Origin: Agarophyton chilense
Taxonomy: Eukaryota > Rhodophyta > Florideophyceae > Gracilariales > Gracilariaceae
Length of the DNA: 64,000 bases
NCBI GenBank assembly: GCA_030374765.1
Contig: JARGXX010000123.1
Coordinates: 1-64,000 of the forward strand
Direction of reading: 5' to 3'
The notes below the pieces were generated by a model. That model was not told where the DNA came from, did no database searches, and saw only the letters and a list, made by a program, of their open reading frames with translations. The position numbers and the translations under genes are program-made. Position 1 is the first letter of the stretch. Each line of letters begins with the position of its first letter. Shown here piece after piece: positions 1 through 64,000 of the stretch.

Positions 1-1824
1 GACCTCTCGCCCATTGTCTTCGACTGCAACCATGGCTACGGAGGGCGCCTTCGCATCTTGAGCGAGCCCGTCGATGTGCATGAGCGAGTGCTTTCTGGAA
101 TCGATGTTCTTGTTCCACACGTGATCGTCAATCCATGCCGTTTTGAAAGCGGTAAGCGTGAATATACCTCGGTCCGCGTTGTCGTGCCCTGGGAATATCG
201 CATCGGGACGCGCATCAAAGTGCACGTATATGGCGTTCTCGGCTTCACTGCCTCTGGCGATCAGCAGTCCCCGACGGGGGCTGAAGTATGAGAGCGGGAA
301 GTGTTGCAAAAACTCCTTCTCCAATCCTTGTGGGGACTCAGCGTACGTCGATGTTCCGTGCTCCAAGCCAAGAACAGTGACGTGTAAGAGAACCTGCCCC
401 CATTGAATGCGACAAGGGCTGTTGTTTTTGAAGTGCTTCCCCATCCTTTGCTTCCACACCATTTGCGGGAGTGCGCCGTCAGGATACGCGTACTTGAACA
501 GGGCGGCCCACGCGGGATACGACATGCCGCCGCCCGACGAGTGACCAACAATGCGGGCGCACTGCCACGGCTCCATCATTTGGGCCACGTTGTGGATGAG
601 GCCGCGAAAGCGATCGGTGTCCATGACGCGAAGCCCTCGGCGTTCAGCGGCCACTAGCGCCAGCGATCCTTCGCGAAGCGCGATGAAGTACGTGTAGGCG
701 TCCTCGAACGTCGCCCCATCGGGATACACAGCGTGGGTCATGTATGCTTCGATGAGGGCGGTAAAGCGGTGGTTGAGTCCGCTGTTGAAGCCTGTGTCGC
801 CACTCGACGACATCACGGAGCTCGCATATGCGTCGAAGTTGGTCTCGCCCTCAAGGACCAGGTTTGTAATGTAGAGGTGGCCATGATACAAGGCCCAGTT
901 GCTGAAGATGCGGTGAGGGTGCTGGGCGGCGTTGGGAGATTTTCGGGAGCTTTGGAGAGCAGTTCCCCACGACGTCTGTTTGTACATGAGCAGCGCTAGG
1001 GCGCTGAGCACAATTCGTTGTTCGTCGCTGGAGAACCGATCGTACAAAACATCGAGGGTGAGTGCCAATGAGGACCCGGCGGAAAACCAGTCATTGGACA
1101 CTTCGAACCACCGATCTTCGTCCCACAGAAAAGCTCGTTGGGCTCCGTCTCCATTTGGGCACTTCCCGGCGCAGTTGACAGCGCGATGGGCGAGGAGCAC
1201 TTTTGCCCATGCAACAGACGCCTTCACGCAGTCGTCAACTGTGGTGGTCATGAATGACTCTCTTTCACCCCGTTCCTGAACAACGTTCTCGTTCACGCTG
1301 GCCCACACCGCGCAAATGAAGAAGCTCTGATGATAACCCTCGGACATGTTCATGATATGGTTTGCAAGCGGGTGCAATGCATCGAGCTCTTGCTGCGAAG
1401 AAGAGGAAAGATCCTCATCTCCTGTGTAGAGTGTAGTTTCGCCGTTGCGTTCCATGTGAGCCAGTGTGTTTATAACGGGATTCGAGTCGGCGAGGTGGCG
1501 AGATGCTCGACGGTTGAAAAACGACCAGGAAGTGGGCAGGTCGAATGTACCGGCGTTGGAATAACGCTCCAAAAGCTGGAGCCATCCGTGGTCGTCAAAA
1601 AGAATGCGAGGGTGAATACCCGGTTTGAAAGCAGCTGCCGGTGCAGGAGTGACAGCAGCTTTACCAAACAAAGAAGAATGAGGCGCAGACTTCATGAAGG
1701 TGGCGACCCTATTCGGATTTTGTATAAAAGTGTCTGATTCTTCCAGAGATACATGAGCGGAAAGAACGATAACGAGAAGAGCGGAAAGAGAGGCAGTGAC
1801 AGTGAATAAGCGGAGGGGAGACAT
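1..1824 (-). CDS. Heparinase II/III-like secreted enzyme, copy cut by the left window edge (N-terminal 608 codons)
   Basis: This is the same gene as the complete copy at 3684-6611. It starts at the ATG at 1822-1824 and is identical in translation up to about residue 608, where the window ends. It holds the signal peptide, the HPRIL motif and most of the predicted helical toroid domain. The C-terminal beta domain, Ser/Pro linker and Trp/Arg tail lie outside the window. The frame is open throughout, so nothing suggests it is broken. Its flanking spacer matches the next unit, so any expression signals are shared. Confidence 0.85.
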   Translation of the reverse strand, partial: MSPLRLFTVTASLSALLVIVLSAHVSLEESDTFIQNPNRVATFMKSAPHSSLFGKAAVTPAPAAAFKPGIHPRILFDDHGWLQLLERYSNAGTFDLPTSWSFFNRRASRHLADSNPVINTLAHMERNGETTLYTGDEDLSSSSQQELDALHPLANHIMNMSEGYHQSFFICAVWASVNENVVQERGERESFMTTTVDDCVKASVAWAKVLLAHRAVNCAGKCPNGDGAQRAFLWDEDRWFEVSNDWFSAGSSLALTLDVLYDRFSSDEQRIVLSALALLMYKQTSWGTALQSSRKSPNAAQHPHRIFSNWALYHGHLYITNLVLEGETNFDAYASSVMSSSGDTGFNSGLNHRFTALIEAYMTHAVYPDGATFEDAYTYFIALREGSLALVAAERRGLRVMDTDRFRGLIHNVAQMMEPWQCARIVGHSSGGGMSYPAWAALFKYAYPDGALPQMVWKQRMGKHFKNNSPCRIQWGQVLLHVTVLGLEHGTSTYAESPQGLEKEFLQHFPLSYFSPRRGLLIARGSEAENAIYVHFDARPDAIFPGHDNADRGIFTLTAFKTAWIDDHVWNKNIDSRKHSLMHIDGLAQDAKAPSVAMVAVEDNGREV

Positions 1825-3683
1825 TTGTTAGGGCAATAGTTAGTAGAGTAGTAGTGAAAGTAAGTAGCAGTGCTGCGCAGTCAGGTGAGAATATTGTGGA
1901 GAGATGGCTGTGATGGCATCGTCTATGTGAGTTTATATGCATCGTCGGGGGCTATGACGTTATCCTAATTCGTCTCTAGCGCCATACACGCCTTCAGAGG
2001 CCGGGTTGGGATGCATTCCTTATTTGGAACAGAAGAAGGTATTTAGGGTTGACGTTGCTGGCAAACGTCAAGTCACTCTGGATCAGTGGATTAGTTTGAG
2101 TGTGTACCTTTAATCAGAACAGTTGGTTTTGTGGGACGAATGGTTGCATAATGGAGAAGCAGGCCCCTTTGGCTTGTGCAAATGAGGACGCAGTTGCGTG
2201 CTGTGCAAAGCTATTTGGACTACGCTGGGCTAAAACTGCGATTTCGAAGTGCGCGGAGCAGTTCCGGTATGCTTTTCGCCATGGTGCGAAACGTCTTGCT
2301 ACATTAGTTAGTTAGATGCTCTCCATGAGCTAGATTGTCTCGTTGGTTCTTTTGTAACCCTCCCTTTCTTGTAAACATTACCTGGAGGGATGCTGGCGTT
2401 TAGGCTGTATGTACTATTCCTCACAAGTGACTCCCGAAAAAGCTGCAATCACTTTTGTAGTTCTGTATTTCTGTAGCAAGAAAAATGATTGTTGTGGTTA
2501 TCAAGAAATGTTCTCCTGACTGTAGGCTGTGAGAATGGATGTCCCACCCTGAGCGTACATCTTACAGCAACACGTTTCTGTTTCTGGCAATGAGTTGACG
2601 GCAGCTTGTAGACAAGCGTGTGTTGGGGACAGCTATTGTTCTAGGTGTTTCAAACGAAAAAAAGTTGGATACAGGATCTGATATGGTATGAGTCAGATAA
2701 GTTATCCTCCTCACACACAGAGAAGATTTAATGTAATAGAGTACAGGCCGTGTAAGAAGGAAGGAAGGACGTGGTGCAAATGCGGCCACCTGCGCGGGTT
2801 GTTCAGGGAAGGTGATTTTAGAGTTTGGGAATCTTCTGGGTCGTCGCTTGCCGTCCGAGATGGAGGCCAAGGCGAGCCAGGATTTTTATTAGTACTCTAG
2901 CTTCTAGCCTAACTCGGTAGTCGTTCGGGCCAGTTGCAAAGCTGTCAGCTAGCCCACTATTCGTAAACCGTCGTCAAGAGCTTAACGAATACTAGACAGG
3001 GCTGTTTCGGGCGTCTTCGAACGTTCAAGGCACTCTTCGCAATGCTGTACATTTGTCGAGCCCGCACAAGGGCAAAGGCATTTGCGTGTTGCAACACACG
3101 CCATTTTGCATTGCAACAGTAGAGACTTGTTTCAATCTTCTTCAACGAACGCTTTTTAAGCGCGAGTCATACAGCTCGTTCTCAACGTGCGAGAACGGAC
3201 GGACCTGGACAATATTTGAGTGGCACTATTTCGGTGTTTTCCTGAGCTGGATTGAAAAGTGCATGTGCAAGTATTGTCATTTGTGTATTGCTGTATATCG
3301 CGCTTGAAGTTACTACTAAAATTACAGCGATCGGAATGCTCCACGCAGTGAATAAAGCAAGCCGGCATTTACTTTTGACTCTCTTCTGCTTGTTCTTCTT
3401 ACTTTTAGGCACTTTCAAGACATGAACGACGCTGGGAACAAACAGAGGGCGCTTAATGCTTCGGTTTAGGTAGCTGTGGTATTCATACAATATGGTTTGT
3501 CACCACATGTGCAGTCACCAACACGTCATGCCTTCCTTGAAGTTTTTCCAATCACTATTTTGAGGTATCTATATGCGATTGCTATACGGCGTGCAGCTAG
3601 TTGTTATGTGGGTGGACTTTATTTACAGAGTTAGGTGGGAGTTAGTTTGATTCCACATCATCTACCAAAGCTAGCTATACAAA
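1825..3683. other. Spacer between tandem copies 1 and 2 (no gene seen)
   Basis: This 1.86 kb spacer separates the start of the left copy from the stop of the complete copy. Only short, unconserved open frames occur and no RNA gene was recognised. It should hold the promoter and 5' UTR of the left copy (high-coordinate side of 1824) and the 3' UTR of the complete copy (low side of 3684). A TATAAA-like hexamer on the minus strand lies at about 1932-1937. Confidence 0.7.
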
Positions 3684-6611
3684 TCAGTAAATATACATTT
3701 TGGAGGAATTATTACGTCTCCACCAGTTGCGCCTCCACCACCTACGCCTCTGCCACCACTTTGGTCTCCAGCGCTTTGGTGTCGGGGCGTGAGAAGTTGA
3801 CGGGCTTGGAGATGGAGAGCTTGAGGCATGGGCCACAAGCGGCAACATCGAGGAAGACAGAGGTGGAGATGCACTTTGAGAAGCCGGGGGCTGCGGGCTC
3901 GGCGAAGCAGACAAAGACGGCGTTGTTGATACGGAAATGCTGGGTGAGGCACTGTATGACGGAGATGGTTCTGGGGATGAACTGGGAGAGGAAAGCGGGC
4001 TTTTTGCAGCCGAGTCACCCTGTACAACTGCGTGTGTATCGGAATCAATGCTGTAAAAGAACTCTTCATCGTCGTAGATCACTGTCACCGAAGTTCCGTT
4101 TGGGTCCTGATCCATCGAGAATCGTTCCGGCTCTCCGATATGTGGGTGGAACGCGATCCAGAAGAGCTCCTCTTGCCCGTTGTCGCTTCGGATGATAAGC
4201 CTTTCATGCCGCTTGTCGCTCGTGAACTCTTCCGTGCGGTATGATATTGAGTGTCCTGTCGATATCACGTGAATGTCGACCTGGGCAATTCCTTCATCGC
4301 TCAGAACAATGCGGCACGTGTTACCCTCGCAGCTCGATGAATCCGCGTCTACTTGCACCAGATCACCCAACATCAGATACGATTCAAACTTGTGATTCGA
4401 AGCGCCCCCGGACACCCGGGTGGAGTCAACAACCATGAAGAATCCAGGTCCTGCAACTCCTCGGTTCAACACCACGGAGCGCACCATCCAGTCCAAGGAA
4501 ACTTCGCGATAGTTGCTCTTCCAGACCCACATGCCTCTGAATCCGACATCGGGGTCCCCGTGCATGTTGAATTGATCTCGAGTGAATCCCAGATCTGCTC
4601 CGTCGTCGTCGGCGGGCCATCCAAAATCGTGCGGGTGTCCATACTCCACCATATCGAAGCGCTTTCCGACTAGCCTCGATGAGCCGTCCTCTTCGGTGAC
4701 GGTTACAGCCGTCATTGGGGCTTTGTCAAACGGCCAGTTTCTTGCCCACTGCACGTTGTATGCGTAAGTCAAGTTGGCCGTCGCAACGACCTCTCGCCCA
4801 TTGTCTTCGACTGCAACCATGGCTACGGAGGGCGCCTTCGCATCTTGAGCGAGCCCGTCGATGTGCATGAGCGAGTGCTTTCTGGAATCGATGTTCTTGT
4901 TCCACACGTGATCGTCAATCCATGCCGTTTTGAAAGCGGTAAGCGTGAATATACCTCGGTCCGCGTTGTCGTGCCCTGGGAATATCGCATCGGGACGCGC
5001 ATCAAAGTGCACGTATATGGCGTTCTCGGCTTCACTGCCTCTGGCGATCAGCAGTCCCCGACGGGGGCTGAAGTATGAGAGCGGGAAGTGTTGCAAAAAC
5101 TCCTTCTCCAATCCTTGTGGGGACTCAGCGTACGTCGATGTTCCGTGCTCCAAGCCAAGAACAGTGACGTGTAAGAGAACCTGCCCCCATTGAATGCGAC
5201 AAGGGCTGTTGTTTTTGAAGTGCTTCCCCATCCTTTGCTTCCACACCATTTGCGGGAGTGCGCCGTCAGGATACGCGTACTTGAACAGGGCGGCCCACGC
5301 GGGATACGACATGCCGCCGCCCGACGAGTGACCAACAATGCGGGCGCACTGCCACGGCTCCATCATTTGGGCCACGTTGTGGATGAGGCCGCGAAAGCGA
5401 TCGGTGTCCATGACGCGAAGCCCTCGGCGTTCAGCGGCCACTAGCGCCAGCGATCCTTCGCGAAGCGCGATGAAGTACGTGTAGGCGTCCTCGAACGTCG
5501 CCCCATCGGGATACACAGCGTGGGTCATGTATGCTTCGATGAGGGCGGTAAAGCGGTGGTTGAGTCCGCTGTTGAAGCCTGTGTCGCCACTCGACGACAT
5601 CACGGAGCTCGCATATGCGTCGAAGTTGGTCTCGCCCTCAAGGACCAGGTTTGTAATGTAGAGGTGGCCATGATACAAGGCCCAGTTGCTGAAGATGCGG
5701 TGAGGGTGCTGGGCGGCGTTGGGAGATTTTCGGGAGCTTTGGAGAGCAGTTCCCCACGACGTCTGTTTGTACATGAGCAGCGCTAGGGCGCTGAGCACAA
5801 TTCGTTGTTCGTCGCTGGAGAACCGATCGTACAAAACATCGAGGGTGAGTGCCAATGAGGACCCGGCGGAAAACCAGTCATTGGACACTTCGAACCACCG
5901 ATCTTCGTCCCACAGAAAAGCTCGTTGGGCTCCGTCTCCATTTGGGCACTTCCCGGCGCAGTTGACAGCGCGATGGGCGAGGAGCACTTTTGCCCATGCA
6001 ACAGACGCCTTCACGCAGTCGTCAACTGTGGTGGTCATGAATGACTCTCTTTCACCCCGTTCCTGAACAACGTTCTCGTTCACGCTGGCCCACACCGCGC
6101 AAATGAAGAAGCTCTGATGATAACCCTCGGACATGTTCATGATATGGTTTGCAAGCGGGTGCAATGCATCGAGCTCTTGCTGCGAAGAAGAGGAAAGATC
6201 CTCATCTCCTGTGTAGAGTGTAGTTTCGCCGTTGCGTTCCATGTGAGCCAGTGTGTTTATAACGGGATTCGAGTCGGCGAGGTGGCGAGATGCTCGACGG
6301 TTGAAAAACGACCAGGAAGTGGGCAGGTCGAATGTACCGGCGTTGGAATAACGCTCCAAAAGCTGGAGCCATCCGTGGTCGTCAAAAAGAATGCGAGGGT
6401 GAATACCCGGTTTGAAAGCAGCTGCCGGTGCAGGAGTGACAGCAGCTTTACCAAACAAAGAAGAATGAGGCGCAGACTTCATGAAGGTGGCGACCCTATT
6501 CGGATTTTGTATAAAAGTGTCTGATTCTTCCAGAGATACATGAGCGGAAAGAACGATAACGAGAAGAGCGGAAAGAGAGGCAGTGACAGTGAATAAGCGG
6601 AGGGGAGACAT
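3684..6611 (-). CDS. Secreted heparinase II/III-like polysaccharide-active enzyme (complete copy, 975 aa)
   Basis: The 975-residue frame starts at the ATG at 6609-6611 and stops at TGA 3684-3686, without introns. Residues 1-27 form a typical signal peptide. Residues 71-75 read HPRIL, the entry motif of heparinase II/III and alginate-lyase-like alpha/alpha toroid enzymes. The later stretch NWALYHGHLYIT (309-320) and a histidine/aspartate-rich region at 546-556 (GHDNADRGIF) fit that superfamily, whose catalytic domain is followed by a beta sandwich. Residues 870-945 are a Ser/Pro-rich linker. Residues 946-967 are almost only Trp, Arg, Lys and Asn. I infer export to the cell wall and action on an anionic polysaccharide. 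In a red alga this could be lyase-like or a galactose-sulfurylase type reaction on carrageenan, but the sequence does not settle the chemistry. Fold assignment is from motifs recognised by eye. Confidence 0.75.
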   Translation of the reverse strand: MSPLRLFTVTASLSALLVIVLSAHVSLEESDTFIQNPNRVATFMKSAPHSSLFGKAAVTPAPAAAFKPGIHPRILFDDHGWLQLLERYSNAGTFDLPTSWSFFNRRASRHLADSNPVINTLAHMERNGETTLYTGDEDLSSSSQQELDALHPLANHIMNMSEGYHQSFFICAVWASVNENVVQERGERESFMTTTVDDCVKASVAWAKVLLAHRAVNCAGKCPNGDGAQRAFLWDEDRWFEVSNDWFSAGSSLALTLDVLYDRFSSDEQRIVLSALALLMYKQTSWGTALQSSRKSPNAAQHPHRIFSNWALYHGHLYITNLVLEGETNFDAYASSVMSSSGDTGFNSGLNHRFTALIEAYMTHAVYPDGATFEDAYTYFIALREGSLALVAAERRGLRVMDTDRFRGLIHNVAQMMEPWQCARIVGHSSGGGMSYPAWAALFKYAYPDGALPQMVWKQRMGKHFKNNSPCRIQWGQVLLHVTVLGLEHGTSTYAESPQGLEKEFLQHFPLSYFSPRRGLLIARGSEAENAIYVHFDARPDAIFPGHDNADRGIFTLTAFKTAWIDDHVWNKNIDSRKHSLMHIDGLAQDAKAPSVAMVAVEDNGREVVATANLTYAYNVQWARNWPFDKAPMTAVTVTEEDGSSRLVGKRFDMVEYGHPHDFGWPADDDGADLGFTRDQFNMHGDPDVGFRGMWVWKSNYREVSLDWMVRSVVLNRGVAGPGFFMVVDSTRVSGGASNHKFESYLMLGDLVQVDADSSSCEGNTCRIVLSDEGIAQVDIHVISTGHSISYRTEEFTSDKRHERLIIRSDNGQEELFWIAFHPHIGEPERFSMDQDPNGTSVTVIYDDEEFFYSIDSDTHAVVQGDSAAKSPLSSPSSSPEPSPSYSASPSISVSTTPSLSASPSPQPPASQSASPPLSSSMLPLVAHASSSPSPSPSTSHAPTPKRWRPKWWQRRRWWRRNWWRRNNSSKMYIY

Positions 6612-8470
6612 TTGTTAGGGCAATAGTTAGTAGAGTAGTAGTGAAAGTAAGTAGCAGTGCTGCGCAGTCAGGTGAGAATATTGTGGAGAGATGGCTGTGA
6701 TGGCATCGTCTATGTGAGTTTATATGCATCGTCGGGGGCTATGACGTTATCCTAATTCGTCTCTAGCGCCATACACGCCTTCAGAGGCCGGGTTGGGATG
6801 CATTCCTTATTTGGAACAGAAGAAGGTATTTAGGGTTGACGTTGCTGGCAAACGTCAAGTCACTCTGGATCAGTGGATTAGTTTGAGTGTGTACCTTTAA
6901 TCAGAACAGTTGGTTTTGTGGGACGAATGGTTGCATAATGGAGAAGCAGGCCCCTTTGGCTTGTGCAAATGAGGACGCAGTTGCGTGCTGTGCAAAGCTA
7001 TTTGGACTACGCTGGGCTAAAACTGCGATTTCGAAGTGCGCGGAGCAGGTCCGGTATGCTTTTCGCCATGGTGCGAAACGTCTTGCTACATTAGTTAGTT
7101 AGATGCTCTCCATGAGCTAGATTGTCTCGTTGGTTCTTTTGTAACCCTCCCTTTCTTGTAAACATTACCTGGAGGGATGCTGGCGTTTAGGCTGTATGTA
7201 CTATTCCTCACAAGTGACTCCCGAAAAAGCTGCAATCACTTTTGTAGTTCTGTATTTCTGTAGCAAGAAAAATGATTGTTGTGGTTATCAAGAAATGTTC
7301 TCCTGACTGTAGGCTGTGAGAATGGATGTCCCACCCTGAGCGTACATCTTACAGCAACACGTTTCTGTTTCTGGCAATGAGTTGACGGCAGCTTGTAGAC
7401 AAGCGTGTGTTGGGGACAGCTATTGTTCTAGGTGTTTCAAACGAAAAAAAGTTGGATACAGGATCTGATATGGTATGAGTCAGATAAGTTATCCTCCTCA
7501 CACACAGAGAAGATTTAATGTAATAGAGTACAGGCCGTGTAAGAAGGAAGGAAGGACGTGGTGCAAATGCGGCCACCTGCGCGGGTTGTTCAGGGAAGGT
7601 GATTTTAGAGTTTGGGAATCTTCTGGGTCGTCGCTTGCCGTCCGAGATGGAGGCCAAGGCGAGCCAGGATTTTTATTAGTACTCTAGCTTCTAGCCTAAC
7701 TCGGTAGTCGTTCGGGCCAGTTGCAAAGCTGTCAGCTAGCCCACTATTCGTAAACCGTCGTCAAGAGCTTAACGAATACTAGACAGGGCTGTTTCGGGCG
7801 TCTTCGAACGTTCAAGGCACTCTTCGCAATGCTGTACATTTGTCGAGCCCGCACAAGGGCAAAGGCATTTGCGTGTTGCAACACACGCCATTTTGCATTG
7901 CAACAGTAGAGACTTGTTTCAATCTTCTTCAACGAACGCTTTTTAAGCGCGAGTCATACAGCTCGTTCTCAACGTGCGAGAACGGACGGACCTGGACAAT
8001 ATTTGAGTGGCACTATTTCGGTGTTTTCCTGAGCTGGATTGAAAAGTGCATGTGCAAGTATTGTCATTTGTGTATTGCTGTATATCGCGCTTGAAGTTAC
8101 TACTAAAATTACAGCGATCGGAATGCTCCACGCAGTGAATAAAGCAAGCCGGCATTTACTTTTGACTCTCTTCTGCTTGTTCTTCTTACTTTTAGGCACT
8201 TTCAAGACATGAACGACGCTGGGAACAAACAGAGGGCGCTTAATGCTTCGGTTTAGGTAGCTGTGGTATTCATACAATATGGTTTGTCACCACATGTGCA
8301 GTCACCAACACGTCATGCCTTCCTTGAAGTTTTTCCAATCACTATTTTGAGGTATCTATATGCGATTGCTATACGGCGTGCAGCTAGTTGTTATGTGGGT
8401 GGACTTTATTTACAGAGTTAGGTGGGAGTTAGTTTGATTCCACATCATCTACCAAAGCTAGCTATACAAA
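6612..8470. other. Spacer between tandem copies 2 and 3 (no gene seen)
   Basis: This is a duplicate of 1825-3683 and differs at 7049 (G instead of T). No coding region or RNA gene is supported. The part next to 6611 is the probable promoter and leader of the complete enzyme gene. Confidence 0.7.
6719..6724 (-). promoter_or_regulatory. Putative TATA box of the complete enzyme gene
   Basis: The plus strand reads tttata, giving TATAAA on the gene strand about 108 nt upstream of the ATG, at a distance compatible with an ~80-nt leader. The same hexamer sits at 1932-1937 for the left copy. Only position and motif support it. Confidence 0.35.
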
Positions 8471-9431
8471 TCAGTAAATATACATTTTGGAGGAATTATT
8501 ACGTCTCCACCAGTTGCGCCTCCACCACCTACGCCTCTGCCACCACTTTGGTCTCCAGCGCTTTGGTGTCGGGGCGTGAGAAGTTGACGGGCTTGGAGAT
8601 GGAGAGCTTGAGGCATGGGCCACAAGCGGCAACATCGAGGAAGACAGAGGTGGAGATGCACTTTGAGAAGCCGGGGGCTGCGGGCTCGGCGAAGCAGACA
8701 AAGACGGCGTTGTTGATACGGAAATGCTGGGTGAGGCACTGTATGACGGAGATGGTTCTGGGGATGAACTGGGAGAGGAAAGCGGGCTTTTTGCAGCCGA
8801 GTCACCCTGTACAACTGCGTGTGTATCGGAATCAATGCTGTAAAAGAACTCTTCATCGTCGTAGATCACTGTCACCGAAGTTCCGTTTGGGTCCTGATCC
8901 ATCGAGAATCGTTCCGGCTCTCCGATATGTGGGTGGAACGCGATCCAGAAGAGCTCCTCTTGCCCGTTGTCGCTTCGGATGATAAGCCTTTCATGCCGCT
9001 TGTCGCTCGTGAACTCTTCCGTGCGGTATGATATTGAGTGTCCTGTCGATATCACGTGAATGTCGACCTGGGCAATTCCTTCATCGCTCAGAACAATGCG
9101 GCACGTGTTACCCTCGCAGCTCGATGAATCCGCGTCTACTTGCACCAGATCACCCAACATCAGATACGATTCAAACTTGTGATTCGAAGCGCCCCCGGAC
9201 ACCCGGGTGGAGTCAACAACCATGAAGAATCCAGGTCCTGCAACTCCTCGGTTCAACACCACGGAGCGCACCATCCAGTCCAAGGAAACTTCGCGATAGT
9301 TGCTCTTCCAGACCCACATGCCTCTGAATCCGACATCGGGGTCCCCGTGCATGTTGAATTGATCTCGAGTGAATCCCAGATCTGCTCCGTCGTCGTCGGC
9401 GGGCCATCCAAAATCGTGCGGGTGTCCATAC
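8471..9431 (-). pseudogene. Third copy of the heparinase-like gene, 5' part lost (C-terminal ~320 codons)
   Basis: The frame reads from residue 656 or so to the normal stop and is identical to the complete copy, including the Ser/Pro linker and Trp/Arg tail. At 9431/9432 the identity ends mid-codon and the sequence becomes a reverse-transcriptase fragment on the opposite strand. Start codon, signal peptide and catalytic domain are gone, so this copy cannot make a secreted enzyme. There is no LTR end or target duplication at the junction, so this is not a simple element insertion. A deletion, an unequal exchange, or a mis-join in the assembly would all fit. Confidence 0.85.
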
Positions 9432-9808
9432 GACCACTATTAGTGTACTTTCTTGATGATATACTTCTTTACCATGCCACCATTGAAGGCCTTCCCAACT
9501 GCATCCGCTCTCTCTTCCGGTTGTGTTCTGAGCAACAGATGAAATTACATCCTGCCAATTGCACCCTTTTTGCGACTTTCATCAGGTGGTATCGGAGGAT
9601 CATATCTTCTAATGGTGTTAAGTACCACCCACGACAGCTCAACGGCCTCCTTTCCATGGAACTTTCATCGAACGGCGCCCACTTACAACAATTTTTCTGC
9701 GCGTTTAAGTGGATGAAAACGGGTATCCCCAATTTATCCTATCTCATTGACTTACAGCATCAGTTTATGGAAAATGTTGACCACCAGGTCGGCAAACGCA
9801 CAACTTGA
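9432..9808 (+). pseudogene. Reverse-transcriptase palm fragment (FLDD box)
   Basis: The frame opens with VYFLDDILLYH, the RT catalytic box in its FLDD form. It continues through the region that usually carries the LxxxKC and GH motifs, here altered. The N-terminal half of RT is missing at the 9431 junction. The frame stops at 9806-9808, so this is a dead fragment. Confidence 0.7.
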
Positions 9809-9841
9809 GCAGTAGCTCGAATTTACTTACGTACTTTCGGA

Positions 9842-10015
9842 TGGGGAGAAGTCGAATTGCAATCATTTGCAGCCTGCAAAGAAGCTATGGCAAAATTGTT
9901 GACATTGTCTCATCGTGACAACAACCAGCGCTTGTGCGTTTTTACTGTCGCATCAGACAGAGTCTGGTCAGGAATGGTTACGCAGGTACCCTACGATGAT
10001 TTGAGCCTGCCATAA
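9842..10015 (+). pseudogene. RNase H-like remnant
   Basis: The frame beginning WGEVELQSFAACKEAM and containing LCVFTVASDRVWSG resembles the Ty3/gypsy RNase H start, where the expected reading is FTDASD; here the first catalytic Asp is replaced by Val. It ends in TAA. The next 640 bp (10016-10656) show no intact domain. Confidence 0.5.
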
Positions 10016-10656
10016 GCGAGACGACGCCATAGTCCACTTGTATTCTGTTCGGGCCTGTTCAACAGAACTGAACTTGGCTAGTCCGTTCTTGAAAAGAAAA
10101 CTTACGCAGTTCTTGCAACACTGGACCGCATGCACTGACTGATAGCAGCCCCCAATGGTTTTGACCTTTTCAGGGATCATAACAACCTAATTTTTCTTTT
10201 TGATTCACTTGTCGTCGCACCTGACCTATTTCAGACTTCAGTCCGAATGATCCTTAGACGGGCAGTACATTTTATCATGTACGACTACACCTGCTTCCAC
10301 ATAAAGGGCACGAACAATGTCTGGGAAGACCTACTCAGAAGATGGTCAGCCTAAGGCAAAGTACGACGATTAGTCAGAATCCTCCTCGAGCTTCAATCTT
10401 CCTCAACTGAAGACTTCGTGTGGCCATCGTAGAATAAGATCTTCACAACACAGGAAGCAAACCGTGACTCCCGCCCAGATGAACTACAATTGTAACACGA
10501 GCTATAGAGGAGCCCAAGCACGGACTTCATATGGATACCAGATAATGCGGGAGACCTGCATCTTTGTCTTTTCATTATCGCTCACACTTGACCCAGTGGT
10601 CATTGCGGCCGCAAAGCTGCCCTACGTGTACTACAGAAACACTTTTTTGATAAACC

Positions 10657-11400
10657 ATGACAGCAGACGTTGCGAACTTAGTTCAGGCTTGTATTCACTG
10701 CCTCTCAACAGTTGGCGGTGAAAGAGTCTCACACCCTTTCGGTCTTGCCTTCTACGGTACAGCGCCAAATGATCTTGTTCAGTTCGACTATTTGGAAATT
10801 GGGCCGAGCTGCACTGGTGAGAAATACTTTCTACTACTCAGGGATGACCACTCTGAATACAAATGGCTTTTTTCATTTCCAAACACTTCAGCCGACATCG
10901 AAGCGCACGCTCTCATCGATTGGTGTAACGAATATGCTGTCCCGCACCTGTTCATGTCAGAAGGTTCAACACACTTCCGAAATCAGACACTTCCTTTGAT
11001 CTCAAAGGGTCTCAGAGTCCCACATCATTTCATCGTACCATATAACCTTCGGAGCAACGGTGCCGTCGAGCGCTTTGGCAAGGAAGTACTTCGTGTGTTC
11101 TGCACTATTGTGTTTGACCTTCGCATGAACATGAAAGAATGGTCTGATCTAGTTCTCACCATTCAGAATGCTCTGAACAGTGTACCATCGTCACACCGCC
11201 GCAATGTTCCACTTGTCACAGCTTTCACTGGAATGAAACCGACATCATCCATTGCCACCTTTCTACGGACATCCAAGGAAACAACAATGACCTTTGCAGA
11301 GGCAGCTGCCGAACGTTTGCTGAACACCAAGTCCTTGAAGCAAGCTGTAGCTGAATTGCGCCCTCTGATACAGTCCATATTGCAGAAAACCCGGGAATAA
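10657..11400 (+). pseudogene. Integrase core of the degenerate Ty3/gypsy fragment
   Basis: The 247-codon frame holds a CxxC pair (CIHC) from the zinc-binding arm and then an RNase H-fold integrase core. The first acidic residue lies in QFDYLEIG. The second site reads MSEGSTHF, so the usual Asp is Glu. The last acidic residue lies in NGAVERFGKE. The motif spacing fits a DDE integrase of a gypsy-like lineage seen in algae and oomycetes. The changed second residue and the broken upstream domains argue that this copy is inactive. The frame ends at TAA; 11401-11604 holds no recognisable gene. Confidence 0.7.
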
Positions 11401-11604
11401 CGCGCACATTCGCGTCTAGAGAAAAACGTGCAAATTTTAATGTAGGTGTATGAATGTCGACAGCTAGTGACAGGATACCATGGAATGCGCACGCGAGCAC
11501 TAACGTGCTCCGACGCCCATTCCGACTTGCATTCGTACTTAGTACATTTACAAGAGCATTTACAATTGTCTACATAAACACAGCAAGATGACTCAGCAGG
11601 TCAT

Positions 11605-11609
11605 CTGAC
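11605..11609. repeat. Target site duplication of element B (left copy; right copy 21628-21632)
   Basis: ctgac stands immediately before the 5' LTR and again immediately after the 3' LTR. A perfect 5-bp duplication next to TG...CA ends is the signature of LTR element integration. Confidence 0.9.
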
Positions 11610-12472
11610 TGAAGAGCAACGTCCTCCAGGGAGGTTTTTGGGGACTTAAGTTTTTTCCGGAGCCTCCGGCGTGCAACCTCGATATGAGAAGGAGTAATCC
11701 GTTTTCACGGCGTTGCCGGAACGCCGGTGATGCACCCGCTGGACCGGGTGCCGTACACGTTGCCGCAGCGCCCGGGCGACACGTGGCCGCCAGATTGGCT
11801 CCTTTGTTAGACGGACATTTAGCTATTTAGGATAGACTTTATTTATTCTATTCTACGGTGACTACAGTACTTAGGCCGCCGGCCTCGCGGCCGCCGGTCC
11901 AGTAAAGTCTCCCCAACAAGGGTGATCTTGGTCTTCCAGATCTTGGCTCTGGGTCGAACCGCCTGCGCGGATATACAACTCCTTACGGAGGGATTTCGCG
12001 TGGTGCACGGCTTCCCAACCCCCTTGGACGTTCAAGCATCCTTCGTGTGTTGGGTATCTATTCTCACTTTCGTGGTTCCGCCCGTGTATACGGCTTGCTA
12101 CACCCGGCAGTGCCGGCTATTCCCGAGTCCCCTCTTGCAACTCGTGTTCAACCTCGCCCTCTTGCCTCTGTTCCCATTTTCCTTCCCTTTTCCTCCCCTT
12201 CATTGGGCAATTCCCGCTCTTGCGGTCCGCACTGACACCTGTCGTGCTCGCCACTCTTGTGGGTTTTGCCTCCTCAGAGGATACGCAAGCACCGCTTCGG
12301 CGGATATTCTCGGCTTCTTTCAGCCTCCCTGCGCCCGTCGCGACGGTTGGGCTCCAGCTTACACCCGGCATTGCGCGCCGATCCCTGGGAGGGCTCTACC
12401 GCGCCGGTTACCTCGTGAGAGGAAGATCCGGACATCTTCGTAGGTTTTCCCCTTTGGGGGCATTGTCCTACA
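11610..12472 (+). repeat. 5' LTR of element B (863 bp)
   Basis: The LTR begins tgaagagcaac and ends gtcctaca. It contains a run of perfect inverted repeats, for example CGGCGTT/AACGCCG at 11708-11726 and CACCCG/CGGGTG at 11733-11750. The stretch tacagtacttag at 11863-11874 is shared with a diverged LTR at 36770-37018. The U3/R/U5 limits cannot be set by eye. Confidence 0.95.
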
Positions 12473-12475
12473 AAT

Positions 12476-12493
12476 TGGTCTCCCGACTTAGAA
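12476..12493 (+). promoter_or_regulatory. Primer binding site of element B (tRNA-Tyr type)
   Basis: TGGTCTCCCGACTTAGAA begins three bases after the LTR end. Its complement ends CGGGAGACCA, giving a tRNA 3' end with G72 and A73. A G72 implies C1, the hallmark of eukaryotic tRNA-Tyr, and yeast tRNA-Tyr, as I recall it, also ends CGGGAGACCA. The same site occurs in elements C, D and E. Confidence 0.75.
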
Positions 12494-12595
12494 GTCAAGA
12501 CCGCTTGGGTCCTCTCTGAGGTTGTTTTCCGTTTAACGGGTTTTCTCCGGTCTCACCGGTTTGCTTTCTATTCTTCCGTCGAGACGGTGTGGCCA

Positions 12596-14707
12596 ATGCC
12601 AAGGAAACCGCCTAGCATGGAGCCTCCTGCAACACGCAGCCGTTCCCGCCAGAGCGGTGATGCCAGGGGCACTGATGTTCCACAGGCCCTGGCTCCAACA
12701 CCGGCTTCCCGGGAGATACCGGTCACCGGCACTGAAGACCCGCAGCCCGATTCCGGGTTAACGACCGTCGCAACGGTGGTTTCTCCGCCTCCGCGGTTGG
12801 TCGACCAAGCGCGGGTTGTACGCTTGGAAGGGCAGCTCCGCTCCCTGCGGGCTGCTCACAATACCCTCTCGAGGGAATTCACCTCTTTACGAGGAAGCCT
12901 CGCTAACCCCCCTCCAAGTGAGTTAGCCGAGGATATCCGCGTATTGCGGTCGGAAGTCAATACACTACTCGAGTGTTTTGGCGCTCCGTCTTCCTTCGCA
13001 GAAGGTATGGAGAATCGCTTCGAGCGTCTACGAAGCCGACTTGAGTCGGTCGAGAGGACGTTAACCTCGCCCGCGAACGCGGCTAGACCGGTTTTCTCTC
13101 ATCGAGAGACCCAGTCGCGGAACCGGAAGAGCCGGAAGAACCGGGATTCTAACCGTAAGCACGGACACCCGTCCGACTCATCATCTGAGTCGGATGGTAA
13201 ACCGAGTGACTCGGAGAGTTCCGATTCGTCGGTGAGCGATGACTCACAGGATCGTTATGGGCGCTTTTCCCACTCAAAGCGGTTCTCTGCCACCTACGGG
13301 GCCATCCGGTCGCACCCCAACGGTCGGCGACATCCGGGCCTCAAACCCTTGAAGCCCACCAACCCTCTGTACAGGACACTCCTGTCCTACCGGTATTACC
13401 GGCTAGAAGATTCTTCTTTAGGTCGGACACCGCGTGACACGGATAAAGTGAAAGACTGCATCAAGCGGATGCAGCTTTCACTTCGTAACCAGTCGTTTAC
13501 TGGGGATGATCCAATTCTGGTCTTGGATTTCCTACACCGCTTTGTAGCGGAAGCCGATATACTCGGAATGAACGAAGGACAAGCCTACGTGGCGCTACCC
13601 TACTTTCTACGGGGTGTCGCTGAAGATCAGTTTTTGTCGGTTCGGGGCTCGTCGCGAGCCTCCGAAAAAGGTGTGACCTGCTGGCCCGAGGCCGGGCAGT
13701 ACCTCCTGCGTTCCTACGCAACCAACTCCGCAATACAAGCGGCGATATTCGCTTTGCGAGACACTCGACAACGCTCCGGCGAGCTCGAGACCGATTACCC
13801 GGTACGCCTGAATAAGGCTTTCCACCGTTGTGGTAATGTATACCCCGCCGGGGAACGCTGTACGATGTTCATTGATGGCTTGGATCCAGCCATCAAAACT
13901 CTTGTCGCCCGTTGCAGGGAACAAGAGCCGAAGGTGACCTACCTTGAACTCGTACAGTTTGCCCGCGCAGAGGGAGATGAACTACGTGCACGCAATCCGG
14001 GAATCCGGTCGAAGGCCGCTAAAGCATTGCTGCTTGAGTCGGACTCTTCTTCACCGTCATTTGCGACGGATGGCATCCCCAAACAGGGTTATGACAATAT
14101 GAATGTCATCCATCACGATGGTTTATCTATTCCGACAACGGAATTACCGTCTACGACGGATGGCTCGGTTGACTCAACCGCAAGGGACACGGAGAACGGG
14201 CAGGTCTTTTATCTTAATGACCGCCGCACTCCGGCCCCCCGTATGCCGTACTCGAACGGAATGACACGAAGTCAACGCCCTGGATGGGTTGGAAACCGGG
14301 AACCCGGAAGATACACCGATGCTCGGAATGCCGTACCGCGAAACGCGGGAGTGACGTTGGTGTGCCACTTGTGCTACGAGCGCGGGCACACCTCCCCGCA
14401 ATGCCTTTTATCGCTACGTGTTATGGCGCGAGTGGTGGATAATTACGAAGCCCTCTCCCCGCAGGAGAAGGGCTTCGTGCTACTCACGCCATATCTCCGC
14501 GCGAACACGGACTTCCCCAACGCATTGGCTCACACTCCGAATTCTCGGTATAAACCGGCTCAGCCGGCACGCGCCGCACCAGCGCCAAACCACGCTGGTG
14601 GATCTCAACCCGCTCCTGCGGTAGCTACCGTGCAACGGAATCATGCACTCGTTGCCGAGGAAGTCGGGCCTTCGCCCGACCAGGACCCTGTACAGGGAAA
14701 AGAATAG
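12596..14707 (+). CDS. gag: Gag polyprotein of element B (703 aa)
   Basis: The first ATG of the frame is at 12596; an open GTG-led extension upstream is unlikely to be used in a eukaryote. The protein has a Ser/Asp/Arg-rich N-terminal third and a capsid-like helical region at about residues 270-480, shared in pattern with the gags of C, D and E. It has a zinc knuckle C-x2-C-x4-H-x4-C (CHLCYERGHTSPQC) at residues 590-603. It should assemble the virus-like particle and bind the element RNA. The frame is fully intact, in contrast to every other gag in the window. It stops at TAG 14705-14707, four bases after a slippery heptamer. The coding sequence is unusually rich in hairpins (see findings). 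Confidence 0.88.
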   Translation: MPRKPPSMEPPATRSRSRQSGDARGTDVPQALAPTPASREIPVTGTEDPQPDSGLTTVATVVSPPPRLVDQARVVRLEGQLRSLRAAHNTLSREFTSLRGSLANPPPSELAEDIRVLRSEVNTLLECFGAPSSFAEGMENRFERLRSRLESVERTLTSPANAARPVFSHRETQSRNRKSRKNRDSNRKHGHPSDSSSESDGKPSDSESSDSSVSDDSQDRYGRFSHSKRFSATYGAIRSHPNGRRHPGLKPLKPTNPLYRTLLSYRYYRLEDSSLGRTPRDTDKVKDCIKRMQLSLRNQSFTGDDPILVLDFLHRFVAEADILGMNEGQAYVALPYFLRGVAEDQFLSVRGSSRASEKGVTCWPEAGQYLLRSYATNSAIQAAIFALRDTRQRSGELETDYPVRLNKAFHRCGNVYPAGERCTMFIDGLDPAIKTLVARCREQEPKVTYLELVQFARAEGDELRARNPGIRSKAAKALLLESDSSSPSFATDGIPKQGYDNMNVIHHDGLSIPTTELPSTTDGSVDSTARDTENGQVFYLNDRRTPAPRMPYSNGMTRSQRPGWVGNREPGRYTDARNAVPRNAGVTLVCHLCYERGHTSPQCLLSLRVMARVVDNYEALSPQEKGFVLLTPYLRANTDFPNALAHTPNSRYKPAQPARAAPAPNHAGGSQPAPAVATVQRNHALVAEEVGPSPDQDPVQGKE

Positions 14708-14729
14708 AGGGAGTCTCCCCTTCGGGAGA
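14695..14729 (+). promoter_or_regulatory. -1 ribosomal frameshift signal at the gag/pol overlap
   Basis: GGGAAAA (14695-14701) is phased as G GGA AAA in the gag frame, the canonical X XXY YYZ arrangement, one codon before the gag stop. Pol lies in the -1 frame, which is open from 14554, so the frames overlap by about 154 nt. Downstream, TCTCCC and GGGAGA form a perfect 6-bp stem with a 4-nt loop (14714-14729), 12 nt from the heptamer. Confidence 0.7.
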
Positions 14730-17193
14730 GGCGTCCTCAGAGTTGAGGCTGACGACGCCCGAGGCGTCCCCGCCTCGCTCCCCAGTCAAAATCCTCTCAA
14801 GGAAACAGGCCGTCTCAGACGTGGACTCTGAACACTTTGGTGTTTTACGTCGACCGTGGAAACGGGTACATCACAACTGGTTCCTGGAAAGAGTCATGGT
14901 CATGGCGAAGCGAAACTTTAAAGTTTACGCTGACCTAGGCCTTACTACCGAGTTCATGGTGCGTTTTGTCACTGTGTTGGGTACAGGTACAGAACCGAAC
15001 TTCGTCGTGGAATCTATCCTACCACCTGCTTTGCAGTCTCAAATCCGCCGTGGCGTAGCATTAGACGCCGCTGACGCTGGTAACAACCCGTTAGAAACGG
15101 TTGGAGTGATCGATTTGGTGGTACGCTTAGGACCCTGCGTCGTGAAGCTGCACTTTATTGTCTGTCGGTCACTCCCCGCCCTTCTCATCTTGGGTTGTGA
15201 TTTTTGCGACCGTTTCGTCGAAGCGATTGTACCCCGCTTAAAGCGTGTGGAATTGGACGATGGATCCTCTGTTCTCATCGTCCGCCGTCCGCCGAAGCGT
15301 GCCTCGAAGAAGCATGTTCCTCTTCCTGCTGCACAGGAGTTCCCCGCCGCTTTTCGTGAGTCTACAAAGCTTCGTGTCGACGAGTCGATTTGCATTCCGC
15401 CAAAGTCCCACTCTTGGGTGCGTGTCAGTTCTCGTCAGCACGGTACACGAATCGTTCGACCGATTCCATCACTGTCGAACAGGCATCAACTCGCTTTCGC
15501 GGATGGAATAGTTCACATTGAGCCCGACAAGTCGTTTGGTGTATGTGTTTGCAACGTTGGAGAGAAACACCAGTATCTGGTTAGGAACCAAGTCATTGGA
15601 AGAGTTGCTCCTCACCCCATGTCTATCTTTACCCTTCAAGGGGATCGTACCGGTTCAACCGGAATGGTTCACTCTGAGGAGGGAGATAATCTCGTCGGAG
15701 GTCCCCAGTCTACGCTGAACTTATCCACACTGCCGTGTGTGTCGCCACCAGCAGTACTGGTTAAGTTATCCAATGGTTCTTGGATTGTTGTCATCGACTA
15801 CCGTCGGTTCTGCACGACTGACGTCGGAAAGATACCACCTGAGTTGGTGAATTTCAAAACCCAGCCATTGCTGGATGGGCTACCGAATTGTTCGGATCAT
15901 GAGAGTTGCTGGAACTCGTGGCTTTCAGTAATGCCTTCCGCTGTTCAGCGTTCGATGGCCTGCATACGCCCAAGGCGCAGAGGAGGGCCATTTAACAGAA
16001 CTCTGGATGCTTCAGCCCCTCGCAACGAGGATGGTTCTCAGAATCTCTCGCATATTGCGGAAGTTCCCGTTTCTACGGTAGGGCTAATCTATCCCATCCA
16101 GATCGTTGCTTTACCCGCCAATAAGCGATTCCCGCTCTACAACCCATCCTTGGGACTCTCTGATATACCGATTCAATCGGACGCTGGCCTGAATGGCCTT
16201 TCTTCTCTCACGCCACTGCGCGGTGTCTATCCCCGCCAGTTGGGCGTTTCTACCACTCTCTATGCCGCTCCGTCTAAGGAAGGGGAAGAGGATGTTGACT
16301 CTCGTCGAGAGACTGTTACCGCCTCGTCGCGTCATGATAACGGTGGTACACGGAGCTCTGGACGCATCGAAATGGATATTGGTGGACGGAAAGCTTCGTC
16401 CACGGACGTGCCCTGCACTCATCTGCACCGTGCCACTGATGCCGAGTTTTCTCGAGGAAGTTCTACCGCATCTGTGCACGATGGCACTCTCCCCGGGGAT
16501 TCTGGTTTGCAGAAAGCGCCACACAATGGAAAGTCTCGCGCCGAAGCGAAGTCGTTGCTGAAAGTTAGTCGCGCTCACGAAACATCACCGGCACCGCCGT
16601 TGGAAGACATTCATGGTTCTTTGCATTTGCATTCCGTGAATCACGGTTCTCTTTCGACAGCATTGCTGGGTACTGAAAGGAATGCCCTCGCGGGCTCCCT
16701 TAAGCCGATCTCGTCCGACGGCTCAACTCGTATAGTACGGAAGGACATACCGGTTATACCGGGCAAGCACACCGTACCTCGCGAGGAAACCCAACCCAGG
16801 ACACTGGAATCTGATGTCGATCAACCGCAAATGTGCGAGAGAAACCCGAATGTCTCGGTTGTTACCAAAACTGTCGTCGTGGACGCACGGGTCAGTCCGG
16901 ATGCTTTACACGTCGAAGATGATGGAGGGGAGCCGGACATTCCGGGTTATGATGGAAATACGCTAGTCATAACATCCACTCTCTGGATCTTTTGGCCTTT
17001 TGGGAAAGGTCTACCGCTTTTGTGTCGGATGGTGCCCACCAATGGGATTCAACATCTGTTGTCTTGCCACAAAGTGGAAAATCTCTCGCCAAAGGGATCT
17101 TGTCGAAGGATTATTTTCGCGCTTGCGACACTGAACCGGCTGTGCCGTCGAGCGTTGATCCGCAGCCCGTGGGTCACGGTTCGTCGACACTAG
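14702..17193 (+). CDS. Pol-frame protein of element B: decayed protease and RT remnant
   Basis: The -1 frame is open for more than 800 codons. It begins with a retropepsin-like domain (FKVYADLGL onward, and ILGCDFCDRFVE near its end). The catalytic triplet, DTG in the related elements, reads GTG here (codon 14980-14982), so the protease should be inactive. About 250 residues later a short stretch (LVKLSNGSWIVVIDYRRF) matches the start of RT in element D. No palm box, RNase H or integrase follows; the rest is Ser/Thr-rich with no domain I know. That this frame stays open is odd for dead sequence and suggests either recency or a retained role. An unrelated product cannot be excluded. Confidence 0.7.
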
Positions 17194-18413
17194 CTACGCT
17201 GGACACTACAGAGCAGGCCCTCTCGGGATCCTCTGAGCCGACTACACCGGAAGTGTGGACACCAACTGCACGGCAGGACACACCGGCTAGGCCGGGCAAG
17301 CACACCGTACAGGACGGGAGAAACACACACAGCACGCTTGACACTGGTTCAGGACGCTCGCGCAGTCGCAGATACACTCCGATTGTCTCGGTTGACCCAG
17401 ACAGTATTGTCGAAGTCGCACCGGTCACTCCGGAGAACGGACACGTCAATGACGGAAGCACCTCGTCGCCGAGTGAAGTTAGACCCTCGAGAGGGATAGT
17501 TTGTGACGACCTTGCTTCCCAGAGGGACAATTCGCTGGAAACGTCACAGCACGTTCGTGATGGAGACACGGTTGAGCCGGAGATGCACGCCCGACGTGGT
17601 ACTTTGTCGCCGAAGCTAGCTGACACACCGGCAACGCCGTTGCACACGCCCTCACGTGAGGAGGCGGAACACAGCACGGCGCGGAGCGCTCCCAGCCATC
17701 AGCTGGTCACGTCACGTGACCAAGTGGCACCCGACAGGGGAGATGCACCAATAGGCGCTCGAGGCGATTCAACCGTCAAGAGACGACGCCCCGTGGCAAA
17801 ACGGCCTCCTGCGTCAAGTTCATCACCGTCGCGACGGATTTCACTAAGGAAACTCGCGGAGCGCGATCAAGAAACCCAGCTTTGGGATGAGTCCGCGTTC
17901 CCCCGAAGGGTGGTTTCTGCACGAGAAGTCTCGGTAAGATCCCCGACCCGAATACTGGGATAATTGCCCTATGGGAAGGCCTTCGGCCGAAGCCGTCGAA
18001 ATGACGATTCTCGTCACGACGACATGGCGGAAGTACCACGCCAAGCGGTCAAATCCTCCCAGAAACCGGTTCGTATCCGTACCCAGGTCAGGGAAAGGCC
18101 GTACCAAGCAGTGGACCCCTGCGGGGATGGACACAGTAGCCCACACGCGATGGCGGAAAGCTGCCAGTATGGCAATGTGACACAGGCACGGAAAGGCCGG
18201 AAATTCTACGACCAGTTCGTTATCGACTACGTCGTGGAGCATTCTTACCATCGGGATGGTTACATACAGTATCGCGTCCGTTGGCACGGGTTGGGTCCCG
18301 AATGGGATTCCATTGAGCCAATGCAGCACCTCCCACGTTCTAAAGTGGTTTCATATCACCGCAGGACGCGAACGGGAATCCCGGCATCGGTGATGAAAGC
18401 CCAAGTGGGATAG
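16992..18413 (+). CDS. Chromodomain-bearing frame of element B (one internal TAA)
   Basis: This frame overlaps the end of the pol frame by about 200 nt in the next -1 phase. It runs through a disordered Ser/Thr/Pro/Arg-rich region to a TAA at 17961-17963, then continues open to 18413. The second part ends in a chromodomain at about 18211-18355: FVIDYVVEHSYHRDGY, YRVRWHGL, then the WEP-like DSIEPMQHL and a Tyr-His-Arg end. In chromoviruses this domain sits at the integrase C-terminus and steers integration toward marked chromatin. Here it survives without the integrase core. The TAA may be read through or may be inactivating. No good start codon was identified for either part. Confidence 0.7.
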
Positions 18414-19788
18414 TAGCACACCTTGGTAGAGAGAAGGAGAACTATGGTTGTTTGGTCGGAAATGGAGAAGAAGGAGTATGGTTGGCTTTATTATTCATGC
18501 TGTTCATACGGGAGTGGCTCTCACTTGGTGTGAGGTCACAACAATGCTCGCTCTTAGCGGTCGGGTCCCGAATGTTGTCGTGTCTGATCGCCCCTTTCGT
18601 TTTCGGTTGTTTACACTTGATGGGTTTTTCATCTAGCTTGCTGGTTCACGAATGCTTCTGTGATCTGTAATCACGGTTTTTCCCCAATCGTTATGGTGTA
18701 CAACAACCGATGGCATCGTTTCTTGATCAGCTTTGTTGCCGCTGGTCGCCCACTAGTCGTGGTGGTGAAGCCCCATACTTGGGATGTGGACTTGGTCCAT
18801 CACCGCTGCGCGGGTGCTACTGTACACTACAGGTCACCTGGAGACCTTCCTCGTTTGTTTATTAATCGTTCAGAACGATTCGGCTCCCCGTTTGCTTACG
18901 GTTGCTTTCTCCGGAATCGGATGTTTCATCTCTACAGTAATACCTGGATTCCAGTTGCGGAAACCCCGTTACTCCAGTAATACTACTCTGATTCGAATTA
19001 GACTTAAACACAGACTATTCTGGAGATATACAAGCGCCTTGGCGAAAACAGAACCCAATTATCTTGGAAAACGTCAGAGATATGACATCTTTTCAGTTTA
19101 CCGCTCTATTCTTATCCTGAACTGAAACAGGTCGCCACTTCCCACTTAATGGTGTTCAATCTTCCCATTCGTGGGTGCAATTGAAAGTTCTGCTTCTTGT
19201 GAGTACGACGACTAATCGACTTAGTGCCAGGACGTTTGCATCTGAAGTTATCCGCGTTTTGCGTTGTGGACCGCTTTGAACCCGGTAATCCTGGTTTGGA
19301 CTGGTGGAAAAACCGCCCGTCCGCGGGAAGCTGGAACTCGGTTCGAGACACGATCTCCCTTGGGAGTTAGTAGACAGCACGGGAAGGACACTGGAAGTCA
19401 AGACCCACGACATCGGGCACTAGCCATGTTGACGAAGCTCGTGCGGTTCTACCCTTGCGGGAGGGAGGTGGTCCGATGATTCGGTGGCCGCGTACTCTCT
19501 CAGGGAGGAATCGGAACGCCTCAGGGAGGAATGTGAAGGCTATGAAGCTGACAAAAACACCTCATGGAGGGATATACCACGCAAGCAGAGGTGCAACACA
19601 ACCGAACAATCGGGATGGCGGACTACAGTATCCACAAGAAAGAAACCGGACAAGGAATGGTCGTGAAACCTTGTGATTGCGCTTTACTCTTGCTGAGGAT
19701 CACAACCGCAACTCGCGGGGCGCACTGCGATCGCAGATAGAATTTCTCTCTCATGAGGATGAGCCGATGAAATCGGAGTGGATTCGCT
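18414..19788. other. Element B spacer between chromodomain and antisense frame
   Basis: About 1.4 kb without a recognised domain. A short plus-strand frame at 19484-19666 has a coiled-coil-like start (LREESERLREECEGYE). The region is rich in short inverted repeats like the rest of B. Confidence 0.5.
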
Positions 19789-20718
19789 CTAGGCGGAGGT
19801 GTCTACCGGTAACCGAAATGTGGACGTGCACAGCGGATGTATTCCCGACGCCGTCGACGTCCCTCGTCGAGGTTGTCGCTCCATCTGAGAAGGGGGATAT
19901 GTGGTGCACGCCCTCTGGGAGGGGTTCTGAAGGAAGTTCGAGCGCGACTGCCGCGGTTGGTAGCGGAACTCTGCCCAAAGAATCGGTCGTACCCAGCAAA
20001 GGGCTTCTTGCCGAGCGATCGGTGTGCCCCTCCAAGCGAGGGTTTCCAATCCGTTAAGACGGTCACAGTACGACATTTACCCGCGAGTGCGGTAAAGGTG
20101 GACGTCGAATTCGACCTCTGGCGGTATCGGGAACTCGAAAGGCGCCCGATGGTGCCTGAGATAAGCGATCCGCACAAGCGCGGCCTGAGCCTCCGCAGAG
20201 GATTCACCGCGTCGGCGGAGTATGTGGTGTACCGGGATGGCGATACGATTACGCCAATCCCAGGACATGGTCACCACGCCGGGCAGGTCGCCCGGGAGCA
20301 TCTCCGAATTATCGGTGTAGGAGTGGATCAAATCCTCGTCGCGGACAGCAAATGGGTGAAACCAAGGCGCATACCGCAACATCGCAGAGCCATGCCGAGT
20401 TCTCGGATTTGCACCCACAAGGGCGTCGTAGGTCGGCCACTGCGGTGGGTCCGCCTGTCCGCGAAAGCGGGCGCCAATACGGCGGTCTTCGTACGCGAGG
20501 TTGGTAACATCCCCAGGGTGGGGCGCGGACCGGAAGCCAGTGGAACCGCCAAGGGCGGGAGTCGCGGATGTGTTATGACGGTCGGGGTTGGACATGGTGC
20601 GTGTTGGTGTGCTGTGGTTGGAATCGGATGCGAAGAGCGTGCGTGGGATCCTGGGTGAAGGTGTGTTGGTTTCCGGAGACCCGGTGTCGGACGCGCTCTT
20701 ATCATGGCGAGCTGCCAT
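19789..20718 (-). CDS. Antisense ORF of element B, homologous to the antisense ORF of element D
   Basis: The frame starts at the ATG at 20716-20718, 47 bp inside the 3' LTR, and runs on the strand opposite to gag. It is open for 213 codons to TAA 20077-20079 and then for 95 more codons in the same frame. Both parts match the antisense frame of D: APWFHPFAVRDEDLIHSY here against APWFDLVALRDDALINRY there, ALVG-x-NP against DLVG-x-DP before it, and in the second part WRG-x6-R-x2-ALC-x2-RP-x-L-x-AEFR. No domain, signal peptide or membrane segment is recognised. The second part loses similarity after AEFRY, so the C-terminus may be decayed. Being so close to the 3' LTR it could be transcribed from an antisense LTR promoter. 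The function is unknown. Confidence 0.65.
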
Positions 20719-20752
20719 GCCGACTTCCTCTTCGAGGTGTTCGCCCTGTCTT

Positions 20753-20764
20753 AAGGGGGGGATA
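20753..20764 (+). promoter_or_regulatory. Polypurine tract of element B
   Basis: The purine run aaggggggga, just before the 3' LTR, is the expected primer for plus-strand synthesis. Confidence 0.8.
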
Positions 20765-21627
20765 TGAAGAGCAACGTCCTCCAGGGAGGTTTTTGGGGAC
20801 TTAAGTTTTTTCCGGAGCCTCCGGCGTGCAACCTCGTTATGAGTAAGAGTAATCCGTTTTCACGGCGTTGCCGGAACGCCGGTGATGCACCCGCTGGACC
20901 GGGTGCCGTACACGTTGCCGCAGCCCCCGCGCGACACGTGGCCGCCAGATTGGCTCCTTTGTTAGACGGACATTTAGCTATTTAGGATAGACTTTATTTA
21001 TTCTATTCTACGGTGACTACAGTACTTAGGCCGCCGGCCTCACGGCCGCCGGTCCAGTAAAGTCTCCCCAACAAGGGTGATCTTGGTCTTCCAGATCTTG
21101 GCTCTGGGTCGAACCGCCTGCGCGGATATACAACTCCTTACGGAGGGATTTCGCGTGGTGCACGGCTTCCCAACCCCCTTGGACGTTCAAGCATCCTTCG
21201 TGTGTTGGGTATCTATTCTCACTTTCGTGGTTCCGCCCGTGTATACGGCTTGCTACACCCGGCAGTGCCGGCTATTCCCGAGTCCCCTCTTGCAACTCGT
21301 GTTCAACCTCGCCCTCTTGCCTCTGTTCCCATTTTCCTTCCCTTTTCCTCCCCTTCATTGGGCAATTCCCGCTCTTGCGGCTCTCACTGACACCTGTCGT
21401 GCTCGCCACTCTCGTCGGTTTTGCCTCCTCAGAGGATACGCAAGCACCGCTTCGGCGGATATTCTCGGCTTCTTTCAGCCTCCCTGCGCCCGTCGCGACG
21501 GTTCGGCTCCGGCTTACACCCGGCATTGCGCGCCGATCCCTGGGAGGGCTCTACCGCGCCGGTTACCTCGTGAGAGGAAGATCCGGACATCTTCGTAGGT
21601 TTTCCCCTTTGGGGGCATTGTCCTACA
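20765..21627 (+). repeat. 3' LTR of element B (863 bp)
   Basis: Same length and ends as the 5' LTR, with about 13 substitutions by eye. The second ctgac duplication follows at 21628-21632. Confidence 0.95.
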
Positions 21628-21702
21628 CTGACTACAAGCGACGGCGCACTCTAGTTGTCTAAGAAACATAGCTACAGTTGTTACCCCGCTCAATACTTAG
21701 TT

Positions 21703-22530
21703 ATGAGCCCAGCACCAGCCTCATCCTTCGACACACACAACCGTCACCGTTTTTCTTCGGATCTGAAAAACGTCCGGTGGACTGACGGCAAAGGCAACGA
21801 GGAAGAATATGCAAAGTCAGTGAAACTAAAGACTTCGTCTCAGGAGAAATTGCCCGACTCAAATTCGAACAAGATAGCGTTACCTCTTCGCGGAATAATG
21901 CTGGAGAGCCACTGTCTGGGAGGGCTCGAGATCTGTGTTGTACGATAAGTGACGAAGATGTTGCTTCGGATGAAGTAGTCGACAAGATCGTCAAAGCCAT
22001 CTATAAGAAATATTCGCTGTATGTTGTCAGTGAGGTTTATGGGAAGTTTATCATGTTTCTGAACGTGAAGCGCTCCGGCAATGAAAAACTTGCACAATTT
22101 CTAAATTGGATTCGATACACAGGCGTCTAAGTTTAACGCCCAATCTGGATCCGCCAAGTTGCCCGAGTTGCTGACAGCCTTCATGCTTTTAACCAACTCA
22201 GCAGTCGACAATGGACAGCGTGTCTCGATAATTGCGGCGGCATCAACGAACAGCACCTTAACTGTTGTGGCGACGACTACTGATTACCTCAACACAGTGT
22301 CGTATGAGAAAGTCGCGTCTGGCCTTCCCCAGTGTGATGAAGTCTCTCATGTACGCTCCACTGGATCCCCGAAGCCGATTCTGATCGCTGCTAATGCATC
22401 ACAGCTCCCGCCGCGCAACCAGAACCGCCCCGACCGTCGCAATAAGGGTAGACCACTGTCCATGCGCTATCGTTGTGACAGTTGCGGAAAGTTTGGTCAC
22501 TGGTAAAGGAACCACAACCCGGATGGTTCC
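21703..22530 (+). pseudogene. gag: Gag of the RT-less degenerate element
   Basis: The ATG at 21703 opens MSPAPASSFDTHNR. After a frameshift near 21945 the frame continues through FLNVKRSGNEKLAQFL and LTAFMLLTNSAVDNGQR, a pattern of LTR-element gag capsid domains. The knuckle CDSCGKFGH is followed by a stop (TAA 22504-22506), so its fourth ligand is out of frame. This gag does not resemble that of element B. Confidence 0.6.
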
Positions 22531-22737
22531 TAACCTTCGCATAGGCGTTGCCTCGTCTCCCTGGCTCCGTCGCAGAACCCGTAGCCGCCGAGCAAATAGG
22601 GACAGCAAAATGATGCCCCGACGAAGGCTGTCTCATTTAACTGTGCCACCCTGACCAATTCGACGGCAGCTGTCTCCGCAAATCCCGCGCCCGCCCGTCT
22701 CGGTCCTCTACTAGATGACGGCGCACCGTACAGTGCC

Positions 22738-24106
22738 ATGGGACAATTCCAGCTGCATCTCCAGTGTATCGAATTCGGATTCGCTCCCGACACTCCACTT
22801 GAACCGATTCCTGCATCGCTCAACGGCAACACCAGGTGGCAGTACGGCGTGGGTGCTCATGCAAGCCCCCAGATCAGCATACTTCGCTCGATAGTCCTGC
22901 GCGCCAAGTCTGACCTCGGAAATGACATCAACATCACCCACTTAGTGCTCCAAGGATCATCGCAGTCGGTGATCGGGAGAAATGTCACCCGCAAGGCGAA
23001 CATCGTTCATCTGATTATGAACGCCCTGTGCTTCGATGTAAACGGCGCGAACGATTCTCTGTCAATCTTTGATGACTGTTTCCTATCTTATATCCCTGTA
23101 AAACGCTTTGCATCATCCAAACCGTACCTTGGATATGTGCTCTACTGTTTGTCCGCAGTTACGCTCGAGAAGTCGCCGTGGGCCGATGTGAAGGCTATCA
23201 TTGACAAGGTGCACACGCATGTTTGCGGCCACGATTGTTTGTCGGACTTAAAGCTGTTGCTACAGCGCAACAAGCTGTGGAACCGTAATGTCGCCCAGTA
23301 CGTGGCAGACATGGTGAACGATTGCACAGCCTGTCGGTCTACTGCCCTTCCACCTCCAACGAGGAAGGTGTCGATCAGCTCGTTGAACACGGCATTCAAC
23401 GACGTTTTATGCATTGAACACTTGTTTCTGGATCAAATTTGCGTGCTAAATACAATGGAAAATGTGTCTCGCTACTCCACTGCCCACGTGGTCAAGTCCA
23501 CGTCTATGCAGGAGCCAGTTACCGGGTTTGAGGCAAGTTGGGTGGCTCAATTCTGGCACCCACAAGCCACCAGAGGAGACAAAGCGTTTCTCCTTGGAGC
23601 ATTCCGAGATCATTGCAAGCAGCTTCACATCCCGCTTCATTCAGTGGCGCCCTCGTCGTCATGCTAAAAACGCAATTGAGTCAAAGAATAACATCATTCG
23701 CAGTGTTTTCTTGAGGCCCAAGTCGGCAGCCGGTGCAGAGTTCACCGCTGACCGCTCTGCTTACATGGCTGTAACAATAAGCAATGAATTATATGGCAAT
23801 GACATCATGTTAGCATTCGAAATGGCAAAAGGCTTCACCAAACCCATCAATGGCAAACCATATGACAATGTGCTCCCAGCAGACGTGGCAGAAGCCGGCG
23901 AACTGTTCATCGCTCTTCGCAAGCTACAGAGCATCCTTAAGTCCAAAGTTATCAAAGACATACCATTCACTGCCGGTGACCTCCTCAAAGTGTATGTCAA
24001 ACAGGAAGGTGAGAAGCGCGGAAGATGTTCGCTCCCCAAGACTGTGACATCAGTCCACGCCGAAAGCCGCATTACCACTGTGCCTGGCAAAGCTGGCAAG
24101 GAATAG
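22738..24106 (+). pseudogene. Protease and integrase of the RT-less degenerate element
   Basis: The first part holds a degenerate retropepsin-like motif (LVLQGSSQSVIGRNV). It passes directly into an HHCC-type arm (HTHVCGHD, later CTACRS) and an integrase core beginning VLCIEHLFLDQ. The middle acidic site is in RGDKAFLLGAF. A frameshift near 23640 moves the rest into another frame, where the last acidic site reads NAIESKNNIIRS. The IESK/RS pattern is unlike that of element D or copia and suggests a separate integrase lineage. TAG at 24104-24106 ends the frame. The product cannot be functional here. Confidence 0.6.
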
Positions 24107-24291
24107 ACAGCCGAGTTTGAGGATATGCGCGTGGCAATCTCTGACACGAGCTTTTCAAAGCTTGGGCACGACGGTATTGATGCCCTGGATGACATGAATG
24201 ACATCGAAATGCCACAAGAGTCCAATTACAACTCCGAATCAACTCCTGACACTGCGGCTGCCGACACTTGTGAAAGAGCAACCATAAGGGT

Positions 24292-24451
24292 TGAGCCCTG
24301 TAAGCCGCCGGGGCCTGAGGTATCTTTCAGACGCCACGTGGACTGGTCGACCTCAGGCGGACTCATGTACATTATTTATTTATTATAATTAGTGTAATAG
24401 AATAGCATTACAGTGCCAGTGAAATCCCTGTGTAGGACCGTTGATAGCGGT
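24292..24451 (+). repeat. Extra copy of the start of the element C LTR
   Basis: tgagccctgtaagcc begins here and again at 24452, and the two 160-bp stretches are clearly related but with many substitutions. It may be a remnant of an older LTR or a tandem duplication of the LTR start. Confidence 0.6.
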
Positions 24452-24874
24452 TGAGCCCTGTAAGCCGGCGGGCCCTGAAGGATTTTACAGATGACCCGTG
24501 GTCGGGTCGACCTCAGGTAGACTCATGTAGATTAATAATTTATTTTAATTAGTGTAATAGATTAGCATTACAGTGTCAGGGAGATCTCAGCGCCTCGCCA
24601 GTACTATTTACTTGGCTCGAGGGACGCTTCTCCCTTAGAGTACGGTAGGCACCGTTAGGATACTAAATAACCCCCTTTGGTACACAAGTTCCACCCTTTG
24701 GTCTTCAAGCCATCGTTTCCATAGCTCCAACTTGTAAAAATACGCAGTAAACGCCAGCCCATTGCACCAAGTATTCTGGGAGTGCCGCCATCAAGGATTC
24801 GAAGCTTAGGACCCGCTCTACCACGTTAACACCGGTCGAGACCCGTACGCTGACCCAACAGTCATTGCGTTACA
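24452..24874 (+). repeat. 5' LTR of element C (about 423 bp)
   Basis: Begins tgagccctg and ends gttaca three bases before the primer site. The left end is inferred from the TG start and the duplicated copy, since no 3' LTR is available for comparison. Confidence 0.65.
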
Positions 24875-24877
24875 TTT

Positions 24878-24895
24878 TGGTCTCCCGACTCAGAA
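24878..24895 (+). promoter_or_regulatory. Primer binding site of element C
   Basis: TGGTCTCCCGACTCAGAA differs at one base from the site of element B and has the same 3-nt spacing from the LTR. Confidence 0.7.
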
Positions 24896-24982
24896 ACCTT
24901 CGGAATAATTGAACGGAACACACCCAGCCGACCAGACCATAAAACTCCCACGGCAGGAACAGCTGCCACTGCAACGCCGACG

Positions 24983-26881
24983 ATGTCGCCTGAACCTGAG
25001 GTTGATAATGTTAGCGACCGCAGGAGCTCAAGAAGCCAGCCGCAAGGAGTACTGACTCCCATGGACGATCCTGAAAGGATTCGCCGAGAACCCACGGTAG
25101 CAGCCCGTTTACGAGAACGACTCAGCAGGGCCACCTCTAGGCCAGGAACACCACAAGGAGAATCCCGTAAGACCGAAGGAATTAGAACGAATATACCCGC
25201 CGGACTTGCCGACCTTCTCTGGCCCCATCTCCGTGAGCTCTGCTCAGCCCATGTGGATTCCAATGTGGACATGCGACTCGCCACGGCGATCGCTGAAGAT
25301 ACGGATTACCTCGTTACGCGAATCGTCCCCAAGGTCATGGAGTCTGAGTTATTCTTAGACTCCCCCATTCAGGCCGTTCGATGAGCAGTCACCAGCCAGG
25401 CAGGCAACACGGTCCCTAGGATCACTCCACAAGTCAACCATCCAGCTTCCATATGGCAACCCCCTACCGAACCCCCAGGAGCGGCGGCGTTATCCGCCCC
25501 TCGCCGGGAATACCATCAGGAACACCCCATGGTGGGACAATCTAGGAGCAGAAGAGAAGCCCTGCGTCTAGATGAGAGACAGGTTGCCCATCAGGAGAAT
25601 CCAAGGGAAGGAAAACCAGGAGCAGAAGAGAAGCTCCGCGTCTAAAAGAGAGACCGCTTGCCCCAATCGACGGATTATATGAGGTACAGCGACCTCAGGG
25701 ATCCATCGGATCTGATAGAGAGATCGATCATTTAGGTCCCTATTTCGCTGGAAAGAAAAAAAGCAACCGCAGGAGAAAGAGGAAAAGAAGTAGCAAAAGA
25801 AGAGACCATTCGGACACGAGTGATTCCGAATCGGGCTCGACCAAAACGACCGACTCGGAAGTGGATGAGGCTGCCGTTCAAGGCCTCAGACTACTGACAA
25901 CCACCAATGCACTCTTTCTAAAGGTTCTAGACTACCTGAATTACCGGTTGGCCGACAGGTCCCCCAAATATTCGGGTTCGGTTGCTCGCAGAGTCGCCAA
26001 ATGGGCAAAACAGATGAAACTAACCATTACGGACAAGTTCTCGAGTTCCGATCCCATTGCTGTCCTTAAGTTTCTCAGTTTGTTTCGTACGTCCTGTCAT
26101 CAGAACGGTGTCTACGAGGGCGCCGCTCTGTACGTACCTTTTCCAATTCTTCCTTACAGGACAGGCGCCTGACCGAGTGGTTTCGAAGATATCTGGCACA
26201 ACTGACCTCGTGGATGTCCGAGACTGTGAGCTCCTCAGGTAATAACCTCAGGTTCTTCATTACCTCTTGGAAACTTATGCCACGGATGACGTTATAATGG
26301 ATGCCCACCAGGAAGTAATCTCCTTTAGGAAGAGCTCCAACATGACCAAATCGGCTTTTGCAGACGACCTATGGAAGAAGGCTTACCGATGTGGAAATGT
26401 ATTCTCCGAAGGACGGCTCAAACGTCACTTCATCAGGGGAATACTCCCTGCCTTTTGGACACATGTCCGCAACTACGACACGGAAACCCCACAATACTCC
26501 TTCCAAATGCTCGTTACTTATGCCGAGGGTTATGGCAAAACCTACAGGACTTCCAGGCGGAATGATGACGTGACGTATCCAGAGGACACGCAACCCTATT
26601 GCGTAAACCCAACCAAGCCCATTTGGTTAGCTCCACGGAATCGGACATGGAATCATCACTCCTTTATGTCGACTCGGGAGATGCCCTCGCGGTCAACTTC
26701 AGTGCTCCTCCCCCCGGTCCCCCATCATATACCTCCCAGAAAACTACAGCGACCACTGGACCACCCGCGCCCAAGTATTCTCCCTTTCCACCCCGCAAGG
26801 ACGTTTTTGTTCGTGCCCAAGGGCTTGCTTCCTCTGCCTTTTTACGGCCCTACCTTGCGACTGCACGAGGGATATACCTGA
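24983..26881 (+). pseudogene. gag: Gag of element C (several frames)
   Basis: The frame starts at about 24983 (MSPEPEVDNVSDRRS), stops at 25384, and resumes at 25861. There the capsid-like segment (LFLKVLDYLNYRLAD, DPIAVLKFL) parallels the B gag. A shift near 26170 moves it to the frame starting METYATDDVIMDAHQE, with YRCGNVFSEGRLKRHF matching the B gag pattern. No intact zinc knuckle was found. The frames are too broken for a product. Confidence 0.65.
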
Positions 26882-27035
26882 GGACGCATGAAAAAACCTC
26901 CTAGCCCTAAGGGAAGAGAATTACCAAATGCAGAGATCCGAAGGAATGTACAACAGGGCACAGCAACGAACTACAGGGACCCCTGGAAGCTCACGCTATT
27001 ACACGCCTCCGGATACTCCGATCAAACCCCATTAG

Positions 27036-28241
27036 GTGCACGACATTGTAGATCCTACGGACGACCCCGTGGAAGAACCCTATCCTCAGAAAGAAACAAA
27101 ACACCCTTCGGAAAACTCCTGGAGGGACCACTCGAGGCAAAATCTTCCCTCTTTAAGCCCCTGCCTCAACCAATTGGACGGTCATGAGCCAAAGAGCTAC
27201 TCACCTCCCAATACGAACCACCGACAATGGACCAGTCAGGATGAACAACAACTGGAACACAGTAACGATCTCGTCTATATCCTCAGGAGAGAGAACTATA
27301 AAGTTGTAGTAACAGTAGGACTTCATTCCAACAACTCTCGGATGACCACAGCTGTGTTGGACACAGGCGCTGGTCCCAATTTGGTCCATCCTAAGCTACT
27401 CCCACTGGGTTGGCAAGATTTCGTTCAGGAAAAGAAGAACCCAAGGATTACCGATGCATCACGTAGACCAATGGAAATTAAAGGGATAGTACCACTTTAC
27501 CTCCAGGTAGGACAATTCAAAGTCCGCACGTGGTTCCTTGTATGTCCTAACTTGGGCGCTGAGGCAATCCTAGGGACCTCCTTTATCGATCGATACATTA
27601 AGGTCATTTATCCAGGCCTTAGAAAGGTCGCGTTCTACTGCGCACCTTCCATCTCCATAACTGGTTCCGCGCCAGGGCCAAAAGCTAACGGAAAACGAGC
27701 GTTTGTCTCCAAAAACACGAATTCCAATAAGGTTCGTCCGTCGAAGGCCATAACGATACTGCCGATGACTCAAATCGCAGTATCGGTCCATTCCCAGTTC
27801 TCAGGTCTCGAAACGATTCAGAACCACCCGATAAGGGTTCTGAAGCACCTTGCCTTAATGGCCAATGGAGTCATGGACATCCACCCCAATAGGTCCTTTT
27901 TGGTCACAATCAGCAACATCCGAGATAAACCAGTGCGATTACCTAAAGGTACAGTTATTGGTATCACTCTACCCGCGCCCGTGGCCATTATGGAGGCCAA
28001 AATGGATAATCTTGCGACGCCAACTCCCGACGAAGACGTCGACTCTTGGGAGGGGACGGTCGCCATCGGCGAAGATTTCGAATCCTATAGGCCCCAGGTA
28101 CTTGATCTTCTAAGGGAATACCATGCCATGTGGTCAGGTAGATTGGGCACAATCAGAGCCACTACACACCGCATTGACCTTCAGAACGATTCTAGACCAC
28201 AGTTCCAGCACCCGTACCGCACCGGCCTTAAAGGTAGGTAA
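27036..28241 (+). pseudogene. Protease region of element C pol
   Basis: A 400-codon open frame holds a retropepsin with its catalytic triplet intact (VLDTGAGPNLV; Asp codon at 27360-27362) and the ILGTSFIDRYI end motif. It then crosses the linker toward RT (LREYHAMWSGRLGTIRAT). The frame stops at TAG or TAA before RT, so it is separated from the polymerase. The protease itself looks unbroken, but the element as a whole is dead. Confidence 0.7.
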
Positions 28242-28250
28242 ATTGTTGCC

Positions 28251-29778
28251 GACCAGATGGACAAGATGCGCAAAGCTCAAGTCATAGAGCCAGCGCCTCC
28301 AAACCAATCCGAATGGGCAAGTCCCCTTGTCCTCATGGCGAAGAAAGATGGCTCCGTCAGGTTCTGTGTCGACTACAGGAAGCTGAACGCAGTAACCAAG
28401 AGGGACTCATACCCGATACCCCGCATGGACGACTGTCTGGATTTCTTAGGCGAAGCTGTCGAATTTACCACACTGGACGCTTACTCGGGATATTGGCAAA
28501 TCCCTTTGGCCGAAGACGCGAGAGCGCTGACAACCTTTACCACCCATGAAGGTCTGTTCAGATTTACTCGTATGCCCTTTGGTTTGAAAAATGCACCAGC
28601 CAACGTTCCAACGGGTAATGGACATTTTATTGTCCAGAGTCAAATGGAAGTTCGCCCTGGTCCATTTGGAAGACGTTATAATCTTCTCACGGACCGTAAA
28701 GGAACACTTTCGCAACGGGAAGAAGGTGCAAACAATCCTACAGGACGCTGTAGTAACACTGAAACTCCGCAAATGCGCTTTCTTCCAGGCCTCAGTGGAC
28801 TATCTCGGTCATGTCGTCCTCCAAGGAAAGCTAAAGGTGGCCACAAGGACCACAAATGCGATCCCCCAGGCTAAGCCTCCTAGGACCCGTACGGAACTAC
28901 GATCCTTCGTGAGCTCGTGCAACGTCTACCGACGGTTCGTTCAAGGGTTTGCCAAGATCTCGGCCCCTTTCATCGCGATGCTGAAGAAGGGAACACCTTC
29001 GGAGTTCGAAGCCCTTACGGACGACCAGTACGAGGCATTTCAGACCCTAAAGGACAAATTGCTAAACCAACCTATATAGGCTTTACAGCCCAATAGGCCC
29101 TTTGCCCTAGATACAGACGCCGCTGATGTGCAAGTGAGATGTGCACTGCTACAGGAACAGAAGTCAGCAAAAAACTATCGACCTAATGGATACTGGAGCA
29201 AAACGCTCACCAGCGCGGAGCGAAACTACAGCACTACTGAAAAGGAATGCCAAGCCATGGTATGGTCCGTATTGACACTCCGTCTGTACCTCGACGGAAC
29301 CAGGTTTACCATGAGGACAGACAATGATTCATTCCGCTGGTTACTCAATATGACAGATGCATCAAGTCGCCTCGCTCGGTGGCGCCTCAGGATTTCACAA
29401 TATGACTACGAGAGAACCTATAGACCGGGTATCAAGCACCAGGCAGCAGATGTTCTGTCGCGAATCATTATCGACCGAACTGATGACACTTCATTGGACG
29501 ATCTAGTTTCTAACCCCTTTACAGATGATGGACCTCAGGGTTATACGGAAACGCAAGACCTTATGGGTAAGGTGCAATCGGATGATCGTGAGGTAAAGGA
29601 GGACCAAGTATACCTATTGAACTGGGAGACAATACCGCCCAATTCGACACCACCTCAAGTTAATGCGATAGCCCCGGAGGAAAAAGAACTCCTCCCTATA
29701 ACTATTGCGAAACACCTACAGGCGCAGGTCGAAGAAGAGTACTGCAATGAAACCGCCCAATCGGCAGGAACCCCTTGA
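28251..29778 (+). pseudogene. Reverse transcriptase and RNase H of element C
   Basis: The RT fingers and early palm are clear (FCVDYRKLNAVT, FTTLDAYSGYWQIPLA, RMPFGLKNAPA). A frameshift near 28600 leads to the rest, where the catalytic box reads HLED in place of YLDD. A TAG at about 29077 separates RT from RNase H. In RNase H the first site region (LDTDAADVQVRCALLQ) precedes the frame, and KECQAMVWSV and RTDNDSFRWLL follow. The altered catalytic box plus shifts make it inactive. Confidence 0.75.
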
Positions 29779-29901
29779 TTCCTATTCGACTATGACCGAT
29801 TTTGACTACGGTGTCGCCGCTCACCGCTGGATGGCGAATTCCAACGGGTAATACCAAGTCGACTAAGGGCGCGCTTTCTCTTCCTCGCCCTTTTCCCTCG
29901 C

Positions 29902-30840
29902 TTGGCTGGTCACCCTGGAAGCCGCCGAATGTACCAGACCCTAAGGAAGTTTTTCTACTGGCCACTAATGGTGCAGGACCTATCGCAAACCTCACTGAAC
30001 TGTACATCTTGCCCTCAAATCCGAGGGTCTCGCGCCAACCATCAGGCCATATTGAAGCGCTTCCTTGCCGTAGGTCCGATGGAATTTGTTGCTATGGATA
30101 TACTTGGGCCTTTGCCTAATTCATCCCATGGGAAACGGTTTGTTTTGGTCATAACCTATAGGTTTACCAAACTTACCCGAGCCCTACCCCTAGGGAGGAC
30201 AACGGCCGCGGATGTCGCCACGGTCTTCTTGTCCCACTGGGTATATCCATATGGCATGCCACTCTACCTCCTTACGGGTGACGGCAGTCAGTTTGTATCC
30301 AAATTCTTCTCACACATTTGTGCGACCTTAGGTTTCAAAGACCTGAGCACCACGGCTTACCACCCGCAAACCAATGGCCGAGCCGAACGCTTCAACCGCA
30401 CCCTTCTGGGCCTATTGGCACACTACGTATCGGAGCACCAATTCAACTAGGACGACTGCGTTGAGCCACTGGTTTATGCCTACAACATGCAAGTGCACGC
30501 TTACACGTGGACAACACCTTTCGATTTGACGCTACCGAGATCGCCGCCGCCGATAGCTGTTGACCTTCAGGAGTCAATCACATCCCAGGACATATCCGAA
30601 GGAATGACTCTGACCCAAGCGAAGCGGTACTCGCGCCGACGCATCTACCGCACTATCCAATCGGCTAGAACTGTACTGAACAAAGCCCATTGGCGTTACA
30701 AGGTCAATTTCGACAAGACCGTTTTGAACACCCCGACCTTCGGGAAAGCAGAACTTGTTTACGTTTACCGTCCACCGAATTACAGTGATGAACTCGAGGA
30801 CTCTACGCTGAAGCTCTTACCTCGCTCTACGGGACCATAA
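29902..30840 (+). pseudogene. Integrase of element C
   Basis: The first frame begins AGHPGSRRMYQTL, contains the CxxC pair (CTSCPQ) and all three catalytic acids (VAMDILGP, TGDGSQF, NGRAERFNRT). A TAG at 30448-30450 ends it. The C-terminal domain continues at 30487-30840 with ...YVYRPPNYSDEL. The core itself looks intact. Confidence 0.75.
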
Positions 30841-31140
30841 AAAGTCCTTAAGGCCAACTAACACACCATTTCGTTACTAATTGACGGCCTACAGGACACC
30901 GTATCTATTGATCGGGTGACACGAGCCCCCCAGCTCTCCCGAATCACCAAAGTCCCAGCCCCCTGGTTCAGCGAGATCACTACGACCTCAGGTCGACTCT
31001 CAAGGCCCCATACCCACTAAGGCAGTTCCCGCGGACCCGACTAGCCCCATGGACCCGATGGTCAATGCTAACGACGCCGACCCATCTCTTCCAACCGACT
31101 GCGATGGATTTGCCCCTCTGGAAAACACTCTTCTGCCGAA

Positions 31141-31320
31141 GAATAAATACCAACAGGAATATGGAATTAATCGAATCATCTTCGCCGGTCGGGGAGAAGA
31201 TGGAACTATGCGCTATCGCGTCCATTAGTTCGGCTACACACCTGAGAAAGACTCTTGGAAAGAGCCTAAAACCATACCGACTAATTCTAGCGCCCGCTAT
31301 TGGCGCAAAATCGGCAGCCC
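31141..31320 (+). pseudogene. Chromodomain of element C with an internal stop
   Basis: Reading from 31141, YGINRIIFAGRGEDGTMRYR is followed by VH, then TAG (31225-31227) where a Trp codon is expected, then FGYTPEKDSWKEPKTIP. The tryptophan-to-stop change is one base (TGG to TAG). The pattern matches the chromodomains of B and D. Confidence 0.65.
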
Positions 31321-31728
31321 GGAGGGCAGCCTTCTAAAAGGTGCCACCATTGGCCCGAAGAATACCAAAAGGCTTCTAGAAACGCCTCTAGAAACGCCTC
31401 CCGACACGACGGTTCGCCGGAGCACGACGGGTCGTCGTAGCTCCCGCATCAGAGAACGACGTCAGTCTTAAGGAGACGACTGAGGAAGACCGGAAACACC
31501 CTCAAGGTTGGTCGTCGTCCCAGGGCACGCAAGTTTGAGGAAGACAGGAAGCAGCTGTAGAAGAGCACAACATTACTTTATTTGACAAACTATCAGAGGC
31601 CATACAGCCCTGGCCATGACCTCAAGGTTCGCAAAAGCACTCCAAACACCGACAGGACTCACTGTAGCAACGCAGGAGTAGCTTCGTCGTCCACATTGGA
31701 ACCTGCAGGAGCGAAACCGGGACGAGGG

Positions 31729-32112
31729 TCAGACTACTGTACCAAAAGGACCGGCCCTAGCGAGCCAAGCACGCTTCTTCGGCAGAGATTCACCTGGGAA
31801 ACTATTGTCACCATCAGAAGCCTCCCGGTCGCCCAAATTTAGATTATACCGGGCATCAAATTCAGCAATAACCCTCTGGGACGGCACTTCGGCATTCTGT
31901 TGCAGGATATTGACCATAGCGGTCTTCAGATCCTGACTCTGTTGGGCAACCGCGGCGTAGCGCGCTGAGCAACGCGCCCAGGAACAAGCTTTCCTCAGGA
32001 CTTTCGCGATATCCATCGGGGCAGTAATACCAACGGTACGGCAGAATTGCATGACGCATTGCCCTCGGATTTCATCCGATGATATGGTTATAGAGGTCTT
32101 AGGGGCGCTCAT
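31729..32112 (-). CDS. Antisense ORF of element C (127 aa)
   Basis: The ATG at 32110-32112 opens MSAPKTSITISSDEIRG. The frame is also open further upstream to 32376 without another ATG. It lies in the same place as the antisense frames of B and D, between chromodomain and the expected 3' LTR. The composition (helical, no bias) looks protein-like, but I could not align it with the B/D antisense protein. It has no recognised domain. It may be unrelated, decayed, or chance. Confidence 0.35.
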   Translation of the reverse strand: MSAPKTSITISSDEIRGQCVMQFCRTVGITAPMDIAKVLRKACSWARCSARYAAVAQQSQDLKTAMVNILQQNAEVPSQRVIAEFDARYNLNLGDREASDGDNSFPGESLPKKRAWLARAGPFGTVV

Positions 32113-32395
32113 AAGCCACTTGGTATCTTGAGAAGCTCCCCTCTCGGCTGTTTGAAGCAATAACGCTGCTGCCCACAGGCTCGTTCCCCAGTAAATGGAT
32201 AGGAAAACCGACGGAAGCGACAAAGTCCGGAGGGAGAGTGCCGTATCCGACGGGCTTGTGAGGCGAGTTTGGCATCGGGCGCGACAAATACAGGAATACC
32301 ACGACGGGAAAGAGGGAAGATGAAACAGAATCCAGCGGAATAAACTGACCTGACCCCGAATGGACGAAGCGCGCACCGTGGTTCAAGGAATAGCG

Positions 32396-32622
32396 TGTTG
32401 TAAAAACCTCTAGAAGGTCTTAAAGAAACAACTAGAAACCCTTCTGTGAACTAGAACTGTGTAGAAGCATCTAGAAGCTTCCATGGATCATTTATTGTAG
32501 AAACTCTAAGAAGTATCTTAGAAGAAATGCTGCGCTTTTAAACCAAAGTAAAATTTCTTTAGAGCACTATAAAAAAATAAAAGAATGAAGACTGAGTCTC
32601 GAAAAACGAACTCAATTCTACA
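32396..32622 (+). repeat. Putative 5' LTR of the copia element (about 227 bp)
   Basis: Begins tgttgtaaaaacc and ends aattctaca. There is no second copy to confirm the ends. The sequence 32623-33210 is leader and early gag region with no clear domain. Confidence 0.45.
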
Positions 32623-33214
32623 CTTCATAAAGTTATCCGCGTTCTAAGTGTACTTTAAACCATCATCGGTTATGGGTCCAGGCTACGTACAGGCCTAGTC
32701 TACTAAGAACCAACGAGTATACTGCAACGCAAAGAGAAGTCTCACTGCGAAGAGACACAGAAACCGCGCCGGAATTCAGAATCGGTGAAACCAGGTTGGA
32801 CGTTCAGAATCGTTCGAAACCGAAGGAGAAACACGGGCACTACAGTGTTCAAAATTAATCGAAATTCTCAAGAAACAAACAGTACAATACAGAATTGAGC
32901 CAAATTCGTTCAGGAACGGTTCAAAAATTTTCAGAATCCCCTCAAATCAGTAGTTTCTTGTTTATATCGAAATCAACCACGGCTGTTTAGATAAACAGGA
33001 AAACGTGGGTATAGTGGTCTAGGATTTTCTAGTACTGTTCACAACAGTCTTTTCTTTTACATATACCACTGTTCGAGAGAAAAGGAATTGTTCCATCGCA
33101 TTTAAGAAAATTTACTGAAGCAGCAAACAACTAAAACTAAATGGATATGGAAGACAAAAACACGTTTAAAATTGAAAACTCAATGGAGATAATTTCTGCT
33201 CCTGGAAATTCAGA

Positions 33215-33913
33215 ATGATGAACTATCTCAAGAAGAACATCTACTGGAACGTCGTGATTGGAAGTGGAGAAGACTCGACAGCAAAAGAAAAAGCTTTAAT
33301 AGATATCAGCCTTTCCGTCGATGATAATCAAATAGTCTATGTTGAATCTGCCACTAATGGAACAGAAGCTTGGAATGCTTTGTCAGAAGTTTATGAAAAC
33401 AAAGGAATGGCAAACAAAATGGACTTAGAAGAAACATTTATTTCAAAATGACTAAATGAGGGAGATTCAGCAAAACAACACATTGCAGATCTGAAGCGTC
33501 TAAAAACCAGATTGCACCAGCTTAGAGTTCAAAAATCGAAAGAAGAGTATGATTTGCGTGTACTACGAAGTTTGCCAAAATCTTATGAAAGTTTGGTGGT
33601 CACATTGGGAAGTATGGCAGAAAATTTTAGTATCGAAGAACTACACGCCAGAATCCTAAGAGAAGAGTCCAGAAAAAATTCTTCTTCAGAGAATGAAATA
33701 TCTGGAAACCTGTTACAGGAAAAATCGAACAAACGGAAAACACCATTTTCGTTTAAATGCCACTATTGTCAGAAGAAACGGCATAAAATAGCAGACTGCA
33801 GACTTCGAAAAAGGAACCGTCATAGTTCAGACAATAATTCTGCATCAAGTAATCAGCAGAATGAAAGGATAGATAATTCGAACAGATATTCATCAAATTT
33901 TCTAATGGCCTAA
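33215..33913 (+). pseudogene. gag: Copia gag
   Basis: The first frame (33215-33451) has the copia gag pattern: ATNGTEAWNALSEVYENKG. It stops at TGA and resumes at 33512 with LRSLPKSYESLVVTL and the zinc knuckle CHYCQKKRHKIADC. It ends at 33913. The stop at 33449-33451 breaks the product. Confidence 0.75.
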
Positions 33914-33946
33914 CAGAACGTAGAAAAACTATCTAGAACTTGGTGT

Positions 33947-35438
33947 ATGGACTTTGGGGCATCATTTCACATGACGAACAACGAAAAATGGTTTATGAAA
34001 GGAACAATCAAGAATATCAACTCTATAAGTGTACGAATAAGAGATGGATCAAGCGTATTATCCAACAGAGAAGGAGATATATCGATGGAACTTTTTATTC
34101 ATGGAGAGAAAAGCACTATTTCAGTTCATACTGGGCTTTATATCCCTAAAATCGAAACGAATATTATTTCTATTGGACAAATTGACGAACGTGGTCACTC
34201 CGTTTAATTCAAAAATGGATGGTGCCGGGTATCTTTAAAAGAAACAAATGAAACACTGCTCCAAGTAAGAAAAGAAAATTCAACATACATTTTAAGAAGC
34301 ATAAGGGAATACAGAAAAAAGCATTATGCATATGCCGCAATATCAAATGACTATGAACTGTGGCACGCCAGATTGGGACACGCTGGGGAAATAGTTTTAA
34401 GACAAATTGTTTCAAAGAAAACAGCAAACGGAATCCCTGAAGCTCTAAAGGACAAACTAGTGAAACAGGCAAAGGTTGTGTTCTTGGTAGAATGGTTTCA
34501 AAATCGTTCAAAACAATTGGAAAATATCACTCCAAAGACAAGCTAGAGCGGATTCACACGGATCTTTGTTGACAAATGAGTACGAAATCGATAGCAGGGA
34601 AATTTTATTTTATAACATTCACAGATGACTACACCACAAAATCGTTCGTCTATTTTATGAGAAGCAAAGATGAAGCCACAGCAAAAATTGCAGATTTCGT
34701 GACGATGATCGGGAAACAAACAGACCTGTCGGTGAAACGGATTCGGAGCGACAGAGGTGGTGAGTATATTTCTGAAAAACTACAGACATTTTTAAAGAAA
34801 AAAGGAGTTATTCAAGAGCTAACAGCAGCTCATCAGCCACAACAAAATGGAATTGCCGGGAGGATTAATCGAACCCTATGTGAAAAAGCTCGGTGCATGC
34901 TGTACTATGAAGGTTTACCTAAAGCATTTTGGGCAGAGGCCGTTCAAACTGCAAATGGGTTAAGAAACTTTATGCCAACGAAAATTCTGGGAGACATGAG
35001 TTCTTTTGAAAAATAGTCTGGAAGCAAACCAAACATTTCTCATCTTCGGGTTATTGGATGCAAAGCGTTTATTTTAATTCCAAAAGACAACAGAAGGAAA
35101 TGGGATCGAAAAGCCAAATTATGTACTTTTATTGGATATAAAGGAAAGAACTACCGATTTATGGATGATAAGACAAAGAAACTCGTCGTGTGATTGCGAA
35201 CGCTAAATTTCAAGAAATACCGGATACAAAGAATTTTGAGCTTGAAGTGAGAACGGAAAACAATATTCAGAATCATGAGGAAACGCATGCAATATTATCA
35301 GAAAATATTCAAGAACAACATGACATTCACGAAGACAATGAAGAAAATATTGACGCGGTTCCCAGACTTTCAAAAAGAATCAGAAAAAAGCCTACATGGC
35401 TAACTTACGAACATGCTGATGAAAATGAAGAAACTTGA
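33947..35438 (+). pseudogene. Copia protease and integrase
   Basis: Protease begins at DFGASFHMT (usual DSGAS), so the catalytic Asp is kept. After stops at 34205 and near 34545, the integrase core follows at 34576-35016 with TFTDDYTTKSFVYF, RSDRGGEYIS and a third site where the usual Glu is Gly (NGIAGRINRT). The region 35190-35438 is the integrase C-terminal tail. RT and RNase H are missing. Confidence 0.75.
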
Positions 35439-35521
35439 CAAGGAGCGGCAATGATGCTGGCTAATGAGACAGAACCGAAAACATACAATGATGCAATGAA
35501 ATTATCAAAAGGGCGCAGGTA

Positions 35522-35777
35522 TGTAACGGTTGCTATTCAGCCGAACAGAATGCAAAGTCTCGTACGGGTCGAAGCGGCGTCGGCATCGCACTTTCCACTC
35601 TGGGTTTGTCGCTAGAGCACGAGACCGAACGCCCGCCGTGTGGTTACATCTGTTGGAAACGAGATTCGAATTCTGCTGCTCGTTCAGCACAACAGTTCAG
35701 AATCTTCTTACCGGTTTTGCTGCTCTCTCTTTTGTGCGAATAAAGAACGGAGCGTAGTTTAAGAAAAAGGATCTTCA
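35522..35777 (+). repeat. LTR-like sequence of a second element truncating the copia element
   Basis: Begins tgtaacggttgc, contains aataaa at about 35738, and ends cttca; six bases later TGGTGGAATCGCC at 35784 could be a primer site. No partner LTR was found. Downstream (35778-36769) no gene is supported. Confidence 0.35.
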
Positions 35778-36769
35778 GTATAGTGGTGGAATCGCCTGCA
35801 AGAGCGGGAAGGTCGTATCGAACGGTTGGAGAGGTGAACAAAGTTGACGGCCCGCGCCAACGTGGTGCTGTCTCAAACCAAGACGTAATTACAGGGGCTG
35901 GAAATTTGGAGTATTGGACCGAAGGGAGTGATCCATGGCAGAGCGGATGACACAAGAGCCGCACGAGTACACGTGGTTGGACGCTTACACAGCTTTCCTA
36001 ATTTTTTTTCTTAGTTAGACTACGATAGGCGTAACAGTACGGCTCAGGCCTCGTGGTACCAAAGAAACCGGTCTCAGCCGCTACTCTTGGCAGTAAACGG
36101 TATGCATGCCTAGCCCTTCGCCTTCGTCGCCTGCGCAAATCAACGACTCTATCAAATGGTTTTATACATGTCTCCAACCGTACTTTCCCTCCGCAGGTTC
36201 CTGATCGTAACAGGAGGCAGCGACCGCCCATTCCACCTCCAGCCAAACGTGCTTCCGTGCGTACGCGTGGTACACTCAACCACAACGTTCCCTGCTTAGT
36301 ATAATTCTACGTGTACAAATTTTTATATCACACTTTCCTCTCATACATTAATTACTGTGTAACAGGGTCAGTTCTTACGTAATATATGAACAATACCCAG
36401 TGGTCATTTTGAGATTGTACGTGGCCATAAGCGCTTTATTTGAAATCAATCTTCGAGCGCCGACTTCTTCCCCTTAGTCCGTGATGAAGTTGAGTAGCTC
36501 TATGTTAAAGCAGAGTGACGTTGAGTTTGCAAGGAAATTATCTCTACCATCTGCGATGTACTGTAGACATTCATTGGTGACCGACCGGCCTATGTGTTAA
36601 AGTGCAATGCACTTTGGTTGCTCTGATAGAGATGATGCGTTTCATGACTTATGATTATCTTCTAGCAAGGAATGGATCACAATATGAGTATGACTTGTAC
36701 TGTGAATCTGGAATAGTGGCCTCTTAATTGCTGAATGTGTTATATAATTTAGTACCCATTTGGGTAGGG

Positions 36770-37018
36770 TGACAGTTCCAGGAGTGGCAGAACCCACGTG
36801 TGGGAATCTAGAAAATTATAGATATTTCCAGACAGCCACCCTGTAGTACAGTACTTAGTACAGGCAAGCTCACGCTTGCCGCCCACTTTGTAAAGTCAAC
36901 ACGTGTTTGTAATTGGCTTTGCTCACTTTCGCGACAGCTTTACCTTTTTCATGAAGAAGCTTCCGTGAGTACGGCTTCGTTATCAAACTAACTTCATCCA
37001 GGACAGCATTGCGGTACT
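36770..37018 (+). repeat. Diverged chromovirus LTR with decayed primer site
   Basis: Starts tgacagttcc. It contains tacagtacttag (36847-36858), identical to a stretch in the element B LTR. A perfect 7-bp hairpin (GGCAAGC/GCTTGCC, 36863-36880) follows at the same place as the GC-rich hairpin of B. TGGTCT at 37021 may be the remnant primer site. From 37019 to 37949 I see nothing definite. Confidence 0.35.
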
Positions 37019-37949
37019 ATTGGTCTTTATGGTTTTATGTTTTTTTTATTTATTATATTCCTTTTACTTACCAGGTACAACCTCCGTCACAGTATTGGGT
37101 ATTGTTTTGCTTGTTGTATTCCTTGCTCTTTAACAGTAGTCTCCTTCCTATTCTTCCCTTTGGATCCTCCCACTTCTTCCTTCCGTTCACCGGATCTACC
37201 GTCACCGGTGCACTCGCTGTACGCCTCGGTATCGATACACTGCCACCATTCTTGGACGCCTTACTGCCTGTTCTTTTGACCTCGTAGGTTTACCTAAATC
37301 TTCTGTGTAGATCATTCCACACTTATGGAGTCACGACGGCTCTTGCCTCTGTTCGGCCTCTCTTCAAGAGCGGGTTACGATCGCCGCATAAAACACTTCC
37401 AGTCGCCAAGCAATGCTCTACTTGTGCTGCAACTGATGCACGTAACGTAATGCTTGGTGTAAATAAGGTATACAGAACTTATTTAGTGAGTCAAGGATAT
37501 CTGTCTGTGTATCCCTTACAAAAGACATGGTGCCTTCTCTTTGGGTCTCTCCAATGTATATGAAGACATAATTGTGCCAAGTATTACAAGAGATCAGAGC
37601 ATTGGCCTGGTTCACGCTTTTGAAAGTGGGCCGTTTTATAGAGTAGGTAACCCCCCGAATAAAATGCAACAACGAATCTGAATGTCTCCAGCAGTAGGCC
37701 AAACAATTTGCATAAAATCGAACGCACTTGCTAAAAATTCTTTTATTTATAATGTCAAACCTGTCATTCTATTTCATACTGAATCATGTCTCTATTACAG
37801 CAAGCATAGAACCATAGTAACACGTGATTGAACATCGCGCAATAACAAAGCGCACAAATGCGTCAAGAGCTTATCTCAGTACACTATCATTACTTCATAC
37901 CATCTCCTTGGGATTCCATGTAGTATAGTGAGGTACAAAAAAGAGGTAA

Positions 37950-38455
37950 TGATGCTTCAAAATGGACATGGATGGTTGCCGGCATGCGCCGTGTACAACA
38001 GTGGTTTAGTTAGCCATTAGTATAGCCTTTCGCAAATTCAGTAGTAGATAAATAAGATTAAGTAGATAGGTAGGCGCACCTCAAGTGCACATCCCCGTGG
38101 CCACGTAGCAAGGAGCGCCAGCGTAGGTCGGGTGGCCTGTGAGATAATATATCTTCACCAAGTATGGCTAACCCGGTAACTATTGTAAATTTGAGCACCA
38201 ACTAGATTACTTTTACCCCTTTTCGTTTCTACAGTCGACCATAAAGGCAAGTCTAGGTTCCCCAGATCTGCGTGCGCTGTGCATTACAGTCTACCAACAT
38301 GGTCTAGGTAAGCCAGCCGATTCAGTTGCACCCTTCAGTGGCTTGTGCTGCACCTTACAGGTATCTTCAATCTCAGCCTCCTAGGTCGAACCCTTTGCTC
38401 GCTCCCTAGAACCGACATGTCCTACCTCCCTGATATCTTTTTGGTTTATACCACA
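37950..38455 (+). repeat. Probable 5' LTR of element E
   Basis: The right end (accaca at 38455) is well placed, three bases before the primer site. The left end is uncertain because no 3' LTR exists. Confidence 0.4.
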
Positions 38456-38458
38456 TTT

Positions 38459-38476
38459 TGGTCTCCCGACTTAGAA
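38459..38476 (+). promoter_or_regulatory. Primer binding site of element E
   Basis: TGGTCTCCCGACTTAGAA is identical to the site of element B over 18 bases, again three bases after the LTR end. Confidence 0.75.
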
Positions 38477-38585
38477 ATTGGTGTTCACCACGTTTCGAAT
38501 TGAAAGGGAGAGTTTGGAATTGAATCCGTACCTTTTGGTGAAGGAGTCACTGAAACAGCAAATGCTGACTCATTAGTTTACCTAA

Positions 38586-40551
38586 ATGGAAAAATCATCG
38601 AAAAACGCGCCGAAACGCGTCACTATTGGGTCTAATACACCAGTTGGTGGTCTCCCCCCAAGGGAGGGACGTGCACAACCAATTCTGAATAACCCGGAGG
38701 AACGTCTTCGGAAGCAGAGAACCACTCAGGTCGATGCAGCAGGACGAGAGACAGAAGGTCCCTCAACAGAAGCGCGAAATACCAATGTGGTTGGACAAAA
38801 GGATGAAACCCCTGGTCCCCGTCTAGATAACGAGTAATTTACCGGTGTGGTAGTGGATCGGGTGTATCAGGAAGTGATGGACCGTGTGCCAGTATTCATC
38901 ATCAATTACCCCGAGGACGAGGTAAGGGAATAAATCGCCCAATTGGTAACGCTATCTCTACAAAAACATAGGGTTTGCAAACCGAAGTAGGGGCGAAAGC
39001 AAACACCGTCAAAGTGGAGGTCCAAGCCTTTTTTTCAGAAACCTCAAGGTATTTTCTATCTCCAAACTAACCTTCCAATTTGGCAAAGTAATGGGAAGCC
39101 GCACGACTAAAGTCGGAGAAGGGCAGAACCTACGGCGATTGAAGGCCCAGGGTATAATTACCTACGGAAAACTGTCGGTAGAGCTGCGCAGGGAACCGTT
39201 GGCGGAGTCCCTGGTCGTTAAGATGGGTCGCCTAGCTTGGAAGAAGAGCTAGACCGACGACCATCTGGTAAGAGAAAGAAGAAAACCTAAAGGACGAAGA
39301 GAAAGGGGCACAGGTCGTATCATGACTCTTTGAGCTCGGAAACCGAATCCGGTTGGTCAACGGATGACAACCAAAGAGGTTCACGGAAATGAAGGAAGAA
39401 TTCCCGTCATAAGAAGTGAATAACTAGCGACAAGGGTAAGACCAAACGGTATGACTCGTCAGAGTCAGCTTCCGACCACGATCTCTACCTACACGTGATC
39501 GTTCCGTTGAACAACATTTTCACAAAGGCGGTCGACTACCACACTTAAAGGTTGGAAAAAAGGAACTCTGAGTACACCAAATAGCTGTCTCAAAAGGCAA
39601 CTAAGCATCACCTGAGCTTAGTTTCCAATGAGGGATACCCGTTTCTCTGGATTTGATCCCATCGCTATCACCGACTTCCTTCGAAGGTTCAAGATAGCTT
39701 GTGACCAAAATGAAGTTTTAGGAGGTGCCGTGCTGTGGATATTTCAGTTTTACCTTAAAAATCAGGGCGCCAACATATCACACAGCCGCTTACAGAGCGA
39801 TACCATGGCAGTGGATGATGAACGTGCGACAATGCTGACTACATACCCACAGGTGGTGAACTTCTTCCTGGAAACCTATGCAACCGATGAGGTTATTCAG
39901 GAGGCCTACTTTGAGGTGATTAGACACCTTCAACAAGAAGGGCAAACAGAATTGGATTACGCTCGCTTGCTCTGGGCAACGGTGTCCCGATGCGGTAGCG
40001 TTTTTAATACCACAAGGTTGAAGTCAATACACGCTGATCACATTGACAAACGAATAATTTTGCAGGTAAGGAATTATCTTCGTACAAACCGTAAGGTGGA
40101 TTACAACGCACGGGCGCGTTATGGGCCGGGCCTAGAAGATACGCTACGAATGGGGAAAAAAACAGTGGTTCCCACACCGAAAGGGACAATGGATAAACCG
40201 AAACGGTCAGTCTTCGGCATCGAAGAAGCATCCACGACCGATGACGGATCATACGAGCACACACCTCATGGGCAAGCGATTTATCTGATCGACACCTCTC
40301 AGATCGGGGAACATTGGTGTCCAAGTTCTAACTGGTCGAGTTCAATACCTGGTGGGGTACCGTTGGAACCATTTTCGACTCCTTCAACGACGGTATCAGC
40401 TCCAGCACACCCGAATGTTTTAGTACCATACGCTAACCTAGTTGATAGACGGCCTGTATACAGAAGGCAAATGCCATTCTCTAATAAGTTCCAACCGAAA
40501 CCAACCACGATACAATTAAGGGATCCCGCAACAAGCACTATATTTTGCTAG
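38586..40551 (+). pseudogene. gag: Gag of element E
   Basis: A short N-terminal frame (38586-38837, MEKSSKNAPKRVTIGS) is followed by broken sequence. A 307-codon frame from 39628 matches the capsid-like region of the B and C gags (DPIAITDFLRRFKIACDQNE, LETYATDEVIQEAYFEVI, VSRCGSVFNTTRLK). No zinc knuckle was seen. It is inactivated by stops between the parts. Confidence 0.65.
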
Positions 40552-40853
40552 TGTTGTTTATCTATCCACCATTTGGTGACTCAGTGTAGTAGTGTTGCTC
40601 CCCAGATGCGAACCATCCTCCTATAGGTGCGGCACCAGAATCACCAGGAAGTCTTCGGCTCCCAACCCGCTGCAGCTCCCCCTGAACGGAACGCCAATGC
40701 GCCCCTTATGACATCTCAACAGGCCAATTTGGTTACGGACGGAACTCAGGAAGCTGAGCCCTACCACGAGGCGGAAAACGCAAACCGGTTGGAGTGAAGG
40801 CCACCCCCAACCGGGCTCACTCGGAAAGCTTTCCAATATCATCTTTCTGAAGC

Positions 40854-42583
40854 ATGGATGAATACGCATTGGTCACTGGAGAGGAAGAGTTTATGGATGA
40901 CCTGGTCACTATATGCTCCCTCATACACAGTAACTACAAAGCAAACAGCCCTCTTGGGTCTGCTACAAACCACTTGGTTCCATTTGTTACCGTACTGGAT
41001 ACAGGAGCGGGACCCAATCTGGTGAATGTCAGACTATCACCACCAGGGTTGTTTTACAGGATATAGCCCTGCACATTGCAGAACCCACTCGTGGATTCTA
41101 ACAATTGACCTCTTTCAGTCCGTGGTTACCTCACCATCATGGTCATGGTTCGACACCTGGAGGGAAGAGTCGACTTTATCCTAATTAACCAACTGGCAAC
41201 GGACTGCATTCTGGGGACATTTATTATCGATCGCCACAACCGGGGTGTATTTCCCAGATCCCAGACGGTTTTTTCCAACAATGGACGGTGCATTGCCATT
41301 ATTGGTAAGGGCCGTGGACCCCAGAAACAAAACACCAGACGGGAGATTTCAAACCAAAAAGCAGGTACAACATCCAATAAGGTCCAGTTAGCTCACATGG
41401 TATCCATTCCAACTTCCCACCAAATGGTAGTACAAGTCACATCCTTGCGACCAGGTATAGTATCTCTTCAGAAACATACCAAGTTTATGGACAAACACAC
41501 GACCTTGATGGAAAATGAAATTATCGAGAATATACAGAACAAACCATTCAAGGTATACCTCTGCAACTTCAGCAACCACATGGTAAAGCACCCCAAAAAT
41601 ACAGTTATCGGCTTGGCGCTGCCGGCGCCAGGTCACATCTTTACAATGAAACCATCATGGTCTCACGTGTACAAGAACGATAAGGAGAGGGGGACGAAGG
41701 AGAATGAAAACCAGAAGGTAAAGAAAAACGCCCAAACGGGAGGGAACACCGACACCAACATGTAGGTGAAGGATTGGAGAGAAGAAGTAAATATTGGCCT
41801 TAAAGATGAAAGAAACCGAAACACATACTCTATTTACCGGAGCCGCTTGAAATCATGCGTTCGGGACGGCTGGGTGCGATAGTAGCAAACCAGCATCGCA
41901 TAGACTTGGCGGTAGACGCGAAGCCTATTCATCAGCAACCGTACCGGCCAATCAAAAAGCCCGAGAAGTAGAAGTACAGGACGGGCAGAGAGTGCTACCT
42001 GAAGGTCTGATTGAATCCACAAATACGGAATGGGTAATCTCTGTGGTTCTTGTGCAAAAACGAGGAGAAACCCGAATGCGGTTCTGTATCGACTATCGGA
42101 AGTTGAAGGCCGGTACGGTAGTAGACTCGTATCCGATAGCAAGAATAGATGAATGAATCGATTCTCTAGGAGAAGCATATATATATACATCCCACTGATT
42201 GCCAACTGGGGTTATTGGAAAATACAGGTACCCGAGGAGGATAGAGATATGACCGCATTCAGCTGGCACGTGAGAATCTATTGAATCTGGAGATTGCCTT
42301 TTGGTGTACGTAATGCGCCAGCAACCTTCCAACGGGCGCTTGACATTATATTGACGAAAAGTTAGGCTAACAACCGCATTGGTGTATATAGACGACGTGG
42401 TGATCTACTACAGAACCATTGAGCAGCACCACGAATACGTTAGAACTTTACTAAACCTCTTGAGAAATGCAGGAGTAACTCTGTAGTGAAGGGAGTGTAT
42501 GTTCTTCGACCAGAAGGTAGAGTATCTGGGGCACACAAGCAGCCCAGGAAAACGTCAAGTAGCCAAACGAAACCTCAAAGCGG
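40854..42583 (+). pseudogene. Protease and RT remnants of element E
   Basis: Protease: VLDTGAGPNLVN with Asp codon at 40998-41000, then a stop, then CILGTFIIDRHNRGVF in the frame 41139-41765. RT is very decayed, with many stops, but DYRKLKA-like sequence near 42090 and YIDDVVIY near 42390 can be made out. The sequence stops being RT at 42583, where D begins. Confidence 0.65.
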
Positions 42584-43201
42584 TGTAGTATTTTGAACTT
42601 TCAGAATACCAATGGAAGATGTTTTTGGCTGAGTATGATTATACTCATAAGTGAGTGCAACGGCTAGGATGAAGTTGTAACGCGGCACCCTGCAGATGGT
42701 CCGTGAGGTGGTATGTTACACGTGAGATTTCGGTCTGTCACGGCGCATCCGATTCGACCCTTTGTGGGGAAATATCGGATTGGAAACGGCGCATATACTG
42801 TAGTGGGTAACCACGTGGCAACCATTATCCCGTACTGTAGAAGGGTTAATCGGCCAACGAAGTTTATATCTAGATATGATTATGTCCGGCGCTCACCCCT
42901 GTGCAATGTACTTAAGGCACAGAGGGGGGCGCCGACTCCAAAGTAAAGGAGATAACAAACGAGTTCACAACTGTCTTGTTCCTTGTTCAGGATTCCTTCA
43001 CCGTAGATCCGGACAAGCTACAACAAGAAGTTATCCGTTCCATAGTACCAACCACTCTCATTGGTGAGTGGGGCCTTACAACTCCCATTCTAGCTCCCTA
43101 GTGTTTTGCTCTACCATACCTTCCCCTTAGCCGCAAGCACCCATTCGGCAGTGCCAAACACTGTCGCAGGTGTCTGCTCTCTCCGTAAAGCGGATACTAC
43201 A
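42584..43201 (+). repeat. 5' LTR of element D (618 bp)
   Basis: Begins tgtagtatttt and ends gatactaca. It matches the 616-bp 3' LTR at 53392-54007 along its length. Confidence 0.9.
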
Positions 43202-43203
43202 AG

Positions 43204-43221
43204 TGGTCTCCCGACTTATAA
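43204..43221 (+). promoter_or_regulatory. Primer binding site of element D
   Basis: TGGTCTCCCGACTTA matches the B and E sites over 15 bases; spacing from the LTR is two bases. Confidence 0.7.
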
Positions 43222-43401
43222 GCACTGTAATTGGCTACTCCAAATATTTCGCACCTGGAACGTGGAATCGATAATGATCTCTAATTCGAATGGAATACGA
43301 CCCTGGGAGCGGTTTCCGACCACCTCCAGCTATTACTGAGTTTCGTAGTTAACAACGCTTTCGTATTCAATTGAAGACCTCAATTATTTCGTCGCCGAAC
43401 A

Positions 43402-45505
43402 TTGGATTTCTTCGGAATTGCGAAAACGAAGACCCAGTCTAGTACTGGTGCCCAGGGTCCTTCAGACCCACATCCCCGACCGAGGCTCGCATCATCTACA
43501 GAAGCCGGAGAGCGACTATACCGTCAGGCGATGACGCGCTCTTGTTTGTTGACCGATAGACGAGATCTCTCGGATGTACCCACGCCCGTGGAGTTTGCTA
43601 TTTAGCCAGGCACGGATGCAGATGGTTCTCATAATGAACCTAGAGACCAACAGGTCGGAACCCTTACTGGAGAAAATGATTTACGCGCTCAGGTGCATAG
43701 TGCCAAATTTGAGTCAAACGCCTATCGTGAGCGAATCATTGGATTGGAATTGCAGATGGCCATCATTACAGAAGAAGTCGAGCGCTTGCGCCGAGAACAA
43801 GGCGTACTCGCTCGTCGAGAAGAAAGGGACCCGATGATCGCGGTTTTGAGAAACCTGCGAGAGGATTTGAACCAAGTAATTGAAAGGCATGGTAATGCTC
43901 CGGAGGCTTTACCGGGCCTGACCGTTGACGTGGACGAAATTTTCACTCGAGTTAACCCTCTTCTGGAACGGCTGGAGGCAGTGGAGAATGCGCAGACTAC
44001 GGCTACCTAAGTCATGAAAGACGAAAATGATGTTTCCTTGAGGGGAGAGCGTTCGAAGAAATAGAAGCCAAGACGTCGCAAGAAGAGAAAGTCCCACCCG
44101 GACACTAGTGATAATTCATCAGGATCGGAGGATGAGGACTCCAGTGCTGACGAGTCTGATTCCTCGAATACGTCCACTGACGATGACAGTGATGATCATC
44201 ATCGTAGTTCCCGTTCTAAGAAGAGGAACAAGTCTTCTTGGCTATTAAGAAAGAAAGTTCCTAATTACAAGAGTCTCAGGCCACTTCCTTGTACGAATCC
44301 ATTTTATCGGAAAGTCCTGGACTACCGGTATTATCGTCTGAATAGAGGAGGAAAGAAGCGATCGGGTCGTGAAACCGCAAAGGTTGAGGATCACACTAGG
44401 CGGTTGAAGATTGGACTGAATGATCTATTCTTTGATTGAAAAAATCTCATTCTCGTTATCGAGTTCTTTACTCGTTTTTATTGCCAAGGCGGACACCTTA
44501 GAAATGAGTGGACCTAAAGCTTGGGTTTCAATACCACATTTCTTGACGGGTTTTGCGTCCGAGCAATATCGTTGCGTTTGCGGATCCCTGACCGCTGAAG
44601 ACGGAGGTGTGACATCCTGGCCAAAGGCAGTACAGTACTTACTGCGCAGCTACGCAACATCGAACGCAATCCGACAGGCTATCCTGGATCTTCGTGATGT
44701 GACCCAGAAACCTGGTGAGGGAGAAGCAGAGTACAGCTCGAGGCTTAACAGAATCGCCACACAAGACAAGATTACGTTTTTCATCGATAGCCTCGATCCT
44801 AACATCAAATCTCTAGTGGCTCGATTTCGAGAGAAGCATGAACGATCCCCATTTTTGGAGTTGTTTCTGTTTGCGCACGCTGAAGGTGACACGGTAAGAG
44901 CTCGCGGAGTTACACGGAACACCATAGCGCTTGGTGCATCTAAAGCAGAGAAAAGACGTAAACAAGCCACGAAACCCACTCGAAAGGTGTTGCACCTGGA
45001 ATCTCCAATGGACTCTCGAGAGTCGTCATTTGTCAGACACGATAACCAATTGCAACACGATGATAATCACCTTATGGACTCTTGGCACTCACCAGTGCCC
45101 ACAGAGGATCTACCTCCCTCAGAATCCCAGGAGGAAGAAGTTCGAATGGCTATGGAGGGCAGACGCCCAGTACCCCGTGCATACATGAAACCCCCGGAAG
45201 GAGGATTCAAGAATGAAAAACCTGTATGTGTGGACACGCCAATAGCGTCTCGATCACAACCAAGGTCGGGAGCACGCAGTAAAGCTTTAATATGCTATCA
45301 GTGCTATGGCCGTCATCATCAGTCTTCAGAACGTACCCTTGCTGCAAAGGATTTAGTTCGTGTCCTCACGATTCACGAGACTTTCTCAGAGGAGGAAAGA
45401 ACCCGAGTGGCAGCTGGTACCTACTGGAAGGTCAAAGGATTGCTTAGCTACCATCCTGGACGTCAATATGGAGCTTCAGTAATTGAAATCACTGAAGCAC
45501 CATAG
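43402..45505 (+). pseudogene. gag: Gag of element D
   Basis: The N-terminal part has a stop at 43603-43605. The same frame then continues at 43693-44010 with a coiled-coil-like stretch (EEVERLRREQGVLARREE). After a shift, a 361-codon frame (44420-45505) holds the capsid-like domain (QYLLRSYATSNAIRQAILDL, TFFIDSLDPNIKSLVARF), clearly homologous to the B gag. The zinc knuckle reads CYQCYGRHHQSSERT, lacking the final Cys. The three breaks argue against function. Confidence 0.75.
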
Positions 45506-45687
45506 GCTAATCCGCAAGTTGAAAGCAACGCTCCAAGGGCGAACGACCCGCCGAATTCGGGAAACTAAGTGAGGGATCCCCCAGGGGGCAGGCCCTATTC
45601 CATCGCGTAGAGCCGACCAGGGAGTACTCGCCTCCTTGTTCCGGCGCTTGTTAACCCAAGGTCCTGATCAGGACTCATCATCTTCCG

Positions 45688-46192
45688 TTGAGCCGATTGA
45701 ATCCGTCCGTTGGAAAGCGAGTACAGTTTGATTGTGAACTCAAACGTCCTTGGAAACGTTGTACTTGTCCGTCGAAACGGGAAAGCTTTATTATGATAAT
45801 GCAGAAGAGAAACTATAAAGCTTATGCCGACATCGGCTCGGACAAGGAATTACTGACCCGCCGCTCGACAGTTCTTGACACAGGCGCCGGGCCGAACTTT
45901 ATTCGAATATCCGAACTAGGACCCACCGATCAGGAACAAATTCGTCATGGTCCGTTGCCGGATATTTGAGATGCTAATAGGAATGCAGTGAGAACACTTG
46001 GAACAGTGTAGTTGCTCGTTCGACTCGAACACTTTTGGCGAAGGTGACGTTTATTGTCTGCAAATCACTGGCCGGACCAGTTGTTTTGGGGTGTGATTAC
46101 TGTGACAGATTTGTCGAAACAATCCGCCCCCGGAGTCGACTAATTACGTTAGACGATGGCTCGACAGTGCCTATAGTGAGAAGATCACCATG
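45688..46192 (+). pseudogene. Protease of element D
   Basis: VLDTGAGPNFIR with Asp codon at 45877-45879 marks a retropepsin. The frame ends at TGA 45967-45969; the remaining part (LGCDYCDRFVETI region near 46090-46125) is in another frame. It precedes RT as expected. Confidence 0.7.
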
Positions 46193-46238
46193 AAGATTCC
46201 CTAAAACTGCTCCACTTCAACCCTCAATTGAATACGAG

Positions 46239-47495
46239 TTGGCTCGTGGTCGTACATCACCAAGGATTCGTGTGTCAAAACCTACAGTGTTAAAGGCTCA
46301 ATCCCAAACCTGGGTACAAGTGATAACACAACGACACGGTCTCGTGGTAATCCAGCCTAATGCTGCCATGTACGAACATCGAGGACTTCTCGAAACGAAT
46401 GAAATTGCTCAAGTTGAACCGTACAAAACCTTCCGAATACTCATTAGTAACTTTACGGATAATGATTATCATTTACCAAGGAATCAGATCGTTGCAGCTG
46501 CTCTGTTGCACCCAATCGCAATGGTTCCGACTCATGTCTCTACCACAGAAGTGCTAGGGTTAACTGATGTGTCAGACGAATCATCTGGCGTACATGAAGG
46601 TTCTCGAGAGCAGTCGCAACCGACAGAAGAACAGAAGGACCCAGATAACCTGGTAGAAGAGCTAGTTCTCGAGAATGTTCCCGGAAGATATAAGGAAAGA
46701 ATCAAACAAATTTTGAAAAAGTATGCCGCTATGTGGAGTAGAAAACCAGGAGAGACATCCGCCACAGAACATCATATTGATGTTATTCCGGGATCTCGTC
46801 CCATTTCTCAGCCACCTTACAAAGCAGGACCGCGAACTCGTCAGATCGAGGAGGACAATGTGGCCAAAATGCTCGAAGCGGGAGTAATAGAAGCAGCACA
46901 ATCTGCTTGGGCTTTACCTGTGGTGTTAGTCCCAAAACCTGATGGTTCTTCGCGATTCTGTGTCGACTACCGGAAACTCAATGCAGTTACGATATGGAAT
47001 ACATATTCAATGCCTCGCATGGACGAGTTTATCGACAGCTTAGGCAATGCGAACGTGTTCACCACGCTTGACGCCGACAATGGCTATTGGCAGGTTCCAG
47101 TAGCCGAAAAAGATCAGGGTAAGACTGCATTTGTGTCATACGCTGGACTATACCGTTTCAAGCGGATGCCTTTTGGACTAATCAATGCTCCGGCAACTTT
47201 CCAGCGCGCCCTGGACATATTACTCTCGAAGTATAAATGGAAAACATGTCTAGTCTATTTGGACGATGTAATTATCTTCTCTCCAGATATGGAAAGTCAT
47301 ATGCGACATGTAGAGGAGATCTTAAAGGCGTTGCAGACAGCAGCTATAACTTTGAAGTTTCAGAAATGCGAGTGGTTCGCTAATACTGTGAAGTATTTGG
47401 GCCACATAATTAGGCCCGGTCAGCTTGCAATTCATAAATCTCAGACAGCGGCAGTCCGCGAATCGCAACCACCGTCCTCACAGACTCAATTTTGA
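46239..47495 (+). CDS. Reverse transcriptase of element D (intact catalytic box)
   Basis: The 418-codon frame runs from the protease-RT linker (YAAMWSRKPGETSATEHHID) through the RT fingers and palm: LVPKPDGSSRFCVDYRKLNA, FTTLDADNGYWQVPVA, RMPFGLINAPATFQRALD, and the catalytic YLDD in LVYLDDVIIFSPD. It continues to the thumb (LGHIIRPGQL). It stops at TGA 47493-47495, and RNase H resumes 12 bp later. Apart from that stop the RT looks complete. It is the best-preserved polymerase in the window. It is listed as a frame within a degenerate element and not as a proven active gene. Confidence 0.75.
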   Translation: MARGRTSPRIRVSKPTVLKAQSQTWVQVITQRHGLVVIQPNAAMYEHRGLLETNEIAQVEPYKTFRILISNFTDNDYHLPRNQIVAAALLHPIAMVPTHVSTTEVLGLTDVSDESSGVHEGSREQSQPTEEQKDPDNLVEELVLENVPGRYKERIKQILKKYAAMWSRKPGETSATEHHIDVIPGSRPISQPPYKAGPRTRQIEEDNVAKMLEAGVIEAAQSAWALPVVLVPKPDGSSRFCVDYRKLNAVTIWNTYSMPRMDEFIDSLGNANVFTTLDADNGYWQVPVAEKDQGKTAFVSYAGLYRFKRMPFGLINAPATFQRALDILLSKYKWKTCLVYLDDVIIFSPDMESHMRHVEEILKALQTAAITLKFQKCEWFANTVKYLGHIIRPGQLAIHKSQTAAVRESQPPSSQTQF

Positions 47496-47507
47496 TCCTT
47501 CCTTGGA

Positions 47508-48161
47508 TTGTGTAACGTCTACAGACGATTCATACCGCGCTACTCGCACATTACAGCTCCACTGAACGCATTGTTGCGTAAAGGACGGCCTGTTAATCTC
47601 AAGGATTTCGGACCCGCCGACCACGAAGCCTTCAAGACTTTGAAGACAAAACTCGTCACAGCCCCAATCTTGGCATTGCCCACACCTAACCTACTCTATT
47701 CTTTGGATACCGACTCCAGTGAGTATCAGGTAGGGTGCGCCCTTTTTCAGACCCATCCGGACGGACAGAGGAAACCAATCGGTTACTGGTCACGAACGCT
47801 CAACGCTGCAGAGAAGAACTACTCCGTATCAGAAAAGGAATGCCTTGCCGTGGTGTGGGCGCTGACTACTTTACGACCCTATCTCCAGGGAGAAACGTTT
47901 ACCATCCATACGGATCATTCGTCCCTACGATGGTTATTATCAATGACAGACCCCTCCGGGAGATTAACACGTTGGCGCTTACGACTATCTGCATTCGATT
48001 TAGAAGTTAAATATAAGAAGGGACTGGATAACATACAGGCCGACGCTTTATCGCGGTTGAAAACTTTAGGGGAAACCGAAGGAGAAATCGATGACGATTT
48101 ACAGTGTTTCTCAATGGAGATGAACAAAGATGAAACGAAACTTGAACATCAAGAAGATTAA
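47508..48161 (+). CDS. RNase H of element D
   Basis: The frame begins with RT connection sequence (CNVYRRFIPRYSHITAPL). It then has the RNase H acids in LYSLDTDSSEYQVGCALFQ, EKECLAVVWAL, TIHTDHSSLRWLL and QADALSRL. It removes the RNA template strand during reverse transcription. The frame ends at TAA 48159-48161 and is otherwise unbroken. Confidence 0.75.
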   Translation: MCNVYRRFIPRYSHITAPLNALLRKGRPVNLKDFGPADHEAFKTLKTKLVTAPILALPTPNLLYSLDTDSSEYQVGCALFQTHPDGQRKPIGYWSRTLNAAEKNYSVSEKECLAVVWALTTLRPYLQGETFTIHTDHSSLRWLLSMTDPSGRLTRWRLRLSAFDLEVKYKKGLDNIQADALSRLKTLGETEGEIDDDLQCFSMEMNKDETKLEHQED

Positions 48162-48284
48162 GGGGACTACTCCCAATTGGACCCTCTAATGGCATCCCAC
48201 GGAACTGAATCTCCTGATCAACTCGAGCGTATCTCGATCACTGAGCTCTGAAATGAGCAACTCACAGATAACTTCTGTACAGCG

Positions 48285-49469
48285 ATGCGCTCTCGTCTTA
48301 ACGGGGGGGAGGAGTTGCCCTTTACGCTCGATTTACGAGGTATATTGCTCAGACATGTCGAGCAGCATGATCAGATCGTGGTTCCGCACGCTTTGAAGGG
48401 TCGTGTACTCTACCTGGTCCATTATGCGAAGCTATCTGGACGCCCAGGAAAAACAAGGTTGTTTATGACACTAAGAAGGGACTTCTATTGGCCAACGTTG
48501 GCAATGGACTGCCATGCTACGGTAAAGTTATGCCGAACTTGTGCAATGAATCGAGTGAAACTATATAAGAAGAAGAAAAAGATGACCCTATTACCGGGGA
48601 AGGCGCCTCTACAATTCGCCCGAATCGACATACTTGGAGAGCTATTTCGTTCCGATCAAGGATATCGCTATCTATTGGTAATTACGGATCGATTCTCCAA
48701 ACTTGTACGGACTGTACTGTTGAAGAGGATAACCGCCTCGGTAGTAGCTCAGGCTTTCATCAAACACTGGGTGTATGTGTACGGACCGCCGGAAGTGCTG
48801 CTATCAGATAATGGAAAACAGTTTGCTGCTAAGTTCTTTCAGAACGTATGCCGAACATTAGGTATCAAGAACGTGTTTACCACGACCTATCATTAACAGT
48901 GTAATGGTCAGGTGGAACGCTACAACCGTACGTTATTAGCCGCTCTTCGGCATTCCATCTTGGATCACCCGAAGGAGTGGGACATGTACACAGACACACT
49001 CTGTTACGCGTACAACACGCAAGTGCATACGTCCACAAAGGCAGCACCTTTTCATCTCGTCATATCATGTAGCCCACCGTCACTACCTCTTAGGTTGGAC
49101 AAAGTCGAAGAAGACAAGCCGACACCGGCGAAGAACCATCTAAGGTATAGAAATGACCTGATGTTAAGGACAGAGCAAGCGGCTCGAGAATTGGCAAAAA
49201 CGAAAGCGCGTTACAAACGTGATTCGGACGCCCGACGGTGTACACAGTTGTCAGATCTCCGGGTAGGTGGATACACGTTTGTTCGCGTGGAACGACCTGG
49301 AAAACAGGATGGACCACGTCACAAATTGCTACCGGTAACATCCGGGCCTTTCAAGGTAATGGATCTCACCGATGAAACAGTAGTCCTGAAGACAGGAGAG
49401 GACGGTGAACGATTTTCGCGCGATCGTGTTGAAACCGCACCAGACAACTCGGAACCCCAGGAAACTTAA
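48285..49469 (+). pseudogene. Integrase of element D (one internal stop)
   Basis: Zinc arm, catalytic core and C-terminal domain are present. The CxxC pair lies in CRTCAM. The catalytic acids are in FARIDILGE, LLSDNGKQF and NGQVERYNRT. A TAA at 48894-48896 interrupts the sequence just before the third acid; the frame resumes at 48912. A GPY/F-type end (SGPFKVMDL) follows near 49350. One stop is the only defect seen. Confidence 0.78.
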
Positions 49470-49532
49470 AAAGAAAGCACTGTTTATCAGCAGGAACGGG
49501 AGCTCCCCGTTGACGTAGACAACCCGCCTCCC

Positions 49533-50414
49533 GTGTCACACGGCGCTGACACGGCTCGTGATCTCCCGCTGCGCGGCAGTACAGTGGCATCCCACGGCAA
49601 TTCTCCGAAAATTCTGAATAAGCCCCGTGGAAAGAGCCAGCAATATGGTACGACCACAGTACCTGAAGACAGGAAAGATATTTTCAAATTTGGTCCAATT
49701 GGATCCGGTCCAGAAGTCGCTGCACATACGCCATCACCCTTTCAAGTTGAACAGTCAAGTGGAACGCCACTCGCTGAGCGATCGCGCATGTCCGCCGACC
49801 AAAGAGAATAAGGCGAAGATGAAGCTAAACCTCCATTAGTTGTGGAGGCACCTGCGGCCGAACCCTCGAAGAAGAAGCCCAGATTGGCTCAGAACCCTGA
49901 GAAGGACAGACAGAACAAGGACCGTGAAGAAAAACGGATAACCGTAGACCCAACGACTGTGCAGTCAGCAGACGAGAACGACGCTACAGGGGCACAAAAA
50001 GGCCCTCAGCTGTCCGAAAAGACTACGCAGGTTCAACCTGAAGATATAGGGAGTTCCCAAGCGCTCTCTTGGGAGGTTCAAGGAAACGAGAACGTTGTCA
50101 TATCCCGTAAGGATTCAACGCGTTCGTTTGTCAGACGGTATAAGCCGGTGAACTGGAACCTCGTGCCATCCGCCTAAACGTTGGAAAATGCCCAGGAATA
50201 AGTCATAGATCGCATCATCGATCACGGCGAAGAAGAAGACACCTACAGACTACTGTATCGTATCCGTTGGTACAGATTTCCTCCGGAAGCCAATACGTGG
50301 GAGCCTATAACTCATATTCCGCGCTGGCAGGTTGTGCGTTATCATCGTCGCATTCGACTACAACTCCCTGCAGAGATCGACACCGCGATGATGGGCTTTC
50401 TAGACGCGATTTAG
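49533..50414 (+). pseudogene. Integrase tail and chromodomain of element D
   Basis: A Glu/Lys/Pro-rich linker (49842-50177) leads to a chromodomain at 50202-50414: VIDRIIDHGEEEDTYRL, YRIRWYRF, then NTWEPITHIPRWQVVRYHRR with the WEP motif. Two in-frame stops (50175-50177 and 50199-50201) separate linker and chromodomain. The domain itself is intact. Confidence 0.75.
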
Positions 50415-50845
50415 CGGAGCGAGTGCTAATCTTCTTTCCCTTGCGAAGAAGGATGTAAGAGGAGAAGAGGAGAAGACTCGAGAAGAAGAAGAAGAAGAAG
50501 TACTTAGGGAAACGTGAAGTCACGGAGACAGAAGAATTTGGTTTACATTATATTAGAAGGATGTGAGAGAAGATGACGAGAAGACTCGAGAAGAAGAAGA
50601 AGTACGTAGAGAAACGTGAAGTCAAGGAGACAGAAGAATTTGGTTTATGTTATCGCCTCTATGGTGTTGAAAACCTCTAACGGTCAACGTACTTACCCGC
50701 GGGTATGATTATTCAGCATAGCGGTAAGATCAGCACGATCGCCTTGCAGGTGTGGTTCGGGGAAACCTGTGTCTAAGGGGAATTGTCTCAACGATGCCAA
50801 AAAGGGATCCTCTGCATCGCTCGGTTGTTGGGCGAGCCCATGAAG

Positions 50846-51872
50846 TTATCCCATCGACAGGTTGACACCCGATGTTGTAGCCGTTGGTACCGAAGCAGTC
50901 GTCACAGGCGCAGTACCGAATAGTTCGGGTTCATCCTCGAAATCGAGTTCTGCGTCAGCACCTGGAGCTTGTTCATACTCCTGATCTGCAAACTTAGAAG
51001 GTGTGGACTCGTACACATATCCAGTGCGCTGAATTGGAGGCCACTCTCTAGGATTCGCACGAAGGTCACGAGCCTGATGAGACGTGATTATCTGGTTGGA
51101 CCAGGGAATGTACCAGACAAAATCTCCAGCATTAGCTGTGCGTCCCGGCGAATGATCTCGATGGCGCACCCTTGTGCCTCTAGCTGATTCCTCCAATGGA
51201 GCCCCATACCGGTCGATACTGTCGATCAAGTCTACTAAGAGTAGGAACTCGTCATAATTGGCACGGGACCCCAACACAAGGGAAAGATCGAGTTGTCTCG
51301 CATATCTCCGCGCTGTTGGCGACATGTACCAAACCCGATAGGTATCGTATGCATCCCAGAGGATACACGCTGCCATCTTGGAAATAAAATCGGAGAACAC
51401 GACCGTCCAGTATCCCGAGAACGGGTCGTTGATCAACGCGGATCCGATATAGGTTATGGCAGGGGGAAGCTCCACTGGACATTCACGAGGGCTCTCGATC
51501 TCCACCTTATGTTCTGGCAGCGCAGCATAGCGTCCGACGCGAGCATGCCGCCTCACTCGATCAATCTCGATCATCTGGTATGCAGCCAGGTACCCCAAGC
51601 GGGATCTCGTACGTCGCTCCCAACGAGGATAATCCCAAAAAGAAATGTCTCTCTTGTGGAGGAAGCGGAACTCCGCACGGAGCAAGGGCCGGCGAAAGCA
51701 GAGTGCCGCGTTGCGTACATCGCGAAAGCCGCGCCATTAGTCGACGTCGACTTCGTATAAGGTCTTGATGTACGAGTATCCTTCGCCATTCGTGCGAGCC
51801 ATCCAGGGATCCTGATTCCAATCTCCAGTGAGAACGACCGTGCTAATGAACCGGTGCAGACGCTGGTATATC
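50846..51872 (-). pseudogene. Antisense ORF of element D, C-terminal part
   Basis: On the minus strand this frame continues the N-terminal part at 52761-53268 once the solo LTR is disregarded. It contains VVLTGDWNQDPW, then TAA (51737-51739), then WRGFRDVRNAALCFRRPL and AEFRF, which match the second part of the B antisense frame. It goes on for more than 250 open codons to TAA 50846-50848 and ends in an acidic tail (DAELDFEDEPELF). No known domain, signal or membrane segment. The length of open frame and the match to B show that this was a protein-coding gene. Confidence 0.65.
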
Positions 51873-52760
51873 TGTAGGACAACGCTTGGAACGGAGACAC
51901 TACGAAGATGTTCGGGATCTTCCTCTCTTGAGAGACACGCCTCAGGCGGAGGAGACGCATCCCAGCGGAGCACAGAATCAGAGCCACTCTGGAAAGGCAC
52001 GATGGAGTCGGGTGTAAGACTGAGGCCAATCCGGCGGGATATACCTAGAGTGTTTAGGTGAGCACGGCACAGTCCGGGGTGTGACCAATCCTATGCGGGG
52101 CGGTACCACGGCGATTGTCGGAAAAGGAGCGAGGAAACACTCGTATGAGGTGGACGAGCGAGGTGGGTGGTGCGGCCACTCACGAGAGCCAAAAAGGAGA
52201 ACAAGAGGAAAACGGGGGCGAAACCCTATACAGGGGCGAGACCACGACAAGTGTCGGCGATTAAATATGAACCCACGGTGGTGGTAGCACTCTGGTCGAC
52301 AGAGGGGTGGATGAACTAACGTGCGACGGGCGCTCACGCAGTATGCGGTGAAGACGCGCCGAAGGCGAAAAGTTCAGAGCCAAGACTCCCTCCTTGGGAT
52401 CTCCCAAGAGGGTCTTTACTGGGGAGCAGTGCTCAAACTTCTAAGTAGTGTGGCGCGCGGCCCCTGACAGTGGGCGCGCGACCGAAAAATAGACACTAAA
52501 TAGCGATATCGTAGCCAAATAAATACTAAAAATTACTAAATATTACTAACCATTAGGTAGAATCCGGGCCACGTGTGGCACGCCTCGTACTCGAGCGTTG
52601 GCATCCGTGCAGTCTACGTGTTCCACCCGTGTGCACTTCCGGTCCTAACCGGCCGTCAGCACGCAATAGCGGTATAGCTTGTCTTAGACCAAGCTAGTCC
52701 TTAAGCGAGCGAACTTCCTAAGTCCTGCGAAAAAACCCCCTTGAAGGGCATTGTCCTTCA
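51873..52760 (-). repeat. Solo LTR of the element B superfamily, inserted in element D (888 bp)
   Basis: On the minus strand it reads from TGAAGGACAATGCCC to ...TTGTCCTACA, close to the ends of the B LTR (TGAAGAGCAACG...TTGTCCTACA). A perfect 5-bp duplication, atatc, flanks it at 51868-51872 and 52761-52765. No internal element sequence remains, so LTR-LTR recombination is the likely history. It splits the antisense ORF of D. Confidence 0.88.
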
Positions 52761-53268
52761 ATATCATCTTGGTGAACCGAGCTCGGGCTTCGTCCATACT
52801 TTCATTGATATACCGGGCAATCGCGTTATCTGGCGAAGCGCAGTGAGTAAGCCAATAGTGGCTGCGGATAGCCGCATACGGAAGGCCATCGGGAAAATAA
52901 CCGCTGAAGACGTATCGGTTGATCAACGCGTCATCGCGAAGAGCGACTAGGTCAAACCAGGGAGCCTGCGCGAAGAGGTCAGCGTCGTCGAGAGGGTCTT
53001 GTCCCACCAAGTCCGCGGTTTGTGGATAGCTGCGTTGAGCCCGACGAGACGGCGCTCGAATGATCCCAGCGGAGGATATATAAGCCGCACTCGACATCAC
53101 ACCTGAAGCCGAAGGCGGTAAGGGAAAGGAGTGGAAACCCACGCGAGGAGCCCGTATTGATGGGAAGGGAGAAGGCACCGCAGCTTGCAAATCGAAGCCA
53201 TTTCTGGCGTAAGGACCCTCGGAGGGTACGTCTTCGTTGTTGGAGTTGTGCGGCGCGCATGAGTTCAT
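52761..53268 (-). pseudogene. Antisense ORF of element D, N-terminal part
   Basis: The ATG at 53266-53268 opens MNSCAPHNSNNEDVPS, 124 bp inside the 3' LTR. It holds TADLVGQDP, APWFDLVALRDDALINRY and a helical stretch (IARYINESMDEARARFTK) that align with the B antisense frame. The frame runs into the solo LTR at 52760. Span from start to final stop is 2423 bp; minus 893 bp for LTR plus one duplication it is 1530 bp, exactly 510 codons, with one internal TAA. Function unknown. Confidence 0.68.
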
Positions 53269-53391
53269 CGCTGAGCAAGTCGAAACAGATGGTACTTTCG
53301 TGGAGACAAGGAAATTTCGGAAGGCCGATGCATGCTACGGTATATAAAGACGTCTTGCGTCGCCGGTGCTTCGTGCTGAACGGGAGGGATG

Positions 53392-54007
53392 TGTAGTATT
53401 CTTCACTGTCGGAATGCCGATGGAAGATTTTTTGGCTAAGTATGAGGATACCCATAAGTGAGTGCAACGGCTAGGATGAAGTTGTGACACGGAACCCGCA
53501 GATGGTCCGTGAGGTGGTATGTTACACGTGGTACTTCGGCCTGCCACGTCGCATCCGATTCGACCCTTTGTGGGGAAATATCGGATTGGCAACGGCGCAA
53601 CTACTGTAGTGGATGGCCACGTAGAAACCATTATCCCGTATTGTAGACGGGTTAATCGGCCAACCAAGTTTACATGTACATATTATTATGTGCGGCGCTC
53701 ACCCCTGTGCACAGTACTTAAGGCACAGAGGGGAGCGCCGACTCCAGAGTAAAGGAGATAACAAACGAGTTCACAACTATCTTGTTCCTTGTTCAGGATT
53801 CCTTCACCGGAGGTCCGGACAAGCTACAGCAAGAAGTTGTTCGTTCCATAGTACCAACTACCCTCATTCATGAGTGGGGCCTTACAACCTCTATTATAGA
53901 TCACTAGTGTTGTGCTCTACCACACCTTCCCCTTAGCCGCAAGCACCTATTCGGCAGTCCCAAACACTTTCGCAGGTGTCTGCTCTCTCTCTAGAGCGGA
54001 TATTACA
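53392..54007 (+). repeat. 3' LTR of element D (616 bp)
   Basis: Begins tgtagtattc and ends gatattaca. A purine-rich tract (aacgggaggga) precedes it. It differs from the 5' LTR at many positions. Confidence 0.9.
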
Positions 54008-54774
54008 TTATCTCAATATTGTTATATCCAAGCCACTCTTTTGTGTATTTTGACCAGTGTATGACAGCATTTTCCTGCTGAAAAATCAAGCTTTCACTAT
54101 TAACCTTTGAGGATAGCGGAAGCGAATAGTTTTCCAAAGTATTGCAATACTTTTTGGAATCTTGATTTCCAACCAACACAACTAAGTTACTGTAACCATC
54201 TTCGCAAAACGCACCCCAAAATATAACTCCTCCCCCAACAGCTTGTCACCTAGAATAGACTTTTTTTTCCTTTCTTGGATCATGCTAGTAGTAGTGAAAT
54301 TTATCCGAGCCATCCTAGTTAATTTTGTTTTCATCAGAAAATATAACCTCAGACAATTGAGCAATCGAAAACCCATGAAATTTAAGTACCCACTCTACTC
54401 TTCCTTGAACATGTCTCGGAATCAATTCAGGTCCTTTTTTTTATCTTAATGTACTTCAAAGTTGTAGATTCATTCAATACCTGTTGCACACGCCGAGTAG
54501 TCACAGGTAAATTGAGATAATTTTTTAGTTTTGATGCATAATATTTTTCTCTTGCTGCTTCGCGGAAAAGAAGTCGGTGAGATTTTTTATATAACTTACA
54601 ATTGTTATTTGTGTTGTAGTTCTTTCTGTATTCTTTTCTATTCTTGACATAAGCTGCGACAACTTTTCGGCTTTGCTATGTCTTCTTGGCGATTTTGCTG
54701 AAAGAAAAATTTTCCTTAAAAAGACCATCAATGCAACCTTTTTCTTCGGGTGTCAGGCACGGTTTTTTACTCAT
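54008..54774 (-). pseudogene. Tc1/mariner transposase pseudogene
   Basis: From the ATG at 54772-54774 the frame reads MSKKPCLTPEEKGCIDGLF, a helix-turn-helix start, with a stop after SKIAKKT. After a shift, VIFSDENKIN carries the first catalytic Asp. A later segment has FQQENAVIHWSKYTKEWL, where the second catalytic residue, normally Asp in DNA, reads Glu. Several stops and shifts are present. The C-terminus is cut off at 54008. Confidence 0.65.
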
Positions 54775-55075
54775 TCTAGGCTGCGTGAAGAACTAGAAGT
54801 TACGAAGAAGATGAAAACTATGCTTTTAAGTTAGTTTTCTTTCTCTTTTGACAGAACGTTTGATTATAAAGGTCATTAAAACTTTTTGTTCTATTCTAAT
54901 TTCGTGGTCTGAGTTACCGTTTCTCATTCACTTGGATAAAAAACCCACTCGTTTGGTTTCTTTTTTTTTCCCGTTACAGTACAGTAGCGTGTGGGTAAAT
55001 ATGAATGGATCAAGCTCCAAACTGACCGAGAAAATGGAAAAACATGGGGGTGTTCTATTCTAATTTCGGTCACTG
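54008..55075 (-). mobile_element. Tc1/mariner transposon remnant
   Basis: The right end is marked by tacagtg on the minus strand next to TA (55076-55077). The first 35 bp or so (55041-55075) form a terminal repeat, and its core tgttctattctaatttcg recurs at 54887-54905. The left end is lost at the 54007 boundary with the element D LTR. Confidence 0.65.
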
Positions 55076-55102
55076 TATTTAGTATTTTCGTTTGCATTCT
55101 CT

Positions 55103-55360
55103 ATGTATTACATGTCTTCTTTTTGTCGTCTTTTTGTACTTCTTATCTTTGCCCTCTTCTGCACTGGTACTCTCGAGAGCATATCAAATACCAACGTCCC
55201 TCTGGGTTGTAACCACCCGTTGTGTCCTTTCATTAATACATTTGATCAAGGCGTTTGGAATCTCGAGATAGCAAGTAGGAGACAGAGAGTTTGTCCCGAC
55301 AGTGAGGGAGATATCTGGCCTGGTGAGGATTTGGGGGAAGAAACCGTTTCTATTTGGTGA
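55103..55360 (+). CDS. Hypothetical small secreted protein or first exon (85 aa)
   Basis: The ATG at 55103 opens a strongly hydrophobic N-terminus (SFCRLFVLLIFALFCTGT) that looks like a signal peptide. A Cys-containing segment follows (GCNHPLCPF). The frame ends in TGA right after ETVSIW. The last codons overlap a GTGAGC that could be a 5' splice site, so this may be a first exon. No family is recognised. It lies just outside the mariner end. Chance cannot be excluded. Confidence 0.3.
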   Translation: MYYMSSFCRLFVLLIFALFCTGTLESISNTNVPLGCNHPLCPFINTFDQGVWNLEIASRRQRVCPDSEGDIWPGEDLGEETVSIW

Positions 55361-57012
55361 GCCTCAGCCACAAGCAAGACCACGAGGGATAAACCACGCT
55401 GGATGATGTATGACCTTCTCATCTAAAACACACACAGCCTTACCATGAGCAGATATCTTCACGCATGTAGCATGGGCATTCGTTTGCCGCTGACAGAGAA
55501 GCTTGTGTAGGTTTCTAACAACCGGCTGATAGCTACAATAATGACGAGAGAAAGACGGTCACAAAATTTGTGAGACAGTTAAGCACCGCTTTAGTCATCG
55601 GCAAGACTTTGTCGTGGTTTTTTTGGTTACGTAATTTGTGACTTTCTATCGAAGTGTTTTGTAAATACCCAACGACTTTCCTGGTTTGGAGAAAAGAATT
55701 TTCCTGATACCTAAAGGAATGAATACAAATTCCAAAGCTCTATGAAAAAGTAAAGCTTTTGAACCTAAATGATTGCTTTCGAGATGTTTGACGAGTCTAT
55801 GAAACCATTGGGATAGTGAGCAGTGACAAAAAGTGATGAACTGGTCATTTAGGTGGAATTGCGTTTTGACAGCACCAAAAACAAAGGAATGCAATAGGAT
55901 TGCTTCATACGTCGGAAAATTTAGTTATATTGCCGAACAAATTGTCGCAAGAGTGTAATCTTGAGTATCAATTGGCTCCTCCTCAGAAATGTTCCATCGG
56001 ACTAAGAAGAAACCTGTCTAAAAGCGGTGTTGTTTTCAATATCAGTACTTCTGCAGTGACTAACAAATATGACATACAGAGCTGGGTTGGGGGTGATTTT
56101 GTATAAAAGAGATAGACCTAACTCTCTCGTTTTTTGGGGTTTGTGTGAGTTGGAATTGCATTTATCTCATCACGTGCTCTACCTCCAGAAGTTTCAAAGT
56201 TGGGCATGCCTTTCGGATATGTTCATTCAGAGGTTTTGCTATGTCCATGAAACAAGTCGAACTATGCAACACAAAGTGACATTACCAAGTGAAATATTGT
56301 CAGCGCAAACTACTAATCTTGTGGTGAAACCTGAGCTCGGGACAAAAAATGAGTGCAAACCGGCGCTGTGCACACATGAAGACAGTTGAAGCCGAGAGGC
56401 TTTCGTGCAAAAACACGAAAGAGGAAGCTGGGCGGAAGAATCAGTTGCAGCCTGTTGAGAAGACATGTGTCCAACACAGTGAGAATATTTTGTAGCGTTG
56501 GAAATCTTGTTCATAACAGTTCTATTTGGTATGAGAAGCGTCTCGTTCTCATGTCAGGGTGGCCCCACAGGCAAGCACACTTCAACGAAAATGATGAAGA
56601 AGGCGTACTCAATGCCTCTCGGTGCGGGGCGATTTAGAGCAGACGAGGAAGGTAAATGATTTTGCGTTGATGCATATGCGACGTGATGCACAATATGCAA
56701 GGGGAGGTGGGTAGATTGCTGTGTTAATGCTGCTGGAGAGACGAATTGTCGGCTGCAGGGGTAGGGACAGGGACAGGTTCCCCAGAATCGGGAGATCGAG
56801 CTGAAAGCTCGCTTTGCCACTTAGATTTTAAATCTGTTGCGCTGGTAAGGCAGAGACAAGTTGTCTCCCAAACAAACGTATGCATGGCCTGTTGGATTGG
56901 CTCTCTGAGAAGAAAGAGCAGATATAAGTAATGAACGCTGTCTCCTTTTCTACCGTTTACGACACAGGGTGAAGATCATCATTTGGAGCATCTTGTCTTG
57001 TGGTGGTTCGCC
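55361..57012. other. Intergenic region, no gene supported
   Basis: Only short open frames without conserved pattern. The pyrimidine-rich stretch and acag at about 56951-56966 could be a 3' splice site upstream of the next gene. Confidence 0.5.
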
Positions 57013-57501
57013 ATGTATCGATGTAATCACATGGACTGCAAGGGGATATGGTATACTGAAGAATCGTTCGTACGGCACAACCACCCACCATCATCAGATC
57101 AGCCAGTTATAGTATTGTCAGAAGAAAGCTTTGAGCATAAGCGTTCTTTGAAGAACAAGAGCACCGAAAAACAGAAAAGCAGCCCGAAGAAAGCGGACAA
57201 GAATAGAGAAAGCAGGGGTGCACGGTCTCAAGCAAGCAGTGCTTCTTTAACTGAGCCTCTCGTACCTGTTTCAGAACGGCCGTCGCCGATTAAGTTGAAG
57301 GGTAATGGGGATTCGGACACTTTTAATCCAAAACCGCACACCGATTCATGGATAAAACATGGGCGTATAAGTCGAATATGCCCATACTGCACAGGGTCAT
57401 ATCTTACCAATGCTCAAAGCAAGAGGAGAGTAGGATGCGAATTGTGCCGAGCGTCAGGCATGGTACTTGGAGTTCCTAAATCAAAGGATTGGCCAAAGTA
57501 G
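57013..57501 (+). CDS. Two-zinc-module protein with HNHPP finger and zinc ribbon (162 aa)
   Basis: The first ATG is at 57013. Residues 4-24 form C-x4-C-x12-H-x-H, ending HNHPP, the pattern of FLYWCH/WRKY-GCM-like zinc fingers found in DNA-binding and MULE-transposase-derived proteins. Residues 45-75 are Lys/Ser-rich. Residues 123-145 form C-x2-C ... C-x2-C (CPYC and CELC), a zinc ribbon. The short linker suggests a nucleic-acid-binding protein, possibly domesticated from a transposase. An upstream exon is possible because the frame is open to the left and a potential 3' splice site lies near 56966. No close family is recognised. Confidence 0.45.
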   Translation: MYRCNHMDCKGIWYTEESFVRHNHPPSSDQPVIVLSEESFEHKRSLKNKSTEKQKSSPKKADKNRESRGARSQASSASLTEPLVPVSERPSPIKLKGNGDSDTFNPKPHTDSWIKHGRISRICPYCTGSYLTNAQSKRRVGCELCRASGMVLGVPKSKDWPK

Positions 57502-58068
57502 AAGTAAGTGTAGAGGGAAGATTGGAATTAAGTGCGATTGGACAGTGTGCGGTTGTGTTTGGAGAATGTGAACAGGCGTGGTGGTGGACAAAAAAGGAGT
57601 TGTACTAGCTAGAAAGTGGGCAGAGTAATTTGTGTGTGTGCTTAATAGAGTAGGGAATGTAAAAGTGTCAAGTAGCGGCTTGCTTATATATGGCAGTGGC
57701 ACAGAGGGATGGGGTTGGTATTGCGGATGCAATCACATGTGTGTTTGGGTGCATGAGCGCGTGGGGGAGGTATGACAGCGATGAGGTAGTACGAAGGTTA
57801 GTTTTGCTGCATGATGCAGAGAAGGACGGGGGGAGAGCGAACGAGAAAGGAATCAAGCGCAATGCACTTGCGATTTGCAGTAAAGCTATCTATGAGCGAC
57901 GCTCGCGCAAAAAAGTGTTGGCCTGGACGCAAAAGCAACGCTGTGGGTGGGCGCTGTTGCGCTGTAACGTTCCCATTGGCTGCGCCAAATGGCCCATAGG
58001 CAGCAGCCGCCGCCGCTTCCGCCGCCGCGCTCTTCGGTCCCCGTGCTGGGAAGCGCCAAGTGAAATGA

Positions 58069-58246
58069 AGCGGAACCAAGTGAAGCGAAACCAAGTGAAG
58101 CGAAATCAAGTCAAGTGAAGCAAAATCAAGTGAAGCAAAACCAAGTGAAGCGAAACCAAGTGAAGCGAAATCAAGTGAAGCGAAATCAAGTCAAGTGAAG
58201 CGAAACCAAGTGAAGCGAAACCAAGTGAAGCAAAACTAAGCGACGC
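58069..58246. repeat. Minisatellite, 15-bp unit, upstream of the metaxin gene
   Basis: About ten to twelve imperfect copies of aagtgaagcgaaacc, some shortened, end 70 bp before the metaxin ATG. From 57502 to 58068 no gene is firmly supported. Confidence 0.85.
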
Positions 58247-58315
58247 AAGAGCGGCGGGGCGCGTTTCGTCGAGAGACTCCAAACGTCAAAAAGCAAAGCA
58301 ACAAGCGGCAGCCGC

Positions 58316-59353
58316 ATGCCCACGCGGCCGATCGGAAAGAGCGCGCGCGCCGCGCAGCCCGTGGACGCGGCGCGCGCCGCGCGCAGCTCCGCGGCGCAGT
58401 CGCAGTGGAGCGTGACGGCGCGCATCTACACGGAGGCGGGCGGCTGGGGATTGCCCACCGTCGACGCCGACGGCTTGGCCGCCATTGCGCTGCTGCGCTT
58501 TTGCGACGTGAGCTTCGCCTTGTGTCCCGGCGCGTCGCGCTCCATGACCACTGCAAACGTTCTTCCCGTCGTCATGTTTGAGCACGCAGACAGCGTGGAG
58601 CCTTCCGTGTGCGCTGGACTTCCGTCGCTCATCGCTCTGCTCACCGCTAACCTCACGTTGCCCGATCCCAACCAAGCGCTCACCCCCGTCATGATTGCCG
58701 AGAGCACTGCCTTTGCTACCTTGCTAACGTCGCGCTTTGCGCCCGCCCGATTGTACGAGTGGTTCCTCGTCAACAGCAATTACGACGACATCTACCACAC
58801 CCTGCTGGAGAACGACACCGCCTTCCCGCTCAATCGCGTCTTGCCCTTCCTCAAGCGCCGCCAAATCATGCGTCAGCTTGCCGATCGTCGCCCGGACAGT
58901 CTGTACTTTGACGCCGGCATTGCGCTCGCCGCCCTGTCCACCCGTCTGGGTGAGCGCAACCGCTTCTTCTACGGCGACCGTCCCTCCGTACTGGACGCCA
59001 TTGTCTTTGGATATCTGGCCACCGTGCTGTACGTCCCGCTGCCTTGCTCGCAATTGCGCGTCCACGTCGCAAAGTACCCCAACCTCGTGTCGTTTGTGGC
59101 GCGCGTGCAGCAGAGCTTCTTCGCGCGCCAAGGCGAACGCATTGTGGGCGAGCTCGATGCCGACGCCCTCGTGGAGCAGCGTCGTCGTGAAGCCACTCGC
59201 GAGGCGCGTCGTGCCGAACAGCCCACCACCAAATCTCTCTCGGAGGAGGAAATCACGCGCCAGCGCTGGAACCGCTACTTCATCGTCGCTTCCGTCGCCG
59301 CCTTTGCGGCGCACGTTTTACTGGGAACTGAGATCGAACTTGAGTACGAGTAA
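58316..59353 (+). CDS. MTX: Metaxin-family outer mitochondrial membrane protein (345 aa)
   Basis: Metaxins (Sam37/Tom37 relatives) belong to the outer-membrane sorting and assembly machinery that inserts beta-barrel proteins. The frame runs without introns from the ATG at 58316 to TAA. Residues 45-115 fit a thioredoxin-like N-terminal domain. Residues 125-270 fit the GST-C-like domain, with the characteristic RLGERNRFFYGDRPSVLDA (210-228) and FGYLATVLYVPLP. Residues 321-336 form one hydrophobic segment close to the C-terminus, as in tail-anchored metaxin 1. The length is normal for the family. High GC and GC-ending codons are shared with CSN7 and AP-1 sigma next door. The stop lies 42 bp from the stop of CSN7 on the other strand. 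Confidence 0.85.
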   Translation: MPTRPIGKSARAAQPVDAARAARSSAAQSQWSVTARIYTEAGGWGLPTVDADGLAAIALLRFCDVSFALCPGASRSMTTANVLPVVMFEHADSVEPSVCAGLPSLIALLTANLTLPDPNQALTPVMIAESTAFATLLTSRFAPARLYEWFLVNSNYDDIYHTLLENDTAFPLNRVLPFLKRRQIMRQLADRRPDSLYFDAGIALAALSTRLGERNRFFYGDRPSVLDAIVFGYLATVLYVPLPCSQLRVHVAKYPNLVSFVARVQQSFFARQGERIVGELDADALVEQRRREATREARRAEQPTTKSLSEEEITRQRWNRYFIVASVAAFAAHVLLGTEIELEYE

Positions 59354-59395
59354 AAAAGCCAAACGTCTATGTCAGTGTCATGTGCGCCCTCACCC

Positions 59396-60283
59396 TCACT
59401 CACACGCGTCCGAGTCTGAGGAGCGCGCGCGTCTTGCACGCATGGCGCGCGTATCGTGCCGCACTTGCTGATGCTCTTCTTTGTCAGCGCTGCTCTTGTT
59501 GCGTAGGCGCAATTGGCGCGCGTCGGCGCGGTTGCTGTTGCTGTTGTTGTTGCTGTGGTTGTTGCTGTTGTTGTTGTTGTTGTTGTTGTTGTTGCTGTTG
59601 CTGTTGTTGGCGTCGGCAGCGCGCACGGCCGAGCGCACAGCGTCCAGCTGCGCGTCGGCGCGTAGTTTGTGCTGCTTGGCGCGCATGGTGTGCGTGGCAA
59701 TGAGCTGCATCTTGTCGTCGATGGTGTCGTCCAGCCGCGCGCAGCGCTCAAGAAAGTTGTTGAGACAGCGCACCATAGGCTCGATGCCGTGCACCACGTG
59801 CACATCGCGCCCCTCCACGGCGGAAATGTGCACGGTTGCGGCGTGCTGGTTCATGCGCGCGCGCAGCAGACCGGCGTACACCGCGTCGATCACCACGTCC
59901 TCCAACTGACGCGTGGAGTGCACGGCCAGGGCGTGACGCAGTTGGTGGTAGCTGAGCTCGGAGCGGCCGGCGGCAAGCGACACGAGCGTGAGCGTGCGCA
60001 GCTTATTGAGCTGACGCTCCGACAAGCGCGGGTACATGTGCTGCGTGCGCTGGTACTGCTCCAACGTGCCGTATGCAAACAGACGCAGAAGCTGCACGTA
60101 CTTTGCGTACGTTTGGTCCCACGCCAGCGACTGGATGGAACGCTGCGCCAGCAGCTCGGAGAACACGTACAGGTTGGCGTCTTCCGTGGCGTCCACGCAC
60201 AGTTGCGCTGCCGCGGCGGGCGACGCCAGGCGCGCCTGCGACAGGTAGTGCAGCAGCGCGTCTGCGGCTGCGGGTGACGTCAT
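59396..60283 (-). CDS. CSN7: COP9 signalosome subunit 7 (295 aa)
   Basis: CSN7 is a PCI-domain subunit of the COP9 signalosome, which removes NEDD8 from cullins. The frame is intron-free from the ATG at 60281-60283 to TGA. Residues 35-70 (LYVFSELLAQRSI, KYVQLLRLFAYGT) and 88-165 (LSERQLNKLRTLTLVSLA, RQLEDVVIDAVYAGLLRARM, GRD) follow the CSN7 PCI pattern. Residues 166-220 are a helical tail. Residues 226-251 are a run dominated by Asn, coded by a TTG/CTG-type repeat on the plus strand, and the C-terminus is basic. eIF3m, another PCI protein, is the main alternative, but FAYGT and the LEDVVIDAVY stretch favour CSN7. Confidence 0.85.
   Translation of the reverse strand: MTSPAAADALLHYLSQARLASPAAAAQLCVDATEDANLYVFSELLAQRSIQSLAWDQTYAKYVQLLRLFAYGTLEQYQRTQHMYPRLSERQLNKLRTLTLVSLAAGRSELSYHQLRHALAVHSTRQLEDVVIDAVYAGLLRARMNQHAATVHISAVEGRDVHVVHGIEPMVRCLNNFLERCARLDDTIDDKMQLIATHTMRAKQHKLRADAQLDAVRSAVRAADANNSNSNNNNNNNNNSNNHSNNNSNSNRADARQLRLRNKSSADKEEHQQVRHDTRAMRARRARSSDSDACE
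59531..59611. repeat. Trinucleotide repeat (TTG/CTG on plus strand) inside CSN7
   Basis: About 27 triplets, mostly ttg with interspersed ctg, coding the Asn/Ser run of CSN7. Likely length-variable between individuals. Confidence 0.9.
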
Positions 60284-60295
60284 GGCGGCGACGGC

Positions 60296-60344
60296 GACGG
60301 GCGACGGGCGACGGGCGACGGGCGACGGGCGACGGGCGACGGGC
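60296..60344. repeat. Seven perfect copies of gacgggc upstream of CSN7
   Basis: A 7-bp unit repeated seven times, in the 5' leader or promoter of CSN7, 13 bp before its ATG. Followed by G-rich sequence to about 60412. Confidence 0.9.
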
Positions 60345-60498
60345 GGCAGGGGGGGGCGACAGAGGTGTGGGTGGGAAGGCGGGAGGGGGAGGGGGGGTTG
60401 CGGAGGGGGTTGGTGATCGTTTGCAATTCAAGCGTGGAATGCAAACCGAAGAGGATTTTTAGTACTGGCTACTTAACAGATAGCCACTACGATGGAAG

Positions 60499-60990
60499 CT
60501 AGCTATGTCTACCAGTAGCGGAAGAGGGCGGCTTGGGCGCAAACTCGGGCGCCGGTTCGGCCAAGGCGTCCTTGCGGTGCACGGCGTGCAGCACGGCGCG
60601 CTTGTCGCACTCGAGCAGTTCGCCGGCGCTGAACATTTCATCCAGGATCCAGTGTGCACGAGTGAAGTGGAAGATGAGGTCCAGCTCGCAGACGTTGCCA
60701 AAGTACGAGTCCAGCACCTCCACAAACACGTGCAGCAGCTCCATCGTGATGAGCTCGTTGTCGTCCGCGTCCACACACGCAATGAAGTACAGACTGGCGT
60801 AGCGTTTGTATACCATCTTGTGTGTGCGTCGGTCCACTACGTTACACATCTTGGCGCTGCGCGGTAGCACGTGCGTCTGCACGTCGCGCACGATGCGCGC
60901 CCGCTCCGTTTCACTGAACGAGTCGTACCACTTGCACAACCGCACCTTTCCCTGTCGGTTGATGAGCATGATCCAGTGAATCTGTCGCAT
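60499..60990 (-). CDS. AP1S: Clathrin adaptor AP-1 sigma subunit (163 aa)
   Basis: The small subunit of the AP-1 complex, acting in clathrin-coated vesicle formation at the trans-Golgi network. The single exon starts at the ATG at 60988-60990. The family pattern is complete: IHWIMLINRQGKVRLCKWY at the start, KRYASLYFIACVD and DDNELITMELLHVFVEVLD in the middle, and YFGNVCELDLIFHF and ILDEMFSAGELLE toward the end. Length is normal for sigma subunits (about 155-163). The C-terminal extension after LLECDKRAVLHAVH fits AP-1 better than AP-2 sigma. It lies 215 bp upstream of CSN7 and 271 bp downstream of lipoyl synthase, on the same strand. Confidence 0.9.
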   Translation of the reverse strand: MRQIHWIMLINRQGKVRLCKWYDSFSETERARIVRDVQTHVLPRSAKMCNVVDRRTHKMVYKRYASLYFIACVDADDNELITMELLHVFVEVLDSYFGNVCELDLIFHFTRAHWILDEMFSAGELLECDKRAVLHAVHRKDALAEPAPEFAPKPPSSATGRHS

Positions 60991-61261
60991 TGCAATCGCA
61001 CCATCGTGCCCGCGCTCTCGTCAGTTGACCCACTTGGCAGCTCAGCTCCTGACGCCACGCCCTATTTGACTGGCTCAACGTACCATGTTTGCTTGCAAAC
61101 AAACACAAGGAGAGAGAACAAACCAACAAACAAAGCAAAGACAACGGGAACACACGCTACTGACGCTTCTTCCCAAACACACCACCGCGTGCTGTATCTA
61201 TGCCTATCTACCAAGTATCAACCATACCGCCCAACACGTGTCCCATATTTCTGTACCCTAC

Positions 61262-62287
61262 CTACTCCATCCCGTCCACACGCCCGCTGCGAATCATCTT
61301 CTCCAAAAAGTACTCCCCCGCCTTGTACGAACTGCGCACCATCGGACCAGACGCAACGTACTTGAAGCCCATCGCTTGCCCTTCCATCTCCCACTGCCTG
61401 AACTTTTCCGGCCTCACATATTCAACCACACTGAGATGGCGCTCGGTAGGCCTCAGATACTGGCCAAACGTCATCACATCCACACCTACTCTTCGACAAT
61501 CACGCATGGTCTGCCTGACTTCCTCATCGCTTTCGCCAAGCCCAAGCATCACGCTGCTTTTCGTGTACACCCCGCTTTGCTTCGCCACTTCCAGCACGCG
61601 CAGACTCTGATTGTAGTTGGCCCGTCTGTCCCTCACATGCTGCTGTAAACGCTGCACAGTCTCCACATTGTGCGCAAACACGTCAAGACCACACTCTGCC
61701 AAACAACGAACCGCGCTCTCATCGCCCTGAAAATCGCCCACCAAGCACTCCACCAACAGTTGAGGCTTCAAAACCTTGATGTATTGCACGGTCTTTGCAA
61801 AGTGACTTGCACCGCCATCGGGTAGGTCATCACGATCCACACTCGTCAGCACCACGTACTTGAGCCCCCATTGCGCAATTTCAGCCGCCACGTTAAACGG
61901 CTCGTCCTCGTCCGGAGCCGCAGGCTGTGCCGCCGTGTTCACAGCACAAAAGCGACACCCGCGAGTGCACGTGTCGCCGAGCACCATGATAGTTGCCGTG
62001 CCGCCGTTCCAACACTCGCCAATGTTCGGGCAAGCTGCTTCCTCACACACAGTATGAAGACCGCGCGATCGGAGCGAATCCTTCAACTGATCGTGTTGAG
62101 AGTGCTTTGCGTACGAGTCCGGCGCGGCAACGCGGAACCATTTCGGACGCGGCGTGGGCTGCGGTGCTCCCACAGACGGCGCGCGCGGCATCGTGCTCCC
62201 TCTTGGCGCAAGTCTTGTGCGACGCCTCACAACTCGTGGCCTCTGAGGAAGCGTAGGCGCCGCGAGGAAGGAAAGGCCGCTGTCCAT
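61262..62287 (-). CDS. LIP1: Lipoyl synthase, organellar, probably plastid type (341 aa)
   Basis: Lipoyl synthase inserts two sulfurs into octanoyl chains bound to E2 or H proteins, using radical SAM chemistry. The first ATG is at 62285-62287; an upstream in-frame TTG extension was not used. Residues 1-45 are Arg/Pro/Ser-rich, like a transit peptide. C81, C86 and C92 ([12 protein letters not shown]) hold the auxiliary [4Fe-4S] cluster. C107, C111 and C114 (CTRGCRFC) hold the radical SAM cluster. RSSY at 318-321 is the conserved C-terminal motif. [11 protein letters not shown] has the DGG form usual in plastid enzymes, where mitochondrial ones mostly have DQG, which is why I favour the plastid. 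No intron and no break. Confidence 0.92.
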
Positions 62288-62898
62288 GGCGCCGCCTGTG
62301 GACGCACGCTCACGAACTGTTTCGGACGATGAAAGGCCTCTGGCAATCGAAGTTTCGCGTGCACAGCAAATCGCACTATGAGAGGTGTTGAGATCAACAG
62401 CACACAAACTAGCCCAAGTAAGTTACCGTCGGTACATAAAATAAAAAGCCTTTCAATGCACTCGCACACCCCTCGCTCTGACAGCCATCGAAACACCTCC
62501 GTCGCCTCCACCGTTGAGTCGGAGTTCTTCATGATGACGTGCTTCGCGTTTGGGCGAACTAAGCCTGGCCCACATCTACCTATCATTGGCTCCATGATAA
62601 CCAAAACGCATCAGCCCTGCGCAAAATCACGGCTGTTGCTCTTGCCGGGAAGCCACAAATATGGATACAAGAGAACGAAAGGCGAACAAATTGCAGTCCT
62701 GTCCAGGATTATCCTAAGAACCGTTTTACTTGTTTCAGCTTATATGTCCGCTTACAACGCTACTCAAGGGAATGGTTTCATGCACAGGGTCCTAAGCACA
62801 GGGAGAACGTCATGACTAGAATCTTCCGACAAACACCTTCCACAACTTGAAAACCATAGTTTCCGTGTGCATAGTGGCCAATATTGATGCATCCGTGC
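62288..62898. other. Intergenic region between lipoyl synthase and Pet127-like gene
   Basis: About 0.6 kb. It should hold the lipoyl synthase promoter and the 3' UTR of the Pet127-like gene. A plus-strand frame at 62378-62815 has no recognisable domain. Confidence 0.5.
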
Positions 62899-64000
62899 TT
62901 AGCGTAAGTAAATTCGTGCCAGTCCGCCGATGAACTTTGAATAATGCTCGGCCCTCAGCTTGGTGACTTCAGAAATGTTATACTTCAATCGGAAGGTATC
63001 ACCTTCATTCAACGAGATATTCTTTCTTGGATGCTCTTCATCATTAACGAGTGGAACAACTTTCAGTTCCCACGCACGAAGGTTATTAGGATTACATGAA
63101 GAAAAATCAAACTTCACATGATTGAAGACACTACTATTCGCCGGACGTCGTTTGTTCATCTTTGAATCTTGCTTTTCGCCCGGTATCCACGATCCCCCAA
63201 ACTGTTTTAAAAGGTCGTGTGCCCCGACAATGGACAACCCAGGACAAACGATACCATGCAACTCAGAGTCAACGTGCCATTGATCAAACGCTTGCAGATT
63301 CGATATTTGTTCTTGCTGAACCTCAGGCGTTGCGGAGCTCTCGCGTTCTCGCCGTTTAAACTCTGCATCACCGAAGGGATCTTCCTCATCCTTCCCTAAA
63401 CGCTGCACAAATACAAACATCTTCAACTTTGACCATTCTGTGTATAACATGACCTTCAACCGATCTTCGGTATTTTCCAACGGCAAGCTATCCGTCACGG
63501 TGGCTAGGACTTTTTCCAAAAGATGCACAGCCGTACCAAAGGCAATATCTGCCCATCGGCTGTTTCCAAAGACATATGACTCAATCTCCTTCAGCGAGAT
63601 ATACTCCAATCCTAGCAGCTCAGTCGTATTGTGATAAGCGACAAGTGCTCCTGACATGCGACCAATACGTAGCTGAAGCGCGTATTTAAGAAACACCGTG
63701 CGAACCATGTCGTAAAACTCGCGCTCATACGAATCGGTCTTCCCTCTCAAAAAACGAAGCTTGTGTGACGTATATTGCAAGTAGTTAGGTAAATCATATC
63801 TTATCTTCGCCACAGCACGAGTTTTGACATCAAATACTTCACCGGTTTGGCCGTTTCGACAATCAATCTGTGCACGAAGGACAAATTTAGAAGCTTTCGA
63901 GTAGTGGTAAAACTGCTTCTCCTCGGCGGATGGTTTCATTCCAAACTGCTCATTTCTATCTATATCGTTTTGTGAAGAAACAACATATCTCTGGGAAAAC
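62899..64000 (-). CDS. PET127: Pet127-like mitochondrial RNA-metabolism protein (N-terminus beyond the window)
   Basis: Pet127 is a mitochondrial inner-membrane-associated protein involved in mRNA 5' processing and decay in yeast; the family was placed in the PD-(D/E)XK nuclease superfamily. The frame is open to the right edge (20 codons before the Met at 63939), so the start is outside. Family landmarks are very clear: RAQIDC and EVFDVKTRAVAKIRYD (candidate catalytic Asp26, Asp37 and Lys39 counted from that Met), YEREFYDMVRTVFLKYALQL, RIGRMSGALVAYHNTTELLG and EYISLKEIE. The C-terminal 120 residues are less conserved. It stops at TAA 62899-62901 with no intron seen. The gene is less GC-rich than the metaxin/CSN7/AP-1 sigma group. 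Confidence 0.85.
   Translation of the reverse strand, partial: FSQRYVVSSQNDIDRNEQFGMKPSAEEKQFYHYSKASKFVLRAQIDCRNGQTGEVFDVKTRAVAKIRYDLPNYLQYTSHKLRFLRGKTDSYEREFYDMVRTVFLKYALQLRIGRMSGALVAYHNTTELLGLEYISLKEIESYVFGNSRWADIAFGTAVHLLEKVLATVTDSLPLENTEDRLKVMLYTEWSKLKMFVFVQRLGKDEEDPFGDAEFKRRERESSATPEVQQEQISNLQAFDQWHVDSELHGIVCPGLSIVGAHDLLKQFGGSWIPGEKQDSKMNKRRPANSSVFNHVKFDFSSCNPNNLRAWELKVVPLVNDEEHPRKNISLNEGDTFRLKYNISEVTKLRAEHYSKFIGGLARIYLR

Follow-up and report, generated by a model that had tools for sequence, protein, structure and literature searches.

Two LTR retrotransposons of the red alga Agarophyton chilense, here called B and D, carry related genes on the strand opposite gag-pol and just inside the 3′ LTR. 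Each gene starts at most about 125 bp from that LTR, which confirms the proposal of a sequence-only reading of this DNA that both elements encode related antisense proteins there. That the antisense frame is a coding gene is close to certain. On balance, we favor the explanation that chromodomain Ty3/Gypsy elements possess it as a true accessory gene, which encodes a protein and is read opposite gag-pol. Judged by their domains, B and D are chromodomain Ty3/Gypsy elements. Chromodomain Gypsy elements are not necessarily chromoviruses, according to the part of PMC12477816 available to us.

The window is the whole stretch of 64,000 nucleotides that was analyzed (contig JARGXX010000123.1). Three features go beyond the sequence-only reading. 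The copies in the window are defective, intact frames elsewhere are about 570–680 aa long, and the gene is present in copies without RT and integrase.

Elements B and D in the window

Element B has the following features.

11605–11609 (left) and 21628–21632 (right): target-site duplication CTGAC flanking element B
11610–12472, plus strand: 5′ LTR with TG...CA ends, 98.5% identical to the 3′ LTR
12419–14704, plus strand: gag open frame, 762 aa from stop to stop
14554–17190, plus strand: frame after gag, about 107 aa of which match the pre-RT-domain part of D
18219–18410, plus strand: chromodomain match (tblastn with the D chromodomain, 43%, E 6e-15)
19933–20076, minus strand: antisense gene, piece 2, in a different frame from piece 1 (profile, 48 aa, E 1e-18)
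20080–20718, minus strand: antisense gene, piece 1, from ATG 20718 (open frame 20080–20859)
20753–20764, plus strand: polypurine tract AAGGGGGGGATA
20765–21627, plus strand: 3′ LTR with TG...CA ends

The initial 54 bases of the gag frame lie inside the 5′ LTR, and B gag is 34% identical to D gag over 380 aa (tblastn). In both elements, TGGTCTCCCGACTTA lies directly 3′ of the 5′ LTR. The RT core, RNase H and integrase of D had no match in the B frame 14554–17190. ATG 20718, which was the boundary given in the earlier reading, is 46 bp short of the 3′ LTR. The antisense gene is broken by a frame shift near 20076. The shared motifs reported earlier were found on both sides of it: LVGANP and APWFHPFAVRDEDLIHSY in the minus-strand frame 20080–20859, and WRG...ALC..RP.L.AEFR in the next frame (19792–20076, minus) as WRGTPIARQEALCWVRPILWAEFR, where W replaces R before AEFR. 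Homology in this second open frame stops near 19933.

At 18411–19924, the bulk of the antisense gene is missing from the window copy. When the copies L019, L075, L002 and L003 were compared, window 18290–19924 was common to L002 and L003, both on contig C109, and had no match to L019. In a DNA search with 19789–20718 (best 40 of 266 candidates), two C109 copies aligned from base 3, a third from base 112 and most others from base 136. Bases 3–146 formed a separate piece in one C4 copy. That the antisense gene can be lost is evident from the window copy and from L002 and L003, its relatives on C109.

Element D has the following features.

42583–43201, plus strand: 5′ LTR, TG at 42584, 89.2% identical to the 3′ LTR
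44420–45502, plus strand: gag fragment (Pfam Retrotrans_gag E 9e-5, slightly below cut-off)
46194–47492, plus strand: reverse transcriptase (Pfam RVT_1 E 1.5e-32)
47496–48158, plus strand: RNase H (Pfam RT_RNaseH E 6e-37)
48252–49466, plus strand: integrase in two frame pieces (piece 1: rve E 5e-14, Integrase_H2C2 E 6e-12)
50202–50411, plus strand: chromodomain (Pfam Chromo E 3.9e-9, over cut-off)
50696–50845, minus strand: antisense gene, C-terminal piece (profile E 9e-12)
50849–51736, minus strand: antisense gene, core piece, WRG...AEFR... (profile E 1.4e-151)
51740–51880, minus strand: antisense gene, middle piece (profile E 9e-20)
52759–53268, minus strand: antisense gene, N-terminal piece, from ATG 53268 (profile E 2e-68)
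53391–54007, plus strand: 3′ LTR

The D antisense gene starts about 122 bp from the 3′ LTR (ATG 53268) and is broken into four frame pieces. Its motifs were also as reported: LVGQDP and APWFDLVALRDDALINRY are in 52687–53334 and WRGFRDVRNAALCFRRPLLRAEFR is in 50849–51736, all on the minus strand. The second integrase piece had no match in Pfam. The chromodomain was found in both elements. It scored above the Pfam cut-off in D and below it in an intact-frame B copy, and was found by tblastn in the window copy of B.

Other parts of the window were also inspected. Positions 1–9431 hold a 4644-bp direct repeat (1–4644 and 4788–9431, 99.98% identity), and this region includes a 976-aa minus-strand frame at 3684–6614. 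Element A and the 976-aa frame had no match in Pfam at E 0.01 and none to the antisense family profile. Element C matches a chromodomain near 31.2 kb (E 3e-5), and a related antisense frame was not found in it. An array of a 15-base, AAGTGAAGCGAAACC-like repeat unit occupies 58048–58252.

Intact copies and lineages in the genome

We searched the alga's own genome (79.8 Mb, 135 contigs) with the antisense proteins. With the B piece, the best 147 of 1605 candidates were scored. There was no stop within the match at 122 of these 147 places, and at 61 a stop-free frame extended over at least 600 aa. L019, a representative intact B frame, has 638 aa with its first Met at residue 48.

The D piece (best 150 of 1699 candidates) found itself and others at 50–81% identity. 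Among the lower-scoring places that were read, L069 and L071–L074 belong to a second family, named D′, and L070 belongs to D. Open frames were 564–590 aa in L069–L072 and L074 and 436 aa in L073, several of them cut at the edge of the piece. In the window, a profile built from five intact copies matched the pieces of B and D and nothing else, with E from 1.4e-151 to 9e-12.

Homologues from outside the genome were then used as queries. P0014 gave matches at 41–44% identity (best 77 of 1823 candidates), many with frames of 640–650 aa. Many matches of P0018 (best 83 of 1557) had the D′ frame of 611 aa, and others had frames of 598–746 aa. The examples read for two further lineages were L082 for E (640 aa) and L083 for F (633 aa in the piece). 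The antisense gene is carried by five lineages, B, D, D′, E and F, at 29–57% pairwise protein identity.

Selection on the antisense reading frame

The B–D alignment scored above all of 1000 shuffles. For the first pieces (P0001 against P0004), the Smith–Waterman score was 104, compared with 33.9 ± 5.3 and a maximum of 67 after shuffling. BLASTP gave E 3e-9 and 30% identity over 129 aa as a single comparison. L019 reached z 14 against P0004 and z 71 against P0006. When B and D were translated from the sense strand, their alignment was likewise above its shuffles (z 22 vs 71).

The claim of coding selection was upheld most clearly between D and D′, and the signal was weak among young copies. L069 and L070 share 57% protein and 63.5% nucleotide identity. 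Their differences at the three antisense codon positions number 158, 137 and 324 over 565 codons (third-position excess, p 2e-22). The antisense frame has a pN/pS of 0.36 (bootstrap 0.32–0.40) and a dN/dS of about 0.13, with pS at 0.72 near saturation. The in-register sense frame has a pN/pS of 1.22 (1.05–1.45). L071 against L070 gave 0.36 and 1.24, respectively. The concentration of differences at third positions, together with 0.36 in the antisense and 1.22 in the sense frame, indicates coding selection on the antisense strand.

B and either D or D′ are 31–33% identical in protein and 43–44% in nucleotides. Here pN/pS was 0.65–0.68 in the antisense frame, where pS is saturated, and 1.03–1.22 in the in-register sense frame. 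Across 21 aligned antisense proteins, 17 columns are invariant.

Among 11 intact B copies, antisense pN/pS was 0.66 overall, and the other frames had 0.83–1.13. By region, it was 0.48 in the core, 0.79 in the N-terminal part, 0.82 in the C-terminal part, 1.36 in the linker and 1.03 in the short N-terminal extension. In six B copies, the antisense frame (0.61; core 0.59) was conserved about like gag (0.57, two copies), RT-RH (0.62, four copies) and integrase (0.57, two copies), in a comparison of non-independent pairs. The linker plus chromodomain had 0.80 and the chromodomain end 0.85. Young pairs within D′ had antisense values of 0.63–0.83, and in one of these pairs two other frames were lower.

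There is almost no chance that the gene is a shadow open frame left by plus-strand coding. A plus-strand frame is open for 281 aa in the window (19813–20658), and several intact B copies have one of 411 aa. The earlier statement that the plus strand is not coding needs this correction as to the open frame and otherwise holds. The in-register sense frame has 4–19 stops across the gene in seven intact copies and a pN/pS of 1.03–1.24 between lineages. Its translation is 16–35% identical between lineages, whereas the antisense translation is 31–57% identical. The second sense frame has 26–52% identity and a pN/pS of 0.49–0.79 (0.49 for D vs D′), which is expected because its third positions oppose the antisense third positions, and it has 21–31 stops in the intact copies. 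Over all frames other than the antisense one, 4–31 stops were counted in seven of seven intact copies. With 4–19 stops in register and a pN/pS of 1.22–1.24 against 0.36, the plus strand is read as non-coding. A plus-strand shadow ORF was refuted by the stops and pN/pS of the sense frames.

The antisense transcript itself could be the functional product, limiting the element through dsRNA or transcription interference, with the protein of minor importance. Noncoding antisense transcripts of LTR elements are described in other systems, in the accessible part of PMC7264820. This explanation is quite unlikely given selection at the amino-acid level, as seen in the D–D′ pN/pS, in the protein identity that B keeps with D and D′ at 43–44% nucleotide identity, and in the 17 invariant columns.

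Start codon and protein properties

Within the 3′ LTR, the B antisense frame reads RLRKKLKSP (window 20795–20820). Seven of the 23 outside proteins that were read begin with MRLR and one has an internal MRLR; SP follows in seven of these eight. The G-run of the polypurine tract (window 20753–20770 and homologous sites in L001–L037) varies in length between copies, which shifts the antisense reading frame on the way from the LTR to the ATG. Of 38 loci, 31 fitted the pattern used, two places being counted twice. The run has 7 G in 23 of them, 8 G in six and 6 G in one, and is interrupted in one. An LTR-encoded N-terminus was rejected, since the window copy has no ATG there and the frame varies with the G-run. 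In L006 and L007, both with 8 G, the downstream gene is open, and ATG 20718 was therefore taken as the start. The Met of this ATG is absent in two of the 11 intact B copies used for the within-B rates. Simple nuclear-localization patterns occur only in the LTR-encoded extension of B.

The antisense protein is probably soluble, as judged from its hydropathy and charge, and its net charge ranges from +2 to −33. The Kyte–Doolittle threshold for a membrane segment is 1.6. In 16 members, the best 19-residue window means were 1.08–1.51 for 14 members and 1.62 and 1.67 for the other two. These two marginal values and the location between pol and the 3′ LTR are what an envelope-like or cell-exit protein has in its favor. 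It is a very improbable explanation in view of the antisense rather than sense orientation, the 14 members below the threshold and the charged residues in the segment.

Attachment to the retrotransposon

An LTR match adjoins the start of the gene in all 68 best-scoring loci with flanking sequence (66 distinct places), some of these matches being partial. The pieces L069–L074 are too short to reach an LTR. At the other end, the antisense gene of B and D is convergent, tail-to-tail, with the chromodomain end of pol. In one B copy, about 330 bp lie between the two stop codons.

This pairing was examined at the best 150 of 2077 places found with the D chromodomain, against the antisense places listed from the searches with the D piece and P0018. 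At least 72 of the 150 had an antisense copy within 3.5 kb. All of these copies were downstream and on the opposite strand, with no other arrangement among the matches listed. Controls with shifted positions gave 0–3 pairs.

The other lineages were viewed in part. The D′ copy L081 has a chromodomain opposite the antisense gene. Lineage F, viewed at the chromodomain side only, has a chromodomain 62.5% identical to that of B on the opposite strand, past the stop of the gene. For lineage E, viewed at the LTR side only, the sequence adjoining the gene start recurs 9.5 kb upstream on the same strand, like an LTR pair.

Recent acquisition of a host gene or of a nested transposon by these elements would account for a protein unexplained by any known family. 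We consider recent capture unlikely: the five lineages have diverged to 29–57% protein identity, the orientation to the chromodomain is constant, and LTRs lie beside the 66 flanked B and D copies. The antisense gene may still be an ancient capture. In L024, two B LTRs lie about 1 kb apart in opposite orientation, which suggests that the antisense gene of this copy contains an insertion that is nested or rearranged.

Copies without reverse transcriptase and integrase

Six B copies, L075–L080, were chosen for their intact antisense frame, and their upstream sequence was compared with D by tblastn. L076 and L077 match the RT, RNase H, integrase and chromodomain of D. In L077 a single frame of 1384 aa or more holds all of these, with the chromodomain after a linker of roughly 385 residues past the integrase match. 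L079 and L080 match RT, RNase H and chromodomain, and integrase was unmatched. L075, L078 and the window copy match only gag, the pre-RT-domain part and the chromodomain. Over the region corresponding to window 14554–17963, the B family has integrase-bearing, integrase-deleted and RT-RNaseH-integrase-replaced forms, and the chromodomain is present in six of six copies examined. D and the B copies L076 and L077 have the order RT, RNase H, integrase, with the chromodomain after integrase.

For the RT-IN-replaced class, its junction region was used as the query, and 19 full-length places were among the best 40 of 255 candidates. For integrase-bearing copies, the best 40 of 579 candidates from an integrase-region search were scored. 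Places were paired with antisense genes by distance, and the strands of intact pairs were checked by eye. Two of the 19 RT-IN-replaced and nine of the 40 integrase-bearing places were left unpaired. The two include C115:1417406, whose nearest partner was common to another copy and on the wrong strand for it. Among the matches listed, the antisense gene was open for at least 600 aa with no stop in 7/17 RT-IN-replaced and 13/31 integrase-bearing copies, fractions that are biased upward but alike, since the B-piece search lists better antisense matches. In this comparison of the matches listed, loss of RT and integrase is not accompanied by more frequent breakage of the gene. Its retention in RT-IN-replaced copies may reflect recent origin.

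Core pN/pS was 0.45 for an RT-IN-replaced pair (18 synonymous, 26 nonsynonymous; Fisher p 0.01), 0.49 for an integrase-deleted pair and 1.07 for an integrase-bearing pair (9 synonymous, 31 nonsynonymous). The argument for a benefit in cis is weak, and these pairs are suggestive only.

Copies that have lost RT, RNase H and integrase but contain an intact antisense gene together with gag and the chromodomain are also what we would expect of a particle component or a partner of Gag or nucleic acid, kept with gag for particles. We regard such a protein as possible but doubtful. Antisense expression would uncouple its amount from Gag dosage, and a capsid or zinc-knuckle family was not detected in Pfam-A.

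Homologues and known antisense genes

Three protein searches (8, 16 and 11 matches; about 8000 candidates scored in each) gave 30 distinct outside homologues. With lineages D′, E and F in the alga's own genome, these add to the two proteins first noticed. The named homologues are BWQ96_03215 and BWQ96_10156 of Gracilariopsis chorda and FGB62_50g12 of Gracilaria domingensis, whose hosts we take to be Gracilariaceae red algae. Another outside protein, P0034, resembles adaptor-derived residues at both ends, and its record is presumably artefactual there.

None of the 30 outside homologues has a precomputed Pfam domain. With 21 members as queries, Pfam-A (E 1) and PHROGs (E 0.1) gave matches of single members only, with best E of 0.027 and 0.064, respectively. 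PDB sequence searches gave nothing credible (best E 0.62 and 1.3), viral contigs searched with P0012 contained no homologue, and Rfam had no match in the window at gathering thresholds. Among the titles and abstract openings listed by our searches of open-licence papers, none reports an antisense gene of a red-algal retrotransposon. Neither "antisense" nor "red alga" occurs in the main text of PMC6317226, a plant survey.

The sequence-only reading had already mentioned antisense ORFs of some plant LTR elements and knew of none of this family. The available parts of PMC7264820 and PMC11963269 agree, as they describe plant antisense ORFs of unknown function at the same position and name a fungal case and no algal one. 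The aORF-3R cases given in the available text of PMC7264820 are maize Grande gene23, rice RIRE2, Phaseolus PvRetro13 and fungal Boty. As described there, they resemble the red-algal gene in lying on the opposite strand, between pol and the 3′ LTR, and in encoding a conserved protein of unknown function. B and D have both the orientation opposite gag-pol and the position between pol and 3′ LTR of an aORF-3R. The red-algal family differs in that its named homologues are red algal and in that intact genes occur in derivatives that have lost RT, RNase H and integrase. No Pfam-A family common to it and to the proteins of Grande, RIRE2, PvRetro13 and Boty was found.

The Retand antisense ORF has the same place and orientation as the red-algal gene. 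According to the accessible part of PMC11963269, it carries a TRP28 domain (PF04195), is near-universal in its lineage and has a proposed regulatory role, and Retand is a non-chromovirus lineage of flowering plants. In contrast, PF04195 was matched by none of 21 red-algal members (Pfam-A, E up to 1), and the red-algal elements carry chromodomains. Both papers also name the antisense genes of HTLV-type retroviruses. These genes lie near the 3′ LTR as well. No Pfam-A domain was found in the red-algal protein. The arrangement is the same as that of plant and fungal antisense ORFs, but the protein, as far as these family searches reach, is unrelated to those tested.

Role of the antisense protein

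For the accessory gene that we favor, a role as an accessory, regulatory or targeting factor is about an even call, and follows proposals made for plant antisense accessory ORFs. The gene would be transcribed from the 3′ LTR side. Its protein would act outside the enzymatic steps, in the expression, the particle or the targeting of the element itself, since derivatives that borrow RT and integrase keep the gene together with gag and the chromodomain.

More tentatively, and with clearly less confidence, we suggest an ancient group of red-algal chromodomain elements with a convergent, two-direction layout. In this group, an antisense protein of a new family would be essential and would act as a cis-favoring partner of the chromodomain in transcription or targeting. 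If this is true, the antisense protein would be indispensable even to derivatives with borrowed RT and integrase.

The hypothetical red-algal proteins BWQ96_03215, BWQ96_10156 and FGB62_50g12 gain a family and are, by homology, probably retrotransposon proteins. In a compact genome of 80 Mb, intact copies, integrase-bearing elements and deletion derivatives stand side by side, and thus what antisense genes do becomes directly testable.
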